The notes below the pieces were generated by a model. The model made no database searches, was not told the origin of the DNA, and worked only from the letters and a program-made list of their open reading frames with translations. A program made the translations under genes and the position numbers. From the NCBI GenBank assembly GCA_040752815.1, contig JBFMGC010000001.1, positions 80,449 through 144,448 on the forward strand: DNA of 64,000 nucleotides, in the 5' to 3' direction. Source of the stretch: Candidatus Zixiibacteriota bacterium. GTDB lineage: Bacteria; Zixibacteria; MSB-5A5; GN15; FEB-12. Position 1 is the first letter of the stretch, and each line of letters opens with the position of its first letter. Shown piece by piece: positions 1 through 64,000 of the stretch.

Positions 1-45
1 CAGCGCTCTGCCGGCCGAGACATGAGCGCCCGTGAAGGGGCCTGA
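1..45 (+). CDS. 3' end of an unidentified upstream gene (partial)
   Basis: The frame beginning at base 1 is open to a TGA at 43-45 and would encode a 14-residue tail (QRSAGRDMSAREGA). Its stop abuts the TTG start of the next gene at 46, the tight spacing usual inside this genome's operons. The stretch is too short to assign a family. It could be chance, because any frame can stay open for 45 bases. The only support is the stop-start arrangement. Confidence 0.3.
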   Translation, partial: QRSAGRDMSAREGA

Positions 46-2883
46 TTGAGTACGCCTTTCCGAGGACCGGAGTTGATCAGCCCAGCCGCCACATATAGTC
101 AGCCCTCACGTCTGCCGTTACTCCTGTGGGTTGCGATTTTTCTCTTATCGACTTCCGCGGCGGGACAATCTGTCGATGACTGCCTGGCCTGCCACGACGA
201 CAAGGACTTGATGGGCGATCGTGATGGTCGAAAGTACTCGGCGTATGTCGACCCTGCCCGATACGCCAGATCCACTCACGGCGAGTTGGAGTGCATCAAT
301 TGTCACCCCTACCTTGACGGGGTAGAGGATTTCCCGCATGACGAGATCGAGCCGGAACCGGTGGACTGCGCCACCTGTCACGACGACGTGGCGACCATGT
401 ATGACCAGAGTCTCCATGGTCAGGCGGTAGCTGCCGGAGCCAAGTTGGCGCCGAGGTGCTGGGACTGCCATGGCGCGCACGATATCGAGCCGCCAACCGC
501 GCCGGACTCGCGCGTCAACAAATTCAACATCCCGGTTATGTGCGGACGCTGCCACAAGGAGGGTTCGCCGGTCGATCGCACCTATGACATCCCGCAGGAC
601 AGCATCCTCGATCACTACTCCATCTCCATGCACGGCGAGGGGCTGTACCACCGCGGCCTTACGGTCACGGCCGTGTGCACGGACTGCCACACGGCCCATT
701 TTGTCCTCCCGCATACCGACGAACGCTCCAGTATCCACCGCAACAATGTGGCCGCCACCTGCCAGAAGTGCCACGGCCGGATCGAGCAGGTGCACCAGAA
801 AGTTATCCGGGGTGAACTGTGGGAGAAAGAGCCCGCAAAGGTGCCGGTCTGTGTGGACTGCCACCAACCGCACGAGGTGCGCAGGGTCTTCTACGAGGAG
901 GTGTCCAACGAGGAGTGCCTCAAGTGCCACCTCGATCCCAATCTGAGCATGGTACGCGACGGGGTTACGATATCGCTGTTTGTCGATACGGTCGAGTTTC
1001 GCAACTCGATTCACCATAACCAGGCGTGCGCCCAGTGCCATATCAACACCAATCCGCGGCTCAAGCGACCGTGCAGCACCGTGGCGACCAAAGTCGACTG
1101 CGGTATTTGTCATACCGAGGTCGTGGACATGTTTGCCACCTGCACGCATGGCACACTGGTAGAGCGGGGCGATCCCAACGCCCCTACCTGCACCGATTGC
1201 CACGGCCGCCACGGTACGCGGGGCAAACGGGACCCCAAATCCCCCACGTTTCCCACCAACGTGCCGGCCCTGTGCGAGCACTGCCACAGCGCCGGCGGCG
1301 CGGCTGCGGTCCGGCGGGAAGCGCGGGGCGAGAGTATCGACGCCGGCCGATACCCGGAGAGCATTCACGGCAAGGGACTTCTCGAGAGCGGTCTGGTAGT
1401 TACGGCGATGTGTACGGACTGCCACACGGCGCATCATGTGCTTCCAAAGGACAACCCCGAATCGAGCATCAATCATGCCAACGTTCCTCACACCTGCGCC
1501 AGGTGCCATTCGGGCATATATGAGCAGTTCGTCACGAGCATTCACGGGGATACGCTGGAGCTTTCCGAAAGGAAACTCCCCAACTGCTCTGACTGCCATC
1601 AATCTCATACCATCACTCGCACCGACAGCGAGGGGTTCAAACAGCAGATACTGAACCAGTGCGGCGGCTGCCACCAGGACGTGACCGAAACCTATTTCGA
1701 GACATTTCACGGTAAAGTATTCCAGCTCGGCGCAACGGTCGCTGCGAAATGTCATGACTGCCACGGCTCTCATGATATCCTGCCGCCGGATAACCCGGCC
1801 TCACACCTGTCGCGACAAAACATCGTAGCCACGTGCGCGCAGTGCCACGAAGGATCTCATCGGCGATTCGCCGGCTACTTGACCCACGCTACTCACCATG
1901 ACCGTGACAAGTACCCGGCGCTCTTTTACGTTTTTTGGTTCATGACGATTCTGCTGATCGGTACGCTCGCCATAGCCACGACCCACACGTTGCTCTGGCT
2001 GCCGCGGTCATTCCAAATGATGCGACAGCACAAAAAAATGCTGACCGAGGGCGGCGACCAACGGATCTATCGCCGCTTTACTCGTCAGCAAAGCGTTCTG
2101 CATATCCTGATGGTGATAAGCTTCCTGGGGCTGGCAATCACCGGTATGACCCTGAAATTCTCGTATCTCGGCTGGGCCCAGTGGCTGTCGGGGCTTCTCG
2201 GCGGGTTCGAATCAGCGGGATTCATCCATCGTTTTTGCGCGGTGATCACCGCCGTCTATTTCATCAGCCACGTGTGGTCGCTCATTCAGACTAAGCGCCG
2301 CGAGAAGTTGAGCTGGAAAGAGCTGCTCTTCAGCCGCAACACCATGGTGCCGACAAAGACCGATCTGAAAGAGGTCTGGGGTACGCTCAAGTGGTTTATC
2401 GGTATCGGTCCACGGCCGGAGTACGGTCGCTGGACTTACTGGGAGAAGTTCGACTACTTCGCGGTCTTCTGGGGAGTGGCCATAATCGGCTCGACCGGAC
2501 TCATGCTCTGGTTCCCGGAGTTCTTTACCCATTTCCTGCCGGGCTGGATGATAAACGTGGCCACAATCGTGCACTCCGATGAAGCTCTGCTCGCCACCGC
2601 GTTTATATTCACCGTGCACTTCTTCAATACGCACTTCCGACCCGACCGCTTTCCCATGGACACGGTCATTTTCACCGGCCGGATGACGGTCGAGGAGCTG
2701 AAGGCCGACCGTCCCAGAGAATACCGGGAGCTGGTCGAATCGGGTGAACTCGAAAAGCATATCACGTACCCCCTGCCTCAGCCGGTGATCAAGGCTCTGA
2801 GGATTTTCGGAGCAGTTGCATTAATCGTTGGACTGTCGCTTATTCTGCTCGTGATCTACGCGGAGGTGTTCGGGTACCGATAG
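46..2883 (+). CDS. 19-haem cytochrome c fused to a cytochrome b-type membrane domain (CbcL-like)
   Basis: This 945-residue protein has an N-terminal export segment (residues about 23-40, ending STSAAGQ). It then carries nineteen CXXCH haem c motifs between residue 46 (CLACH) and about residue 600, many with a second histidine spaced for bis-His ligation (CTDCHTAH, CHDCHGSH). From about residue 625 it becomes a membrane domain with at least five hydrophobic helices. Histidines there are placed like the haem b ligands of FdnI/HydC cytochromes (HRFCAVITAVYFISHVW; later HSDEALL with VHFFNTHF). The fusion matches Geobacter CbcL in plan, an inner-membrane quinol oxidase, but has about twice its haems. 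A role passing electrons from menaquinol to the periplasm is inferred. The TTG start at 46 is chosen because GAAGGGG at 33-39 is a good ribosome site 6 bases away. The 7-haem gene follows 63 bases later. Confidence 0.88.
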   Translation: MSTPFRGPELISPAATYSQPSRLPLLLWVAIFLLSTSAAGQSVDDCLACHDDKDLMGDRDGRKYSAYVDPARYARSTHGELECINCHPYLDGVEDFPHDEIEPEPVDCATCHDDVATMYDQSLHGQAVAAGAKLAPRCWDCHGAHDIEPPTAPDSRVNKFNIPVMCGRCHKEGSPVDRTYDIPQDSILDHYSISMHGEGLYHRGLTVTAVCTDCHTAHFVLPHTDERSSIHRNNVAATCQKCHGRIEQVHQKVIRGELWEKEPAKVPVCVDCHQPHEVRRVFYEEVSNEECLKCHLDPNLSMVRDGVTISLFVDTVEFRNSIHHNQACAQCHINTNPRLKRPCSTVATKVDCGICHTEVVDMFATCTHGTLVERGDPNAPTCTDCHGRHGTRGKRDPKSPTFPTNVPALCEHCHSAGGAAAVRREARGESIDAGRYPESIHGKGLLESGLVVTAMCTDCHTAHHVLPKDNPESSINHANVPHTCARCHSGIYEQFVTSIHGDTLELSERKLPNCSDCHQSHTITRTDSEGFKQQILNQCGGCHQDVTETYFETFHGKVFQLGATVAAKCHDCHGSHDILPPDNPASHLSRQNIVATCAQCHEGSHRRFAGYLTHATHHDRDKYPALFYVFWFMTILLIGTLAIATTHTLLWLPRSFQMMRQHKKMLTEGGDQRIYRRFTRQQSVLHILMVISFLGLAITGMTLKFSYLGWAQWLSGLLGGFESAGFIHRFCAVITAVYFISHVWSLIQTKRREKLSWKELLFSRNTMVPTKTDLKEVWGTLKWFIGIGPRPEYGRWTYWEKFDYFAVFWGVAIIGSTGLMLWFPEFFTHFLPGWMINVATIVHSDEALLATAFIFTVHFFNTHFRPDRFPMDTVIFTGRMTVEELKADRPREYRELVESGELEKHITYPLPQPVIKALRIFGAVALIVGLSLILLVIYAEVFGYR

Positions 2884-2946
2884 CCCGAGGGCGAGCCGTG
2901 CCTCGCGCTTACCCCTGTGCGTCTTGAACGAAAAGGATTCATTCGC

Positions 2947-4461
2947 ATGACCGAGCGCAAACTGCCGCTTTCATATTATAACTGGATCAGCATTATCGGG
3001 GCTTATATCGGCTCGGTGTCGCTGCTGTTGATAATTCTGTTTCTGGGTATCAGCTTTTTCCTCGATTTTGCCACCAACCCGTATCTCGGTATCGTGCAGT
3101 TCTTGATCCTGCCGGTGTTTCTGATCGGCGGATTGCTTCTTATACCGGCCGGGGCCTATCTGCAGCGGCGGCGTATCCGCAAGGGTGTCGGCACCGAGCG
3201 CCGCCAGTGGCCGAGAATCGATTTCAACCAGAAAAGTCACCGCAACGCGCTCACCGTATTCGCATTCGGCAGTGTGCTCGTAGTTTTCGTTTCGGCGGTG
3301 GGAAGCTACAAGACCTTTCATTACACCGAGTCCGTGGAGTTCTGCGGGACGGTCTGCCACCAGGTGATGAAACCGGAGTACGTGGCGTACCAGAACTCGC
3401 CGCACGCCCGGGTTGCCTGCGCGGCCTGCCATATCGGTTCCGGCGCCAACTGGTACGTGAAATCCAAGCTGTCCGGCGCATATCAGGTCTATGCCGTGCT
3501 CGCTAACAACTATCCCCGCCCCATCCCCACTCCGGTGGCCAACCTTCGCCCGGCGCAGGAAACCTGCGAACAGTGCCACTGGCCGGAAAAGTTTTTCGGC
3601 GCCCAGCAGAAACGGTTCAATCACTTCATGTACGACGAAGCCAACACGGCCTGGCCGATTGATCTGCTCATCCGGACCGGCGGCGGCGATCCGCGCACCG
3701 GCCAGGCGCACGGCATCCACTGGCACATGAATATCCAGAACAAGATCGAATATGTCGCCCGCGACCACGAACGGCAGGATATCCCGTGGGTTCGCCTGAC
3801 CGACCGCACCAGCGGACGGGTGATCGTATATCAGAACCAGAACAGCCCGCTGAGCCCAGATTCGCTCGCTGCCGCCGAGATCCGCAGCATGGACTGCATG
3901 GACTGCCACAACCGGCCGAGCCATATCTACCGTTCCCCTGACCAGGCGATCGATCTCGGCCTGCTGACAGGGCGGATCGACGCGGGTCTCCCGTCGATCA
4001 AAGAAAAAGCTGTCGCTGTAATGGCGCGCGAGTACACCACCGAGGCGGAGGCGCTCAGCGCGATCGCAACCGAACTGAACGATTACTATCAAACCGAGCG
4101 CCCGGATGTTTACGAAACCAAAAAGGCTCAAGTGGATGCCTCGGTCGCAGCTATACAGGAAGCGTTCGCGCAAAATATCTTTCCCGAGATGAAAGTCCGC
4201 TGGAGCGAATATCAGGACAATCTCGGTCACTTTGACTCCCCCGGCTGCATGCGCTGCCACAATGAGGCCATGGTCGGCGAAAAGGGTCAGAAGATAACCA
4301 CCGATTGCCGCGCCTGCCACACTATACTGTCGCAGGGCGCCGGTGAGAGCCTTCAGATGGCCACCAGTTCCGAGGGACTCGATTTCGTCCACCCGGTGGA
4401 CATCGATGACGCCTGGACGGAGATGGGCTGCTACGAGTGCCACACCGGCGTGCAGCCGTAG
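2947..4461 (+). CDS. 7-haem NapC/NirT-family membrane cytochrome c (ImcH-like)
   Basis: The 504-residue protein starts at ATG 2947, preceded by AAAAGGA at 2931-2937. An in-frame GTG at 2917 has no such site. Three hydrophobic helices at the N-terminus (starting near YYNWISII, GIVQFLIL and ALTVFAFG) are followed by a periplasmic part. The first haem site is CGTVCH (a CX3CH spacing) followed by QVM. Six ordinary CXXCH sites follow: CAACH, CEQCH, CMDCH, CMRCH, CRACH and CYECH. KSKLSGAYQVYAV after the second haem is typical of NapC/NirT quinol dehydrogenases. Three helices and seven haems match the plan of Geobacter ImcH, known to pass quinol electrons to periplasmic carriers. Standing directly behind the CbcL-like gene, it probably works on the same electron route. 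No outer-membrane conduit is present here. Confidence 0.87.
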   Translation: MTERKLPLSYYNWISIIGAYIGSVSLLLIILFLGISFFLDFATNPYLGIVQFLILPVFLIGGLLLIPAGAYLQRRRIRKGVGTERRQWPRIDFNQKSHRNALTVFAFGSVLVVFVSAVGSYKTFHYTESVEFCGTVCHQVMKPEYVAYQNSPHARVACAACHIGSGANWYVKSKLSGAYQVYAVLANNYPRPIPTPVANLRPAQETCEQCHWPEKFFGAQQKRFNHFMYDEANTAWPIDLLIRTGGGDPRTGQAHGIHWHMNIQNKIEYVARDHERQDIPWVRLTDRTSGRVIVYQNQNSPLSPDSLAAAEIRSMDCMDCHNRPSHIYRSPDQAIDLGLLTGRIDAGLPSIKEKAVAVMAREYTTEAEALSAIATELNDYYQTERPDVYETKKAQVDASVAAIQEAFAQNIFPEMKVRWSEYQDNLGHFDSPGCMRCHNEAMVGEKGQKITTDCRACHTILSQGAGESLQMATSSEGLDFVHPVDIDDAWTEMGCYECHTGVQP

Positions 4462-4557
4462 TGGTTGCTGACGAAGCTGCTGTCGCGCAGTGAGCGCTCA
4501 AGAAGTCAGTCGCACGAAGTGCTGTCTGGCGACCCTGCCCGACAGACCCCATTACAC

Positions 4558-4613
4558 GTGTGCCCGGGAGATACCCTCGTAAGTGTGCCCGGCAGATGCC
4601 CTCATCTGCCGGC
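4558..4613. repeat. Two tandem units of an intergenic palindromic repeat
   Basis: GTGTGCCCGGGAGATACCCTC at 4558 is followed 25 bases later by GTGTGCCCGGCAGATGCCCTC, and the second unit ends in the palindromic CATCTGCCGG. On the minus strand the unit reads GGCAGATGAGGGCATCTGCCGGGCAC. The same framework, GGCAGAYGAGG then a GC hairpin then GGGCAC or CGCGCAC, recurs near 24.8 kb and twice near 47.65 kb, always between genes. It is probably a REP-like element. No associated transposase is visible. Confidence 0.6.
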
Positions 4614-4639
4614 TCCTCGCTGAATGCTCTGTAAGAACT

Positions 4640-4677
4640 GTCGAAACCGCCCCGCGAAGCGCGGGACTGGTTTCGAC
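4640..4677. terminator. Strong hairpin between convergent operons
   Basis: GTCGAAACC at 4640-4648 pairs with GGTTTCGAC at 4669-4677. Inside it CCCGCG at 4651-4656 pairs with CGCGGG at 4660-4665 around an AAG loop, giving about 15 base pairs with small bulges. It stands between the plus-strand cytochrome gene and the minus-strand oxidase operon, where a bidirectional terminator is expected. No T-run follows on either strand, so it may act with Rho or be a repeat element instead. Confidence 0.45.
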
Positions 4678-4693
4678 CTTCGAACTCAGCAGA

Positions 4694-5101
4694 CTATCGC
4701 CAATACAACATCAGATAAACAACAACCCCGGAGATCGAAACAAACATCCAGACCGGCCAGACGTAGCGCGCCAGTCGCCGGTGCCGGTCAAACCGTCCAT
4801 GGAGCGCCAGCCAGACCAGCGCGATCACGAACGGTATCTGTAGCGCGGCCAGTATCACGTGCGGCGTGAGGACGACGAAGTACAGTGCCCGGGTCCAGTC
4901 GTGATATGGGTACGGAACCGAGCCGACTTGGGCGTGATAGATCGAATAACTGATCAGAAACAACGCTGAAGTTACCAGCGCGGTGAGCATGATCCGGCGA
5001 TGTGTGTCCTGCTTGCCCTGCCTGATCTTCATCCGCCCGACCACGAGCAGGGCGGTTGTTATCGCGTTCAGGATGGCGTTGAGTGTGGGCAGGAGCGGCA
5101 T
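4694..5101 (-). CDS. DUF420 membrane protein, CtaM-like oxidase assembly factor
   Basis: The 135-residue protein starts at ATG 5101, 2 bases after the ctaA stop. The frame stays open further upstream, but that part is only the shadow of ctaA. Four hydrophobic helices alternate with short loops. Conserved-looking polar residues are H34 in QDTHRRIMLTA, H56 in SIYHAQVG and H81 in LTPHVILA. This pattern belongs to DUF420, whose studied members (Bacillus YozB, Staphylococcus CtaM) are needed for a working haem A oxidase. Its place as last gene of the oxidase operon agrees. It acts in the cytoplasmic membrane. The exact step, metal or haem insertion, is not shown by the sequence. Confidence 0.8.
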   Translation of the reverse strand: MPLLPTLNAILNAITTALLVVGRMKIRQGKQDTHRRIMLTALVTSALFLISYSIYHAQVGSVPYPYHDWTRALYFVVLTPHVILAALQIPFVIALVWLALHGRFDRHRRLARYVWPVWMFVSISGVVVYLMLYWR

Positions 5102-5103
5102 GG

Positions 5104-6216
5104 TCAGGGATGTTCGGACGGGATGACGTCTACTGTGCGAGTGGTGCCGGATGTATTGTTTGCCAGTGCGGTTTGCTCGCGAGACTGCATCGCCTGATCG
5201 ATTACCAGCCATGCGCCCACACCCATTAGTATTACAAATACAAGAGTCGTAGCTGCGAGCTTTCTGAAGCCGGTCCCCCACTCGAAGGCGAGCCTGACCG
5301 GGCCGCGAACAACTGACCAGAGCACCAGCAGCAGGCCGATATACAAAGATGCAAACCAAAGGTGGAAGAGGTCGGTCAGGGCCGGCACGCCGGACACAAG
5401 CAGCTTCAAGCCCGATCCTGCTTGAAGTACTACCAGTGCCATCATGCCAAAAACGACATAGCGTACAGTGGCGGCTTTGCCAGCGTCGGAGCGAAGCACC
5501 ACCAGTCCGGTATACACTGTCAGCAGACCCACAAGTATGCCGACAATCAAGTGCAGTTCGTTGATAGCGCCGACATGGGCAAACCACTGGGCGTTGCTCA
5601 TCCGCGGGTATTGACTTGCCACGGTTTCCAGCGCCTGGCGCACCTGGCTTCCGAGAATAATCTGGATTATAGTGACGGGCCACAGCACGCCGATCAGGGT
5701 GCGAATGTAGCGCGGGAATTCAGCCGTTCGCTTGTCCCTCTCTGCACTCACCGTGTAGCTCTCAAGGGTTGCGAATATCAGGAGCGAGACAATCACCAGC
5801 GCCAGCACCATGTGGATAGTAACGATTAACGGCTCAAGCTCGGAGGCCACGACCTGTGAGCCCTGCCACCCTTGTATCGCCACGAGGATGGCTGCAGCCA
5901 ACGACGAGTAGAGCACTCTCGGCGTTTTGCGGAAGTGGCGGATCGCCAGAACCGCCACCGCCAGAATCAGAAAGCCGACCGTTACTCCCACGAGCCGATT
6001 GATGTACTCGATCCAGGCCAGAGTGATGTTGAAGGTCGACGGGTCGATATCGGGCGGCAGTTGGTCAAGCGAGGTCGGCGGAATCCACCGGCCGAAACAT
6101 TTCGGCCAGTCAGGGCAGCCGAGTCCAGCGCCAGAAACGCGCACCAGCCCCCCAACGAAAACGAGGAAATAAGTTGCACCAGTGGTCAGCAGAGCTAATC
6201 GACGAAATGCAGTCAT
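5104..6216 (-). CDS. ctaA: Haem A synthase (CtaA/COX15)
   Basis: The 370-residue membrane protein oxidises the C8 methyl of haem O to the formyl group of haem A. The family signature GLVRVSGAGLGCPDWPKC stands at residues 23-40, with the cysteine pair also seen in Bacillus CtaA. IEYINRLVG near residue 70 carries the catalytic glutamate of the first half. About eight hydrophobic helices form two similar four-helix halves with haem-ligand histidines (TIHMVLALV, LHLIVGILVG, LFHLWFASL). Its product is needed by the caa3 oxidase encoded just upstream, and its precursor is made by ctaB at 18.7-19.6 kb. It lies 59 bases after ctaF and 2 bases before the DUF420 gene, so it is probably in the same transcript. 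Confidence 0.93.
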   Translation of the reverse strand: MTAFRRLALLTTGATYFLVFVGGLVRVSGAGLGCPDWPKCFGRWIPPTSLDQLPPDIDPSTFNITLAWIEYINRLVGVTVGFLILAVAVLAIRHFRKTPRVLYSSLAAAILVAIQGWQGSQVVASELEPLIVTIHMVLALVIVSLLIFATLESYTVSAERDKRTAEFPRYIRTLIGVLWPVTIIQIILGSQVRQALETVASQYPRMSNAQWFAHVGAINELHLIVGILVGLLTVYTGLVVLRSDAGKAATVRYVVFGMMALVVLQAGSGLKLLVSGVPALTDLFHLWFASLYIGLLLVLWSVVRGPVRLAFEWGTGFRKLAATTLVFVILMGVGAWLVIDQAMQSREQTALANNTSGTTRTVDVIPSEHP

Positions 6217-6275
6217 ACGAGTCCCGGGCGCCAGTGGTTCTCAAATATCGCCCGCTGGTTCCAATATGAGCGAGT

Positions 6276-6707
6276 TCAGTGGCCGCTGTCAACAGGAGTT
6301 GAGGCCGGCGATGCCGCGCCGGCCGATGCAGTGTCAGGAGTTTCGGAAGAGGTAGGGTTTTGCTGATAGATAATCGCCTTGTCGCTGATCGGCCTGGCCT
6401 CGAACTCGTAGATTTTGTCCCGGTACATGGTATCAAACATCGTAAAAACGATGAACACGGTCAGCATCAGCAGAGCGCCGACAAAAACAGTCGCATACAG
6501 CCGGCTGGCGTATTTGAGGTGCATGAAGAACATCGCCACCAATGTCCCCTTGGTAACCGCGATCAGCATCGCCACAAACAGATTCCACGGCCCCAGGTGA
6601 TACTGCGCCACCCAGACCGTCACAATAGTCAGCACCAACAGGGCAATCCCTATCCTGAGATAGAGCCAAAGTGGCAGGATGTGGGGTGTGTGTGTGTCGT
6701 GCGCCAT
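6276..6707 (-). CDS. ctaF: Cytochrome c oxidase subunit IV (caa3 type)
   Basis: This 143-residue protein has three hydrophobic helices. The motif AVTKGTLVAMFFMHLKY (about residues 50-66) is characteristic of the prokaryotic subunit IV of haem-copper oxidases, whose role is structural. The C-terminal 40 residues are a polar, Ser/Thr/Pro/Ala-rich tail, longer than usual in this family. The gene begins 9 bases after the ctaE stop. The ribosome site GAGGTGAG overlaps that stop codon, suggesting coupled translation. It is the last structural subunit of the oxidase in this cluster. Confidence 0.88.
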   Translation of the reverse strand: MAHDTHTPHILPLWLYLRIGIALLVLTIVTVWVAQYHLGPWNLFVAMLIAVTKGTLVAMFFMHLKYASRLYATVFVGALLMLTVFIVFTMFDTMYRDKIYEFEARPISDKAIIYQQNPTSSETPDTASAGAASPASTPVDSGH

Positions 6708-6716
6708 TAGCTCACC

Positions 6717-7370
6717 TCAGCCGATCAGGTACAAAAGGGGAAAGAGGAAAATCCAGATAAGATCCACCAGGTGCCAATACAGGCCAGTCAGTTCCAGCGG
6801 CGTGTAGTATTCAGGCGAGAATTCGCCCCGCCGAGTGCGCTGGATCATCCAGGCGATCACCCCCATGCCGCCGATCACGTGAAGCCCGTGCAGGCCGGTC
6901 ATCAGGAAGTACACCGAAAAAAACACGTGCGGATTGGAGCCGGCGATGCCCTGAAAGGTGTAGAATTTCCCCGGCAATTGACCAAGGTGGATCTTGTGCT
7001 CGTACTCGAAGTATTTGATGATCAGGAACACGGCGGCCAGAAGGAGTGTCGCCACCAGGTTGTAGACCGCCTCGCGACGCTTACCAAGCTGCGCGGAGCG
7101 GATAGCCAGAGCCATGGTGACTGAACTGGTAATCAACACGACTGTATTAGTGCCGCCGAGCCAGACGTTTAGATGCCGGTGGGCATTGATGAACATGTCC
7201 GGATACCACGACCGGTAGATGGCATAGAAGCAGAACAGTCCGCCGAACAGCAGGATTTCCGTCAGCAGGAAAACCCACATCCCCAGTCGGGCGGCGTCGC
7301 CCTGCTGATAGGTGTCCGCAAAGTGGTGCTGCAGATGCGCCGGACGTGTCGACAGAGATTCGCTGCTCAC
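6717..7370 (-). CDS. ctaE: Cytochrome c oxidase subunit III
   Basis: The 217-residue protein has five hydrophobic helices and the subunit III motifs [17 protein letters not shown] (first helix) and [16 protein letters not shown] (with the GLHGxHV histidines). It ends [19 protein letters not shown], a normal subunit III C-terminus. Length matches the short bacterial form with five rather than seven helices. It starts with GTG at 7370, overlapping the ctaD stop by 4 bases (GTGA), so translation is coupled. Subunit III stabilises subunit I and its proton uptake path in the cytoplasmic membrane. Confidence 0.94.
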
Positions 7371-8986
7371 GCTTTCACCATCTCCTCGTCCTCGACCTCA
7401 ACGCGGTCAAAATCGTACGGCCCGTGCTCCAGCTTCATGTCTTTATCGAAATTGTGCGTTGTCGGCGGCGAGGCGGCCTCCCACTCCATGGTCAGCGCCC
7501 CCCACGGGTTCCGGGCAGCAGGTTTGCCGCGATAGAGTGAGTGTATCAGGTAGATCACCATGATCAGGAAGCCGAAGCCCAGGATATAGGCGCCCACCGA
7601 CGAAACCTCGTGGAGAAACGCAAACTGATCGGGATAGCTGTAATACCGGCGGGGCATCCCCTGCGAGCCCATGATAAACTGAGTAAAGAAAGCGACATTA
7701 AAGCCCACGAAGACGAGCACTGCCGTGATGCGGCCCCAGGTCTCGTTGTACATCTTACCCCACATTTTGGGCCACCAGTAGTGAATGCCGCCAAGAAGCG
7801 CCATCACCGTGCCGCCCATCATCACATAGTGGAAATGCGCTACGATAAAATAGGTGTCATGCAGGTGGACATCGACAGCGAGCGTCCCGAGAAATATGCC
7901 GGTCAATCCGCCAATGGTAAACAGCAGCAGAAAAGCGATGGCGTAAAGCATGGGTGTCTTGAGCGAGATTGAGCCCCGGTACATGGTCGCAACCCAGTTG
8001 AAGATTTTAATACCGGACGGAATACCCACCAGAAAAGTCAAAAACGAGAAGATCATCGCGGCCAGTTCTGACTGACCCGACGTGAACATATGGTGACCCC
8101 ACACGAGGAAGCTGACCAGGGCGATCCCCAGCGAGGAAAAGGCGATCGCTTTGTAGCCGAAAATCCTCTTGTGCGAGAAGGTGGCAATCAACTCCGAGAT
8201 TATCGCCATCCCCGGCAAGATCATGATATAAACTGCCGGGTGTGAATAGAACCAGAAGAAGTGCTGGTATAGAACGGGATCGCCGCCCATGGCGGGGTCA
8301 AAAATGCCGATACCGAACAGCCGCTCAAAAATCAGCAAAACCAACGTGATGCCCAGTACTGGTGTAGCCAGCACCTGGATGATCGCGGTGGCGTACAGTC
8401 CCCAGACCATCAGCGGCATTTTGAACCAGGTCATCCCCGGCGCGCGCATCTTGTGAATCGTGACAATGAAATTGAGCCCGGTAAAGATCGACGAAAACCC
8501 AAGCACGAAGGCGCCAAACGTCAGAGTGATTACAGCGCTGTTGGTGCTCGTGGAATAGGGGGTATAGAAAGTCCAGCCGGTGTCCACTCCACCCTGAAGT
8601 ATCGAGGCCACGGCGATAAGCGACCCGACCACGTAAATGTACCAGGAGGCCAGGTTCAGGCGAGGGAAGGCAACATCCTTCGCGCCGATCATCAGAGGAA
8701 GGACGAAATTGCCGATCGCCGCCGGAATCGACGGAATTATGAACATGAAGATCATGATGGCGCCGTGCAGGGTGAACAGCCGGTTGTAAAGCTCGGCGCT
8801 GACGACATCCCTGGCAGGTGAAGAAAGCTCCACCCGCATCAGCACCGCCAGGAGGCCGCCCACCAGAAAGAAGAACATAATGGCGGTGAGGTACATCACG
8901 CCGATGCGCTTATGATCGAGAGTCAGCAGCCACGACTTCAGGCCGCGCGGTTGCTTGAGGTAGCTGTTTTCCGGACCGGTATACAT
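7367..8986 (-). CDS. ctaD: Cytochrome c oxidase subunit I, A2-class caa3 oxidase
   Basis: The 539-residue catalytic subunit carries haem a, haem a3 and CuB, reduces O2 to water and pumps protons. Visible ligands are TLHGAIMIF (low-spin haem His), [10 protein letters not shown] (CuB His cross-linked to Tyr), WGHHMFTSG (two CuB His) and HFHYVMMGG (haem a3 and a His). YSHPAVY replaces the glutamate of A1 oxidases (HPEVY). The Tyr-Ser pair in that place is the hallmark of A2 oxidases, such as caa3 of Rhodothermus marinus, which also accepts electrons from an alternative complex III. Twelve or so helices and the length are normal. It follows ctaC by 6 bases. Confidence 0.97.
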
Positions 8987-8992
8987 GAACTC

Positions 8993-9940
8993 CTACTTCT
9001 GGTTTAGCGATTTGATATAGGCGATAAGGGCATCGATCTGGCGGTCTTTCAATATCCCCTGGAAGGTAGGCATCACCGGCTGAAATCCATTGGCCATTTT
9101 GGCTCGGGGGTCAAGAATTGATTCTCGCATGTAATTTTCGTCCATTAACAAACGGGAACCGTCACTCAATAATATCTCGGTGCCGAATCGTCCTTTGAAA
9201 CTGGGACCGTCCTTGGCCGTACCGTCCAGGCTGTGGCAAGTCACACAGGCTTTGGTTGTATAAAGCTGCGCTCCGTACTGCTCCAGAGTCAGCCCGGCGC
9301 CCATGACCGAGTTGGCGTTCAACCAGGCCTGGTACGACGAATCGCTCACCACTCTAACCGCCGCCAGCATCTCCGAGTGCCCCTTCCCGCAATATTCGGC
9401 ACAGTAAAGTGGATAGACACCCTCGGCGGTCGCCTCGAACCAGGTGACCGTATACCGGTTGGGCAGCACGTCCATCTTGACGCGGAAATTCGGCACGAAG
9501 AAGCTGTGAATGACGTCCGCTGAGGACATCAGCAGCTTGACCGGTTTGCCCACCGGCACTACCAGTTCGTTGACTGCGTTGGCGCCGTCGGGGTGATCAA
9601 AGGTCCAAAACCACTTCTGGGCGGTGACTTTTATCTCGAGCGCCCCGTGCGGGACGACATTCATCCGCATATAACCCTTGAATCCCCACACGAATACGAT
9701 GACGATGAGGATTACGGGAATCACGGTCCAGGTGATCTCAAGCGCCAGGCTATGATCTTTCCCGTAGGTTAAACCGGCTTTTCCGCGGCGACGGTGCCGC
9801 AGGACGAACGCGATCACACCCGCGGTCACTATGAGAAAGAAAGCCAGGCCGGCAAAGAGAATGAAATTGAACAAGGCGTCGACGTCAGCCGCGGTGGTCG
9901 AGGCCGCCGACGGAAGCCAGGGAAATGAAACGGTATCCAC
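8993..9940 (-). CDS. ctaC: Cytochrome c oxidase subunit II with fused cytochrome c domain
   Basis: The 315-residue protein has two N-terminal helices, a cupredoxin domain and a C-terminal cytochrome c domain, the layout that defines caa3 oxidases. The CuA site is CAEYCGKGHSEM (about residues 182-193), with an upstream His in DVIHSFFVP. The cytochrome c site is CVTCH followed by a later Met in QPVMPTFQG as sixth ligand. It takes electrons from alternative complex III, directly or through a small cytochrome, into CuA and on to subunit I. The start is GTG 9940, 7 bases after the sco stop, without a strong ribosome site, so coupling is likely. Confidence 0.95.
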   Translation of the reverse strand: MDTVSFPWLPSAASTTAADVDALFNFILFAGLAFFLIVTAGVIAFVLRHRRRGKAGLTYGKDHSLALEITWTVIPVILIVIVFVWGFKGYMRMNVVPHGALEIKVTAQKWFWTFDHPDGANAVNELVVPVGKPVKLLMSSADVIHSFFVPNFRVKMDVLPNRYTVTWFEATAEGVYPLYCAEYCGKGHSEMLAAVRVVSDSSYQAWLNANSVMGAGLTLEQYGAQLYTTKACVTCHSLDGTAKDGPSFKGRFGTEILLSDGSRLLMDENYMRESILDPRAKMANGFQPVMPTFQGILKDRQIDALIAYIKSLNQK

Positions 9941-9947
9941 GCGGAAA

Positions 9948-10808
9948 TCAGCCCTTTATGTCAACCTTGGGGAGTTCGATCGGAGAGACGGAACGAGTCA
10001 TGCGACGGCGCAGCCTTTCGCCGTACCAAAGCAGGCCTACAAAGATACCCAGCGCCGTCACGGTCGCGGCGCCGCCGAGCTTCATAAGGTTGCCCGCCGC
10101 GACGGTGTACCCGCGCGATGACGGGTCATAGTGGTAACAATACAGGATCAGTTTATCTAGCGGGCTGCCGAGCCGGCCCTGGGATGCTTCGAGCAGACTC
10201 AACTTCAGATCGGTCTTACTGAACTCGATGCCGTACAGGGTGCGGGAGATGCGCCCCTCCGGCGTAAGTACGAACGCCGCCGCTGGATGCGCCCATTCCT
10301 GTCGTTCAGGGTTATAGAAGTACTTGAACCCGACCGCGTCAGCCAGCGCTCGCGATTGAGTCGAGTCGCCTACCAGAAACGCCCAGCCGGAGGGATCGAC
10401 CTCGCCCTTCAATGACGCCAAATAGTTGGCTTTCTTGGCTGCGGCCAGATCGGGAGTTTCGCTCCCGTCGATGGTCACATTTACCAGTTGGAACTGCTTG
10501 CCGATCGACCAATCAAGTTGATTCAGGCCGCTCGTCATCCCGTTGAAAACCAGGTTGCAGAGCATTGGACAGCGGTAGTACCCGAGAATCAGAATGACCG
10601 GGCGATCCACCGCGAAGAACTGAGCGAATCTAACAATATCCCCCGACTCGTTGCGAAACACCAGGTCGAGCGGCACCGTGCCGCCGGTGTGATCGACTAC
10701 GTCGATCTTCTCAAGATCGGGCGCATTCTCCAGCACCACTTGGGGAAAAACGTTGCCGGCAGCGCCAACGATTACTAAAGTGAGCCATATAGTCCATAAA
10801 CGAGTCAT
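9948..10808 (-). CDS. SCO1/SenC copper chaperone for CuA
   Basis: This 286-residue protein has an N-terminal export or anchor segment (LWTIWLTLVIVGAAGNVFP), a thioredoxin-like domain and an extra C-terminal helix (AATVTALGIFVGLLWYGERLRRR). The copper site CPMLC lies in GYYRCPMLCNLVF. The distal histidine expected from family members is probably in EWAHPAAAF. Sco proteins deliver or reduce copper at the CuA site of subunit II. The gene sits 7 bases before ctaC, which agrees. The C-terminal helix is seen in Sco proteins linked to alternative complex III operons. The 47-base gap before it is one of the larger ones in this operon. Confidence 0.9.
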   Translation of the reverse strand: MTRLWTIWLTLVIVGAAGNVFPQVVLENAPDLEKIDVVDHTGGTVPLDLVFRNESGDIVRFAQFFAVDRPVILILGYYRCPMLCNLVFNGMTSGLNQLDWSIGKQFQLVNVTIDGSETPDLAAAKKANYLASLKGEVDPSGWAFLVGDSTQSRALADAVGFKYFYNPERQEWAHPAAAFVLTPEGRISRTLYGIEFSKTDLKLSLLEASQGRLGSPLDKLILYCYHYDPSSRGYTVAAGNLMKLGGAATVTALGIFVGLLWYGERLRRRMTRSVSPIELPKVDIKG

Positions 10809-10855
10809 AGCGCATTGACTTTCACGAGTAATGGAGTCATCGACCCACCTAACAG

Positions 10856-11188
10856 CTACCTTCCAGACGTAGTTCCCGCCGATTCGGTCGCTATCAGGCC
10901 CATCGCCTGCGTAATCGGAATGCGAAACGTTCCGCTCGCCGAATCTATTAGCTCATAACTGGTTAGGACGGAATCCTCGATCCGTCGCAACTCCTTCAGC
11001 TCGGGTGACTGCGGTTTGAGCGCCTGTTCGTAGAACACTTCTTCACGGGTCTTGATAAAGTAATCATACATCGCGATGACCAGGATCACGATGACGACCA
11101 CGGTCACGACACTAGTGATTATTATTCCGCGAATGCTGGTATCGCGCGTCTCGTATCCGGAGGGGTGGTCGCTCATGGAGTTACTCAC
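10856..11188 (-). CDS. Small single-helix protein of the ACIII operon, function unknown
   Basis: The 110-residue protein has one strongly hydrophobic helix (GIIITSVVTVVVIVILVIAM, about residues 25-44), a cytoplasmic N-terminus rich in Ser/Asp and a periplasmic tail with FIKTREEVFYEQAL and a charged stretch. No cofactor motif is visible. It starts with GTG 11188, overlapping the actF stop by 4 bases (an ATG four codons in is the alternative), so it is translated with the complex. Small single-helix proteins occur at this position in other ACIII operons. I infer an accessory subunit of ACIII or a factor linking it to the oxidase, but the sequence does not prove either. Confidence 0.75.
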   Translation of the reverse strand: MSNSMSDHPSGYETRDTSIRGIIITSVVTVVVIVILVIAMYDYFIKTREEVFYEQALKPQSPELKELRRIEDSVLTSYELIDSASGTFRIPITQAMGLIATESAGTTSGR

Positions 11189-12369
11189 TGGTTTACTAAC
11201 TTAACCGACTTCTCCAGCCAGGGATCGCCGGTCGGGACGACCGGGCGCGAGCTGAAAGTACGCCAGAACATGGCGAAAAACAGTCCGCCTAGCCCGATCA
11301 CGCAGGCGATCTCGAGCCAGCCGAATTGCGCGCCCTGCGGCGAGTGGGTCGGATAGACCAGCCAGTACATGTCGGCCCAGTGGATCACCAGGAACCAGCC
11401 CGCCACCAGCCCGAGCAACAGGGGGCTTCGCTTGACCGCTCGGAAGATGAGCACCGTGAACGGGATCGCGAAATGCCCGAAAAACAGCAGCAGGCTGACC
11501 GTGCGCCAGGAACCTTCCCAGCGCGCAAGGTACCAGACCGTTTCTTCGGGAATGTTGGCATACCAGATCAGGAAGTACTGGGAGAACCCGATATACGCCC
11601 AGAATATGGTGAAGGCGAACATCAGCTTGCCCAAATCATGGTAGTGTTCCGCGGTGATGCTTTCATCGAGCACACGATTCTGCCGGAGAAACAGACTGAT
11701 GACAGCAATTAGAGCCAGGCCGCCGAGGAATGTCCCGCCGAAGAAGTAGACGCCGAATATGGTCGAGTACCAGTGCGGGTCCAGTGACATCAGCCAGTCG
11801 AACGCGGCGAACGTGACTGTCAGAGCGAACAGCAGCATACCGGCGGCGGATACTTTCCGGAGACCCGAGATGTGGTCGACCTGCGGCCGTGAATCCTGCG
11901 CCAAAGAGCGCTTTCTTAGCTGAAACACGATGATAGTCCAGACAGCAAAGAACGCCACCGCCCGAATGACGAAGAACGTGATATTGAGATAACCCGCTTT
12001 TCGCTGGAGCAGGTGATCCTCGGCCACTGCATCGGCATGGGTCCAGTGATACAAATCGTGCGCGCCGATCAACACCGGTATGAAAGCCACAGCCAGCCAG
12101 GGAAGCTGCTGCATCAGGCCCTCGGAAATGCGGCGAAGTACCACACTCCAGCGCGACGCTGTCAGGTAGTGCAGCATGGTAAAGAACAGGCCCCCCAGGG
12201 CCAGCGAAAGCCAATAGACGAACGCCGTCAGCCAGGCATGATAGAACCGGGCGGAATCGCTGTACCAGCCCCAGGCGCCGGCTGCCAGGCCGACCACCCC
12301 GATCGCGAGCGCAATCGGGACGACTTTGCCCCGGTCCGTGATACGATATGTCTGAGAGTCGTATTTCAC
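11185..12369 (-). CDS. actF: Alternative complex III membrane subunit ActF
   Basis: The 394-residue membrane protein has about ten helices. It belongs to the ActF family, a NrfD-related quinol-site or proton-path subunit of alternative complex III, which oxidises menaquinol and reduces cytochrome c or the oxidase. Recognisable stretches are FDWLMSLDPHWYSTIFGVYFF and WADMYWLVYP. GTG 12369 is chosen as start because it lies 18 bases past the actE stop, with GGAG between, and gives the usual family N-terminus. The reading frame continues open upstream through actE but is out of frame with it there. Translation is coupled to the 110-residue gene downstream. Confidence 0.9.
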   Translation of the reverse strand: MKYDSQTYRITDRGKVVPIALAIGVVGLAAGAWGWYSDSARFYHAWLTAFVYWLSLALGGLFFTMLHYLTASRWSVVLRRISEGLMQQLPWLAVAFIPVLIGAHDLYHWTHADAVAEDHLLQRKAGYLNITFFVIRAVAFFAVWTIIVFQLRKRSLAQDSRPQVDHISGLRKVSAAGMLLFALTVTFAAFDWLMSLDPHWYSTIFGVYFFGGTFLGGLALIAVISLFLRQNRVLDESITAEHYHDLGKLMFAFTIFWAYIGFSQYFLIWYANIPEETVWYLARWEGSWRTVSLLLFFGHFAIPFTVLIFRAVKRSPLLLGLVAGWFLVIHWADMYWLVYPTHSPQGAQFGWLEIACVIGLGGLFFAMFWRTFSSRPVVPTGDPWLEKSVKLVNQ

Positions 12370-12386
12370 AGCAGTGCCAACTCCGA

Positions 12387-12986
12387 TCAGCGGGGAACCT
12401 GAATGCCGATGGGCAGATCGTTTATAGTCGCATTGTGGCTTCGTTGCAGCGCCCGCACATAGCCGACAATCGACCACCGGTCATCGACCGGAATCTGATA
12501 CTTGTAGGGCGGCATGGTGCGGATGCCGTTGCTGATCACCTCGAATATGTGACCGTCTTCGACATCGCGCAGGCGCTGCTCATGGAAACTCGGCGGCGGC
12601 AGCATCCCTCTCCTGACCATGATACTCTGGCTGTTCCCGAGGCGCCCGTGACACGGAGAACAGTAGATGTCATACCGCTCGCGGCCCCGCTGAAGCCTTT
12701 CCATGGACATTATGACCGGGGCCCCGGCGATAAGAACGCTGTCGGCATCGCGTCCGGTGTAGTAAAACGACGAGTCGGCGCGCAGCCATCCGCGCGCGAC
12801 TGTCCCCTCTACCGGCTCACGCATGGCGGAGCCGTCGGCAAAAAACCGGCTCTCCGCCTGCCCCCTGACCTTCGGCTGATCGTCCATGTTCTGCACGATA
12901 TGAACGGGGGGTTGGTCCGACGGCTGATGGCGCGAGCAGCCAGCAACCAACAGGATTGTCAGCGCTATGATTGATAGCCTCTTCAT
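12387..12986 (-). CDS. actE: Monohaem cytochrome c lipoprotein ActE
   Basis: The 199-residue protein begins with a lipoprotein signal ([20 protein letters not shown]; lipid-carrying Cys17). One haem site is CSPCHG with methionine in RTMPPYKYQIP as likely sixth ligand, the ActE pattern. It is the electron exit cytochrome of alternative complex III, anchored at the periplasmic face. The start ATG overlaps the actD stop by 4 bases. Length and motif order are as in Rhodothermus and Flavobacterium complexes. I see nothing irregular. Confidence 0.93.
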   Translation of the reverse strand: MKRLSIIALTILLVAGCSRHQPSDQPPVHIVQNMDDQPKVRGQAESRFFADGSAMREPVEGTVARGWLRADSSFYYTGRDADSVLIAGAPVIMSMERLQRGRERYDIYCSPCHGRLGNSQSIMVRRGMLPPPSFHEQRLRDVEDGHIFEVISNGIRTMPPYKYQIPVDDRWSIVGYVRALQRSHNATINDLPIGIQVPR

Positions 12987-13534
12987 TCGCCCGCTACCAC
13001 CTCGATATTTCGGCCGCCGATCGTCTCAAAAAACTTCCGCACGCGTTCGGGCTCGAAGTTGGGATCGTCGGACTCGATACTGATAATGAAGGCATCGTCG
13101 GAAAACCGCTTGAAGTTCTCCGAGTAAAAGTTGCCGTGAAACCACTGTGGCAGGCGGTTCAGGAAGAGCATGCCCACTACCGCCCCAAGCGCCGCGCCTA
13201 GAATAGTCAGGCCAAAAGTCACAATAATGAACGCCTGAAACGAAAAATACGGCTTGCCCGAAATCACAACAGGATAATCGACGGAGCTGGTCCACCACTG
13301 CATCCACATGCCGAACAGGCCGCCGCACAGGCCGCTAATTCCGGCGATATAACCGACTTTCGACCTTGGCAGCCCCATAGCGGCATCCATGCCATGAATC
13401 GGAAAAGGCGAATGGCAATCAAACTTCCTGTAGCCGGCGTCGCGCACTTTCTCGGCGGCCTTGAGGAGTTCACCGGACGTGGCGAATTCGGCCAGCACCG
13501 AGTAGACTCTCTTCTGCGTAGTCGTCGCCATCAA
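12983..13534 (-). CDS. actD: Alternative complex III subunit ActD (DUF3341)
   Basis: The 183-residue protein starts with a soluble ferredoxin-like fold ([21 protein letters not shown], then [15 protein letters not shown]). The rest has two hydrophobic helices ([22 protein letters not shown] and [21 protein letters not shown]). This is the DUF3341 or ActD family, found only in ACIII operons. It contacts the core membrane subunits, and no cofactor is known. The start overlaps the actC stop by 4 bases and its stop overlaps actE. Confidence 0.92.
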
Positions 13535-14913
13535 TGTGTCCCTCCGTGGTGCGGGTCGGCCTGAGGAAGCACGGCCTTGACCTCGGACATGGCGATCATC
13601 GGCACGAAACGGGCGAACAGCAGAAATAACGTGAAGAACAGTCCGAACGAACCGACCAGCGTGGCTACGTCCCAGATAGTCGGTTTGTAGTAGTCCCAGC
13701 TCGACGGCAGGTAGTCACGCGCCAGCGACATGACGATCACGAAGCGCTCGAACCACATGCCGATGTTGATGAGGATTGATGCTACAAACATCACGGCCAC
13801 GGTGCGCCGCCATTTCCTCACCCAGAAGAGCTGCGGCACGAGCACGTTGCAGGTGACCATAATCCAGTATGCCCAGGCGTACGGACCGAAGGCCCGGTTT
13901 ATGAACGCGAACGACTCGTAGATGCTCCCCGAGTACCAGGCGATGAAGAACTCGCAGGCGTAGGCGTAGCCTACCATCATGCCGGTGACCAGCATGATCT
14001 TGTTCATCTTCTCGAGGTGATCCACCGTGATGAAGTCATGCAGGTTGAGCAGTTTTCTTGCGACCACCGCCAGCGACATGACCATCGCGAATCCGGAGAA
14101 GATCGCGCCCGCCACAAAGTAGGGCGGGAAAATCGTGGTGTGCCAGCCGGGAATAACTGACGTGGCAAAGTCGGTAGAAACTACCGAGTGCACGGACAGA
14201 ACGAGCGGGGTCGATATGCCCGCCAGGATCAGGTAGGCGAGCTCGTAGTTCTTCCATTGGCGGTTTCCGCCCCGCCAGCCGAAACTGAGCAGGCCGAATA
14301 CGAACTTGCGGACCCGGGTAACCGCACGGTCGCGCAGCGTGGCCAGATCAGGAATCAGTCCGACATACCAGAACAAGAACGAGCAGGTGAAATAGATCGA
14401 CACCGCAAAAACGTCCCACAGCAGCGGCGACCGGAAGTTCGGCCACATGCCCATCTGGTTGGGCAGCGGGAAAACCCAGTAGATCACCCACACTCGGCCG
14501 ACATGTATAGCCGGAAACATCAGCGCGCAGATAACCGCAAACAGCGTCATCGACTCTGAAAACCTGTTGATCGATGTCCGCCACCTCTGACGGAACAGGA
14601 AGAGCACCGCCGAGATGAGCGTACCCGCATGTCCAATACCGACCCAGAAGACGAAGTTCACGATATCGTAACCCCATCCGACCGGGACATTCAGGCCCCA
14701 GATACCAGTACCTTCCCAGAACAGGTAACCGATCGAGCCAATGAGCAGCAGGACAAAAGAGAAGGCCGCGCCGAATGACAGCAGCCAGACCATCGAGGTC
14801 TTGCGCTCGACAATCTCGCTGATTTTGTTGCTGATCGAGGCGAACGTATGTCCGCCCGTGACCAGCGGCGCCTCGGCGCCCGGGGGCAATCCTGTCTTCT
14901 CTACCACACTCAT
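13531..14913 (-). CDS. actC: Alternative complex III NrfD-like membrane subunit ActC
   Basis: The 460-residue protein has about ten transmembrane helices and belongs to the NrfD/PsrC family. In ACIII, ActC forms the menaquinol oxidation site next to ActB. Landmarks are [33 protein letters not shown] and [14 protein letters not shown], all typical of ActC. It starts 10 bases after the actB stop and overlaps actD. Length is normal, with no sign of truncation. Confidence 0.94.
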
Positions 14914-14923
14914 CGTCTAAAGC

Positions 14924-17884
14924 TCATCCGTGACCATGCTCGTCGGTCGGTTCGCGCCTGCTCGCCAGCGAAGGATGCGGATTGCGCAGCTTGGCCAGGT
15001 AGGTCGTTCTGGGCCGTACGTTCAACTCTTCCAGGACTCGGTACTTGCGATTATTCTTCTTGAGCCTCGAAACTTCACTGTCGGGATCGGCGATGTTGCC
15101 GAATACAATCGCCCTGGCCGGACAGGCCGACTGACAGGCGGTCCTGATTTCGCCGTCGGCCACCGGGCGGCCCTGGTTCTTGGCATTTGATTTGGCGACA
15201 CTGATCCGTTGTATGCAATACGTACACTTCTCCATCACTCCACGGAAGCGCACGGTCACTTCCGGGTTCTGGGCCATCTGCACCACCTCCGGCAGGTCTT
15301 TTGTGTAATTGAAGAAGTTAAACCGGCGCACTTTGTACGGGCAGTTGTTGGAGCAGTAACGCGTCCCTATACACCGGTTGTACACCATGACATTAAGGCC
15401 CTCTGTGTCATGGTTGGTCGCCGCTACCGGGCAGACCTGCTCACAGGGGGCCATCTCGCAGTGCTGGCAGTTCATCGGCTGGACGGCAACCTCAGGGTCG
15501 TTGATATCGCCCGCATAGTAGCGATCGATTCGCATCCAATGCATTTCGCGCGCCCGGGCCACTTGCTCCCTGCCCACTACTGGTATGTTGTTTTCCGACT
15601 GGCAGGCAATCACACAGGCGTTGCAACCCGTACAGGCGTTCAGATCGATTGACATCCCCCACTGGTAGCCCTCGTCGTACTTGTGCTCGTTCCACATTGA
15701 AGCCAGCGACGGGTGTTCGATTTCTTTCGGGTAGAACTCCCCGCTTTCTTTGTAACCGGCCAGGGTGTTCTCGCGCACGATCGGCCGACCCTCCATGCTG
15801 CCATGATCCTGCGTACAGGCCATTTTGATTGTCCGGCCGGTCTTACGTACTTTCACACCTGACTCGAACCACATGTTCTCTGAAGTTCGAAGCGGGCTGA
15901 CATCTACACCGACACCGTCGCCCACTTGTCCAGCCGCGGTGCGCCCGTACCCTAGAGCGACAGAGATCGAATTATCCACCTGACCCGGAGAAATCCAGGC
16001 GGGGATTTCAATCGAACGACCGCCCATATCGAGTTCGACCATGTCTTCGCTCTTCAAACCGAGAGCATCGGCCAGTTTGGGACTGATTAGCGCGGCGTTG
16101 CCCCACGTCAGCTTGGTGGCGGGATCAGGCAGCTCCTGCAACCAGGCGTTGTTGGCACAGCGGCCGTCGAATACGGCTCCACAGTTGAAGGAGACCTCCA
16201 TATCATCCGAATGCGACGTTTCTAAAGACAACTGTACCGGGCTCACACTCGGCCGCACCGGCCCGGCATCTTTCGGATGAAACACTCCGTCGTGAAGTAC
16301 CCGTCGCCAGTTGGCCTCGAAATCTCCGCTTAGAAAACGCTGCCGCCAGACTTCGCGTACCAGTTCATGAGCCGACTTCTCTTCCGCGGTCACGAGCAGG
16401 CCGGCAAACTCGATATCTCCGTGAGCGCCGTGGAGAGGGCGTATAGTCGGCTGCACCACGCTGACAGTGCCGTCGGCAGCGCGGGCATCTCCCCAACTTT
16501 CCAAGTAATTCGCGCGAGGCAGGTGCCAGGAGACGTTGGTCGACGTTTCATCCACGTGGGTCGCCAGGTGAACACGTGCCGGGACTTTCGACAGCGCCGC
16601 TTCGAACTCGAGGGTGCGCGGCGCATGATATACCGGGTTGCCGCCAAGCATGACGAGTGCCTGCACCTTACCGATGTTCATATCAGCGACCAGTGCACCA
16701 AGTCCTGCGGTGTCAGCGATCACCATGTCGGGGGATGGATGGAACGCCACCGTAGTGCCGATATTTCCCAGCGCCTGATTCAGCGCCATCACAATATGGT
16801 GGACAGCAGGCGGCTGGCGGCGACCAGCGATCACGAGAGACCGGCCACGATTGGCCAGCAGATCGTCGGCTAAAACTCGAAGCAGTATGGCATCGAACGA
16901 GTGGTCTGCTGTTTCTGGGATGAAACCGGCGCTGGTCCCACGCCTGTTCACCTCGGCCGCGAGTGCCGCCAGAAAACGAACCACGTCCCCACCGGAGCTC
17001 CTCACCCGGTGGTCAGCCATCATGCCGGTAATAGTCAGACTCGGTTCGACCGCATAGAGGCGATTCATCTCGTCCTGTTGCGAGAAGACCCCTCGCGCCT
17101 CGGAGAATCCGGCCGTATTCGCTATCGCATCACTCTCGGTACCCAGAAAATCGCAATCGAGAGCGAGGACCACTTTTGCATTGGCGAAGTCATACACTGG
17201 CTGAAGCACTTGGCCGGTGGCCAGCTCGATCCCTTTGTAGATGTTCTCGTCAGAGATCGGCTCCCAGGCCACCCACTTCGCTTTGGGAAATGTCTCATGG
17301 AACTGGCGCTTGAGCCGGGCCAGAGTCGGCGAGCTAAAAGTCTCGGAAAGCACCGCCAGCCCTTCCCCGCCGCCCTGCAGAAATCTCGCGTGCTGCTCTT
17401 TCCACCAGGCGACAAAATCTGCCCAGGACGCGGGGCTCCCGTCTCGCAGGACCGACTTGGAGCGATCTGGATCATACAAATCGAGTATGGATGCCTGGAC
17501 TATCGGGTTGACCGCTCCGCGCGATGACGGATGCAACTCGTTGCCCTGAATGAACGTCGGGCGGCCCTCATAGGTAGTAACCACCACGCCAATTGCTGAC
17601 AGACCGAAAGGCATAGTCGTAGCGTAGTAGTTGGGAACACCCGGATCGATCTGCTCGGGGCGCGTGACATACGGAACGATCTTCTCCACCGGCCGACGGC
17701 ACGAGGTCAAGCCGGCCAGCGCCAGTGATGCCCCCATGGTGGTCAGAAACGACCGACGGGTCCAGGCGTTGTCGGCCAGTTCAACCGTGCCCCTCGGGAA
17801 TTCCCGGTAGAGGAACTCCTTGAACTCGTCGGTCTGAGCCAACTGGTCAAGTGAACGCCAGTAATCTTTGCCCTTCGATTCCAT
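14924..17884 (-). CDS. actB: Alternative complex III iron-sulphur subunit ActB
   Basis: This 986-residue periplasmic subunit fuses a molybdopterin-oxidoreductase-like N-terminal part to a four-cluster ferredoxin domain. A twin-arginine export motif, RRSFLTTMG, lies at residues 43-51. As in other ActB proteins, the N-terminal part shows no residues arguing for a working molybdenum site. Near the C-terminus the cluster motifs follow in order: CTGCNACVIACQSENN, CQHCEMAPCEQVCP, CIGTRYCSNNCP, and CTYC with CQSACPARAI. They would hold three [4Fe-4S] and one [3Fe-4S] cluster. It carries electrons from the ActC quinol site to the haem subunits. It lies 9 bases after actA. Confidence 0.95.
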   Translation of the reverse strand: MESKGKDYWRSLDQLAQTDEFKEFLYREFPRGTVELADNAWTRRSFLTTMGASLALAGLTSCRRPVEKIVPYVTRPEQIDPGVPNYYATTMPFGLSAIGVVVTTYEGRPTFIQGNELHPSSRGAVNPIVQASILDLYDPDRSKSVLRDGSPASWADFVAWWKEQHARFLQGGGEGLAVLSETFSSPTLARLKRQFHETFPKAKWVAWEPISDENIYKGIELATGQVLQPVYDFANAKVVLALDCDFLGTESDAIANTAGFSEARGVFSQQDEMNRLYAVEPSLTITGMMADHRVRSSGGDVVRFLAALAAEVNRRGTSAGFIPETADHSFDAILLRVLADDLLANRGRSLVIAGRRQPPAVHHIVMALNQALGNIGTTVAFHPSPDMVIADTAGLGALVADMNIGKVQALVMLGGNPVYHAPRTLEFEAALSKVPARVHLATHVDETSTNVSWHLPRANYLESWGDARAADGTVSVVQPTIRPLHGAHGDIEFAGLLVTAEEKSAHELVREVWRQRFLSGDFEANWRRVLHDGVFHPKDAGPVRPSVSPVQLSLETSHSDDMEVSFNCGAVFDGRCANNAWLQELPDPATKLTWGNAALISPKLADALGLKSEDMVELDMGGRSIEIPAWISPGQVDNSISVALGYGRTAAGQVGDGVGVDVSPLRTSENMWFESGVKVRKTGRTIKMACTQDHGSMEGRPIVRENTLAGYKESGEFYPKEIEHPSLASMWNEHKYDEGYQWGMSIDLNACTGCNACVIACQSENNIPVVGREQVARAREMHWMRIDRYYAGDINDPEVAVQPMNCQHCEMAPCEQVCPVAATNHDTEGLNVMVYNRCIGTRYCSNNCPYKVRRFNFFNYTKDLPEVVQMAQNPEVTVRFRGVMEKCTYCIQRISVAKSNAKNQGRPVADGEIRTACQSACPARAIVFGNIADPDSEVSRLKKNNRKYRVLEELNVRPRTTYLAKLRNPHPSLASRREPTDEHGHG

Positions 17885-17893
17885 CTCAATCTT

Positions 17894-18541
17894 CTATCTG
17901 TGGCACGCCGAACAATCGGTCGGGGGCTTGATGTTCTTCTCCAGCTCCCACTCGGCCACCCACTCGGCGTGCCCGGCGAGCTGTTCCCATTTCATATTCG
18001 TTACCTCGCTGACCGGCCGAAGATTGGGGTCCGGGTTCCGATGGCAGTCGAGACACCAGCTCATGCTGAGCGGCTTTGCCAGAGTGATTTCCGCCATCTC
18101 GGTTACATCGCCATGGCAACTGACACAGCCCACCCCGGCATTGACATGAGCCGAGTGATTGAAGTAGGCAAAATCGGGCAGGTTGTGCACGCGGACCCAC
18201 TTCACCGGCAAGCCGGAGGTAAAGCTGCTGCGGATCAACTCCAGTTTATCACTCTCTGTCTTGACCAGAGTGTGGCAGTTCATGCAGGTGCGGGTGGGCG
18301 GCACATTGGCGCGCGCCTGCTTTTCCACGCTGGTATGACAATAACGACAATCGATGCCCAGATCACCGGCATGAATCTTATGGGAGTACTCGACCGGCTG
18401 TTTGGGTCGATACCCCACATCCGTGTACTCAGGAGAGAAATAGTACCAGACAAACCAGACGGCGCCTATCAAACCCAGCACCCCGCCTACCGCAGCAACG
18501 GTCGGCACGTAGTTGGTCCATTTAGGGAATATCTGTGCCAA
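17894..18541 (-). CDS. actA: Pentahaem cytochrome c subunit ActA
   Basis: The 215-residue protein has one N-terminal hydrophobic helix (VPTVAAVGGVLGLIGAVWFVWYYF) and five CXXCH motifs: CRYCH, CMNCH, CVSCH, CLDCH and CSACH. These are the features of ActA of alternative complex III. It starts with TTG 18541. An in-frame TGA lies two codons before it, and the N-terminus MAQIFPK is the family form, so the weak start is probably real. It is the first gene of the act-sco-cta operon. A promoter is seen about 115-140 bases upstream. Confidence 0.94.
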   Translation of the reverse strand: MAQIFPKWTNYVPTVAAVGGVLGLIGAVWFVWYYFSPEYTDVGYRPKQPVEYSHKIHAGDLGIDCRYCHTSVEKQARANVPPTRTCMNCHTLVKTESDKLELIRSSFTSGLPVKWVRVHNLPDFAYFNHSAHVNAGVGCVSCHGDVTEMAEITLAKPLSMSWCLDCHRNPDPNLRPVSEVTNMKWEQLAGHAEWVAEWELEKNIKPPTDCSACHR

Positions 18542-18654
18542 AGGTCAAATCTCTGTCGCTGTAATAACCCAGTCCCTACGCCAAACAGGGATTAGCGGAA
18601 AAGAACCAAACCAAATTCCTGTCACCTGCCGCCTGGTTGTCGAAATCGGCACCC

Positions 18655-18682
18655 AAAATAGAGAATCGACCGCCGCTGTCAA
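18655..18682 (-). promoter_or_regulatory. Sigma-70-type promoter of the act-sco-cta operon
   Basis: On the minus strand TTGACA (18682-18677) is followed by 16 bases and TATTTT (18660-18655). The start of transcription would be near 18648, leaving about 107 bases of leader before actA. No other promoter-sized gap is seen until ctaA, apart from 47- and 59-base gaps. No regulator site was recognised. Confidence 0.55.
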
Positions 18683-18730
18683 CATTTTCCTGTTGCTGTC
18701 ATACCGAGTCAGACGAAATCGGCTGTCGAC

Positions 18731-19603
18731 TCAAAACCAGTTGGCGATCCGGGAATCTATCAGGAGCGCCAAAAATAGCCCAAAAAGGTACAAGATCGAA
18801 AACCGGAACAGCCCACGAACCCTCTCCATGGAGCCGCTTCTCAGCGCGCCTACGCTCCGCCACAGAAAGACCAGGCCGAGAGTCGCCGCAAACGCCAGAT
18901 AGACCCAGCCCGCCCCGAATAGCCCGGGCAGCAGCGATGTCACCACCAGCATGACGGCGTACACCAGCATTTGCCTGAGCGTAGAGCGCTCACCCCGCAC
19001 AAGAGGCATCATCGGTAAGCCGGTGAGGCGGTAATCGTCCTTGTAGGCGATTGCGAGCGCCCAGAAGTGGGGCGGGGTCCAAAAGAATATGATCCCGAAC
19101 ATGAGCCAGGGGAGCCAGCCGGTTGTCCCGGTTGCCGCTGCCCATGCTCCTACCGGAGCCATGGCGCCGGCCGCGCCGCCGATAACAATATTCTGCGCCG
19201 TGGTCGGCTTAAGTACCAGAGTATAAAACAGTCCGTAAAACAGAATGGTCGCCAGCGCCAGCAGCGCCGCCAGCCAATTGAAGAAAAGGGCGAGGATCAC
19301 TAACCCCGCAATGCCAATAGCGACCGAGAAGGTCAGGGCGCTGCCGGGTGAGAGCCGGCGTTGGGGCAGCGGCCGCCGTCCGGCGGTGCGGCTCATCAAC
19401 GCATCCAGATCGCGCTCGAAATACTGATTGAGCGAGTTGGCACATCCGCCGGTCAGAAACAAAGCCACCATGAAGAGTAGGAAACGCCACGGCTGAGCCA
19501 GCATGCTGCCCTCGACCACGAGCGCAGTCGCACCCGTGAAGATGACCAGCAGCATGATGGTCGGTTTGGTCAGTTTCAGGTATTCAGCTACTGTTGCGGA
19601 CAT
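18731..19603 (-). CDS. ctaB: Haem O synthase (protohaem IX farnesyltransferase)
   Basis: The 290-residue integral membrane prenyltransferase adds farnesyl to haem B to make haem O. Its first aspartate-rich motif is NQYFERDLDALMSRTAGRRP (about residues 57-76), with the DxxxD spacing and RT..RPLP ending of the COX10/CtaB family. The second aspartate region appears as AIAYKDDYRLTGLPMMPLV. Nine or so helices are visible. It supplies haem O to CtaA at the far end of the oxidase cluster. It is transcribed separately, with its own 283-base upstream region shared with the divergent DinB-like gene. Confidence 0.93.
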   Translation of the reverse strand: MSATVAEYLKLTKPTIMLLVIFTGATALVVEGSMLAQPWRFLLFMVALFLTGGCANSLNQYFERDLDALMSRTAGRRPLPQRRLSPGSALTFSVAIGIAGLVILALFFNWLAALLALATILFYGLFYTLVLKPTTAQNIVIGGAAGAMAPVGAWAAATGTTGWLPWLMFGIIFFWTPPHFWALAIAYKDDYRLTGLPMMPLVRGERSTLRQMLVYAVMLVVTSLLPGLFGAGWVYLAFAATLGLVFLWRSVGALRSGSMERVRGLFRFSILYLFGLFLALLIDSRIANWF

Positions 19604-19886
19604 GGCTGTTTTCCAAAATCAACTGTCTCAACCGGTCTGCTCGGGAATGGTTCCCGCGGAGTGTGAACCTCGAAGAGCAGGCCCGAACGGCTCGCGTCAG
19701 GGCTCCACGATACCGCGTTCCGCCATCCGAGCAAACATAATTTGATCACTCCCCTCTGCAACCGCCGCCCGGAGAGCCGGCATCCCTAACCGCTCTCGGA
19801 TCTGTCATGGCGCTTGGCCCGCGGGCGCAGTCGAATTATATTGGGCGGCGGCAGTCGACACAAACTCAGCTTCAAAGGAGCCCTGA

Positions 19887-20471
19887 TTGAAAGAACGTAA
19901 ACTGGCAAGCCCCGAGGGGTATGATTCCTCGTCCCAGCGGGTTTTGGCATACTTCGCCGCGCAGCTCGACGACCAGTTGCGACGGCTGGAAGACTCGGTC
20001 GCCGAACTAGACACAAGACACCTTGAGTGGCAGCCGCACCCGGGAGTGAACACTATCGGGATGCTCCTGGCCCATTTGGCGGTGGCGGAGGTCTACTGGA
20101 TAAACGTCGCCCCCGCCCAGATGCCGCTCACACCCGACGGCGATAACCTGATCCTTGAAACTATTGGCATCCGCATGGATGACGACGGCCTGCCGCTGGC
20201 CGCCGACGGGTGCCACCCGGCTACGCTATCCGGCAAGAGCCTCTCCGATTACCTGGCGATGCTCGATAAAACTCGCGCGTCGACACACGCCACGCTCCGG
20301 ACCTGGCGCGATGCTGACCTCGACACCGGCTACCGATTGAGGGACATGTCGGTAACGCCTGCCTGGACGCTCTACCACGTACTCGAGCACCTCGCCGGGC
20401 ATTTCGGACAGATCCTGGTTTTGAAGCATCTCATGCGGGATGCGGGGGTGCTGGAGAAAAAGCCGGAGTGA
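19887..20471 (+). CDS. DinB-superfamily four-helix protein (DUF664-like)
   Basis: The 194-residue protein fits the DinB/YfiT metal-binding four-helix fold. A histidine in the second helix (H63 in MLLAHLAVAEVYW) and the pair in EHLAGHFGQIL (H168, H172) would form the metal triad. Members include thiol-dependent enzymes, but many have no known substrate, so no reaction is assigned. The TTG start at 19887 is supported by AAAGGAG at 19874-19880, 6 bases upstream. It stands alone between the divergent ctaB and the convergent PilZ gene, whose stop is 20 bases past its own. Confidence 0.8.
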   Translation: MKERKLASPEGYDSSSQRVLAYFAAQLDDQLRRLEDSVAELDTRHLEWQPHPGVNTIGMLLAHLAVAEVYWINVAPAQMPLTPDGDNLILETIGIRMDDDGLPLAADGCHPATLSGKSLSDYLAMLDKTRASTHATLRTWRDADLDTGYRLRDMSVTPAWTLYHVLEHLAGHFGQILVLKHLMRDAGVLEKKPE

Positions 20472-20491
20472 GCCGTGACGCGGAGAGGACC

Positions 20492-21247
20492 TTATCCGAC
20501 AACCTGCATTCTCGGTCTGTCGAGTTGCTTCTTTCCTTTATGTACCAGAAGATGAAGAATGATCGAAGCATCCTGTCTGGAAATGTTCACTATACTGTAC
20601 CCGGATTCATAACCAAGGCCGCTCTCCCCTTGGCGGCACCACATGCACCTGACGTCAAGTACAAGGTACTCTCGCTGAAACACCTGCTCCGGCAATTTCA
20701 CGCGGCAATGGAGCACCGTATCTTTATCGACCGGCTTAGGGGTAATGATTCGAATTCCGCTGAGGCTGAAATCGGCCAGTTCGCCGATCTGGCGATAACT
20801 GTTCCGTTCGAAGACCGGCAGGGGACGATCGAGTTCGTATCTATCTGATTTCCTCCGGTTCCTTTTTTCCACTGTCTTGGCATCGGGGAGGTCCTCTTCG
20901 CCCCAGAACCTTAACTTTAGACCGAGAATCAGGTACGAGATAAGAACCGCGTCGATTCCAGTAACTGTTAACCGGTACCCCGATTCCCATCTATCCTCCT
21001 TGACGTTCTTCCTGCACCAGCGACACTCGGCATCGAAGATGATTTCGTCGCGTCCCATTATCTGGTCCACCAACTGGACTGCGCAACGACGAGTGCCGGA
21101 CACCTTGACAGGCCCCGGCGTAATCAGCATGGCCCCGTCGGATGACAGGTTTACAAGTCGCCCAAGGAGTTCTCTCGTAGAATGATCGTGGACTTTCAGA
21201 TACTTCCTTGAACTATGGCGCTCGTTCTTTCTTCGCTCGCCCGACAT
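20492..21247 (-). CDS. Protein with two PilZ domains
   Basis: The 251-residue soluble protein consists of two tandem PilZ domains. The first has RRKNERHSSR then NLSSDG (residues about 5-14 and 33-38). The second has RRKSDRYELDR then DFSLSG (about 131-141 and 159-164). RxxxR and [DN]xSxxG are the cyclic-di-GMP contacts, so both halves may bind it. Each half also carries a similar Cys pair (CRWCRK, CMWCRQ) of unknown role. A ribosome site GGAGGT lies close to the ATG. No partner gene is adjacent. PilZ proteins often control motility or polysaccharide export, so a link to the 52-64 kb cluster is possible but unproved. Confidence 0.85.
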   Translation of the reverse strand: MSGERRKNERHSSRKYLKVHDHSTRELLGRLVNLSSDGAMLITPGPVKVSGTRRCAVQLVDQIMGRDEIIFDAECRWCRKNVKEDRWESGYRLTVTGIDAVLISYLILGLKLRFWGEEDLPDAKTVEKRNRRKSDRYELDRPLPVFERNSYRQIGELADFSLSGIRIITPKPVDKDTVLHCRVKLPEQVFQREYLVLDVRCMWCRQGESGLGYESGYSIVNISRQDASIILHLLVHKGKKQLDRPRMQVVG

Positions 21248-21555
21248 GATACCTCCAAGATCGCTTCCCTTATCTTCTCTCGAGGTCTATTGTATATTGT
21301 ATCGGCCAATTGGGACTAAAGTGGATGTCCGCACCCCAAAGCGAGTCCGGGGAAGGACCTGCTTTTCGGCGACATGAACGGATCGTCGATTCAACATTGG
21401 ATTTCGCGCCGATCCCTGATCCAATGCCGGGGGGCTGATTAAGTATTTATGCGGCAACAGCTTATTCGTCGGCTCGGAGCGATCAGCAATCTGAGCGTAA
21501 ACGGGCCGGGGTCCTTACTATAGACCGCCCGGCACCCCACCCCATTTGAATTGGA
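21248..21555. other. Intergenic region with no gene found
   Basis: These 308 bases carry the ribosome site and probably the promoter of the PilZ gene at the left end. The rest lies downstream of the NrfD-like gene on neither strand of a coding region. I found no convincing ORF, tRNA, terminator with T-run, or cyclic-di-GMP riboswitch signature. Confidence 0.5.
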
Positions 21556-22818
21556 TCAGACTGTTCCCGAGGATGGCAGGGACCCGGGCGGCAGATCAAC
21601 TTCGCGCGTTCGGTGGCCGGTGTCGTGGGGTTGATCCTCCGGGACCCACGGCGGCAGAAGTTTGGCAAGTATCCACAAGAATAGCACCGGCAGCAGAAGC
21701 AGGATTACTGCGGCAAGTAGACCCTCGATTCCAAAGAACTCCAGCTTATAGGTAGTGAGTCCGCGAAGCGATTTTGAGAACAACTGCCCGCCGATTACCA
21801 CATTCCAGCGTGTGGCGAAGATGCCTACCTGAACCAGAATAGCCGCAATAAAGTAGAACATCCGCCGCATCTCGTCCGGCAGCCGGCCAAACCGCGCAAA
21901 AATCAGAGTAAGAACCGGCAGCGCCGATCCGATCAGAAGCTGCGTTACAATCAAACTGATGAACAGCCGGCTGCTGATCATCTTTGACAAGATTTCGATT
22001 GATTCCTCCGACTCATATAGCCGGTGTATGAAATCGAGCATCTCCAGCGACAGGTCAATAATCATCGCGTACAACAAGAGCTCGGCCAGCTTATTCAGGC
22101 AGGGCATACTGATGCGCCGCCACCGCACCAGCGAGGTAATGACATAGACCAGCAAAACCAGCGCAATACCGGAGACAATCGCCGAGAAGAGAAACACGAT
22201 CGGCATGAGCACCGAGCTCCACCAGGGGTTGGCTTTTACCGACCCGAAGATAAAGCCTACATACCCGTGCAAGAGAAAGGCCGATGGAATGCCCAAGACA
22301 GTGATGAACTTGCATGCCTTCTGGTCGAAGGCAATCGCCCTTTCAGAGATGTCGGTCACGCCGAGCGTGAGAACCTTATATACATACTTGATTAGCCCCT
22401 TTTTATCGCGTGACCAGATCACGATATCCTTGCGGTAGTCAAACCAGATCTCGAGAAGCAACACTACCATCAGATACCATGCATAGACAAAACCGAACAT
22501 GGCCATCGCTGACGACGTGTGCGGAGTCAAAAACATCTCAGGCGAGCGCTCGGGGTGCCCCAGGTGCGCCATCAGCGGCAGGGGCGCGGCAATCAGGAAG
22601 GCGAGCGACGTGATCAGGGCCAGACGATAGATCGGCTGCAGGACCTTAACGTTGAAAACTTTTTCCAGCGACGCCAGGATAAACGCGCCTGCCACCAGAC
22701 CGGTCAAATACGGATAGAGCACGATATGAATCGACCAGTGAAGTTCGTACTCATTCGGGTAGATATACCCCTCGGCCCCGGGGATAGTCAGCAGCAGCAA
22801 CGGCAGGATCGGGGTCAT
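21556..22818 (-). CDS. NrfD/PsrC-type quinone-reactive membrane subunit
   Basis: The 420-residue protein has about ten hydrophobic helices with the NrfD-like plan (ELHWSIHIVLYPYLTGLVAG at the start, PLPLMAHLGHPERSPEMF in a loop). NrfD-family subunits exchange electrons between menaquinol and a periplasmic iron-sulphur partner. It follows the ferredoxin gene by 2 bases and is third in an octahaem/ferredoxin/NrfD operon, the composition of the Geobacter Cbc4-type complex. No molybdenum or other catalytic subunit is present, so the module is probably a quinol-to-cytochrome conduit. The C-terminal 25 residues are hydrophilic. Confidence 0.87.
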   Translation of the reverse strand: MTPILPLLLLTIPGAEGYIYPNEYELHWSIHIVLYPYLTGLVAGAFILASLEKVFNVKVLQPIYRLALITSLAFLIAAPLPLMAHLGHPERSPEMFLTPHTSSAMAMFGFVYAWYLMVVLLLEIWFDYRKDIVIWSRDKKGLIKYVYKVLTLGVTDISERAIAFDQKACKFITVLGIPSAFLLHGYVGFIFGSVKANPWWSSVLMPIVFLFSAIVSGIALVLLVYVITSLVRWRRISMPCLNKLAELLLYAMIIDLSLEMLDFIHRLYESEESIEILSKMISSRLFISLIVTQLLIGSALPVLTLIFARFGRLPDEMRRMFYFIAAILVQVGIFATRWNVVIGGQLFSKSLRGLTTYKLEFFGIEGLLAAVILLLLPVLFLWILAKLLPPWVPEDQPHDTGHRTREVDLPPGSLPSSGTV

Positions 22819-22820
22819 GG

Positions 22821-23606
22821 TCAGATCACCTCTCCGTCGGCGCCGGCGTAATACACTTTCGGCTCCGTGTTGAGATAAGGCTTGAGCTGGGTAATCTCAT
22901 TGAACCGGAGGAACCGGTGGAGCGGCGAGCTCTTGTGGCCGATCTCGCCAAAAACCCGCGCCTGGGTGGGACAGACCTCCACACAGGCCGGTAACAGGCC
23001 CTCGCGAAGGCGGTGGTAACAAAACGTGCACTTGTCCGCGACTTGCTTCTCCGGATGCAGGTAGCGTGCCCCATACGGACACGCCTGGATACAGTAGCGA
23101 CACCCCACACAGTAGCTCTCGTCAACCAACACGACTCCGTCGCGGCTTAGAAACGTCGCCCCTACGGGACAGACCTGGACACAAGGTGCCTTCACGCAGT
23201 GGTTGCAGAGTTTCGGCACAAAGAACGACCGAAGGATATCAGTGTCATCAGGCAACGCCGGGAAGCCGTCGATTCCGCCATTGGGGCTGTCCACGTGGGC
23301 CTCTCGATCGGTAGTGACTACATACCGTTCGACCCAACTCCGAAAGAAGTGCTCGTCGCGTGGGACATTATTCTCCGACTTGCAGGCGTCGGCACACCGC
23401 CCGCACCCGATACACTTGTGGATGTCGATACCCATCGCGTAGTTATGCTGCTCAGGGTCGTACCCGCCCGGCTCGTCGGCGCCGGCTTTACCCGGTTTAG
23501 CCAGAGCGAAAAAGGCGATTAGGCCCGGTAACTTGGCCGAGAGGTTTTGCAGAAACGTCCTGCGGGCCATGCCCGGCGACCGTGATTCCGGCCGCGAGTT
23601 TGTCAT
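22821..23606 (-). CDS. Tat-exported four-cluster ferredoxin subunit (NrfC/DmsB type)
   Basis: The 261-residue protein starts at ATG 23606, which shares one base with the stop of the octahaem gene (TAATG). The open frame further upstream is not needed. MARRTFLQNL near residue 12 is a twin-arginine-type signal. Four iron-sulphur motifs follow: CIGCGRCADACKSENN, CNHCVKAPCVQVCPVGAT, CVGCRYCIQACPYGARY, and CTFCYHRL with CVEVCPTQARVFG. Such subunits relay electrons between a NrfD quinone site and periplasmic haems. It is the middle gene of the three-gene operon. Confidence 0.9.
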   Translation of the reverse strand: MTNSRPESRSPGMARRTFLQNLSAKLPGLIAFFALAKPGKAGADEPGGYDPEQHNYAMGIDIHKCIGCGRCADACKSENNVPRDEHFFRSWVERYVVTTDREAHVDSPNGGIDGFPALPDDTDILRSFFVPKLCNHCVKAPCVQVCPVGATFLSRDGVVLVDESYCVGCRYCIQACPYGARYLHPEKQVADKCTFCYHRLREGLLPACVEVCPTQARVFGEIGHKSSPLHRFLRFNEITQLKPYLNTEPKVYYAGADGEVI

Positions 23607-24349
23607 TAATTGGCCTCCGGATGGTGCGGGTAGTGGCAATCCCAGCATAAATACCGCTCCCCGTGAGACTCAAAATTGATTGTGGGTGCCTCGAACTTGG
23701 CCGTCCCGCTCTCGCTGTGGCACGGGGCGCAGGTGCCGGGGTCGGTCGGTTTGAGCGCCCGGGCCGACCGCGGCGATAACAGGTGCTCGTTGGGTACAGA
23801 ATGACACTGCGTACACGCCAGCATGGTGTGCGGCGAGACCATCTTGTCGTTGGCGATCTCCCGATGGCAAGCGTCGCACTCCTCCGGCGTGCGCGGCAGA
23901 GTCGGTGCGTGTGGATCGTGGCAGGCGATGCAGGGACGGCCCGGATTATGGCGGTCGGAGAGAATCTGCGGGAAGCCGGATGGGCGCGACGGGTTATAAC
24001 CATGACACAAGGGACAGTATCCGCGCCCGCGCGGGATCTGCGGTGATACCTCGTCCGGCGCGTCGACATGCCCCGCAGCCGGACCGTGGCAGGCTTCGCA
24101 GGCTACCCCCTGGTGGTGCGAGTCAGACTTGAGCGCGACGATATCATCGTGGCAGTCCTCGCACGCTTTCGCGCCAGCATACACAATCGGTTGGGCGGCG
24201 ATCTCGTCAACTGAATTGGCCCGGTATGGGCCGTAATCCCCGAAGGTCTCCGGAACGAGAAAGGCCCTGGCGACCAGCAACGCTGTCATCGCCAGTACGA
24301 AAAGCACCGCCAAAGGGACAAGTTGAGCGGGAAACTTGTGCCGGAACAT
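23606..24349 (-). CDS. Octahaem cytochrome c of the NrfD module
   Basis: The 247-residue protein has one N-terminal hydrophobic helix (VPLAVLFVLAMTALLVARAF), kept as signal or anchor. Eight CXXCH motifs follow: CEDCH, CEACH, CPLCH, CIACH, CDACH, CTQCH, CAPCH and CWDCH. Ligand-like histidines include SDSHHQGVAC and the terminal YPHHPEAN. It probably receives electrons from the ferredoxin subunit encoded next. I see no Lys-haem site (CXXCK) or other sign of a nitrite or hydroxylamine enzyme, so a carrier role is favoured. It is the first gene of its operon. Its promoter is not clear. Confidence 0.88.
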   Translation of the reverse strand: MFRHKFPAQLVPLAVLFVLAMTALLVARAFLVPETFGDYGPYRANSVDEIAAQPIVYAGAKACEDCHDDIVALKSDSHHQGVACEACHGPAAGHVDAPDEVSPQIPRGRGYCPLCHGYNPSRPSGFPQILSDRHNPGRPCIACHDPHAPTLPRTPEECDACHREIANDKMVSPHTMLACTQCHSVPNEHLLSPRSARALKPTDPGTCAPCHSESGTAKFEAPTINFESHGERYLCWDCHYPHHPEAN

Positions 24350-24567
24350 TGTTTTGTCTTGCCTAAAAACCAGATCGCGTTACTTTATAAGAAAACCACT
24401 TAGACCGTAGTAGTCAAGTTTCAACATTACTTTGAGGCCGCCTGGGCCGACAAAACCCCGCAGCGAGTGGCGCGGACGCAGCGGCCTGACCTCGCAGTAA
24501 CTGAGTCAGTAGAACGAACGATGGCGCAGGTTATGGACTCCTAACCGAATCGAAAGGACGGTTCCTG

Positions 24568-24714
24568 ATGAGTCCCTGGCTTCTTATCATAGTTGTCTTG
24601 CTTGTGGCGTTTACACTTGCGGCTGCGGTACTGGCGGTGCCGGTCCTTCGCGACCTGTACCGGCATCAGAAAGGGCGCATTGAGGGGTCGAAAGAGCCGG
24701 AAAACGGGGGGTAG
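24568..24714 (+). CDS. 48-residue single-helix membrane protein
   Basis: ATG 24568 opens a 48-codon frame ending in TAG 24714, with AAAGGA at 24554-24559 as ribosome site 8-9 bases upstream. The product is MSPWLLIIVV followed by more hydrophobic residues to about residue 27, then a basic and acidic tail (RDLYRHQKGRIEGSKEPENGG). A signal anchor followed by positive charges suggests an inner-membrane protein with a cytoplasmic tail. No family is recognised. It may be an accessory protein of the respiratory modules nearby, but the divergent octahaem operon is 218 bases away. Confidence 0.5.
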   Translation: MSPWLLIIVVLLVAFTLAAAVLAVPVLRDLYRHQKGRIEGSKEPENGG

Positions 24715-24778
24715 GGCACCAGGGTTTCGTGCAGCGTGTCGAACGTGGTGGATGAGGACGTCCACTACGCACTAAGCA

Positions 24779-24820
24779 GTGCCCGGCCTCGCGCAGAAGC
24801 GCGGGATCCTCATCTGCCGG
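24779..24820. repeat. Copy of the intergenic palindromic repeat
   Basis: GTGCCCGGCCTCGCGCAGAA followed by GCGCGGGATCCTCATCTGCC is the same framework as the copies at 4.6 and 47.65 kb, read on the minus strand as GGCAGATGAGGAT, a GC hairpin and CGGGCAC. Immediately downstream (about 24858-24874) is a second hairpin, CCCACCCGC with GCGGGTGGG. The copy lies between the 48-residue gene and the FG-GAP relic. Confidence 0.55.
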
Positions 24821-24912
24821 CAGAAAGCAGTTCCTCACGCAAGGGCGACATACTTCCCACCCGCAAGCGGGTGGGCCACCAGGGTGGAGACGGTACGTTT
24901 CAGTTGGCGTAA

Positions 24913-25155
24913 CACTTTGGCGCGGGCGTTTGGCCGTACCATCTGTTTGCGTCCGAACTGGACGGCGACGGTGATATTGACCTGGCAATCGCAAATTACA
25001 CTACGAGTACGATATCGATTCTACTAAACCTTACTGCCCTGCCACCCAAGGATGTCTTTGTCGATATCAAGCTCGGCTCCTGTCCTAATCCGCTCAACGT
25101 CAAAGAAACCACCAGCGCAGGAGATACTGGCCGCAGTGGCGTGATTGAATTCTAA
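24913..25155 (+). pseudogene. C-terminal relic of an FG-GAP/VCBS-repeat secreted protein
   Basis: The frame reads HFGAGVWPYHLFASELDGDG, then IDLAIANY and ILLNL. These are clear parts of FG-GAP repeats with the calcium-loop DGDGDID. It continues into VDIKLGSCPNPLNVK, a motif found at the end of many secreted FG-GAP proteins. The frame has an in-frame TAA at 24910 just before the repeat, no start or ribosome site, and breaks off after NVK where the family normally continues for tens of residues. It is therefore the remains of a deleted gene, of the same broad class of surface protein as the neighbour at 25.2-28.1 kb. Confidence 0.7.
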
Positions 25156-25184
25156 GGCCGCGGGGTGAGCAGGTATCCAATACT

Positions 25185-25218
25185 ACCCCGGCCGGGGTGA
25201 GGCGCCCGGCCGGGGCCC
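25185..25218 (-). terminator. GC-rich hairpin after the 13-repeat protein gene
   Basis: CCCCGGCCGGGG at 25186-25197 and the near-identical CCCGGCCGGGG at 25205-25215 are each self-complementary and also complementary to each other. They form a very stable structure 17-50 bases past the stop at 25235. The position suits a terminator for the minus-strand gene, but no T-run follows. Confidence 0.4.
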
Positions 25219-25234
25219 GAAAGGAAACAGCATG

Positions 25235-28108
25235 CTACAAGCAGTCCGGCAGACCGAGGGTCTGTCCGGTAATAAAGAGATAGTCGATCAGGACCGTGAT
25301 ATCGCCAATCGTAACGTCATCACAGACAGCGCCAGGACCGCCCGACTGATTGATGTCGGCCTCCGTCATGCAGTTGAGGATACCGACACACGATCCGGTG
25401 ATAAACTTGGCGTCGATCATCGTGGTAACGTCGCCGATCGTCGGCTCGTCCTCGCCGCTCCCGTTGGCGTCGCCGACCCGGGCCACACAGCAGCCGATCG
25501 GGAAGGCCAACACGAACGGCGAGAGCGACGACGTCTCTCCGCAGATGACGTTGTTCAGAACATCCGGATATCCCACTACAGTAATATCCTCCCAGCCCGA
25601 CCCGGTGTAATGCTGCATGGTCAGCGCCTGCTCTTCCTCGGCTGACATACCCGCGTCGTCATAGTCGATGCACACCTGAATCAGGCCGGAGTATGCGGCG
25701 TCGGTAGAAATGTTGTAGGTAATCGGCGCGTCGGAAGGTACCACCTGAAAGCCGCCGGGACCGGTAGCGGTCGGGGTCATGGTCATGGCTGTACTGCCTC
25801 CCTCGTCAACCCCGTCAAACGTCACGCTTACGTCAGTGCCCAGTTGCACATTGACGTCATTACCTGGTGGTGTCGACTCCGAGAAAGAACAGACGTCGCC
25901 GACTCCGTCCTGGTCGGCGTCCTCCTGCCCGGGGTTGGCCGCCCAGATGCAGTTATCGCAGGCATCGCCTCGTCCATCACCATCGGCGTCTGCCTGATCC
26001 AGATTAGACACCGATGGACAGTTGTCATCGCCATCAGCGATGCCGTCCCCGTCGGCGTCCGCGCTCTTGGTCCACATGGCAATGTCCACCGAGACCTTGT
26101 CTCCTGCTGTTCCGAAGTTTCCCCCCGCACAAAGACGCCCAGCGTATGTGGCGAGCGCGTACACAGTTGCCCCATAATAGGATATTCCCGACCCGAGCGG
26201 CGTCCAGGTGCTGCCATCCCAGGCGGCGATCCCGTCATACTCGTGGCCCGCAAAGTCGGTATAATGGCCACCCGCGATCAGCTTTCCGGAATATACATCG
26301 AGAACAAGGGCTGAGGCTGGATCAGTTCCGGAGGTGAGCGTTGTCCAGGTGGAGCCGTCCCACGAGACAATGCCCACCGTCCCCGCGATGAGTTTGCCAT
26401 CGTAAGTAGTAAGTGAATAGACCGCTAAACCCCTGCCGGGCCCCAGGGCTGACCAGGATGAGCCGTCCCAGGCAGCTACGCGGGAGATTGGAATCCCACC
26501 AGCAGTTGTGAAATCACCACCGGCGATTAACAAGCCATTGTGGACGGTGAGTGCGTTGACCACCCAGTTCATACCTGCGCCCAGATTGTGCCAGGTAGAG
26601 CCGTCCCATTCAGCGATGAATCTGGCACTATCTCCGTCGGCGATTGTGAACCAGCCACCAGCTATTAGTTTACCGTCGTAGACCGTCAAAGCCTTAACTT
26701 CTTCATTCAATCCCGACCCTAAGGGTGACCATGAAGACCCATTCCAGGCAGCAATGCGGGTGCAGGGAGTGCCCCCTGCGGTGGTAAACCAGCCTGCGGC
26801 AATCAGATTCCCATTGAAAAGAGCCAGGGCGCCAACGCCCCCGTCCATCCCCGAACCTAAAGGAGACCATGAAGATCCATCCCACTGTGCGATGTTGTTC
26901 ACATTTTGGCCATCTGCGCTGCCAATCACACCGCCTGCAATCAGGTTGCCATTGTAAACAGTCAATGCATTAATACGGTCCCATCGCCCACTAAGCCCCA
27001 TACCCACAATGTCCCACGATACGTCATCCCATGCCGCGACGCCTGCGGCACGTACTCCGCCCGGGTTACCTGCCACTCCGAAACCACCCGCCACATACAA
27101 GCGGCCATTGTAGACGCCGGCGGACATAACGCCGTTGTCCACGCCACCGTCGAGGTCCGACCACGTTGCTCCATTCCAGGCCGCGACAAAACTGACAGTG
27201 TTTCCACCAGCGGTCGTGAAAATTCCAACCACTATCAGCCGACCGTTGTACTCTGTCAGATCCCAGACTAACGCGTTCACCCCTGAGCCCAGCGCCGACC
27301 AGGTTGATCCATTCCAGGCTGCGATATTGTTAACAGGCGATCCGCCCGCCGTGGAGATGGAACCGGCAACAATCAACTGGCTGTTGTAAACACGCAAAGC
27401 ATTCACTTGTGAGCCCGAAATTCCAGACCCCAGGGGCGACCAGGACACACCGTCCCACGACGCTATCTGGTTTGCGCTGACACCGCCTATCGTTGTGAAC
27501 CGTCCGCCTGCGACCAAAGTTGAATTATAAACTGCAAGGGACGTGACAATATTATCGGCGTCGGTTCCAAGGGGAGACCATGACGTCCCATCCCACGATG
27601 CGATGTACTTTACAGGTGAGCCATCCACCCCAGTGAAGTCACCTCCAACAATTAACTTCGAATCGAATACCGCGAGCGCAAATACCCCGCCACCCACCAC
27701 ACCCGTTCCCAAAGTCGACCAGGACGACCCGTTCCAGGCCGCGATGTTATTGGCCGGCATACCCGCTACGGAGGAGAATTGGCCTCCCACTATCAGGTCG
27801 CCGTTAAATTCCACAACTGCGTAAACCCAGTCTGACTCAACGTCCAGGCCGGAACCGAAGCTCGACCATTCGCTGCCATCCCACACAGCGAGACCATGCG
27901 TGAACGCCTCCCCGGCGATAGCCCGTGCCGAGCATCCGATGACAAGCTTGTTGTCATAAATAGTCATACCCGTGTAGGGGTACGATATGCCGGCCAAGCC
28001 AAACCCGCTCGCCCAGTAGATGTCATCGGGATCGCTGGCGGATGCCGGGGCGAACAGAGCGACTGTAAGTGTGACGAATAGAATCGAGAGAGCTAACGGC
28101 TGGCGCAT
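25235..28108 (-). CDS. Secreted beta-propeller-like repeat protein with thrombospondin-3 and dockerin-like C-terminus
   Basis: The 957-residue protein starts at ATG 28108, 6 bases after AGGAG. Two codons earlier another ATG touches that site and is less likely. Residues 1-23 are a signal peptide ending APASAS. The body holds thirteen repeats of about 50 residues built on IAAW[DN]G..W..LGSG and L.VYNGKLI.GG.FT.AGG, a kelch/propeller-like pattern. Next come calcium-binding thrombospondin type 3 repeats ([28 protein letters not shown]), an Ig-like stretch and a dockerin-like pair with [11 protein letters not shown] and [13 protein letters not shown], ending LGLPDCL. A surface or secreted role is likely, but no enzyme motif is visible. 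The last 85 residues closely match those of the 44.2-47.3 kb protein. Confidence 0.85.
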
Positions 28109-28399
28109 AACCATCTCCTGTGCAGAATCGGTGTGTGATGCTATATCTAAGCGGCAACCGAACAGTGTGCGGTTGCCCGTTGTCGTCACGGAGTGATAGT
28201 GACCCTCAAGAGCGAACTGAGGCGATAGCCGAACAAGGCGTCGCCACAGACGACCCTTATGCGTCTGCCAGAAGATGCTGATGTAAATCCAGAAGCAGGA
28301 ACCAAGGTGCACGCGCGCAAGGGCGGAATGTTCATAAGCGTCAAACGTGCCGTAAAAGAGAGTTGTAATAAATAGCGTGATGCGTATCGAGATGTCGAT

Positions 28400-29194
28400 C
28401 TAATAATGCACTAAGACGATCAATTTTGTCAAGTTATTTTTTGTGAACATGACTGGTGCTGACGCAGTACCCGATTCGATAGATCGCAGGGCGGGAGGCA
28501 CCATCCGTTCGCGACAGCAATCGACCGACGGCAGCAGCTCTCCGCGGTAGCGCAGTTCGCGGTACGGACTGTCTTCGATCAGCGGCAGATCGTACTTCGC
28601 GGCGATCTGCAGTACGCGGTGGCGACGCTCCAATGACAGGTTTCTTCCGGAGGGATTCTGGAAGTCAGGGATCAGGTAAATGAATTTCGGGCGGCGGCCC
28701 TGTGCGATTAGTCGCTCGACCGTGCTTTCCAACTCTTCCGGAATGACACCCTCATCGTCCATCTCGACTCCGTGGAACTCTGCCCCGAACGCGCGGAAGG
28801 CCTGAATCGTGCCCACGTAGCTGGGCCGCTCGATGATTATGGGATCGCCCTGGTCAATGAATACCTTCGCCAGCAAATCCAGACCCTGCTGGGACGAAGC
28901 CACGACAAGCATATCTTGCGGCGCGGCAGGATCGCCTTGCCGGGCCATGAAAGCGGCCAGCTGCTTTTTGAGAAACGGCTCCCCCTCGGTGGGACTGTAT
29001 TGTAGCGCGAGATTGCCCCGCTCTCGCAACACCCTCGAAGCAGCATCTTCCACAGCCGCCAAAGGGAAGATCGAAGGGTCGGGCAGACCACCGGCAAAAG
29101 AGATGGCTCCGGGAAGACGGGTGAGCTTCAGAAGTTCGCGGATTTCGCTCCGCCTAAGGCGGGTACTCATGGTCGAGAATCTAATATCAGCCAT
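28400..29194 (-). pseudogene. Truncated PLP-dependent aminotransferase (class I/II, LysN-like)
   Basis: The first 225 residues or so match class I aminotransferases of the 2-aminoadipate/aromatic type: LPGAISFAGGLPDPSIFP, LQYSPTEGEP, IPDFQNPSGR (PLP-contact Asn) and LPLIEDSPYRELRYRG (Asp to the pyridine nitrogen). The family then needs an SxxK lysine that binds PLP and about 180 more residues. Here the frame turns into unrelated sequence after GELLPSVD, near base 28520, and stops at 28400. Without the lysine the product cannot be an aminotransferase. The start has AAAGGAAA upstream and looks intact. It is divergent from the MocR gene, which was probably its regulator. A deletion that also brought in the upstream region of the 25-28 kb gene would explain the break. 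Confidence 0.8.
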
Positions 29195-29272
29195 ATCTGG
29201 TCTCGGTTTCCTTTCGAGTCATTGCTTTTTTGTGTTGACTCTACACTCATATTACATTATCTATTGCATAGA

Positions 29273-29358
29273 TGTTACAATTTTGTTATCACTGTGACAA
29301 TAAACGTGACAGACACCGGTAACAACTGAAACTGAGATTCGTAGTTTTACGTAACAAT
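29273..29358. promoter_or_regulatory. Direct repeats in the divergent aminotransferase-mocR promoter region
   Basis: TGTTACAA at 29273 and TGTGACAA at 29293 are 20 bases apart. CGTGACAG at 29305, GGTAACAA at 29318 and CGTAACAA at 29350 are further variants in the same orientation. MocR regulators usually bind direct repeats between themselves and a divergent target, so these are the likely operators. TATAAC at 29365-29370 could be the -10 box for mocR. Confidence 0.45.
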
Positions 29359-29382
29359 ATGGCCTATAACGGATAAATTGTC

Positions 29383-30771
29383 ATGAATACAAACTGGGCA
29401 CCTGCGCTTGCGTCTCACGACGAACTTCTGTACCTGTCGATCGCTAAAGCGATAGCCGAGGATGTCGATAGGGGCAATCTCAAGCTTGGTGTGAGGCTCC
29501 CCACCCAGAGGGAGCTCGCCGACCGGCTCGGGGTAGCCCTCGGGACCGTCACCCGCGCCTATGCTGAGGCCGAAAGGCGGGGCCTGATACGAAGCGAGGG
29601 GCGTCGCGGAACGTTTGTCGGGCCGCCGATGAGCAGCCGGGCGGTGCTGACTGCCATTTCGAGCGCGTCGCCGCACGGTATCGACCTGAGCAAGAATCAT
29701 CCGTCGTACGCCCTTGATCCTGACCTTAGCTCCGCTCTGAAAATGATCGCGCGAGGTCCGCGAGTGGCCGAGTTGCTGCACTATCCTCCCGCGGCCGGCC
29801 TGATGCGGCACCGCCAGGCCGGAGCCGCCTGGCTCAACCGCATAGGAATTGAGGCGACTCCTGAATCAGTGTTCCTGACCACCGGCGCCCAGCATGCACT
29901 GGCGGTGATATTCTCCGCGGAAACCCGGCCGGGCGACATAATTGTCTCCGAGCGGTACACGTACCCCGGTGTGAGGGCTCTGGCCGAACAACTCGATCTC
30001 CAGATGGTGGCGGTGCCCAACGATGATCAGGGAATTCTGCCCGATGCGCTCGATACGGTCTGCCGCCAGCGGACGGTCAGACTGCTCTATTGCAATCCGT
30101 CGCTCAACAACCCGACCAACATCGTATATCCGCAGGCACGACGGGTCGAGATTGCCGCGGTGGCGGCTCGCCACGGGCTTATAGTCGTGGAGGATGAAAT
30201 CAACCGTCCGCTGCTAGTCGACCCACCGTCCACTCTGGCCGATGCGCTGCCGGAACAAACGTTTCTGGTGATATCGGCGTCGAAAGCGCTGGCGGCCGGC
30301 CTGCGAGTCGGCTTCGTGCGAGCGCCGTCGAAAGCCCACCAGCGTGTAATTGACAGCTTGAATGCCTCCTGCCTCGGCGCACCGCCGCTGATGGCAGAAC
30401 TGTTTACCAACTGGCTTGAGAATGGGACAATCGACCAGGTCATTTCAGAGCGCCGCGCCGAAACCGCCGCCCGACAGGAATTGGCCGCGGCCATGCTCAC
30501 CGGATTCAACCACCGGGGACATCCCAACAGCTACCACGTCTGGCTGGAGCTTCCCGAGGGCTGGAGCGGTTTGAAACTGGCGATGGAGGCCCAGGTGCGC
30601 GGCGTGCTGGTGACCCCGGCGGAGGCATTCGCGGTGGATCGCAAGTCGCCCACCGGTGCGGTCCGGTTGTCCCTTGTGGTTCCGCCCTCTGTCGACAGTC
30701 TCAAGACCGGACTGAAGACTGTGATCGGCCTCTTGCGCGGTGATGCCAGCCATCATCTGGCGACCGTGTAA
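29383..30771 (+). CDS. MocR-type GntR regulator with aminotransferase domain
   Basis: The 462-residue fusion has an N-terminal GntR winged helix (residues about 16-80, LPTQRELADRLGVALGTVTR) and a full class I aminotransferase domain. The PLP lysine is K301 in VISASKALAAGLRVG, and the Asp motif is VVEDEINRP. MocR proteins use the second domain as a sensor of PLP or an amino compound. The gene diverges from the truncated aminotransferase gene, with repeats between them. The regulator is intact although its apparent target is broken. The ATG has no good ribosome site, and a possible -10 box lies only 12 bases before it. Confidence 0.88.
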   Translation: MNTNWAPALASHDELLYLSIAKAIAEDVDRGNLKLGVRLPTQRELADRLGVALGTVTRAYAEAERRGLIRSEGRRGTFVGPPMSSRAVLTAISSASPHGIDLSKNHPSYALDPDLSSALKMIARGPRVAELLHYPPAAGLMRHRQAGAAWLNRIGIEATPESVFLTTGAQHALAVIFSAETRPGDIIVSERYTYPGVRALAEQLDLQMVAVPNDDQGILPDALDTVCRQRTVRLLYCNPSLNNPTNIVYPQARRVEIAAVAARHGLIVVEDEINRPLLVDPPSTLADALPEQTFLVISASKALAAGLRVGFVRAPSKAHQRVIDSLNASCLGAPPLMAELFTNWLENGTIDQVISERRAETAARQELAAAMLTGFNHRGHPNSYHVWLELPEGWSGLKLAMEAQVRGVLVTPAEAFAVDRKSPTGAVRLSLVVPPSVDSLKTGLKTVIGLLRGDASHHLATV

Positions 30772-30995
30772 GATGGAGCGCATCGGCATGTTACATCAGG
30801 TCTTCAGTCCACTCGATCACGCGTAGTTGGATCGAATGGGGGCAAGAACTGACGCAGCTGTTTTCAGCGTTTTTGAAGTAGTTCCGAACGAGCGGCCCTC
30901 GCCTTATCGCCCACAAAAAAACATGTCACCTCTGAGCCGTATCTGCGTATACTTGCGGATTAGATAATCATGATCGATGTACTCTGGGCTAGTGA

Positions 30996-32198
30996 ATGAA
31001 CCAACTCAATGCCGGCAGCAGTGACCTTTCGGCTCTAAAGATAGATCGCAACCGACAATCCGGCCCTCCCGGACGGTGGAAACGGTGGCTGCACCTGCTC
31101 TGGATCCTGTTGCCGATAGTTGTCTATCTGGGCTATCGGATCGCGATCAAGGAAGTCACTCCTGCCCTAAAAGTAAAAACCGATGTCGTGAGATTTCTGT
31201 CAGGCTCCGATGCCGCCGTGGAGCTGGTCGCCACGGGCTACGTGGTAGCGCAGGTAAAAGCCGATGTATCGGCCAAAGCCACCGGACTCCTCAAACGTAT
31301 ATATGTTGAAGAGGGTGATTCGGTCTTGTCCGGTCAGGTGCTGGCCGAGCTTGACAATCAGGATTTGGTTGCAGCGGTCGACCTGGCTCGCGCCAATCTG
31401 AAGCAGGCGCAGGCGGATTCCATCACCGCCGAGCTCAACTACAATCGCCAGCGTGACCTTCGCGCCAAAGGGTTAACCTCGGATGAGCTGCTCGAAAACG
31501 CGGTGGCCGGATATCACAAAGCGATGGCGGGTGTCGACGCCATGAAGGCCAATTTGCGGGCGGCCGAAGTCGCGTATGAAAACAGCATCATTCGCGCGCC
31601 CTTCAAGGGTACGATCCTTACCAAGCAGGCGGATATCGGCGAGATGGTGGCGCCGCTGGCCGCCGGGGTATCGTCGCGCGGGGCGGTAGTAACCATGGCC
31701 GACATGACCTCGCTGGAGGTGGAAGCTGATGTCTCCGAGTCGAACATCCAGAAAGTGATTGTAGGACAGCCGTGCGAGATCGTTCTTGACGCCTACCCGC
31801 AGGTCAGGTACGAGGGCCGGGTCAAGAAGATCATTCCCACGGCCGATCGCACCCGGGCCACGGTGCTGACCAAAGTGTCGTTTGACAAAATCGACAGCCG
31901 GGTGCTGCCGGAAATGTCGGCCAGGGTCAATTTTCTGCTGGTCAAAAGTGACTCCTCGGAGGCCCCGCCGACTTCGGCACTGGTGGCAAGCAGCGACGCA
32001 GTAACCCAGCGCGATGGACAGGCAGTCGTGTTTCGTGCCCAGGAGGGGTACGCGCGAAAGGCGATCGTTGTTGTCGGGCGGCAGCTCGGTAATGTGCGGG
32101 AGATTATCAGCGGCCTCTCTGCGGGAGACCGAGTGATCCTATCGCCCCCGGGTGGACTCAAGGATGGGGACAAAATAGAAGAAGTTCCGCAACTCTAA
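30996..32198 (+). CDS. Periplasmic adaptor of an ABC efflux system (HlyD/MacA family)
   Basis: The 400-residue protein has one N-terminal helix (LHLLWILLPIVVYLGY), a lipoyl-like half (ATGLLKRIYVEEGDSVLSGQ), a coiled-coil hairpin (about residues 125-195) and the second lipoyl half (IIRAPFKGTILTKQADIGE), followed by beta-barrel and proximal domains. This is the membrane-fusion order of MacA and DevB. It would link the ABC permeases encoded downstream to an outer-membrane channel. No TolC-like gene is in the window. The ATPase gene follows 14 bases later. Upstream are 224 bases without a gene. Confidence 0.88.
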   Translation: MNQLNAGSSDLSALKIDRNRQSGPPGRWKRWLHLLWILLPIVVYLGYRIAIKEVTPALKVKTDVVRFLSGSDAAVELVATGYVVAQVKADVSAKATGLLKRIYVEEGDSVLSGQVLAELDNQDLVAAVDLARANLKQAQADSITAELNYNRQRDLRAKGLTSDELLENAVAGYHKAMAGVDAMKANLRAAEVAYENSIIRAPFKGTILTKQADIGEMVAPLAAGVSSRGAVVTMADMTSLEVEADVSESNIQKVIVGQPCEIVLDAYPQVRYEGRVKKIIPTADRTRATVLTKVSFDKIDSRVLPEMSARVNFLLVKSDSSEAPPTSALVASSDAVTQRDGQAVVFRAQEGYARKAIVVVGRQLGNVREIISGLSAGDRVILSPPGGLKDGDKIEEVPQL

Positions 32199-32212
32199 TT
32201 GGGATTGAACCG

Positions 32213-32887
32213 ATGAGCGCACCTATTGTCCAAATTCAGGGCCTTTTCAAGTCGTATTACCGTGGGTCTCTTGAAATACCGGTTCTGCACAACATCAACC
32301 TGGATATCCCGCAGGGGCAGTTTGTTACCCTCATGGGGCCATCGGGGTCGGGGAAAACCACCCTGCTCAACCTGATCGCGGGTATAGACAAGCCGACCGC
32401 CGGCAGTCTCGCGGTCGCGGGCGAGGATGTCACTCGCCTCAGTGAGGGCGCTCTGGCCAAATGGCGAGCGCGCCATATCGGGTTCATCTTTCAGTTCTAC
32501 AACCTGCTGCCCGTCCTGACGGCGTTCGAAAATGTGGAGCTTCCGCTCTTGTTGACCAGTCTCTCGCGCAAAGCACGGCGCGAACATGTGGAAACGGCGC
32601 TATCGATTGTCGGCCTATCCGACAGAATGAAACATTATCCCCGCCAGCTCTCGGGCGGTCAGGAGCAGCGGGTGGCGATTGCGCGGGCGATCGTCTCGGA
32701 CCCCACCCTGCTTCTGGCCGATGAGCCGACCGGTGATCTGGATAAAACCTCGGCGGAAGAAATCTTGACCCTGGTCACGCGCCTGAACAAGGAGTTCGGC
32801 AAGACCATTGTGATGGTCACTCACGATCAGCGAGCCGCCGAAAAAGCCACCGTGATCCGGCATCTCGACAAAGGGGAACTTCAGTAA
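32213..32887 (+). CDS. ABC transporter ATPase (MacB/LolD type)
   Basis: The 224-residue ATPase has Walker [10 protein letters not shown] (residues about 42-50), Q-loop in [16 protein letters not shown], signature [14 protein letters not shown] and Walker [13 protein letters not shown], then the switch His in VTHDQ. The [15 protein letters not shown] stretch is typical of the LolD/MacB branch, which works with FtsX-like permeases. Its stop (32885-32887) overlaps the first base of the next start. It powers the efflux or lipoprotein-type machine formed with the adaptor and two permeases. Confidence 0.94.
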
Positions 32888-34044
32888 TGAAAGTTCTCAA
32901 GCTGATCTGGAAAAATGCCGGACGCCACAAGCTCCGGTCTGTGTTGACCGTGCTTGGTCTCGCCCTGGCAGTGATGGCGTTCGGGCTGATACGGACGTTT
33001 ATCGACGCCTGGTACGCCGGAGCCCGGGCCGCCGCTCCGGATCGATTGGTCACTCGTCACGCAGTTTCGATTATCTTCACTCTCCCTATCGCCTATCGTG
33101 AGCAGATTTTACAGGTGCCCGGCGTGAAGGACATCACCTACGGTACCTGGTTCGGCGGCATCTATGTCGATCCGAAGAACTTCTTCCCTCAGTTCGCGGT
33201 TGAGCCGGAGTCGTTCTTCCGCGTGTACCCGGAATATGTCGTGCCGCCCGACCAGATGCAGGAATTCCTGCAGGATCGCCGCGGCGTGATTGTCGGGCAG
33301 AGCCTGGTAGATCGTTTCGGCTGGAAGGTCGGCGATCCCATATCCCTGATCGGAACCATATACCCCGGCGACTGGCAGTTTGTAATCAGGGGTGTTTACT
33401 ATGGTGAGAATCCTGATATCGACGAGACCGCTTTCATATTCCACTTTACCTACCTCGACGAGCGCATGAGGCAGGAGACACCTGGCCGAGCGGGCCAGAT
33501 AGGCTGGTACATTCTCAGGATCGATGATCCCTCGCGCTCCGCCGAAATCGGCGCCAGGGTCGATTCCCGCTATGACAATTCCTGGGCCGAAACCAAGACT
33601 GAAACGGAAAAAGAATTCGCCATGACGTTTATCCAGATGAGCGAGGCGATTATCATCGGGCTGCGGATTGTCTCCTACCTGATAATTGGCGTGATCTTCC
33701 TCGTGCTGGCCAACACGATGGCCATGACCGCCCGCGAGCGGGTTTCGGAAAACGCCTTCATGCGTACGCTCGGGTTCCGTGGCTACCATTTGACCGGCCT
33801 TATCCTGGGTGAGTCGATTGTCATAGCCCTGATGGGCGGTTTGGTTGGTTCAGTGCTGCTATATCTGGTGGGTACCGGCGCCGGCATCGCCCTTAGCCAG
33901 TTCTTCCCCGGCTTCGCGGTTACTCTGCCGACCTATCTCGGCTCCGTGCTGGCAGCGCTTGTAATCGGCATTGCCGCCTCGATATTCCCGGTTACTCGCG
34001 CCCTGCGAGTGAATATCGTCGACGGCCTGCGTGTGGTGGATTGA
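32887..34044 (+). CDS. FtsX/MacB-type ABC permease
   Basis: The 385-residue protein has an N-terminal helix (LRSVLTVLGLALAVMAFGLI), a large periplasmic domain and three C-terminal helices with the FtsX motif (RERVSENAFMRTLGFRGYHL). MacB-type permeases do not carry substrate through the membrane but drive it mechanically through the adaptor. The ATG shares a base with the ATPase stop. A paralogue follows, so the transporter is probably a heterodimer. Confidence 0.9.
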   Translation: MKVLKLIWKNAGRHKLRSVLTVLGLALAVMAFGLIRTFIDAWYAGARAAAPDRLVTRHAVSIIFTLPIAYREQILQVPGVKDITYGTWFGGIYVDPKNFFPQFAVEPESFFRVYPEYVVPPDQMQEFLQDRRGVIVGQSLVDRFGWKVGDPISLIGTIYPGDWQFVIRGVYYGENPDIDETAFIFHFTYLDERMRQETPGRAGQIGWYILRIDDPSRSAEIGARVDSRYDNSWAETKTETEKEFAMTFIQMSEAIIIGLRIVSYLIIGVIFLVLANTMAMTARERVSENAFMRTLGFRGYHLTGLILGESIVIALMGGLVGSVLLYLVGTGAGIALSQFFPGFAVTLPTYLGSVLAALVIGIAASIFPVTRALRVNIVDGLRVVD

Positions 34045-34064
34045 GTAGTCACACAGGAAAGACA

Positions 34065-35225
34065 ATGATCCCTCCGAGTTATGCCATAAGAAATATCGCG
34101 AAGCGGAAGATAACTTCCACGCTGACCATCCTCGGCATCAGCCTCGTGGTATTTGTCTTCGCCGGCTCGCTCATGCTGTCAAACGGCCTGCATGAGACGC
34201 TGGTTGCAACCGGGCATCCGGCCAACGTGACGGTCATCCGCAGGGCGTCGCAAACCGAGGTGCAATCCATCATCAACTTTGACCAGGCACAGGTCGTAAA
34301 GAGCGCGCCGGAAATGTCACGCGACGAGAACGGCAATCCCTATCTGGCCAACGAAGTGTACGTTCTGATAAGTTTGCCCAAACGGGCCACCGGCGATGAG
34401 GCAAACATCGTTGTGCGCGGGGTGAATGATATGTCCATGGCGCTGCGCCCCAACGTGAAACTGATCGAGGGACGGATGTGGCAAGACCCCGGCTCCGAGA
34501 TCATTGCCGGCAGATCGGCGTCGGAGCGTTATCAGGGCTGCGGAATCGGCGAGAAGGTGCGATTCGGCGCTCGCGATTGGACGGTAGTGGGGCTCTTCGA
34601 TGCCGGCGGCACCGGCTACGAATCGGAAATCTGGTGCGACATCATACAGGCCTCCGACGCATTTCGCCGTCCTGTCTATTCCTCGCTGACGCTGCGTTTG
34701 GCCGATACAAGCCAGTTCGATTCGTTCAAGGCCAGGATCGAGAATGATCCGCGGCTGCCCCTGGACGTTAAGCGCGAGAAGGACTACTACGCTTCCCAGT
34801 CCCGCACGATCAGCACTTTCATCAACGTTGCCGGCACGGTGATCAGCTTCATATTCAGCCTCGGGGCGATTGTGGGTGCGATGATAACGATGTACGCCGC
34901 GGTCGCCAATCGCACCAAGGAGATCGGTACCCTCCGTGCGCTCGGATTCAGCCGCTTCAGTGTGCTGACCGTATTCTTGTTCGAAGCGTTGATTATATCA
35001 CTCACCGGTGGATTGGTGGGTGTAGCGGCCGCTTATTTCCTGAACTTCCTGCAGATTTCGACTACCAACTGGGATACGTTTTCAGAACTCGCCTTCAATT
35101 TCCGCTTGTCATCATCGATCCTGATCCAGGCCCTGATATTTTCGCTCGTCATGGGTCTGCTCGGCGGCTTTCTGCCCGCCGTGCGGGCATCACGGCTGCG
35201 CATCGTGGAATCGTTGCGGGCGTGA
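34065..35225 (+). CDS. Second FtsX/MacB-type ABC permease
   Basis: The 386-residue paralogue of the preceding permease starts with ATG 34065 after AGGAAAG. An in-frame TTG at 34041, overlapping the previous stop, is a weaker choice. It has the N-terminal helix (ITSTLTILGISLVVFVFAGS), a periplasmic domain and three C-terminal helices with RTKEIGTLRALGFSRFSVL, the FtsX signature. It ends the four-gene adaptor-ATPase-permease-permease operon. The substrate is unknown. Confidence 0.9.
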   Translation: MIPPSYAIRNIAKRKITSTLTILGISLVVFVFAGSLMLSNGLHETLVATGHPANVTVIRRASQTEVQSIINFDQAQVVKSAPEMSRDENGNPYLANEVYVLISLPKRATGDEANIVVRGVNDMSMALRPNVKLIEGRMWQDPGSEIIAGRSASERYQGCGIGEKVRFGARDWTVVGLFDAGGTGYESEIWCDIIQASDAFRRPVYSSLTLRLADTSQFDSFKARIENDPRLPLDVKREKDYYASQSRTISTFINVAGTVISFIFSLGAIVGAMITMYAAVANRTKEIGTLRALGFSRFSVLTVFLFEALIISLTGGLVGVAAAYFLNFLQISTTNWDTFSELAFNFRLSSSILIQALIFSLVMGLLGGFLPAVRASRLRIVESLRA

Positions 35226-35242
35226 CGGCGCAGGGGAATCGA

Positions 35243-35260
35243 TGTAGCGCGGCAGCTACA
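35243..35260. terminator. Hairpin between convergent permease and tyrA
   Basis: TGTAGC at 35243-35248 pairs with GCTACA at 35255-35260 around a 6-base loop, inside the 36-base gap between the ends of the efflux operon and the aromatic operon. No T-run follows. A shared bidirectional terminator is plausible from position only. Confidence 0.35.
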
Positions 35261-35261
35261 A

Positions 35262-36095
35262 TCAAATCCTGCCGATGAATCTACGCAGACGCCCCTCATC
35301 TGCCGAGTCCAGCGCTTCGCCGGACGCCGCCAGTTGCTCCATAAGGGCCGAGAGCGCCGGCCGCAGGTAACGCCGATTCTGCCAGAGTATTTGGAATACC
35401 ATTTCGGGGTCCGACTCGGCAACGCGGGTAGCCCCATCATAACTGGACGAGCGAAGTTCGTTTTTGTCAGTTTCAATGGAGGGTAGTTGCTGGAAGACGT
35501 GAGAAAGCGAGTAGGCGAGAAGATGCGGCAGGCTGCTGGTCACCGCGATTACCTGATCATGCCATGGCGCGCTCACTCTAATTGCCCTCGCTCCCAGTGC
35601 CGCTGTAAGTTCGTTTACGACGGCGTAGGCTTGACTGTCGGCGGACTCACCTGGTGTAAGAAAGTAGTTCGCATCCTTGAAAAGCGTCCCGTTCCACGAA
35701 TCGACACCGCGCTTTTCCGTTCCGGCGAGCGGGTGTCCGCCAACGAAATCGCACAAATCCAGGCTCTCGGCTATTTGCGTTATGTCCTGCTTGACCGAAC
35801 CGGTGTCAGTCACAGCTACTTTTGGCCTTAGCGCGTCGTGGTGTCTCTGCAGGATAGCCATGATAGCCACAACCGGCACGGCGATTACTACGATATCGCT
35901 CAGAGCAATTAATTCAGCTTCGGACGAGGCAACGCCGTTCACCGCGCGCCTCTCCAGCGCTGCAGCCGTCAATTCTGTCCGCGGATCAAATCCTACGATG
36001 TTGCCGCACGCGCCCCCGGAACTCAAGCATGAGGCTATCGATCCACCGATCTGCCCCAGACCAAGGATCCCCAGCCTGAGATCGCCGAGCGCCAT
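35262..36095 (-). CDS. tyrA: Prephenate dehydrogenase
   Basis: The 277-residue enzyme oxidises prephenate to 4-hydroxyphenylpyruvate for tyrosine. LGILGLGQIGGSIAS is the Rossmann NAD(P) loop (residues about 7-21). GGHPLAGTEKRGVD carries the catalytic His region of the TyrA family. It starts at ATG 36095, sharing one base with the aroF stop (TGATG). Open frame upstream of this is only overlap with aroF. No ACT domain follows, so tyrosine feedback is not evident. It is the last gene of the ten-gene aromatic operon. Confidence 0.92.
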   Translation of the reverse strand: MALGDLRLGILGLGQIGGSIASCLSSGGACGNIVGFDPRTELTAAALERRAVNGVASSEAELIALSDIVVIAVPVVAIMAILQRHHDALRPKVAVTDTGSVKQDITQIAESLDLCDFVGGHPLAGTEKRGVDSWNGTLFKDANYFLTPGESADSQAYAVVNELTAALGARAIRVSAPWHDQVIAVTSSLPHLLAYSLSHVFQQLPSIETDKNELRSSSYDGATRVAESDPEMVFQILWQNRRYLRPALSALMEQLAASGEALDSADEGRLRRFIGRI

Positions 36096-37111
36096 CACAC
36101 CGCCTTGCCGATTGCCCGACCGATCGTCCGCACCTGATCCATCAAGGCGTCGAATTGGTCGAGGTACAGCGACTGGTGGCCGTCGCACAGGGCGGTTTCC
36201 GGGCTTGGATGAATCTCGATAATGAGGCCGTCGGCTCCGGCGGCCACCGCGGCCAGCGAGACCGGGGCGATCAGCTTGCGGTCACCGGTGGCGTGCGACG
36301 GGTCGACAATGACCGGAAGGTGGGTCAGCGATTTGAGCAGGGGAACCGCGGCGATGTCACACGTGTTGCGGGTCAGCTTCTCGAACGTGCGAATACCGCG
36401 CTCGCAGAGGATGACGTTGTAGTTGCCGTTGGCGAGGATATATTCAGCAGACATAAGCAGCTCCTCGATTGTCGACATCATGCCGCGCTTGAGCAGCACC
36501 GGTCGCGACTGCTTGCCCACTTTCTCCAGCATGGAGAAATTCTGCATGTTCCGGGCGCCGATCTGAATGATATCGACATATTCGGACACCAACGCCACGT
36601 CGTCCTGTGACAGGCACTCTGACACAATCGGCAGACCTACCTGCTCACGCACACGCGCCAGTATCTCCAGCCCCTCCCGCCCAAGGCCCTGAAAGGCGTA
36701 CGGTGAAGTGCGCGGTTTGAAAGCGCCCCCGCGAAGCACTTTGGCGCCCGCCTGCTTGGCCCTGACGGCGGTCTCCAGCACCTGATCATAGCTCTCGACA
36801 GCACACGGCCCCGCCATTACAACCACCTCGCCGTTGCCGATCTTAGTCCCGTTGAAATTGATTACCGTCGACTGCGGCTTAAACTCCTTGGAGGCGAGTT
36901 TGTACGGTTTGAGTATCGGAATGACCGCCTCTACTCCCTCCAGCCCGAGCAGCTTCTCCGGGTCTATGGTGCGCTCGTCGCCGATCGCGCCGATAATTGT
37001 CTTCTCGTCGCCCTCGGAGATGTGGGGCTTGAGGCCCAGGCCCTCGATATGTTTGATCACGCCGGCCATGTCTTTGACCGACGAACCCTTCTTGAGCACG
37101 ACTATCATCAT
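36095..37111 (-). CDS. aroF: DAHP synthase, type I-beta with N-terminal regulatory domain
   Basis: The 338-residue enzyme joins phosphoenolpyruvate and erythrose 4-phosphate, the first shikimate-pathway step. Residues 1-70 form a ferredoxin-like regulatory domain as in Thermotoga DAHP synthase. The barrel shows AGPCAVES, KVLRGGAFKPRTSPYAFQG, IGARNMQNF, KRGM, LCERGIRTFE and DPSHATG, the metal and substrate sites. Placement behind trp genes and before tyrA ties first-step supply to the branch enzymes. It overlaps aroH by 4 bases. Confidence 0.95.
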   Translation of the reverse strand: MMIVVLKKGSSVKDMAGVIKHIEGLGLKPHISEGDEKTIIGAIGDERTIDPEKLLGLEGVEAVIPILKPYKLASKEFKPQSTVINFNGTKIGNGEVVVMAGPCAVESYDQVLETAVRAKQAGAKVLRGGAFKPRTSPYAFQGLGREGLEILARVREQVGLPIVSECLSQDDVALVSEYVDIIQIGARNMQNFSMLEKVGKQSRPVLLKRGMMSTIEELLMSAEYILANGNYNVILCERGIRTFEKLTRNTCDIAAVPLLKSLTHLPVIVDPSHATGDRKLIAPVSLAAVAAGADGLIIEIHPSPETALCDGHQSLYLDQFDALMDQVRTIGRAIGKAV

Positions 37112-37476
37112 TCTTCTCCTCCAGCCAGGTCAGGCCTGAGCCGAGCGGTCTCACGCAGGTAGAGATGGCGGACCTCGTCTTGTTTCATCTCAGTTTCACA
37201 GTGTATCAGGATGCGGATAACCCGCTTCATTGCGCCGGGGACGTCAATTTCAGTAGCGCACAATAAAGGCACGCGGGAGAGACCCATTTCGCGCGCGACA
37301 TAGGCGGGGTAATCGGCATTCAGGTCGGGAGTCGCCGTTATGAAGACCGATGCAATGTGTTCTGCTTCGATCCTGTTGGCCGCAATCAGGCGGGCCAAAA
37401 GATCTCTGGTTGCCTCGAAGACCGCTTCGCGCGAATTGGCCCTGGCGCAGGTTGCCCCGCGTACACCTCGCATCAT
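37108..37476 (-). CDS. aroH: Monofunctional chorismate mutase, AroH class
   Basis: The 122-residue protein begins [20 protein letters not shown] and contains FITATPDLNADYPAYVARE and VPLLCATEIDVPGA, the active-site parts of the trimeric AroH-type mutase of Bacillus. RVIRILIHCET supplies the further arginine. It converts chorismate to prephenate, the substrate of the tyrA product two genes on. The ends overlap trpA and aroF by 4 bases each. Confidence 0.93.
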   Translation of the reverse strand: MMRGVRGATCARANSREAVFEATRDLLARLIAANRIEAEHIASVFITATPDLNADYPAYVAREMGLSRVPLLCATEIDVPGAMKRVIRILIHCETEMKQDEVRHLYLRETARLRPDLAGGEE

Positions 37477-38276
37477 GGATTACCTCCTAATCGCCCGGCC
37501 ACTTCCGCCATAAAACCTCTGAGGTTCCGAAAGTGACCGTCTCCATTGTCCGAATCTATCAGCTCTATGATCTTGCTGCCGATGATGACGCCGTCTGCGT
37601 ACCGTGCCGCCTCGGCGGCCATGTCCGGTGTGGATATGCCGAACCCTATGCAGACCGGCAGCGCGGTCTGTTTCTTTATTCTGGTTGCGCTCTGTCTTAG
37701 CTTTGGGTCGAGCCTCGTACGCGTGCCGGTCGTGCCCGTGACACTTACGAGGTAGAGAAACCCCGAACCGAACTCCGCTATCGAAGCAGCGCGATCTTTG
37801 GGAGTCGTAGGTGTGACCAAACCGATGTACGCCACATCGCGGCGAGCGCAGGTTGAGCGCAGCTTATCGCTCTCCTCCAGTATCATATCCGGCACGATCA
37901 GCCCGCTCACCCCGGAATCACGGCACTCGCCAAGAAACCGCGATAGCCCGGCCCTGAATATCAGATTGCTGTAGCACATGACTACAATAGGTAGAGAATG
38001 GGCTGCAGCTATCGATCTTATAGCGGCAAAACCGCGTGACACCGTAAAGCCGTTGACTATCGCTCGGTGAGATGACCTCTGTATCACCGGGCCATCGGCC
38101 AGCGGATCAGAATGGGGAAAACCGATTTCGAGGATGTCGGCGCCGGAACTGCAGGTCGCATCCACGGCAGGCTTGAAGCGCTCGGGGTCCGGGTACTCCG
38201 CAGTAAGAAACGGAATCAGGGCCTTGCGCCTTTGCTGCCGAAGGCGCGCGAAGGTGTCATCGAGTCTGCCGTTCAT
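37473..38276 (-). CDS. trpA: Tryptophan synthase alpha chain
   Basis: The 267-residue TIM barrel splits indole-glycerol phosphate to indole, passed to Trp[21 protein letters not shown] carries the catalytic Glu and Asp region, slightly varied from the usual [26 protein letters not shown] and [10 protein letters not shown] are also present. The start overlaps the end of trpB by 20 bases. Length is normal. Confidence 0.95.
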
Positions 38277-39447
38277 ATTCCAACACGCTCTGCATGTCCT
38301 TGTCGCCCCGTCCGGACAGGTTGACGACTATGATCTGCTTTGGTTTTGTTCTTCGCGCCAGTCTTCGAGCGTACGCCAAAGCGAAACTCGATTCGAGCGC
38401 CGGGATGATGCCCTCATTCGCACACAGTTCGTGGAACGCAGCCACTGCGTCGCGGTCCGGAACCGTGCGGTAAGCGACTCTGCCCGTCTTTTTGAAATGG
38501 GCGTGCTGAGGCCCCACTCCGGGATAATCAAGACCGGCGCTGATAGTGGTCGTCAAAGATATTTGCCCGTCACTGTCCTGAAGCACGTAGCTGCGCGTCC
38601 CGTGGAGAATGCCCGGCGTGCCTTTGGCAAGCGCGGCGGCGTGTTGTCCGGGGCGGAGTCCCTTACCGGCAGATTCCACACCAATCAGCTTGACAGTCTG
38701 GTCGCCCAGAAACGACGAGAAGATTCCCAGCGCGTTGGAACCGCCGCCGATACACGCGATCACGTAGTCCGGCAGCCGACGAGCGACACGCCGGATTTGG
38801 CTCCGCGTTTCCCGGCCTATGACGGATTGAAACTCACGCACGATCGCCGGGTACGGGTGCGGGCCAACAGTTGAGCCGATGATGTAGTGAGTGGTCGCCA
38901 CGTTGGTTACCCAGTCACGAATTGCCTCCGAGGTGGCCTCTTTGAGAGTGGCGAGACCCGCATTTACCTCACGCACCTCGGCGCCGAGATACCGCATGCG
39001 CAGCACATTGGGCTGCTGTCTGTGAATGTCGTGGCTGCCCATGTAAACGACGCAGCGTAGCCCCATCATTGCACACACCGCAGCGGTGGCGGTACCGTGC
39101 TGGCCTGCCCCGGTCTCAGCTACAATTCGGGTCTTGCCCAAACGCCTGGCCAGAAGTACCTGGCCGATCGTGTTGTTGATCTTGTGCGCACCCGTGTGGT
39201 TTAGGTCCTCGCGCTTGAGGTAGATCCTCGCACCTTTCCACCGCCGAGTCAGATTCTCGGCCAAATACAACGGCGTGGGTCGCCCGCCAAAATCCCGGAG
39301 CAGCTTCGCCAGTTCGCGGCGGAAGGCGACGTCACCGCGCACCCGCAGGAAACACGATTCCAATTCGTCGAGTGCCGCCACCAGAGTCTCCGGTACAAAG
39401 CGGCCTCCGAATTCGCCGTAGTATCCTCGCCGTTTTGCCTCAGGCAT
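38257..39447 (-). CDS. trpB: Tryptophan synthase beta chain
   Basis: The 396-residue PLP enzyme joins indole and serine. [16 protein letters not shown] holds the PLP lysine, [10 protein letters not shown] the catalytic region, and [12 protein letters not shown] the phosphate loop. The start is ATG 39447, with GAGGG 7 bases upstream. A TTG five codons earlier is less likely. The 8-base overlap with trpF and 20-base overlap with trpA favour coupled translation. Confidence 0.96.
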
Positions 39448-40030
39448 TCTGGGCCCTCGCAATGAATTGCTCGATCTTTTTTACATCTTTCACGCCGGGT
39501 GACAACTCAGTTCCCCGGGCGACATCGACACCGAAGGGGCGCAGCGCCCGCACCACAGCGGCGACGTTATCAACTGTGAGTTTCCCAGCGATAAGGGTGC
39601 GCTCTCGCAAAAACGCGGCACATCCGCCGGGTACGTGGTAAGAATCGCGCTTTGCCTCGTGTTTGAAGTCACATAATAGGAGATCACCGTTCGCCAAGGC
39701 GCCAATATCGGTCTGTTCATGGGCCCAAAACGACCTGATCCAGGCGCGCCTCGGCTTTCTCACTACCAAATCCTGGTATTCGAAATACACTTGGTAATAA
39801 TCAAGCGCTATGGCACTCGTGCGATCGTACCCAATCAGGTCGATTTCAGAAGCAAACACACCCACAACGTGTGCTTTTTCTCTCACGGCATTCACGATGG
39901 GCTCTACTTGAGTGATATCCACTCGCCGGGGCGACGACGACAGGACCAGGCCGATGAAATCAGCGCCGGCATCGACCGCGGCGATCGCGTCGCTGACTCT
40001 CGTAATACCGCAAATCTTCACTTTGGTCAT
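39440..40030 (-). CDS. trpF: Phosphoribosylanthranilate isomerase
   Basis: The 196-residue barrel begins [20 protein letters not shown], the family start with the catalytic cysteine. It ends with [18 protein letters not shown], the phosphate-binding part that normally reads DVSSGVE..PG.KD. The central region ([20 protein letters not shown]) is diverged. At 196 residues it is slightly short but complete. It overlaps trpC and trpB. Confidence 0.92.
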
Positions 40031-40797
40031 ACGCCCATCAACTCCGCGATCTTCTCAGTCATATTGTCTGCGTGCATCACCGACGATCCAACCAGGAAAG
40101 CATCCGCACCGGCATCGCGCATCATCACGATATCAGAGCGCAACTTCAGGCCGCTCTCGGCGATTCGCACGCAGTGATCCGGCACTTGCCGCAAAAGCTG
40201 CGCGGCGGACGATAAGTCGACCTTCATAGTATGAAGATCGCGACTATTTACGCCGATAATACCCGCGCCGGCGTCGACTGCGCGGGCCAGCTCCGCCTCC
40301 GAATGCACTTCCACGAGAGCGTCGATTTGTATTGACGCAGCGAACTCGATGAAAGTCCTTAACTCATGGTCCGACAGAATAGCGGTTATGAGGAGAACGG
40401 CATCTGCGCCGTACGCTTTAGCCTCGGCTATCTGCAGCTTGTCGACAATGAAGTCCTTGCGCAGCAGCGGCAGCGTGACCGACTCGCGGGCCGTGGCAAG
40501 ATCGGCGAGACTACCGCCGAAATACTGCCCCTCGGTAAGCACGCTGACAGCAGCGGCGCCGCACCGTTGGAAACACGCGGCCGTGGCGTGTACGTCCACC
40601 GAATGAACGACGCCGTGGTTGCTGGGCGAAGTTCTCTTTATCTCCAGTATGAAATTCTCCCGGCCGCGCTTGAGCGCCTTGCGAAAGCCGATACCCCCTG
40701 CCCGCAGCTTTAGCAATGCTTCGATTTCTCGCTCCCACCCTTCGTACGATCTCAGACTTAGTTGTGATCTCACGCTTTCAGCGATAGTCGACAGCAT
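40027..40797 (-). CDS. trpC: Indole-3-glycerol phosphate synthase
   Basis: The 256-residue barrel has ILEIKRTSPSNHGV (catalytic Lys, usual form EVKKASPSKG), VSVLTEGQYFGGSLADL, LLRKDFIVDKLQI, and GIIGVNSRDLHTMKVD. It closes the indole ring from CdRP. The ATG shares one base with the trpD stop. Confidence 0.95.
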   Translation of the reverse strand: MLSTIAESVRSQLSLRSYEGWEREIEALLKLRAGGIGFRKALKRGRENFILEIKRTSPSNHGVVHSVDVHATAACFQRCGAAAVSVLTEGQYFGGSLADLATARESVTLPLLRKDFIVDKLQIAEAKAYGADAVLLITAILSDHELRTFIEFAASIQIDALVEVHSEAELARAVDAGAGIIGVNSRDLHTMKVDLSSAAQLLRQVPDHCVRIAESGLKLRSDIVMMRDAGADAFLVGSSVMHADNMTEKIAELMGV

Positions 40798-41822
40798 CAG
40801 GAGATCTCCCGCGATTGCGTCACATATTGCTCAAAGAGTCTTAGTGCTGCTCCCGATCTCAACGCGTTCATCGCCGTTTTATACCCATCCTCGACATTTG
40901 TGACCTTATCTGCGCACAAAAGCCCTACACCGGCATTAAGAGCGGTCACTTTGGTTCGTTCCGATTCCGTACCGCGTAGGACTTCCAGCAACATCGTCAG
41001 GTTGACGCTGCGGTCACCGCCGCGAACGGATTCAAGCGCGAAACCGTTGTTCAGAAGCTCCGGCAGTGAGAGTGATTCGGTTCGAACGTGGCCGTTGGAC
41101 CAGCGATACAGCACATTCGTGTCGCCCGGCAGCAGCTCGTCTACACCGGATTCGTTGTGAAAACTGACAACTCTCTGGTGCGTGAAATGCCCGGCGACTG
41201 ATGCCATCAGGGTGGCATTCCGGTGATTCGATGTCCCAATTATCTGGTGTGTGGCGCGGGCCGGATTCAGAAGCGGACCGATAAGATTGAAGACCGTGCG
41301 AAAACCAAGTTCGCGCCGCACTTTCGCCACCCGCGCCGTGGCGGGATGGTAGAGCGGCGCGAACAGGAAGCAAAAGCCTATCTCGTCCAGCAAGTGTGCG
41401 GAATGCTCCGGCGTGACGTCGATCTTCGCGCCCGCCTCTTCCAGAATGTCCGCCGATCCGCAACTGGAACTGACGGCCCGGTTGCCATGCTTGGCGGTCG
41501 GCACGCCGCACGAGGCCACCACAAACGCAGCCGCGGTCGAGACATTGAATGTATTGGAGCCGTCGCCGCCCGTGCCGCAGCAATCGAATACCGTGGTCTG
41601 ATGATGCGGGACACCGACCGCATGCCTGCGCAGCGAACTCACGCATCCGGCCAGCTCGTCCGGGCGCTCGCCCTTGATACGAAGCCCGGTCAGGAAAGCA
41701 GCGATCTGTGCATCGGTGATCTCGCCCCCGGCGATCGCGTCGATAAACGCTTCGGTCTCCTCGAAGGCAAGCCCTTCTCCTGCTGCCAGTTTGGTCAGCG
41801 TCTCTTTGATCATGACGGCCAA
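40797..41822 (-). CDS. trpD: Anthranilate phosphoribosyltransferase
   Basis: The 341-residue enzyme has FDCCGTGGDGSNTFNVSTAA (phosphate-binding loop, residues about 78-97), KHGNRAVSSSCGSADILE and NLIGPLLNPA, all classical TrpD motifs. It overlaps the end of trpG by 13 bases. TrpG and TrpD are separate genes here, unlike the fused enterobacterial form. Confidence 0.96.
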   Translation of the reverse strand: MAVMIKETLTKLAAGEGLAFEETEAFIDAIAGGEITDAQIAAFLTGLRIKGERPDELAGCVSSLRRHAVGVPHHQTTVFDCCGTGGDGSNTFNVSTAAAFVVASCGVPTAKHGNRAVSSSCGSADILEEAGAKIDVTPEHSAHLLDEIGFCFLFAPLYHPATARVAKVRRELGFRTVFNLIGPLLNPARATHQIIGTSNHRNATLMASVAGHFTHQRVVSFHNESGVDELLPGDTNVLYRWSNGHVRTESLSLPELLNNGFALESVRGGDRSVNLTMLLEVLRGTESERTKVTALNAGVGLLCADKVTNVEDGYKTAMNALRSGAALRLFEQYVTQSREIS

Positions 41823-42379
41823 TCCAGAAAGTTACTGATGATCTGTTTGCCGCAGTCGGTTAGTATCGACTCCGGATGAAACTGCACTCCGAACAACGGG
41901 AACGAATCGTGCATCAAACCCATCACCTCGCCATCTGCGGTGTAGGCGACAGCATGCAACTGCGCCGGCAGGGTTTCTTCGCTGACGATAAGCGAATGGT
42001 AGCGTGTCGCCCGAAACGGATTCGGCAGGCCGGCCAGTATGCCTTTGCCGCGATGGTAGATCTCCGACGTCTTGCCGTGAACGAGCCGTTCCGCCCCCCT
42101 TACCTCGGCGCCGTAGGCCTGAGCGATACACTGGTGCCCCAGGCAGACGCCGAGGATTGGGATTTCGGCCTGAAGAGATTCGATGATTTCCAAGCAAAGC
42201 TGAGCATCGCGGGGATGTCCCGGCCCCGGCGACAGGACGATCTTCTCGGGACGCATCTCGATCACATCGCCGAGCGCAATCTCGTGCGGTCTGAAAACCC
42301 GGACATCACTGTCCCGTTCACCGAAGTACTGAACGATATTATAGATGAACGAATCATAGTTATCTATGAACAGAATCAT
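41810..42379 (-). CDS. trpG: Anthranilate synthase glutamine amidotransferase component
   Basis: The 189-residue class I glutamine amidotransferase begins MILFIDNYDSFIYNIVQYFG. It has LSPGPGHPRDA, the nucleophile in GVCLGHQCIAQAYG and the His-Glu pair in GVQFHPESI. It supplies ammonia to TrpE. In some bacteria the same protein also serves PabB. The start overlaps trpE by 4 bases. Confidence 0.95.
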   Translation of the reverse strand: MILFIDNYDSFIYNIVQYFGERDSDVRVFRPHEIALGDVIEMRPEKIVLSPGPGHPRDAQLCLEIIESLQAEIPILGVCLGHQCIAQAYGAEVRGAERLVHGKTSEIYHRGKGILAGLPNPFRATRYHSLIVSEETLPAQLHAVAYTADGEVMGLMHDSFPLFGVQFHPESILTDCGKQIISNFLDWPS

Positions 42380-43845
42380 AACCGCCCCTCCTCGGCGTCA
42401 GCAATAGCCCGCTTAAGAACCGCTATTTTGTTCCGGGTTTCCAGATGCTCCTGGGCAGGGATAGAATCGGCCACGATACCTGCGCCCCCTTGCAGCAGAA
42501 GCTCGCCGTTGCGCCGAATGATCGTGCGTATCGTGATGCACATGTCGAAATCGCCGGAAAGCGAGAAATACCCGACCGACCCGGCATACGGCCCGCGGGC
42601 AGAACGCTCCTGCTCGGCAATTATCTCCATCGCCCGCAGCTTGGGAGCTCCTGAGACAGTTCCGGCGGGGAATGTGGCCCGGAAGAGATCAAAGTGGTCA
42701 CAATCGGAACGCAGTTTACCGGTCACGGTAGAGGTGAGGTGCATGACATGCGAGTACATCTCCAACTGCAATCTGGACGGCACGCTCACCGTACCGAATT
42801 TGCACACTCTTCCGAGATCGTTGCGGGCGAGATCGATCAGCATCACGTGCTCGGCCCGCTCCTTCTCATTGTGCAACAACTCCTCGGCCAGCCGGTGATC
42901 ATCATCGGGCGTTCTGCCGCGCCGGCGAGTTCCGGCGATCGGGCGGGCAGTCGCGAGGCCATCGCGAAGCTTCACCAGCGCCTCGGGTGAAGAACCGACC
43001 AGCTCGATGTCATCGAAATCGAGATAGTACATGTAAGGCGACGGATTGAGCATACGAAGCGCACGATAGACCTGGAAGCAATCGACAGCGGACTGGCGCC
43101 GCTCACACTGCGAGACCACCGCCTGGAAGATGTCACCCTTGACGATGTGCTCCTTGACCTTGAGCACCATCGCCTCGAAGTCGGCCGGGCTGAAATTGGA
43201 ACGATAGTCGCCGTTGGCGACAGCCGGTTCGCGATGATTCGGCACTCGCTCACCGGCCAGTGTCGATCTTACCTGCTCCAGTGAAACCGGCTCCTTGCCG
43301 GAGTGGAGCGTCCCTCCCCTATGACGCAGCCGCACCAGTTTCATGCGCCTCATGTAGTGATCGAAAACGAGCAGCTTATCGACAAAATAGAACAACCCGA
43401 GAGGCCAGTCCGAACGGGAAAGCAGGCCCTGAAGTTTGGGCTCGAAAAACTTGACGATATCGTATGACGTAAATCCAACTATTCCCCCCAGCAAGGGCAT
43501 CTCTAAACGCGACGAGGTCTCGAATCTATCCAGGATTAGTTTCAGGCCGTCGAACGGGGCGCCCACGGCCGAATGGGGAACGACAGCACTCCCGCTGGCG
43601 GAACTGACTAACGTATCCTGATCGCGAATTTCGATTCGAAGCAGCGGATCAATGCCAATAAAAGTGTAACGTCCGGCCGACTTCGCGTCCTCCGCCGATT
43701 CCAGGAGGAACCGCGCGCCCACCGATTGCAGTTTCATGAAAGCCGACACCGGCGTTTCCAGATCGCCCGGGAGGTCGAGTTCTTCCAGGTCGAGAGGGTA
43801 CCTGGCTTTTGGGGGTTGATCGGCGAGGACGTCGAAGATATTCAA
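42376..43845 (-). CDS. trpE: Anthranilate synthase component I
   Basis: The 489-residue enzyme converts chorismate to anthranilate. FLLESAEDAKSAGRYTFIG near the N-terminus is the tryptophan-feedback site. GSSPEALVKL, PIAGTRRRGRT, LIDLARNDLGRV, TFPAGTVSGAPKLRAME and the C-terminal GGAGIVADS are catalytic. TTG 43845 is chosen as start because GGAGAG lies 4 bases upstream. The in-frame ATG at 43875 lies inside the terminator hairpin of the leader. Expression is predicted to be controlled by the attenuator just upstream, and activity by Trp. Confidence 0.95.
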   Translation of the reverse strand: MNIFDVLADQPPKARYPLDLEELDLPGDLETPVSAFMKLQSVGARFLLESAEDAKSAGRYTFIGIDPLLRIEIRDQDTLVSSASGSAVVPHSAVGAPFDGLKLILDRFETSSRLEMPLLGGIVGFTSYDIVKFFEPKLQGLLSRSDWPLGLFYFVDKLLVFDHYMRRMKLVRLRHRGGTLHSGKEPVSLEQVRSTLAGERVPNHREPAVANGDYRSNFSPADFEAMVLKVKEHIVKGDIFQAVVSQCERRQSAVDCFQVYRALRMLNPSPYMYYLDFDDIELVGSSPEALVKLRDGLATARPIAGTRRRGRTPDDDHRLAEELLHNEKERAEHVMLIDLARNDLGRVCKFGTVSVPSRLQLEMYSHVMHLTSTVTGKLRSDCDHFDLFRATFPAGTVSGAPKLRAMEIIAEQERSARGPYAGSVGYFSLSGDFDMCITIRTIIRRNGELLLQGGAGIVADSIPAQEHLETRNKIAVLKRAIADAEEGRL

Positions 43846-43864
43846 AGGACTCTCCAAAAACAAG

Positions 43865-43893
43865 AAGCCCGCCATCTCTGCGATAGCGGGCTT
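43865..43893 (-). terminator. trp attenuator terminator hairpin
   Basis: On the minus strand AAGCCCGC (43893-43886) pairs with GCGGGCTT (43872-43865) around a 13-base loop and is followed by CTTGTTTTTGG. It is an intrinsic terminator only 20 bases before trpE. Confidence 0.82.
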
Positions 43894-43946
43894 GATTTTT
43901 CGTTATCCTGAAGCGGTTACACCGGCACAGGCCCACTATCGCAGAG
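43876..43946 (-). promoter_or_regulatory. trp antiterminator (alternative leader hairpin)
   Basis: CTCTGCGATAGTGGGC (43946-43931) can pair with GCCCGCTATCGCAGAG (43891-43876) over 16 contiguous pairs, one of them G-U, across a 39-base loop. The second arm takes in most of the terminator's first arm and its loop, so the two hairpins exclude each other. The first arm lies inside the leader reading frame, 9 bases after the second Trp codon. A ribosome stalled there would leave it free to pair. Confidence 0.8.
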
Positions 43947-44021
43947 GCGACGGTACCACCAAAAGTAGACAGTAAAGCTGACTGAGATAAAGAGGGCCGA
44001 TATGAAAGCCGGGGTAATCAT
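43917..44021 (-). CDS. trpL: trp leader peptide with tandem Trp codons
   Basis: ATG 44021 opens a 34-codon frame ending in TAA 43919-43917. It begins MITPAFISAL and carries two adjacent TGG codons at 21 and 22 in YFWWYRRLCDSG. It has no ribosome site. The promoter's -10 box ends 9 bases before the ATG, so the RNA is probably leaderless or nearly so. The stop lies in the loop of the antiterminator. Position, Trp pair and hairpins together make a Trp-sensing leader very likely. Confidence 0.78.
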   Translation of the reverse strand: MITPAFISALFISVSFTVYFWWYRRLCDSGPVPV

Positions 44022-44030
44022 TTCAGATCG

Positions 44031-44058
44031 AATATACCTGGATTTCCATTTTTGTCAA
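44031..44058 (-). promoter_or_regulatory. Sigma-70-type promoter of the trp-aro-tyr operon
   Basis: TTGACA (44058-44053), 16 bases, TATATT (44036-44031) on the minus strand is close to consensus. Transcription would begin near 44024, three or so bases before the leader-peptide ATG. Confidence 0.72.
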
Positions 44059-44142
44059 GGGGGTATTTGGTGTCCGACTGAAAGCCAGATTGACTCCGTT
44101 CGATCCCGCAAACGTCCGGTGGCGGCACTTGCTTACTTTTGC

Positions 44143-44169
44143 GCCGTACGGCCTCGATCGTCGTACGGC
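44143..44169 (-). terminator. Hairpin after the Asp-box protein gene
   Basis: GCCGTAC at 44143-44149 pairs with GTACGGC at 44163-44169 around 13 bases, 45-71 bases past the stop of the minus-strand gene ending at 44214. Only a weak A-rich stretch follows. It may separate that gene from the trp promoter. Confidence 0.3.
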
Positions 44170-44213
44170 AATTCACACCTGCAACCATTTGACCAACAAC
44201 GAGATGTCCGGCC

Positions 44214-47200
44214 CTATAGACAGTCCGGCAGGCCTACGGACGATCCGGAAATGAACAAATAATCGATCAGCATAGTGATGTCGCCAATCGAAATATCCTC
44301 GGCCTGAGGCTCAGCGCCGCCGGACTGGTTGATATCGGCCTCAGCTAGGCAGGGTATGACACCGAAATCACCGCCGATAAACAGCGCATCGATCATGGTG
44401 GTCACGTCGCCGATAGTCGGCTCGTCATCACCGCTGCCGTTGGCATCACCGACTCGAGCGACGCAGCACCCTTCGCATCCGTCCGGGACACCATTACCAT
44501 TCGAGTCAATGTGATCGTCGTAGCCGGGACACAAATCACAATCATCACCGACGCCGTCGCCGTCTGCGTCGGCTTCCTGCCCAAACGGGTTAAACAGATC
44601 AGGACAATTGTCCACCGGGCAGAGGTTGGCCGCAAAACCCGGGTCGCCCCACTCATCACCGTCAGTATCGGTACAGGTGTCGCAGGCATCGCCGATCCCA
44701 TCCTGGTCGGCGTCTGCCTGATTCGAGTTGGCTGACTCCGGGCAGTTATCTTCCTGTGCGCATAGGCCATCATCGTCAATATCGTTTTGCGCGTCGAACA
44801 CGCATGGATCGCACAGGTCCCCTACTTTGTCATAGTCAAGATCGGACTGGTCGAGGTTGGCCAGGTCGGGACAGTTGTCGCAGCCATCGGCAAGGCCGTC
44901 GCCATCGGAATCCGCGCCGCCGCTGCAATCAAGATACAGACGGTACATAGACCGTCCGTGGGTGGCCGCGGCGATCTGGCGGGTCGGCTGATTGAAATCC
45001 AGGTCCAGGACCGGCTGCATCGGCATACCGTCACCGAGCGGCGCCCATGAGACTCCCAGGTCTTCGGTGTAGAACACTCCGAAGTCGGTGGCGATATACA
45101 GCGTCGACGAGTTCGCCGGGTCGACTATGACGTCGTTGATCGGAGCGTCGGGGAGATTGCCGGCGATCGGCGTCCACGTCATTCCATAATCGTCAGTGCG
45201 GTAGATATGGGCAACCCACTCGGCGAGCTGGTAACCCGACAGAGTTACATACGCCACGGATGCATCAGTGGGATCGGGAGTGACACGGGTTATCCAGCGA
45301 TCGGGAAGACCGGCGGAACGGTTGAGCCAGCTTGTGCCGCCGTTAAGCGTGACCCACACGTTGGCGTCACCGGTACCGACATAGATGACATCGCTGTCGG
45401 CTGCGGTCAGCCCGATAGTCGATATGACATTACTTCCCGGAGCAAAGTCGCCGTCGGTGAGATCGCCGCTAATCGCTGTCCAGTTGGACGCGGCGTTGGT
45501 CGTTCGATAAATCCGGTGGGAGCCGAGGTAAAGCACGCCGGCGTTGTTCGGGTCCATGGCGAAAGGGGTGTTCCAGTTAAACCGATCGCCGCGGTTGATT
45601 CCGGCGCCGGCATTGGCGAAACTGGCGCCGCCATTGGTTGATTTAGTGATATTCCCCCATTGCCATTCGGCATAGGCGATGTTGGGGTTGGTATGATCCA
45701 CTAAACAGTAGAAACCGTCGCCGCCGAGAACGTGCTGCCAGAACGCCAGCGTCCCGTCAGGAGTACGAAGTGTGCCACGGTCCTGGGTGCCACCGTATAG
45801 CCTTGCCGGATTGTGGGGATCGATTGCCACCGTATAAAACTGGGTGTTCGGGAAGTTGGTTAGGCCTTGCCAGTTGTCGTATAAGCCGCCTGTTGTGCTC
45901 AAGTACACGCCGCCGTCGTTTCCGACCAAGACAAAGTTGGGCGACCCGGGATGGATATACATGGCGTGCTGATCGGCGTAAATGTAAGGCTCGGTCCAGT
46001 CGCCGATCTGCTGCCAATTGAATCCTCCGTCGTCGGAACGGTAAATATCCACGCCCCCCAGATACAACCGGTCAGGAACTCCCGGTGCGACTTTTATCAT
46101 GGCAAAGTAGTAACCGCGATACGTGACCGCAGCATCGGCCACCCCCGCGCCGAGGCGCGTCCACGAATCACCGAGGTCATCGCTGCGATAAACATCCGTA
46201 CCTTCGGGCGGGTATGTCCAGTAAAAGGCGTATACGCGAGTGGACTGCGGATCCAGCGTCAATCCTATCCGCCCGACTGTCGGACCGGTGGGCAGGTCAG
46301 TATCAGACATCAGCTGCCAGGTGTCGCCCCCGTCGGTCGAACGGTACAGTCCGCTAGTCGAGCCGACCATCACCTCCGACACCGTGTACGTGCTCTCCAG
46401 CGACCAGTGTCTCTCCCACATGGCCGCGAACAGCGTACCTGTCGATGGGTGAATGATGACTTCAGCACAGCCGGTAAACTCCGAGATGTAGAGAACTGAT
46501 TCCCAGTTGGCGCCGCCATCGGTAGAGCGATATAAACCTCGCTCCGGATTAGGCTCCCAGAGCCGCCCCATTACAGCGGCGTAAACTATGTTCGAGTTAT
46601 TCGGATCTACCAGGATGCGCCCGATCCCGAAACTGAGCGGCAACCCCGAGAACGTCCACGTCTCGCCCCCGTCGGTGCTCTTGTACAGTCCGGTCCCGTC
46701 ATAGGTCTGAACACGGCCGTTGATCTCCCCTGTACCGGCATAGACGACATTGGGGTTGTTCGGGTCGACCGCCACGGCCCCCATGGAGTAAGTCCCCACC
46801 TCATCGAATACCGCTCTCCAGGTCAGGCCGCGATCTGCTGTCTTGAAAATGCCGGCTCCGGCGCTGGCGGCGTAAATCGTGGCCGAATCGGTTGGGTCGA
46901 CCGCCAGATCGGTGATGCGCCCCGGGACATTGGTCGGCCCGGCCAACTGCCAGTTGAGAGCGGCCTCGCCGCTGAGGGCGCTTTCCGCCCGGGCCTTGGC
47001 TCTCATTTCGCGGTACTTGTCCGCAGCTTGAAGCCGCCGAACCGGATCGACCAACTTAGACGGGTAGGCTCGCTGTATGTAAAACCACTCATTCGGAAGA
47101 GCGCCAATCTTGCCCCATTTGTCTTTCGAAGGTGGCGTGAGTGGCCCGGAAGTTGAATGCGGGGTCGTCCGGTTGAAGCTTGCCGCATAGACTAGTGCGA

Positions 47201-47258
47201 TAAGTACAATGCCCAGACTAGATGCCAGTGTAAACGATGCCCGTCGGCTTGTCTTCAT
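44214..47258 (-). CDS. Secreted Asp-box (BNR/sortilin-like) protein with thrombospondin-3 and dockerin-like C-terminus
   Basis: The 1014-residue protein starts at ATG 47258, after AGAGGA. Upstream frame is unlikely to be used. Residues 8-27 are a signal peptide or anchor. The body (about residues 110-730) has some eleven Asp-box repeats such as [20 protein letters not shown] and [10 protein letters not shown], the ten-bladed propeller pattern of sortilin/Vps10-like and xyloglucanase-like proteins. Thrombospondin type 3 repeats follow ([30 protein letters not shown]). Last comes the dockerin-like pair ending VGLPDCL, nearly the same as in the protein at 25-28 kb. Glycan or protein binding at the surface is inferred. 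No catalytic residues can be named with confidence. Confidence 0.85.
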
Positions 47259-47463
47259 ATATGTCCTCTTTTGAGTGCCGCTTGGCGGCCGAAACGTAGA
47301 AATGCTAAGTAAACGTGAAACCGTGCCGAGATTTAACTTTAGACGGAGAGTCGCGCCAAAGTGTTTACAAAAACTCGCTGACGGCGGACCCCTCGAATCC
47401 GGCGCCGGTCTACAAATGTCGTACGCCCAGAATAAACTAATTACCACTCCCTCGCGCTACAGC

Positions 47464-47486
47464 CAAAAAGCCCTTTTTAGAGGGCT
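47464..47486 (-). terminator. Intrinsic-terminator-like hairpin, minus strand
   Basis: AGCCCT (47486-47481) pairs with AGGGCT (47474-47469) around 6 bases and is followed by TTTTTGG on the minus strand. No minus-strand gene ends just before it. It would act on a transcript running toward the Asp-box gene, so it may be a leader attenuator or a relic. Confidence 0.4.
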
Positions 47487-47614
47487 CACCGATTCCGGTG
47501 TCTCCAATTCGGTGCTAGTTTATGAGCGTGCACCAGATCGTGGGCGGCAGACTTCCCGACAAGCGAGGGCGGCAGACCTCCCGGTCTGCCCCTTGCTGAT
47601 CCTTCCACGATATA

Positions 47615-47707
47615 CGGACAGACGAGGACCCCGGATTCAGTCCGGGGCAGGCTCTGCCGCGCACAGAAACGGGCAGACGAGGACCCGCCGGCGGCGGGGC
47701 CGCGCAC
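47615..47707. repeat. Two tandem copies of the intergenic palindromic repeat
   Basis: CGGACAGACGAGGACCCCGG at 47615 continues to GCCGCGCAC at 47663. GGGCAGACGAGGACCCGCCG at 47671 continues to CGCGCAC at 47707. Each has a GC-rich hairpin in the middle. They share the GGCAGAYGAGG head and GCAC tail with the copies at 4.6 and 24.8 kb. Confidence 0.58.
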
Positions 47708-47969
47708 GGACTATCAGTTGTTGGGGCACTAGCACATGCGTGCACCATGCCGGCAAGAAAAGACAAACTAGGGAACTTTCTGTGAAATATGCTATTATTG
47801 CTAAAATCGACGGAGCCTGCCGGCCGCTTTTATCATCCGCAGGCAGCCGATACATTAATAGGCACTCGTCGCACAGTGCACACTTAAGCGACATGATTCT
47901 GTCTTTATCAGGATTTGAGAGTCAATAAACGCAACGCCGACGAGCATGCGGTCGGCAGAAAGGTGGCAT

Positions 47970-48917
47970 ATGAGTCGCGTGTTAGTGACGGGCGGGGCCG
48001 GGTTTATTGGCAGTCATCTTGTCGACGCACTCGTCGGAAAAGGGCACGAAGTCACCGTGTTCGACAACTTCTCCACCGGCCGCGAGGAGAATCTTAGTTC
48101 CTCTCTTTCGAAAGTCAAAGTAATCCGCGAAGACATCCTGAACCTGCAGGCGCTCTCACAGGCGGCCACCGGGACGAACCTCATTTACCACCTGGCCGCG
48201 ATCTCATCGGTGCCACTTTCTGTAGATAACCCTACCGAGACATTCCAGGTGAATCTGATTGGCACGAGTAACGTGCTCGAGGCGGCCCGGCGCAGCGGCA
48301 TCAAGCGAGTCGTGTTTATCTCGTCAGCGTCTGTCTACGGCGCCGATGCTCCCGTGCCGTTCCGCGAAACTTTGCCGCTCGAAGGCAGCTCTCCCTATGC
48401 CACGAGCAAGCTGATAGGCGAGCAGCTTTGCAACCTCTATAGGCGACTTTACGGACTCGAAACCGTGGCCCTTCGGTTGTTCAGTGTTTACGGGCCGCGC
48501 CAGAATCCGCGGTCACAGTATGCCAATGTCATCCCGGCGTTTTCCACGCGATTGTTGAGAGGCGAAGCGCCGGTCATCTACGGCACCGGCAAACAAACCA
48601 GGGACTTCATCTTTGTAGGCGACGTGGTGAAAGCGCTGTGGGTCGCGGGCAGAAAGAACGGAATCAATGGTGAGGTCATCAATTTCGGCTCGGGCAGACA
48701 GACTACCGTATTGCAGCTTCTCGCTCTGATTAGCAAGTCCCTCAGAATCGATATCCCCCCGCAGTTCGCGCCCGCCAAGCCGGGGGACGACCCCCGCACG
48801 TGCGCGGACACGCGAAAGGCGCGACGCGTACTGGGCATCGAGAAGCTGACCCCGTTAGAGTCGGGACTGAAGAAGACCTGCACCTGGTTTAGGCAGTTGC
48901 ACGAGGCCGGGAGTTGA
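47970..48917 (+). CDS. NAD-dependent nucleotide-sugar epimerase/dehydratase
   Basis: The 315-residue extended short-chain dehydrogenase has the NAD loop VTGGAGFIGSHL (residues 6-17), the catalytic Ser in FISSASVYG and the Tyr-Lys pair in SPYATSKLIGEQL. It resembles UDP-glucose or UDP-GlcNAc 4-epimerases (GalE, WbpP type). The exact sugar cannot be read from the sequence. It starts at ATG 47970 after AAAGGTGG. An earlier in-frame ATG at 47946 lacks such a site. It lies upstream of the two-component genes and the polysaccharide operon and probably supplies a sugar nucleotide. Confidence 0.88.
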   Translation: MSRVLVTGGAGFIGSHLVDALVGKGHEVTVFDNFSTGREENLSSSLSKVKVIREDILNLQALSQAATGTNLIYHLAAISSVPLSVDNPTETFQVNLIGTSNVLEAARRSGIKRVVFISSASVYGADAPVPFRETLPLEGSSPYATSKLIGEQLCNLYRRLYGLETVALRLFSVYGPRQNPRSQYANVIPAFSTRLLRGEAPVIYGTGKQTRDFIFVGDVVKALWVAGRKNGINGEVINFGSGRQTTVLQLLALISKSLRIDIPPQFAPAKPGDDPRTCADTRKARRVLGIEKLTPLESGLKKTCTWFRQLHEAGS

Positions 48918-48999
48918 ATTAGCGACCTGATCGCGGTGAAACGGGCAAGGACAAATTGTTTTCCGTGCGGGTGCCATTAACGTACAATAGTCCCCGAAC

Positions 49000-50466
49000 A
49001 TGACTGTACGCGCCAAGCTTATTCTTTCTTATTCCGTGATGGCCGCAACCGTAGTAGCCGCGGCGGTGGCCACTACATTGGCCATGATCAACTGGCAGGA
49101 CGCAGCGGGAAAATTGGCCCACAGCCGACAGCAGAGCATGCAGGCCGAGGCGCTGCGGGTCATGATGTTCCGCCAGGTGACCAAGGGTCTTGACTACTTG
49201 AGCAACGCCGGAGGTACAGTCGAGGACTTCCAGCAACTGCAGGTCCAGATTAAGGCCGCGCTGGACAAGCTGCTGGCCGGGGTCACCTCCGATATCGAGG
49301 CCGACCATGTCGAGAGTCTCGATGAAACCCAGACCGAGCTGCGCTGGGTGCTGGCTCAGATACTGACGGCCAGCACTGGTCCCGGCTCCCGATTCGACCC
49401 GGTCGGGGCCCGCACCCGACTGCGGGAAATCGCCGATGAGGTCACCGACGACGTAGCCATACTTAACCAGTATTATCATCACGTGATGGACGACCGACTG
49501 GCCGATGCCTCACGCGCGGGCCAATCGGCGGTGCTCACGGCAGGAATAGCCGTAGTTATCGCTCTCTCGCAGTTGCTCGTTCTGGTAATCCTGAGCAACC
49601 GGTGGCTGGTGCGTCCGATGAGCAGAATCACACAGGTAACTGAACGTATCAGTCAGGGGGATTTCGACGACCGGGTCGGTATCGAGGCTGCCGACGAGTG
49701 GGGTACGCTGGCGACTGCGATCGATAAGATGGCGTCGTCACTCAAAGCGCTTGAACGCCAACTGCTCGCCAAAGAACGGTTCGCCGCGCACGGCGAGATT
49801 ATCGCCTACACCGCGCACAATATCAAGAACCCCCTGGCGGCGATCAGGGCGGCGGCGCAGGTCACGCTTCGCGCGGTGGAAGACAGGGATCACGAGACTG
49901 CGGAATCGCTCAAGGATATCGTGGCCACAGTGGACCGCATGGACGCCTGGGTGAAGGGGCTGATGAATCTCGCCGCGCCGACCCAGTTGCGCCAGGATGA
50001 TGTCGATATAAACCAGTTGGTCGATGAAGTCCTGCATATCGCGGAAACACGGGCGGCAGGCGATGGTGTCGGTCTCGTGCGTGAGTTTGGAAACGACCTT
50101 CCGAGGATTCGCGTTGATTCCGCCCTGATACAGCAGGCGCTCAGCGTGGTAATATCGAATGCTATAGAGGCCGAGAGCCGGACGATAAGGGTCATCACCG
50201 GTGTCAAGAGAGGGGCAGTCAACGATCGGATGCTGACCGTTACGATTGCCGACGACGGCCGCGGGGTGTCGCCCGAGGTCATGCCGAAGCTGTTCCGCGC
50301 GTTTGTCACAGATAAGAAGGGCGGCACCGGCCTTGGGCTGGCCCAGGCCAAGAAGTTTGTGGAGCTCCATCGGGGCCTGCTGACAATACAGAGTGAGCCG
50401 GAAAAAGGCACGACGGTGCTGATTGAACTGCCGGAGTCCCAGAAACCGACGCCGCCTGTATCATAA
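49000..50466 (+). CDS. Membrane sensor histidine kinase of an NtrC-type pair
   Basis: The 488-residue kinase has two helices (about residues 9-30 and 176-200) around a periplasmic helical domain, then HAMP (to about 255). The dimerisation helix has phosphorylatable H273 in AYTAHNIKNPLAAI. An ATPase domain follows with the N box (VISNAIEAES), DDGRGVSPEV and GGTGLGLAQAKKF. The sensory part shows no known ligand motif. The regulator gene begins 31 bases after it. No ribosome site precedes ATG 49000, and TACAAT at 48983-48988 may be a -10 box, suggesting a leaderless message. Confidence 0.9.
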   Translation: MTVRAKLILSYSVMAATVVAAAVATTLAMINWQDAAGKLAHSRQQSMQAEALRVMMFRQVTKGLDYLSNAGGTVEDFQQLQVQIKAALDKLLAGVTSDIEADHVESLDETQTELRWVLAQILTASTGPGSRFDPVGARTRLREIADEVTDDVAILNQYYHHVMDDRLADASRAGQSAVLTAGIAVVIALSQLLVLVILSNRWLVRPMSRITQVTERISQGDFDDRVGIEAADEWGTLATAIDKMASSLKALERQLLAKERFAAHGEIIAYTAHNIKNPLAAIRAAAQVTLRAVEDRDHETAESLKDIVATVDRMDAWVKGLMNLAAPTQLRQDDVDINQLVDEVLHIAETRAAGDGVGLVREFGNDLPRIRVDSALIQQALSVVISNAIEAESRTIRVITGVKRGAVNDRMLTVTIADDGRGVSPEVMPKLFRAFVTDKKGGTGLGLAQAKKFVELHRGLLTIQSEPEKGTTVLIELPESQKPTPPVS

Positions 50467-50497
50467 TGCCGCCGGGCTTACACATCGGAGAGATACG

Positions 50498-51874
50498 ATG
50501 GCACAGATACTGATAGTGGAAGACGAGGTCCTGTTGGCCAAGTCGCTGGCCCGCGCGCTGATCCAACAGGGGCATGACTGCGCAGTCGCCCCTACCGCCG
50601 AGGAGGGTCTGGCGCTGCTGGCCAAAATGCCGACCGATCTGGTCCTCCTGGATATCCAGCTGCCCGGCATGTCCGGACTTGAGGCGCTCCGTAAAATCAA
50701 GGAGTTCGATGCCAACATCGCAGTGATCATCGCCACTGCCTATGGCACCATGGCGGCGGCAGTGGAGGCGCTTCGGTCGGGAGCGTCCGATTTTCTGCGG
50801 AAACCGCTCGACACCGAGGAAGTTTTACTTGCCGTAGAGCGCGCCGCCACTGATGCCCGCCTCCGCCAGACCGTCTCGTACTATCATGACACGATGGCCG
50901 ACATGGTCGGCGAGGATCAACTGGTCGCCCGTTCGGAGGCAATGCGGCCGGTGCGCGACGTGCTCAGTCGGCTGTCATCGGCTCACCTGCCCACCGCCGG
51001 CGAACATCCGCCCGTGTTGATCACCGGCGAAACCGGTGTGGGCAAGGACATGCTCGCGCGCACCATTCATTTCAAGGGCGAACTGGCCGCTATGCCGCTG
51101 ATCGAAGTTAACTGCACGACCCTACCTCGAGGATTGGAGGAAGCAGAGCTGTTCGGTTACGAAAAGGGAGCGTTCACCGGCGCGGATCGCTCCAAGCGGG
51201 GACTTTTCGACGCCGCCGCCGGGGGAACGATATTCCTCAATGAAATCGGCGATTTGCCTATTGAGGCCCAGGTCAAGCTGCTTCATGTAATCGATCAAAA
51301 GAGCTTCCGGCGGATCGGCGGCCTGAGGGATATCGAGTCAAACGTCCGCATCATCTCGGCATCTAACCGCAACCTGAGAGACGCCGCCAACTTTCGCGAA
51401 GATCTCTTCCACCGGCTGAACTCGATCGGGATTCAGATTCCACCGTTACGGAACCGAAAGGACGACATTATCCCGCTGGCGCAGCATTTCCTGGCCAAAT
51501 TTGGGCGGAAGTACAGTCGGGCCAAGATCCTATCCGAGGACGCCCAGCAGGCGCTGGTTGAGCATCACTGGCCGGGGAACGTACGGGAACTGTCTCAGCT
51601 TATGGAGCGCGTGACGTTTCTGGATGATCGCAAGGTCGTGACCGCCGATGCGCTTGGGCTAAAAGCAGGTACCCACCCGGCGCTGAACATCAGCGACGAC
51701 AACGAGGTAAAAATCGAGGCCTTGGGCGATCAGGTGGACCTGGATAAGATCGAAAAAGCGGTCATCCAGAAGGTGCTCGACGCCAGCCAGGGGAATGTCA
51801 GTGAAGCGGCCCGCAGGTTAAACTTGGGCCGGGAAGCTCTACGTTACCGACTGAAGAAGCACGGACTTGACTAG
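50498..51874 (+). CDS. NtrC-family sigma-54-dependent response regulator
   Basis: The 458-residue regulator has a receiver domain (phospho-acceptor D52 in [10 protein letters not shown]) and an AAA+ domain with Walker A GETGVGKD (residues 177-184). The sigma-54 contact loop GAFTGA stands at 224-229 in [14 protein letters not shown], with Walker [13 protein letters not shown] Fis-type helix-turn-helix ends the protein ([20 protein letters not shown]). All parts for activation of sigma-54 RNA polymerase are intact. The ATG at 50498 has GGAGAG upstream. Immediately downstream lie dyad repeats and a sigma-54 promoter, the likely target. Confidence 0.95.
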
Positions 51875-51885
51875 ACCCGCCCAAT

Positions 51886-51934
51886 CCAACTGGTTCAAAT
51901 AAACCAACTGGTTGATTTCAACCAAATAGCTGGT
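51886..51934 (+). promoter_or_regulatory. Probable upstream activator sites for the NtrC-family regulator
   Basis: CCAACTGGTT occurs at 51886-51895 and again at 51904-51913, 18 bases apart. The second is the centre of the palindrome AACCAACTGGTT. A third half-related dyad, ACCA-N6-TGGT, is at 51921-51934. The group lies about 80-125 bases before the sigma-54 promoter, the usual enhancer distance. Confidence 0.6.
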
Positions 51935-52012
51935 CGGAACAGGTGGAGGAGCTATGTCGCTCGGTCGATCTAATTCCGTGTAAGACAGAATGTTGCGAGA
52001 GCGTCCGGGACT

Positions 52013-52029
52013 TTGGCCCACAGTTTGCT
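52013..52029 (+). promoter_or_regulatory. Sigma-54 (-24/-12) promoter of the polysaccharide operon
   Basis: TTGGCCCACAGTTTGCT matches the consensus TTGGCACRN4TTGCW at all defined positions but one (A to C at position 6). The essential GG-N10-GC spacing is exact. Transcription would start near 52040, about 50 bases before the dehydrogenase ATG. The adjoining regulator is a sigma-54 activator. Confidence 0.7.
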
Positions 52030-52092
52030 GTGGCGTCGTGTACTAAAGCAGTCCATGATAAACCGGCGAACCTAACCATTCGGGTGCACGAC

Positions 52093-53508
52093 ATGAGAAA
52101 CGACGATCACTTCACCAATCGCGCAGCTGCAAACAGCCACGGCGGGCAGGGGTCCGCTGCTATCACCTCGGCCGACCCGCTGGCGAAACGTACCGGGCTG
52201 GTCGGAACCAATATATGTGTGATCGGCGGTGGCTTTGTCGGCCTGGTTGCCGCAGCCGGGTTCGCACAGTTCGGGCATAATGTGGTATGTGTCGAGCGAA
52301 ACCCAGAGTACCTAGCGATGCTCCAGCAAGGCCGGGTGCCGTTTTATGAGCGCGATCTTGACGGCCTCATTCGAACGCACCTGCAGACCGGCCGTCTCAG
52401 TTTTCTCGGCGACCTGGCCGAGGGAGTCAATGATACCCAGGCGATCTTCATCGCGGTCGGCACGCCGTCCGATCCATCAGGTCGGGCGGAGTTGTCTGCG
52501 ATTGACGAAGTAGCCAGGGGTCTCGCCGCTTCGGTTCGTCCCGGCCAGGTGGTCGTAATCAAGAGCACGGTGCCGGTCGGAACCGGCAGCCGCCTTCAGG
52601 CCCAGCTCAACGAGCGGTACGGCGCAGACGGCGCAATTTCGGTCGTGAACAACCCGGAGTTTCTGCGTGAGGGCAGCGCGGTCTGGGATTTTTTCAACCC
52701 ACAGAGAATTGTCATCGGGTCGAGGTCACAGGAGGCGATCAGGGTGGTCAGTGACATCTACCGACTCGGCATGATGCGTACCGTAAACATCATCACGGCC
52801 AACAACGAAACGGCCGAACTGATCAAGTATGCCTCGAATGCGTTTTTGGCGACCAAGATCGGCTTTATAAATGAAATGGCGCTTATTTGCGATCGGGCTG
52901 GGATAAACGTGCTCGAAGTGGCTCGCGCGATGGGCCAGGACAGCCGCATCGGTTCTGAATTTCTCGAGCCGGGCCCCGGCTGGGGCGGCTCCTGTTTCCG
53001 CAAAGATCTCCAGGAGTTCACCGGATTCGCTCGAAGCCAGGGTGCGTCTTTGGCCATCGCCGAGGCCGTACTCACTGCGAATCAGAAGCAGTTTGCGGCC
53101 GTAGTGACTAAGGTTATCTCTCTGACTGGCGACCTGGCCGGACGCCGAGTCGCGGTGTTGGGGCTGGCTTTCAAAGCCAACACCTCTGACATGAGGGATT
53201 CAGCCGCATTGCCGATCGTGCGCGAACTGCTCGCCCGGGGCGCGACGGTGTGCGCGTACGATCCTGAGGCGCATATCGAAGCGACCAATTGGATTCCGGA
53301 CATTGAACTGGCTGAGTCCGCCTATGCCGCTGCCGCAGGCGCGGACTGTCTGTTGATTATCACGGAATGGGCCGAATTCCAGTCGCTGGACCTGGGCCGC
53401 CTGGCGGATACCATGGCACAGCGAAATATCGTCGACGCCCGCAATATCATCGCTCCGGAAACTGCTCACCGCTACGGCTTCCAATACGTGGGCATGGGGC
53501 AATCATAA
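52093..53508 (+). CDS. UDP-glucose/UDP-sugar 6-dehydrogenase
   Basis: The 471-residue enzyme oxidises a UDP-hexose to the uronic acid with two NAD+. It has the Rossmann loop VIGGGFVGLVAA (residues about 43-54), the family stretch VAVGTPSDPSG, STVPVGTG, NPEFLREGSA, and the catalytic cysteine C301 in GPGWGGSCFRKDL. ATG 52093 is taken as start because the sigma-54 promoter would put the RNA start at about 52040. A longer frame from 51943 would precede the promoter. The first 35 or so residues are a polar extension not usual in the family. It is the first gene of the operon and supplies an acidic sugar. Confidence 0.93.
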   Translation: MRNDDHFTNRAAANSHGGQGSAAITSADPLAKRTGLVGTNICVIGGGFVGLVAAAGFAQFGHNVVCVERNPEYLAMLQQGRVPFYERDLDGLIRTHLQTGRLSFLGDLAEGVNDTQAIFIAVGTPSDPSGRAELSAIDEVARGLAASVRPGQVVVIKSTVPVGTGSRLQAQLNERYGADGAISVVNNPEFLREGSAVWDFFNPQRIVIGSRSQEAIRVVSDIYRLGMMRTVNIITANNETAELIKYASNAFLATKIGFINEMALICDRAGINVLEVARAMGQDSRIGSEFLEPGPGWGGSCFRKDLQEFTGFARSQGASLAIAEAVLTANQKQFAAVVTKVISLTGDLAGRRVAVLGLAFKANTSDMRDSAALPIVRELLARGATVCAYDPEAHIEATNWIPDIELAESAYAAAAGADCLLIITEWAEFQSLDLGRLADTMAQRNIVDARNIIAPETAHRYGFQYVGMGQS

Positions 53509-53510
53509 TT

Positions 53511-54803
53511 ATGACGTCCTCTGAGGTACCGTCAGCAACGAGTGTAAACGTAGGCGAGCCCGCGACGCATCCGGTGAGATTTGACGGTGACGGGCGTCGC
53601 ATGCTAATCTACTCCCACGACACGTTCGGCCTCGGGCATCTTCAGCGCTGCTTGAAAATAGCCGAGAGGCTGGTCGCCCGTCTCCCCCGACTTTCGATTT
53701 TGCTGGTCACCGGCTCTCCGGTGGTACATCGTTTCACCCTGCCGCCCGGTGTCGATTATCTCAAGCTGCCGGCGGTGCGCAAAGTGGGACCGGAAAAATA
53801 CGAAGCCCGCAGCATGGGCATTCCCTATCAGCTCATTCTGGAGTTGCGCGCCAATCTCCTGACGCAGGCCGTGCAGAATTTCGCCCCGCACATTCTGCTG
53901 GTCGATCACTCACCGGCAGGTATGAGAGGCGAAATGCTCCCGGCGCTGCATTGGCTTCGCGCCAGTGGCCGACCCTGCACCAAAATCCTCGGCCTTCGCG
54001 ACATTGTCGACGATCCCGAAACCGTCCGAAAGCTCTGGCACGACGAAGGCATTTACGAGCTGATGCGGACCGTGTACGACCGGATTCTCGTCTACGGACC
54101 ACGCGAGGTCTTCGATCTCGCCGCCGAGTACGACTTTTCGCCCGATCTGGTCAACAAGACAACTTACTGCAACTATGTTACGGATGTCCACCGCAACGGC
54201 ATTCGCGCCAGTGCGACAAATGAAACCACACGCCCGACAAAACGGGTGGTCGTGACGATAGGCGGCGGCGACGGCGCGGTGGATCTCATCATTGGCAACT
54301 ACCTGTCGATGGTGGAGAAGTACCGAAGCGAAATCGACTTTGAATCGAGCATTATCACCGGGCCCTTTGTCGCCGAGGACGAGTTCCGGCAACTGCAGCG
54401 CCGCGGGCGGCGGGTGGGCGTAACGGTACGGTCGTTCGTAAAGTCAACCAGCCCGTATTTTCGGAAGAGCGACCTGGTGGTCTCCACCGGCGGCTATAAC
54501 ACGGTCACGCAGATACTCTGTCATGCTCGACGGGCGCTCATTATACCGCGCACCATGTATCGCCATGAGCAACTCCTCAGAGCTGCCTGCATGGCCCGGC
54601 AGGGCTGGGTGACCATGATACCTCCGGAGGAACTGACCTTCGATCGCCTCTACCGGGAAATCCGCAGCCTGCTGATGGACTCGAAACAGGCGATGGCCTC
54701 GCTGCGGAGCAAGCAATCGCACCTGCTTGACGGCGCCGCCGGGGTGGCGTCAGTGTGTGAAGGAATCCTCGTTGCGCAGTCCCAGGAAGGAAGACCGCTG
54801 TGA
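53511..54803 (+). CDS. Predicted glycosyltransferase, MurG-like (COG4671 type)
   Basis: The 430-residue protein has a GT-B layout. FGLGHLQRCLKIAERL near residue 40 resembles the glycine-rich N-terminal loop of GT28 enzymes, and the C-terminal half has VTIGGGDGAVDLI and STGGYNTVTQIL, the nucleotide-sugar site. COG4671-type members are uncharacterised. It begins 2 bases after the dehydrogenase stop and overlaps the next gene by 4 bases. Donor and acceptor are unknown. Action at the cytoplasmic face is expected since there are no signal or membrane segments. Confidence 0.82.
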   Translation: MTSSEVPSATSVNVGEPATHPVRFDGDGRRMLIYSHDTFGLGHLQRCLKIAERLVARLPRLSILLVTGSPVVHRFTLPPGVDYLKLPAVRKVGPEKYEARSMGIPYQLILELRANLLTQAVQNFAPHILLVDHSPAGMRGEMLPALHWLRASGRPCTKILGLRDIVDDPETVRKLWHDEGIYELMRTVYDRILVYGPREVFDLAAEYDFSPDLVNKTTYCNYVTDVHRNGIRASATNETTRPTKRVVVTIGGGDGAVDLIIGNYLSMVEKYRSEIDFESSIITGPFVAEDEFRQLQRRGRRVGVTVRSFVKSTSPYFRKSDLVVSTGGYNTVTQILCHARRALIIPRTMYRHEQLLRAACMARQGWVTMIPPEELTFDRLYREIRSLLMDSKQAMASLRSKQSHLLDGAAGVASVCEGILVAQSQEGRPL

Positions 54804-56086
54804 ACAACGACAGGCAACCATTTCGGATCGGTTACGTCATCAAGATGTTTCCCCGGCTGTCCGAAACGTTTATTCTTAACGAGATCCTCGAACTCGAACG
54901 GCTCGGCGTCGAAGTAACGATCTTTTCGCTGAAGAAACCGAACGAAGGGCGGTTCCACCCGCAGTTGACATCGCTTCAGGCGCGCGTTCTGTACCTCGAA
55001 GACCTTGACCCAAAGAAATGGACCAAGTGGATCAGCGAGGAGTGGCCGACTCTCTCCCAAATGCGCGATAGCCTGTGGCTTCTGATGGACGAGGCGATTC
55101 AGTCGGGCGACGCCAACCGCGCGGATCAGGTATGGCAAGCCGCCTGGGTGGCATCACAGGCGAGGAAGTTGAATCTGAACCATTTCCACGCCCATTTCGC
55201 CAGTCTGCCCAGCACGATTGCCTACTATGCTCACCGCATCTCCAGTATCCCGTACAGTTTTACCGCTCATGCCAAAGACATTTTTGTCTACACTGCCGAC
55301 GAGCACCAGCTAAGCCAAAAACTGGTCACGGCAACGCCGGTCGTGACCGTCACCGAGTTCAACCGCACGTACTTGCTTGGCCAAACAGCCAATCCCAACG
55401 ACGTTCGCCTTCGCGTGATCCACAACGGCATCAACCTCGAGTACTTCCGACCAGACACGTCAATCAGCCGCGAGAAGAACCTGATCCTCACAGTTGGGCG
55501 GCTCGTCCCCAAAAAAGGCATCGACACACTCATAATGGCATGCGATCTAATGAGAAACGCGGCTGTCCCGTTCCGCTGTGTCATCGCAGGAACCGGTCCC
55601 GAGGAAGCGAGTCTGATCGAACTGACCCGTTCTCTCGGATTCGAAGCGGAAGTCGAGCTTGTCGGCTCAAGAAACCTCGAGGAAGTCCGCGTGCTGATGA
55701 ACCGAAGCGCGATATTCTGCCTGCCGTGTCGGGTCACCGAAGACAACAACCAGGACGCCCTCCCCACCGTTCTGCTCGAAGCGCTGGCCTGCGAGCTGCC
55801 GTGCATCTCTACAAGCATATCGGGCATTCCGGAGATCATAGATTCCGGCATTGATGGTTCGCTCGTGGAGCCGGACAATCCGCAGGCGCTGGCCACCGAA
55901 CTCACCCGGCTGCTTCAGTCAGACGAGTTGCGGAAGAAGTACGGCGCCAACGGCCGCAGGAAGGTGCTCGATAAGTTCGATCTGAGAAAGAACGTCCAGA
56001 CTCTCCTGGCGGCTTTCCGGCAAGCAGGGGCGCCGTCAGCGGCGCAGCCTGCGGGCGTGGCCGGACGTCAGGTGGCTGAGGTTTAG
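54800..56086 (+). CDS. GT4-family glycosyltransferase, WcaL/colanic-acid type
   Basis: The 428-residue GT-B enzyme begins IGYVIKMFPRLSETFILNEI, typical of WcaL/AmsK-like transferases. It has NHFHAHFAS, VIHNGINLEYF, LTVGRLVPKKGID and the donor-site Glu in LPTVLLEALACELPCIS. The GTG start overlaps the previous stop (GTGA) with AGGAAGGA upstream. The last 20 residues are low-complexity Ala/Gly. It probably adds a hexose or uronate to the lipid-linked repeat unit. Confidence 0.9.
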   Translation: MNNDRQPFRIGYVIKMFPRLSETFILNEILELERLGVEVTIFSLKKPNEGRFHPQLTSLQARVLYLEDLDPKKWTKWISEEWPTLSQMRDSLWLLMDEAIQSGDANRADQVWQAAWVASQARKLNLNHFHAHFASLPSTIAYYAHRISSIPYSFTAHAKDIFVYTADEHQLSQKLVTATPVVTVTEFNRTYLLGQTANPNDVRLRVIHNGINLEYFRPDTSISREKNLILTVGRLVPKKGIDTLIMACDLMRNAAVPFRCVIAGTGPEEASLIELTRSLGFEAEVELVGSRNLEEVRVLMNRSAIFCLPCRVTEDNNQDALPTVLLEALACELPCISTSISGIPEIIDSGIDGSLVEPDNPQALATELTRLLQSDELRKKYGANGRRKVLDKFDLRKNVQTLLAAFRQAGAPSAAQPAGVAGRQVAEV

Positions 56087-56092
56087 ATTACC

Positions 56093-57379
56093 ATGCGTAA
56101 GCTCCGCCTTCTGTACATCTGCGGCGACCAGGGTATTCCCTTCGGAGGCACGAAGGGGGCGTCGATTCATGTCCGGGAGTTCCTGGAGCACCTCAGCGCC
56201 AACAACTGGAGCCCGGTGGTCGCGATGGCAAGAATCGACAAGAACTCGCAGTATCAGCCGTCGTTTCCGGTGTACGCCCTACCGAGCGACGTGGCGCTCC
56301 CTCACGACGGAGATATTGAAGAACTGGGCCTGGACGAGCAGACCATCCGCGAAGCGAAGCACTACTACCGCAGCCAGGAAGTACAGGAGCTCGTCAACGG
56401 CCTGCACAAGCAATATGACTTTGACCTCATTTACGAAAGATACTCACTTTTCAGCACCGCGGGGCACCTGCTCTCGGCGAAACATGGCCTGCCGCTCGTT
56501 CTTGAGGTCAACGCGCCGCTGGTGCGGGAAGCGGGCAGCTATCGCAGCCTGCGCCAGACACATCTGGCGCGTTCCGTCGAAAAGCTGCTGTTCAATCACG
56601 CCAGTCATATCTTCGCGGTCTCCGAGGAGTTGCGCAGCTACATCCTTGGTATCAGTCCCAACGCCGTTGTGTCGACCACGCCAAACGCCGTCTCGCTGGA
56701 CAGATTCACGAATGTTGACTTCGCCGCCTGGCGGAATCGGATATCTCGCAGTCCGGAGACCGATTTTGTCATCGGTTTTGTTGGCTCGCTCAAGCCGTGG
56801 CACGGTGTCGAGATTCTGCTGAAGGCATTCGCGGCGATTGCGGATACCGATTCGCGCCTTCGACTCTGCCTGGTGGGCGCCGGGGATCAGGCGTACTTCA
56901 ATGGACTTGTCGAGCTGGCGCGTCAACTCGGAGTCACAGACCGGGTGGTATTCACCGGGGCGGTTGCATACGAGGAGGTCGGGCCCGCGCTGCTCAGTAT
57001 GGACGCTCTTGTCGCTCCGTACCCCGCCCTGGACAATTTCTACTTCTCGCCGCTGAAGGTTTTCGAGTATATGGCCGCAGGCAAGCCGATTGTTGCGTCC
57101 GCTATCGGCCAGATAAACAATTTGCTGAATCACGAAACTACCGCCCTGCTAGTACCTCCGGGCGACCAGCCGGCGCTGGGAAGCGCCTTGCTGAGACTGC
57201 TATATGAGCCAGCCTTGAGATCACGCCTTGCGGAAAACGCCCTTGCCGAAGTCACCGCCAGGCACACCTGGCATCAGCGTGTCGCGAACGCGGTCGGTGT
57301 ATTTGACGCCCTGATTCGCGCCAAAACGAAATCGAGGAATGAAACCCGTGCGACTGAAGTCAAGACTACCAACCGTTGA
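56093..57379 (+). CDS. GT4-family glycosyltransferase
   Basis: The 428-residue GT-B enzyme has FGGTKGASIHVREFLEHL near the N-terminus, LVLEVNAPLVREAG, FVGSLKPWHGVEILLKAF and FSPLKVFEYMAAGKPIVAS (donor-site Glu). The pattern is that of polysaccharide GT4 transferases. It lies 6 bases after the previous gene, and its end overlaps the ABC gene by 41 bases. The specific sugar is unknown. Confidence 0.9.
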   Translation: MRKLRLLYICGDQGIPFGGTKGASIHVREFLEHLSANNWSPVVAMARIDKNSQYQPSFPVYALPSDVALPHDGDIEELGLDEQTIREAKHYYRSQEVQELVNGLHKQYDFDLIYERYSLFSTAGHLLSAKHGLPLVLEVNAPLVREAGSYRSLRQTHLARSVEKLLFNHASHIFAVSEELRSYILGISPNAVVSTTPNAVSLDRFTNVDFAAWRNRISRSPETDFVIGFVGSLKPWHGVEILLKAFAAIADTDSRLRLCLVGAGDQAYFNGLVELARQLGVTDRVVFTGAVAYEEVGPALLSMDALVAPYPALDNFYFSPLKVFEYMAAGKPIVASAIGQINNLLNHETTALLVPPGDQPALGSALLRLLYEPALRSRLAENALAEVTARHTWHQRVANAVGVFDALIRAKTKSRNETRATEVKTTNR

Positions 57380-59231
57380 TTTCGCGTCGGTGCGCCGCAT
57401 CTTCAGTCACTTCGGCCACTACCTGAAGGCGCATCGGGTTAAGCTCATCACCAGCGGTGTGGCGCTGCTTGGTTCCACGCTGCTCATGCTGCTTCGCCCC
57501 TGGCCGATCAAGATCGTGGTCGACTTCGTGCTCATGCCGAATCAGCCGTCGCTGGGTAGAGATACGCTGTCGTTCCTGACTGAATTCGAACCCGGAACAA
57601 TCATCCTTTTCGCCGCGGTCGGCGCGGTCGTGGTTGCCGCTCTGCAGGGCATGTTCGAGTACACCCACGCCGTGCTGGCCAAGGCGGCAGGGCTGCGCGT
57701 GATCGCAGACATACGATTGCAACTCTTCTCGCACGTGCAGCGATTGCCCCTGTCATACCACGACTACCGGGAAACCGGCGATCTGCTGACACGCCTGACC
57801 GACGACATCATTCTGCTAGAAGACCTGCTGGTCTCGACAGTTGTTCAGATGGGTAGTCAGATCCTGCTGGTGGTCGGCATGCTGACGGTTATGTTCTGGA
57901 TGGACTGGCAGTTGACTCTGGTCGTGCTGGCGGTCCTGCCGCTGTTCCTCTTCGCCGCATTTGAGTTCTCGGTGCGGATTCGCGAGTCGGCGCAGCGCCA
58001 GAGGGAGATGTACGGTAAGATTGTCACGTCGGTGCAGGAGAGCCTGGCCGGAATCGGCCAGGTCAAGAGCTACGCGCAGGAGAAAAGCCGCGAGAAACTG
58101 GTCGGCGTATCAGTTTCCCGAGACGTAAAGGCTAACGTACGAACGACGCGGCTGACTGCAAATTACGAACGGGTAGTGGAAACCATTACCGCTATCGGCA
58201 CCGCGGTCGTGCTCTGGCTTGGCGCGACGAAGGCACTGGATGGTGCGATGTCGGCGGGCGATCTCATCATCTTCCTTTCCTATCTTCGCGGGATCTACAG
58301 ACCGCTGAGGGGCATGGCGCGGCAGTCAACCCGCGTGGCCAAGGCGACTGTTCGCGGCGAAAAGATTCTCGAGCTGCTCGAGATGCAACCGGAAGTGCAG
58401 GACGTCGAAGAAGGTCTCTCGGCCAAGCAGGTGAAGGGGCAAATCCGATTCGAGCGGGTCACTTTCGGCTACGACGCCGAGCGCCCGGTACTCAGAAACC
58501 TCGATTGCGTCATCCCAGCCGGGAAGACCAGTATCATCCTTGGCCGCACCGGCGCCGGCAAGTCGACTATCGCCAAGCTGATTCTCCGCTTGTACGATGT
58601 GCAGTCCGGTCAGGTCTGGATCGATGGTACAAAGATCGCCGACTACCGGGTGCGCAGCTTGCGCAAGCGGATAACGCCGCTTTCGCAGGAAACCTTCCTG
58701 TTCCGCACGAGCATCGCCGACAACATCGGCTTCGGCAAGCGCAATGCCACACGCGATGAAATAATCGCGGCGGCCAGAACGGTCGGCGCGGACGAATTCA
58801 TCGAAAAACTTCCCGCGGGGTACGACACGCTCGTAGGCGAGGGCGGACTGACTCTCTCCGGAGGCCAGAGACAACGGATAAGCTTCGCCCGCGCGGCGCT
58901 CAGGGGTAGTCCGATTATGATTCTCGACGAGCCGGTGACCGGTCTCGACGTACACACCGAGCGGGAAGCCAAAGAGGTTCTCCGCATGATGAAGGACCGT
59001 CGCACTCTTCTGATTATCACTCACCGGCTGAACTTTCTCGATCTGGCCGACTGGGTCATACTGGTCGAAGACGGCCGGGCCATCGCGCAGGGCAGTCCCG
59101 AGGAGCTGCTGGCCGAGAGCGAGGCGTACCGTCGTTTTGTCGCCACCGCGGATACGCAGACCGTTTCGCCGAACGGCGCCGAATCGCCGGCCGGCGCCTT
59201 GCATCACAGGAACCTGTCATGGGAAGCTTGA
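57339..59231 (+). CDS. ABC exporter half-transporter (MsbA-like permease-ATPase)
   Basis: The 630-residue protein has six helices in about residues 30-310 and an ATPase domain. Walker A is GRTGAGKST (about residue 401), signature LSGGQRQRISFARA, Walker B IMILDEPVTGLD with Val in place of Thr after the Pro, and the switch His in IITHRL. The catalytic Glu is present. Such homodimers flip lipids or lipid-linked glycans. Its place among glycosyltransferases suggests export of the glycan or its carrier. The start overlaps the previous gene by 41 bases. Confidence 0.92.
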   Translation: MKPVRLKSRLPTVDFASVRRIFSHFGHYLKAHRVKLITSGVALLGSTLLMLLRPWPIKIVVDFVLMPNQPSLGRDTLSFLTEFEPGTIILFAAVGAVVVAALQGMFEYTHAVLAKAAGLRVIADIRLQLFSHVQRLPLSYHDYRETGDLLTRLTDDIILLEDLLVSTVVQMGSQILLVVGMLTVMFWMDWQLTLVVLAVLPLFLFAAFEFSVRIRESAQRQREMYGKIVTSVQESLAGIGQVKSYAQEKSREKLVGVSVSRDVKANVRTTRLTANYERVVETITAIGTAVVLWLGATKALDGAMSAGDLIIFLSYLRGIYRPLRGMARQSTRVAKATVRGEKILELLEMQPEVQDVEEGLSAKQVKGQIRFERVTFGYDAERPVLRNLDCVIPAGKTSIILGRTGAGKSTIAKLILRLYDVQSGQVWIDGTKIADYRVRSLRKRITPLSQETFLFRTSIADNIGFGKRNATRDEIIAAARTVGADEFIEKLPAGYDTLVGEGGLTLSGGQRQRISFARAALRGSPIMILDEPVTGLDVHTEREAKEVLRMMKDRRTLLIITHRLNFLDLADWVILVEDGRAIAQGSPEELLAESEAYRRFVATADTQTVSPNGAESPAGALHHRNLSWEA

Positions 59232-59238
59232 ACCGGTA

Positions 59239-60636
59239 ATGAGCAAGTCCACCGTGTCACAGCGCACCGCACGGCAGAACTCCGCAGATTACCAGTTGAT
59301 GGATGCCGCCTTGAAAGGGCTGCCGGCTATTCTCGATACGCATAGAGTCGAAAGGGCGCTTTGCGAAGCGTATGTCGGAAACGGAGCGGTATCTGTCGAG
59401 AGCGCTGAGATCGCATATATCAGATACAAACCGGCTACGTCCTGCCTGGCCGCATATCGAGCGACTGTGCGCCGCGGACCAAGCGCAGACGAAGCCGCCA
59501 ACACAGTCTGGTTCTACGTCAAGGCCTATCATGAAGACGCTTTTGCGGATGCCGTATCCAAAGCGACCGCGCGAGATCGGCACGAACGAACCGGCCATTG
59601 GCGGGCACTTCCGCTTCCGGATGTGAATAGCGTGCTGTATCCAATCGAGTCCGATACAGAACTGAAAGGTCTTCCGACCGTTTTCGATGCCCGCAAAGTT
59701 GTGCGTGTCATTCACGCTGCCCTGCGGGAACATCCAAGAGATACCTGGCGCATATCGGATCGCAAGCTGCGATTGACAGTCGTCCGCTACAAGCCTGAGA
59801 AGCGTGCTGTCTTCCGCGCAGACACCAGACTGGTAAACCGGGAATCCGGTGATCGCCGAAATCTCGGCATTTACATCAGGGTGTACTCCGAGGCTCACGA
59901 CCCGCGCATTCTCGAGTTGATGCGCGGGCTGCATAGATCGGTCGCCGCCTCTCCGGACGTGCGCATTGCCGAACCGCTGCTTTATGACAACGACAAGCGA
60001 ATCCTCATGGTCCGCGAAGCGTCCGGCACGCCGTGTTCCGAACTGCTTGGGCAGGGCGACCAGGGCGAATCGCTTGCTCAAGTTGCTCGCGCGCTAGCCG
60101 TGTTCCACCGCCTTGACAAAGTACCGGCTGACAACCGCTCTGCGGCCGAAATGCTGTCAATTGCGACCGCTACAGGCCGGAACCTGGGACGTCTGGTCAC
60201 CGAGCTGCATGATCCTATCGAACGAATCGCCTCCCGTCTTCAGGCGCTATTCGGGGACCTGCCTGCGGCTCCGCAAGGTCTAGTTCACGGCGATCTTCAC
60301 CCGGGACAGATTTTGCTGGGTGAGCCGTCGGAGCCGGTGACACTCCTGGATTTTGATCGCACCTGTCGTGGCGACAGCGTGTTCGACATCGGTAACTTCA
60401 TCGCACACTTGCACCTCGCGAGCCTTCAGGAGAAGAAGATCGACGTCCAGACAACGGCTGCAAAGTTCCAAGCCGCATATGAGAGTGCATCGGGGCGGAC
60501 GATCGATCCCCGCCTAAGACAGTTCTGGGTAGCGACCGCGCTTCTTCAGTTGGCTATCTCGCCCTTCAGAGTGCTTCGCCCCAACTGGCGCCGGGAATGC
60601 CGGGCAATTGTAGAAAGGTGCGGAGAACTGCTGTGA
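59239..60636 (+). CDS. APH/choline-kinase-fold phosphotransferase (first of pair)
   Basis: The 465-residue protein starts at ATG 59239. A longer frame from 59137 runs inside the ABC gene. Its C-terminal half is an aminoglycoside-phosphotransferase-like kinase: catalytic loop LVHGDLHPGQILL (H350, D352) and metal site LLDFDRTCRGDSVFDIGNF. The N-terminal half has two copies of an Arg-Tyr-Lys stretch (AYIRYKPATSCLAAYRA and TVVRYKPEKRAVFRAD), so an internal duplication may be present. The substrate is probably a small alcohol or sugar of the glycan pathway rather than an antibiotic. It lies 7 bases after the exporter gene. Confidence 0.82.
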   Translation: MSKSTVSQRTARQNSADYQLMDAALKGLPAILDTHRVERALCEAYVGNGAVSVESAEIAYIRYKPATSCLAAYRATVRRGPSADEAANTVWFYVKAYHEDAFADAVSKATARDRHERTGHWRALPLPDVNSVLYPIESDTELKGLPTVFDARKVVRVIHAALREHPRDTWRISDRKLRLTVVRYKPEKRAVFRADTRLVNRESGDRRNLGIYIRVYSEAHDPRILELMRGLHRSVAASPDVRIAEPLLYDNDKRILMVREASGTPCSELLGQGDQGESLAQVARALAVFHRLDKVPADNRSAAEMLSIATATGRNLGRLVTELHDPIERIASRLQALFGDLPAAPQGLVHGDLHPGQILLGEPSEPVTLLDFDRTCRGDSVFDIGNFIAHLHLASLQEKKIDVQTTAAKFQAAYESASGRTIDPRLRQFWVATALLQLAISPFRVLRPNWRRECRAIVERCGELL

Positions 60637-61973
60637 TCAGGATGGACAGGAAATTCGCGCTGCTGGAGATCGCCACCGACCCGGTCCAGATGGCGCCGCG
60701 GCTGCAGGCCAGGCTATTCAACTCCTGGAACGGCCGGCCGCAAATACAGCACTTACACGTCTCCAGGGTGTTCCCGTCGGGCGACGGCAGTCTCTCAATA
60801 CAGTATGTGGTCTATTTGCAGGAGCCGGCAACGTCAACTCCGCGCCGCATGATCTTCTGCGGCCAATGGTTCGGCATGGCCGACGGCCGGCCGACTTACC
60901 TCGCCGAGGAGCCAAACCGGGTGGTCTCGATCGACGATCTCGATCTCGCCGTGCCGATCTTCCCCTTCGATCCCGATCTGCGAATCGCTCCCCTGCTCGA
61001 TGACGGCCGCGTGCTTCGCTCCCAGGCCAGTCTCTCCAATATCGAGACTGACTATCGCTGGTCCGAATTCGACCTGGAGACTTATGAAGTTCTCAGTTAT
61101 CGCCTGCGGCGGCGGTGCGTGCTGCGTTTGAAAACTGGACCAAGTAGGTCCGGTTTAGATATGCTCGAAGTAATAGCCAAGATCTACCGACCCACCAAAT
61201 TCCACAGGGTCCTGACCACATTGAACTGGCTGGAGACCAGGGGCTACGGCAGGGTCGCTGAAGACAGCCTGGCCTTTGCCACGGCAGTGGCAGTCGACCG
61301 CGAGCGCGGTTACCTCTTTTTGAAACCTTCCGTGGGCAAATCGGTTCATGATAGCATTGGAAACGGGTCGTTTGTGCCGGGATGTGCCGCCGCTGCCGGA
61401 ATACTAAGCAAACTGCATAGCGAGAGCGGATCGGACCTTCCGCGGCACGACTGGAAGTCTGAAACCAAAAACCTATCGCCTACGATGGAACTGGCCGGGT
61501 CCATTTATCCGGAAATGAGTGAGCTGTTCAGATCAGCCTTCGACGCGCTTCAGTCACGAGCTGTCCTGGTAGAAGCCTCCCGCCCGACCGCAATTCACCG
61601 GGACTTCTACGACAAGCAGGTGCTCTTTGGCAAAGGAGCGCCGACTACGCTGCTTGATTTCGACAGCCTGGCTTCGGGAGATCGCGCCTGCGATGTCGGC
61701 AATTTTCTGGCCCATCTTGATCTGCGCGAGCTGCAGCATCCCGAAGCCGCCGCTGAAATACGGGCGGGCGAGTCAGCCTTCCTTGGAGCCTATGATAATA
61801 CCGATGACGACATCGCACCGCGCGTCCGGTGGTGGCGGGCGGCGTCGCTCCTCAGATTGGGCGCAATCTATGCGCTTCGACCTCGCTGGCGCCATCTGGC
61901 GGCAACTCTCGCGGAAAAGTCGCGACAACTGATATCCATACGCGAACGAATGAAAGGGAAAGTGGTTCAATGA
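60633..61973 (+). CDS. APH/choline-kinase-fold phosphotransferase (second of pair)
   Basis: The 446-residue protein starts at GTG 60633, overlapping the previous stop by 4 bases, with GGAG at 60622-60625. ATG 60642 is an alternative. The kinase motifs are AIHRDFYDKQVLFG (H322, D324) and LLDFDSLASGDRACDVGNFLAHL. Like its neighbour it has an N-terminal part with YRLRRRCVLRLKTG, but overall similarity between the two seems low outside the motifs. The two kinases overlap in translation, suggesting they work in one pathway or as a complex. Substrate unknown. Confidence 0.8.
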   Translation: MIRMDRKFALLEIATDPVQMAPRLQARLFNSWNGRPQIQHLHVSRVFPSGDGSLSIQYVVYLQEPATSTPRRMIFCGQWFGMADGRPTYLAEEPNRVVSIDDLDLAVPIFPFDPDLRIAPLLDDGRVLRSQASLSNIETDYRWSEFDLETYEVLSYRLRRRCVLRLKTGPSRSGLDMLEVIAKIYRPTKFHRVLTTLNWLETRGYGRVAEDSLAFATAVAVDRERGYLFLKPSVGKSVHDSIGNGSFVPGCAAAAGILSKLHSESGSDLPRHDWKSETKNLSPTMELAGSIYPEMSELFRSAFDALQSRAVLVEASRPTAIHRDFYDKQVLFGKGAPTTLLDFDSLASGDRACDVGNFLAHLDLRELQHPEAAAEIRAGESAFLGAYDNTDDDIAPRVRWWRAASLLRLGAIYALRPRWRHLAATLAEKSRQLISIRERMKGKVVQ

Positions 61974-63766
61974 ACAAAGTGTGGGCGTTGTGTGTGGTGA
62001 TTTTAACGGTGCTGTCTCTGGCAGCAAAGGCTCGGGCTGCCGATCCCGAATACTTCAAGCTCGATCCCAAAACAGGGGACTCTTTCGAAATCGAGGGCTA
62101 TTGGGATTCCTCCGGCTTCTTCGTGGCGATAGATATCGAGCGTCTGCCCGAACCCCGCCGCCCTAAACTGCGCGGGCCGATTCAATCGGTTAATTCCGCA
62201 ACCCGTACCTTCGTGGTTTTCGGCCGGACGTTGAGCGTTGACGACAAAACCGAATTTCTCCAGGAAGAAGGCAAGAAATCCTCATTCGCCGATCTGAAAG
62301 CAGGCATCAAAGTCGAGATAAGCTGCAGCGTCAGTGACGACCGCACGTGGCACGCCCGTAAGATCAGAACCTTTGATGTCAAGGAAAGCAGCAAGATCAA
62401 GGGCACGGTCACAGCCGTCAGCATGGATCGTAATCCGCCCGATTCGATAGTCATCCACGATCTGGTCGTCCTCCTTACGACGGACACGGACGTCAACGAC
62501 CCGAGCAGCAAAATTGAAGAGAAAGAATCGGAACTGTTTCAGGAGCTTTCCGGTAGCAGCGCCCTCGGCATGTCGGATGGTGTGATCGTTAACAAGAATG
62601 TCCACCTGTCAGCGGAATACCGGCAGGATCTGTTGTCGGAATCCGACTATGACCTCTCATCGACTTTTGACTCTGATGAAAGCAACACTCAGTTCGACTT
62701 CCGCGCCCGGGCGCTCGGTTTCTGGACGCCGCAGATCGGCACTCACGCCGAGTTCAGACTCCGCAAGAGGGTGCTCTTCATGCACGAGCATGACCGGTTC
62801 CCGGACTACGCCAAGGTTCAGGTTATCGAACTCTACGCCCTGTTGCGCAATTTCGTCGTCCCCGGCCTGGCCTTCAAGATCGGACGGCAGGAGTTTGATG
62901 ACCGGCGTGAGTGGCTGTTCGACACGTACATGGACGCGGCACGAGTTTACTATTACGGCGTACCCGGAATTGTGGTGCAGGCGGCGTATATAGACCACAT
63001 TCACCCGATCAGCACCAAATACGATACCTGGCGCGATGTTTATGCCAAGATCGATCTGGAAATCACCGACGTTAACGTGGTTTCAGCAGTCGTGATCAGC
63101 CGCACCGACAGCGATGAACTGCGCAACCGCGAACCAGTCTGGTGGGGTGGTCGCTACCATGGAGAGGTGTCATATCTGGAACCGTGGCTGGATGCCGCTG
63201 TCATAAAGGGCACGGACAAAGGGCGGGACCTCGATGCCTGGGCGGTTGATGCCGGTACGGTAGTCAGATTCCCCGTGCCCGATCTGGAACCCACTCTTAC
63301 CATCTCCTATGCCGTCGGCAGCGGCGATGACAACAGGGGCGATGATATCGATCATCGCTTCCGTCAGACCGGATACGAAGACAACTTCGACAAGGCCGGC
63401 GGCGTGGTTGATTTCCCCTACTACGGAAGCGTACTCAACCCGGAGCTGTCTAATCTGAAGATAACCACCGTGGGCGCGGGGATACAACCGGTTAAAGGCG
63501 GTTCTATCGACGTAATCTATCACGTTTACTCACAGCATTTTGCTGATGATGACATGAAAGGCACCGATCTGGTGGCTCCGCCGGCCCTGCCTAACGGTGA
63601 CTCGCCCGACTTGGGATCGGCGCTGGACATTATCCTCGGTTCGCCCAAGCTCTGGGATCATCTGCGTCTGTCCGCCGTGATCGGATTTCTTTATCCGGGG
63701 CCCGGCTTCGAACCACGGAATCAAACGGCCACGCAGTGGAAATTAAACGCGCGTGTTGGGTTCTAA
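61970..63766 (+). CDS. AlgE/alginate-export-like outer-membrane beta-barrel
   Basis: The 598-residue protein starts at ATG 61970, overlapping the kinase stop (ATGA). Residues 1-22 are a signal peptide ending AKARA. Two small beta domains follow (about residues 60-180), with GPIQSVNSATRTFVVFG then VDDKTEF and KIKGTVTAVSM, resembling DUF5666. From about residue 210 alternating strands form a barrel of the alginate-export type (KIGRQEFDDRREWLFDTYMD is close to the family's QEL.YGDQR..G motif) and the chain ends in an aromatic (KLNARVGF). It probably is the outer-membrane exit for the polysaccharide. An AlgE-like barrel agrees with a uronic-acid polymer. Confidence 0.83.
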   Translation: MNKVWALCVVILTVLSLAAKARAADPEYFKLDPKTGDSFEIEGYWDSSGFFVAIDIERLPEPRRPKLRGPIQSVNSATRTFVVFGRTLSVDDKTEFLQEEGKKSSFADLKAGIKVEISCSVSDDRTWHARKIRTFDVKESSKIKGTVTAVSMDRNPPDSIVIHDLVVLLTTDTDVNDPSSKIEEKESELFQELSGSSALGMSDGVIVNKNVHLSAEYRQDLLSESDYDLSSTFDSDESNTQFDFRARALGFWTPQIGTHAEFRLRKRVLFMHEHDRFPDYAKVQVIELYALLRNFVVPGLAFKIGRQEFDDRREWLFDTYMDAARVYYYGVPGIVVQAAYIDHIHPISTKYDTWRDVYAKIDLEITDVNVVSAVVISRTDSDELRNREPVWWGGRYHGEVSYLEPWLDAAVIKGTDKGRDLDAWAVDAGTVVRFPVPDLEPTLTISYAVGSGDDNRGDDIDHRFRQTGYEDNFDKAGGVVDFPYYGSVLNPELSNLKITTVGAGIQPVKGGSIDVIYHVYSQHFADDDMKGTDLVAPPALPNGDSPDLGSALDIILGSPKLWDHLRLSAVIGFLYPGPGFEPRNQTATQWKLNARVGF

Positions 63767-63770
63767 GATC

Positions 63771-64000
63771 GTGCATAACTCGCGAGTACACTGTTCGCTC
63801 CTGAGTATGACTCTCAGCGCCTTATTGACGACCGCACTGGTCGCCCTGTCGTCCGGGAGCGCGCTCGCGGTGTGTGTCTCGGGTTTCGTGCGCGACAGCG
63901 GAGGCAACGGGATTCGCTCGGTCGATATCGATTTCTTTGATGTCCGTACCGGCGCTAAGTTGATTACCCCGAATGACAACACCGATGTACTCGGGTTTTA
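63771..64000 (+). CDS. Start of a secreted protein, cut by the window edge
   Basis: The frame is open from GTG 63771 (an ATG at 63807 is the likelier start from signal-peptide shape) to the window end. Residues from the ATG, MTLSALLTTALVALSSGSALA, form a signal peptide. The mature part, VSGFVRDSGGNGIRSVDIDF then FDVRTGAK, looks like a carboxypeptidase-regulatory or Cna-B type beta-sandwich. It lies 4-40 bases past the barrel gene, so it is probably in the same operon. Confidence 0.65.
   Translation, partial: MHNSRVHCSLLSMTLSALLTTALVALSSGSALAVCVSGFVRDSGGNGIRSVDIDFFDVRTGAKLITPNDNTDVLGF

Follow-up and report, generated by a model that had tools for sequence, protein, structure and literature searches.

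What controls a polysaccharide operon that lies directly behind an NtrC-family regulator and a membrane sensor kinase, and whether the adjoining pair switches it through a sigma-54 promoter, are the questions raised by this locus of a Candidatus Zixiibacteriota genome. Sigma-54-dependent transcription follows a standard scheme, in which a kinase signal is followed by phosphorylation of the activator, binding to tandem sites, assembly of a ring, looping of the DNA and remodelling of the polymerase. The control of exopolysaccharide genes by sigma-54 is a known theme, and a general survey extends it to exopolysaccharide and envelope biosynthesis (PMC3162934). Here, we analysed the whole stretch of 64,000 nucleotides presented above (the window) and compared it with 132 genomes of the class; the phylum set was of the same size and gave the same matches. 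A literature search retrieved no paper on Zixibacteria dealing with this regulator and operator.

Results

Sensor kinase and regulator

The sensor histidine kinase (49000-50466, plus strand; Pfam HAMP, HisKA and HATPase_c) displays an extracytoplasmic domain between two hydrophobic stretches and the HisKA motif AHNIKNPL at amino acid 272. It adjoins the regulator in all relatives with that flank covered, at 34-42% identity, and the alignment of its sensor region revealed invariant polar residues. The regulator, an NtrC-family sigma-54 activator with 17 orthologues (50498-51874, plus strand; Pfam Response_reg, Sigma54_activat and HTH_8), carries the receiver Asp in LLDIQLPG, a Walker A motif (51026-51049), the GAFTGA loop (51167-51184), a Walker B motif reading FLNEIG (51233-51250) and a Fis-type helix-turn-helix (HTH), GREALRYR (51827-51850). 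The upstream regulator with an intact GAFTGA loop and the paired membrane sensor kinase that a preliminary description of this DNA had proposed are both confirmed, the latter by the HAMP/HisKA protein encoded before the regulator.

A Walker B motif of the form hhhhDE is typical of NtrC-family enhancer-binding proteins, without strictly defining them. All 17 regulators depart from it, with Asn in place of Asp in FLNEIG, and the other activators found by the same motif search at the loci compared carry Asp, a version present in 131 of the 132 genomes. A class-wide motif scan returned about 20 further matches with Asn (NE), in other activator families, and the Asn was consequently rejected as a unique signature of the regulator, being shared by other activators of the class. 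Many of the other Zixibacteria activators with Walker B Asn possess N-terminal TPR-like regions. The D107A substitution in PspF cuts ATPase activity to 0.23 per minute, against 39.5 without it (PMC3419264); the replacing residue is Ala there and Asn in these regulators. Given this very low activity, and the presence of Asn in 17 of 17 sequences, it is not certain that the regulator is an active ATPase.

The putative glycan operon

The locus opens, ahead of the kinase gene, with a gene for an NAD-dependent epimerase/dehydratase (47946-48917, plus strand; Pfam Epimerase, E=2e-68), whose synteny extends to most of the relatives compared over this range. Beside the locus, the minus strand (44214-47447) encodes a large protein with sortilin/BNR and thrombospondin type 3 repeats, whose C-terminal end, by eye, resembles a dockerin.

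The operon downstream of the regulator extends over nearly twelve kilobases of the plus strand, and its genes either overlap or stand only a few bases apart. It begins with a nucleotide-sugar dehydrogenase of the UDP-glucose type (52093-53508; NCBIfam TIGR03026, 421 bits against a cut-off of 190), whose start was taken as the ATG at 52093; the mechanically called GTG at 51943 lies upstream of the promoter described below, and with the ATG the leader would be about 53 bases long. The following genes encode a GT28-like glycosyltransferase (53508-54803; Pfam Glyco_tran_28_C), an EpsE-like GT4 glycosyltransferase (54800-56086; Pfam Glycos_transf_1; NCBIfam EPS_EpsE at 198 bits, below the cut-off of 400), a second GT4 glycosyltransferase (56093-57379; Pfam Glyco_trans_1_4), an MsbA-like ABC exporter with fused membrane and ATPase domains (57339-59231; Pfam ABC_membrane and ABC_tran), two APH-domain kinase-like proteins (59230-60636, Pfam APH E=7e-17; 60642-61973, E=5e-9), and an outer-membrane beta-barrel combining DUF5666 (E=9e-15) with an alginate-export-like domain (Pfam Alginate_exp, E=1e-19; 61976-63766), for which a PDB search gave no match. 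Start codons are approximate for the GT28-like, the two APH and the barrel genes. A nucleotide-sugar enzyme, glycosyltransferases and an exporter are found here in one operon, the combination by which exopolysaccharide operons are recognized. Because the dehydrogenase, three glycosyltransferases, MsbA-like exporter, APH proteins and Alginate_exp barrel occur together, we infer glycan synthesis and export; judging from these gene assignments, the product would probably be an exported surface or extracellular glycan, with uronic acid as a probable constituent.

Predicted promoter and operator elements

A predicted sigma-54 promoter, TTGGCCCACAGTTTGCT, lies at 52013-52029 on the plus strand, with GG at 52015-52016, ten intervening bases, GC at 52027-52028, and TTGGCAC and TTGC flanks. 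This is the 17-base match to the -24/-12 consensus, with exact GG-N10-GC spacing, noted previously, and its placement before a sugar dehydrogenase was borne out, that gene being the first of the controlled operon. Transcription is predicted to start at about 52039-52041, some 12 bases beyond the -12 element, and the genome encodes the cognate sigma factor, RpoN (Sigma54_DBD, E=2.7e-57, contig C4). The match alone is not significant, since TTGGCN6TTTGCT with up to one mismatch is expected 0.83 times by chance in the window, and TGGCACN5TTGC with up to one mismatch occurs 190 times in the whole genome against 235 for the reversed control.

Upstream of the promoter stand two probable binding sites of the regulator, to which no strand is assigned: a distal operator, TGGTTCAAATAAACCA (51891-51906), which is a perfect palindrome, and a proximal one, TGGTTGATTTCAACCA (51909-51924), which is kept in 15 of 17 relatives and precedes the -24/-12 element by 104 bp, start to start. 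The operator unit is a 16-bp palindrome, TGGTT-N6-AACCA, repeated in tandem with an 18-bp pitch. The two dyads previously placed about 100 bp upstream of the promoter are thus present at the 18-base spacing then given, but the sequence proposed as their repeat unit, CCAACTGGTT, is the junction between sites (AACCA-AC-TGGTT), formed where the right half of one palindrome meets the left half of its neighbour. Its copies here, at 51886-51895 and 51904-51913, are 18 bases apart, and the window has further ones at 18735 and 50011. The third partial dyad of the same proposal amounts at best to a weak half-site, for which conservation was not found.

The 3.2-Mb genome contains just three perfect copies of the 16-bp palindrome, and two of these belong to this locus. 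The third, on contig C26, was rejected as an operator and is taken as a chance occurrence because it lies within a methyltransferase-like coding region. At one mismatch, the count of palindromes does not exceed the expectation from shuffles of the single genome.

Conservation across the class

Orthologues of the regulator were identified in 16 of the 132 genomes at a strict cut-off, and one more is cut by a contig end, giving 17 with 54-60% identity; the next matches fall to about 42% or less. The GT28-like glycosyltransferase occurs in exactly the same 17 genomes, and this co-occurrence of regulator and operon, together with the presence of rpoN, supports the earlier prediction of sigma-54-driven glycan synthesis at a single locus. 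The six best-matching loci that share the whole locus all belong to Candidatus Zixiibacteriota (Zixibacteria). Over the longer stretches compared, gene order is kept across families: epimerase, kinase, regulator, dehydrogenase, GT28, GT4, GT4, ABC exporter, APH proteins and outer-membrane barrel. In some relatives the dehydrogenase is absent at this place, and the promoter then precedes the GT28 gene.

In 15 of the 17 relatives, a palindrome (TGGTT-N6-AACCA with up to two mismatches) is found directly 3' of the regulator stop codon, and a GG-N10 element (score of at least 8 of 13) begins 92-104 bp after the start of the palindrome. Dinucleotide shuffles yielded the same combination at a mean of 0.04 of 17 loci, with a maximum of one, and perfect operators with a stricter promoter score were obtained at 8 of 17 loci and at none in shuffles. 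It is from this conservation, far above the shuffle mean, that promoter and operator derive their significance. The check that had been suggested at the outset, namely conservation of the -24/-12 element and the dyads in relatives, accordingly came out in favour of both: 15 of the 17 operon-bearing genomes retain them at fixed spacing, and a sixteenth has a variant of each. Across 16 aligned relatives the GG of the -24 element is invariant, and the C of the -12 element varies (GC, GA, GT and, in one, TC). When the relatives are aligned on the proximal site, most display a second copy 18 bp upstream, with a conserved AAAT core; this copy ranges from well preserved to degenerate. At one locus (L066, genome G075), where operator and promoter are intact, the regulator gene has an in-frame TAA at Walker A, possibly a sequencing error.

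A protein-blind scan of the 132 genomes with the pattern palindrome-N75-98-TGGCN7TTG returned nine places, seven of them at this locus. Since the reversed pattern gave six, the number of matches is unremarkable and only their location is significant; this concentration suggests that the regulator is dedicated to the operon.

The two exceptions to the 15 are the two members of genus g26. Genome G026 carries TTGTTCATATAAACAA, a TTGTT/AACAA variant, with a second, degenerate copy 18 bp on and a weak GG-N10-GT element 98 bp further. Genome G029 (locus L041) keeps the operon genes, shows no convincing operator or promoter, and has GSFSGA in the activator loop and an in-frame TGA in the GT28 gene; either decay of the operon or a fault in the assembly could explain this. 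As a relative that retains the operon, G029 counts against the proposed switch. Immediately ahead of the recognition helix, the AR of the other regulators is replaced by AQVL in both from g26 (an R-to-Q change). As a sequence correlation, this HTH change alongside an operator change would fit the regulator as the reader of the operator, with the limit that it represents a single evolutionary event.

Alternative explanations

The operon might be driven mainly by read-through from the epimerase, kinase and regulator genes, or by a sigma-70 promoter, with the sigma-54 promoter in a minor role. All genes are co-directional, the gap between regulator and dehydrogenase is about 220 bp, and read-through from upstream is possible because no plus-strand terminator was predicted between the regulator gene and the operon; read-through and sigma-54 modes can also coexist. 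Still, the promoter-enhancer pair has been kept by selection at fixed spacing across families, and a search of the regulator-dehydrogenase gap found no sigma-70-like site, so that we consider this account unlikely.

A second alternative accepts the -24/-12 element and the palindromes as real and assigns the palindromes to a different sigma-54 activator. The genome holds at least 40 NtrC-family matches, and Fis-type HTHs are alike, but arrays of operator and promoter are found almost nowhere except at this locus, the genomes with the regulator are exactly those with the operon, and the HTH change in g26 accompanies the operator change; we therefore judge the involvement of another activator quite improbable.

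That the palindromes form an RNA hairpin, as a terminator or attenuator after the regulator gene, instead of protein sites, has in its favour a terminator-like match on the minus strand (51925-51908). The plus-strand RNA, however, folds little better than shuffles (z=-1.1), the arm sequence is conserved beyond what pairing demands, and the distance to the -24 element is fixed; the hairpin was rejected as very improbable on the weak fold and the conserved arms. Chance matches, suggested by the single genome, in which neither the promoter element nor the one-mismatch palindrome exceeds expectation, are refuted by the 15 of 17 relatives against 0.04 in shuffles and deserve almost no credence.

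Homologous operons in other phyla

Outside Zixibacteria, a strong -24/-12 element was detected within 400 bp upstream of 7 of 73 homologous GT28 loci, where control windows of the same loci give an expectation of 0.15. These seven belong to Proteobacteria and one planctomycete (L093, L095, L099, L100, L109, L114 and L130), and do not amount to seven independent events, as some of the loci are related. The neighbouring activators and the dyads differ at these loci, L109 having another dyad, TGGGTGACTTCACCCA, upstream; sigma-54 control of the module may therefore have more than one origin, or have been retained repeatedly.

Discussion

The architecture described here matches that of PrsK/PrsR, with a membrane kinase and an NtrC-family regulator, an operator, a spacer and a -24/-12 element. 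In the PEP-CTERM/exosortase systems of Proteobacteria, the genes for PrsK and PrsR usually lie close to glycosyltransferase loci, a spacer separates the -24/-12 element from a preceding binding motif, which is in some cases repeated, and regulator, kinase and motif have one phylogenetic profile (PMC1569441). Nevertheless, the proteins fall below the family cut-offs (315 against 502.6 bits for PrsR, TIGR02915; 80 against 300 for PrsK, TIGR02916), and a search of the genome for exosortase (PF09721) found none; membership in PrsK/PrsR was rejected on these grounds. PEP-CTERM genes, the target there, are replaced here by the biosynthesis operon itself, and the end-to-end gap from operator to -24 element is longer, about 76-88 bases against a PrsK/PrsR mean of 63 (PMC1569441). 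The regulator shares the receiver, AAA+ and Fis HTH domains of NtrC/AtoC/ZraR-type regulators, with AtoC as its best NCBIfam match, but all equivalog cut-offs failed among the matches listed, and it is set apart by its own operator and by the Walker B Asn of all orthologues.

Distant relatives share the regulator, the paired sites, the spacing and the promoter, which makes it very probable that the adjoining sensor-regulator pair switches the operon on; we read the locus, with high confidence, as a two-component switch that acts through sigma-54 and is dedicated to a glycan exported by the ABC transporter and probably containing uronate. Comparison of sequences is what establishes the conserved regulator-operon linkage, the operator, the spacing and the promoter. 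We infer phosphorylation, binding, looping, the start site and an exported polysaccharide as the product, as follows: the membrane kinase would sense a signal outside the cytoplasm and phosphorylate the neighbouring regulator, whose dimers would bind the tandem palindromes (51891-51924) and assemble into an AAA+ ring; with the DNA looped over about 100 bp, the ring would remodel sigma-54 RNA polymerase at the promoter, and a transcript starting near 52040 would read from the dehydrogenase through the outer-membrane barrel.

More tentatively, and with more doubt than belief, we consider that the glycan module (GT28-GT4-GT4-MsbA-like exporter, in many cases accompanied by dehydrogenase, APH kinases and AlgE-like barrel) might be common to Zixibacteria, Proteobacteria and Planctomycetes and have come under sigma-54 control repeatedly, through a local activator that varies from case to case, that of Zixibacteria being a distinct subfamily with Walker B Asn for Asp. 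If so, this subfamily would imply an altered, perhaps slow, activation cycle. The conserved Asn is in any event a natural variant of the residue mutated in PspF.

The locus offers a complete, testable circuit that runs from sensor and activator through operator and promoter to the target operon, and does so in a phylum whose representatives here are metagenome assemblies; the operator consensus allows binding to be tested on synthetic DNA, with no need for culture of the organism. As such, the locus would lend a further example to the idea that the bacterial exterior is under sigma-54 control.
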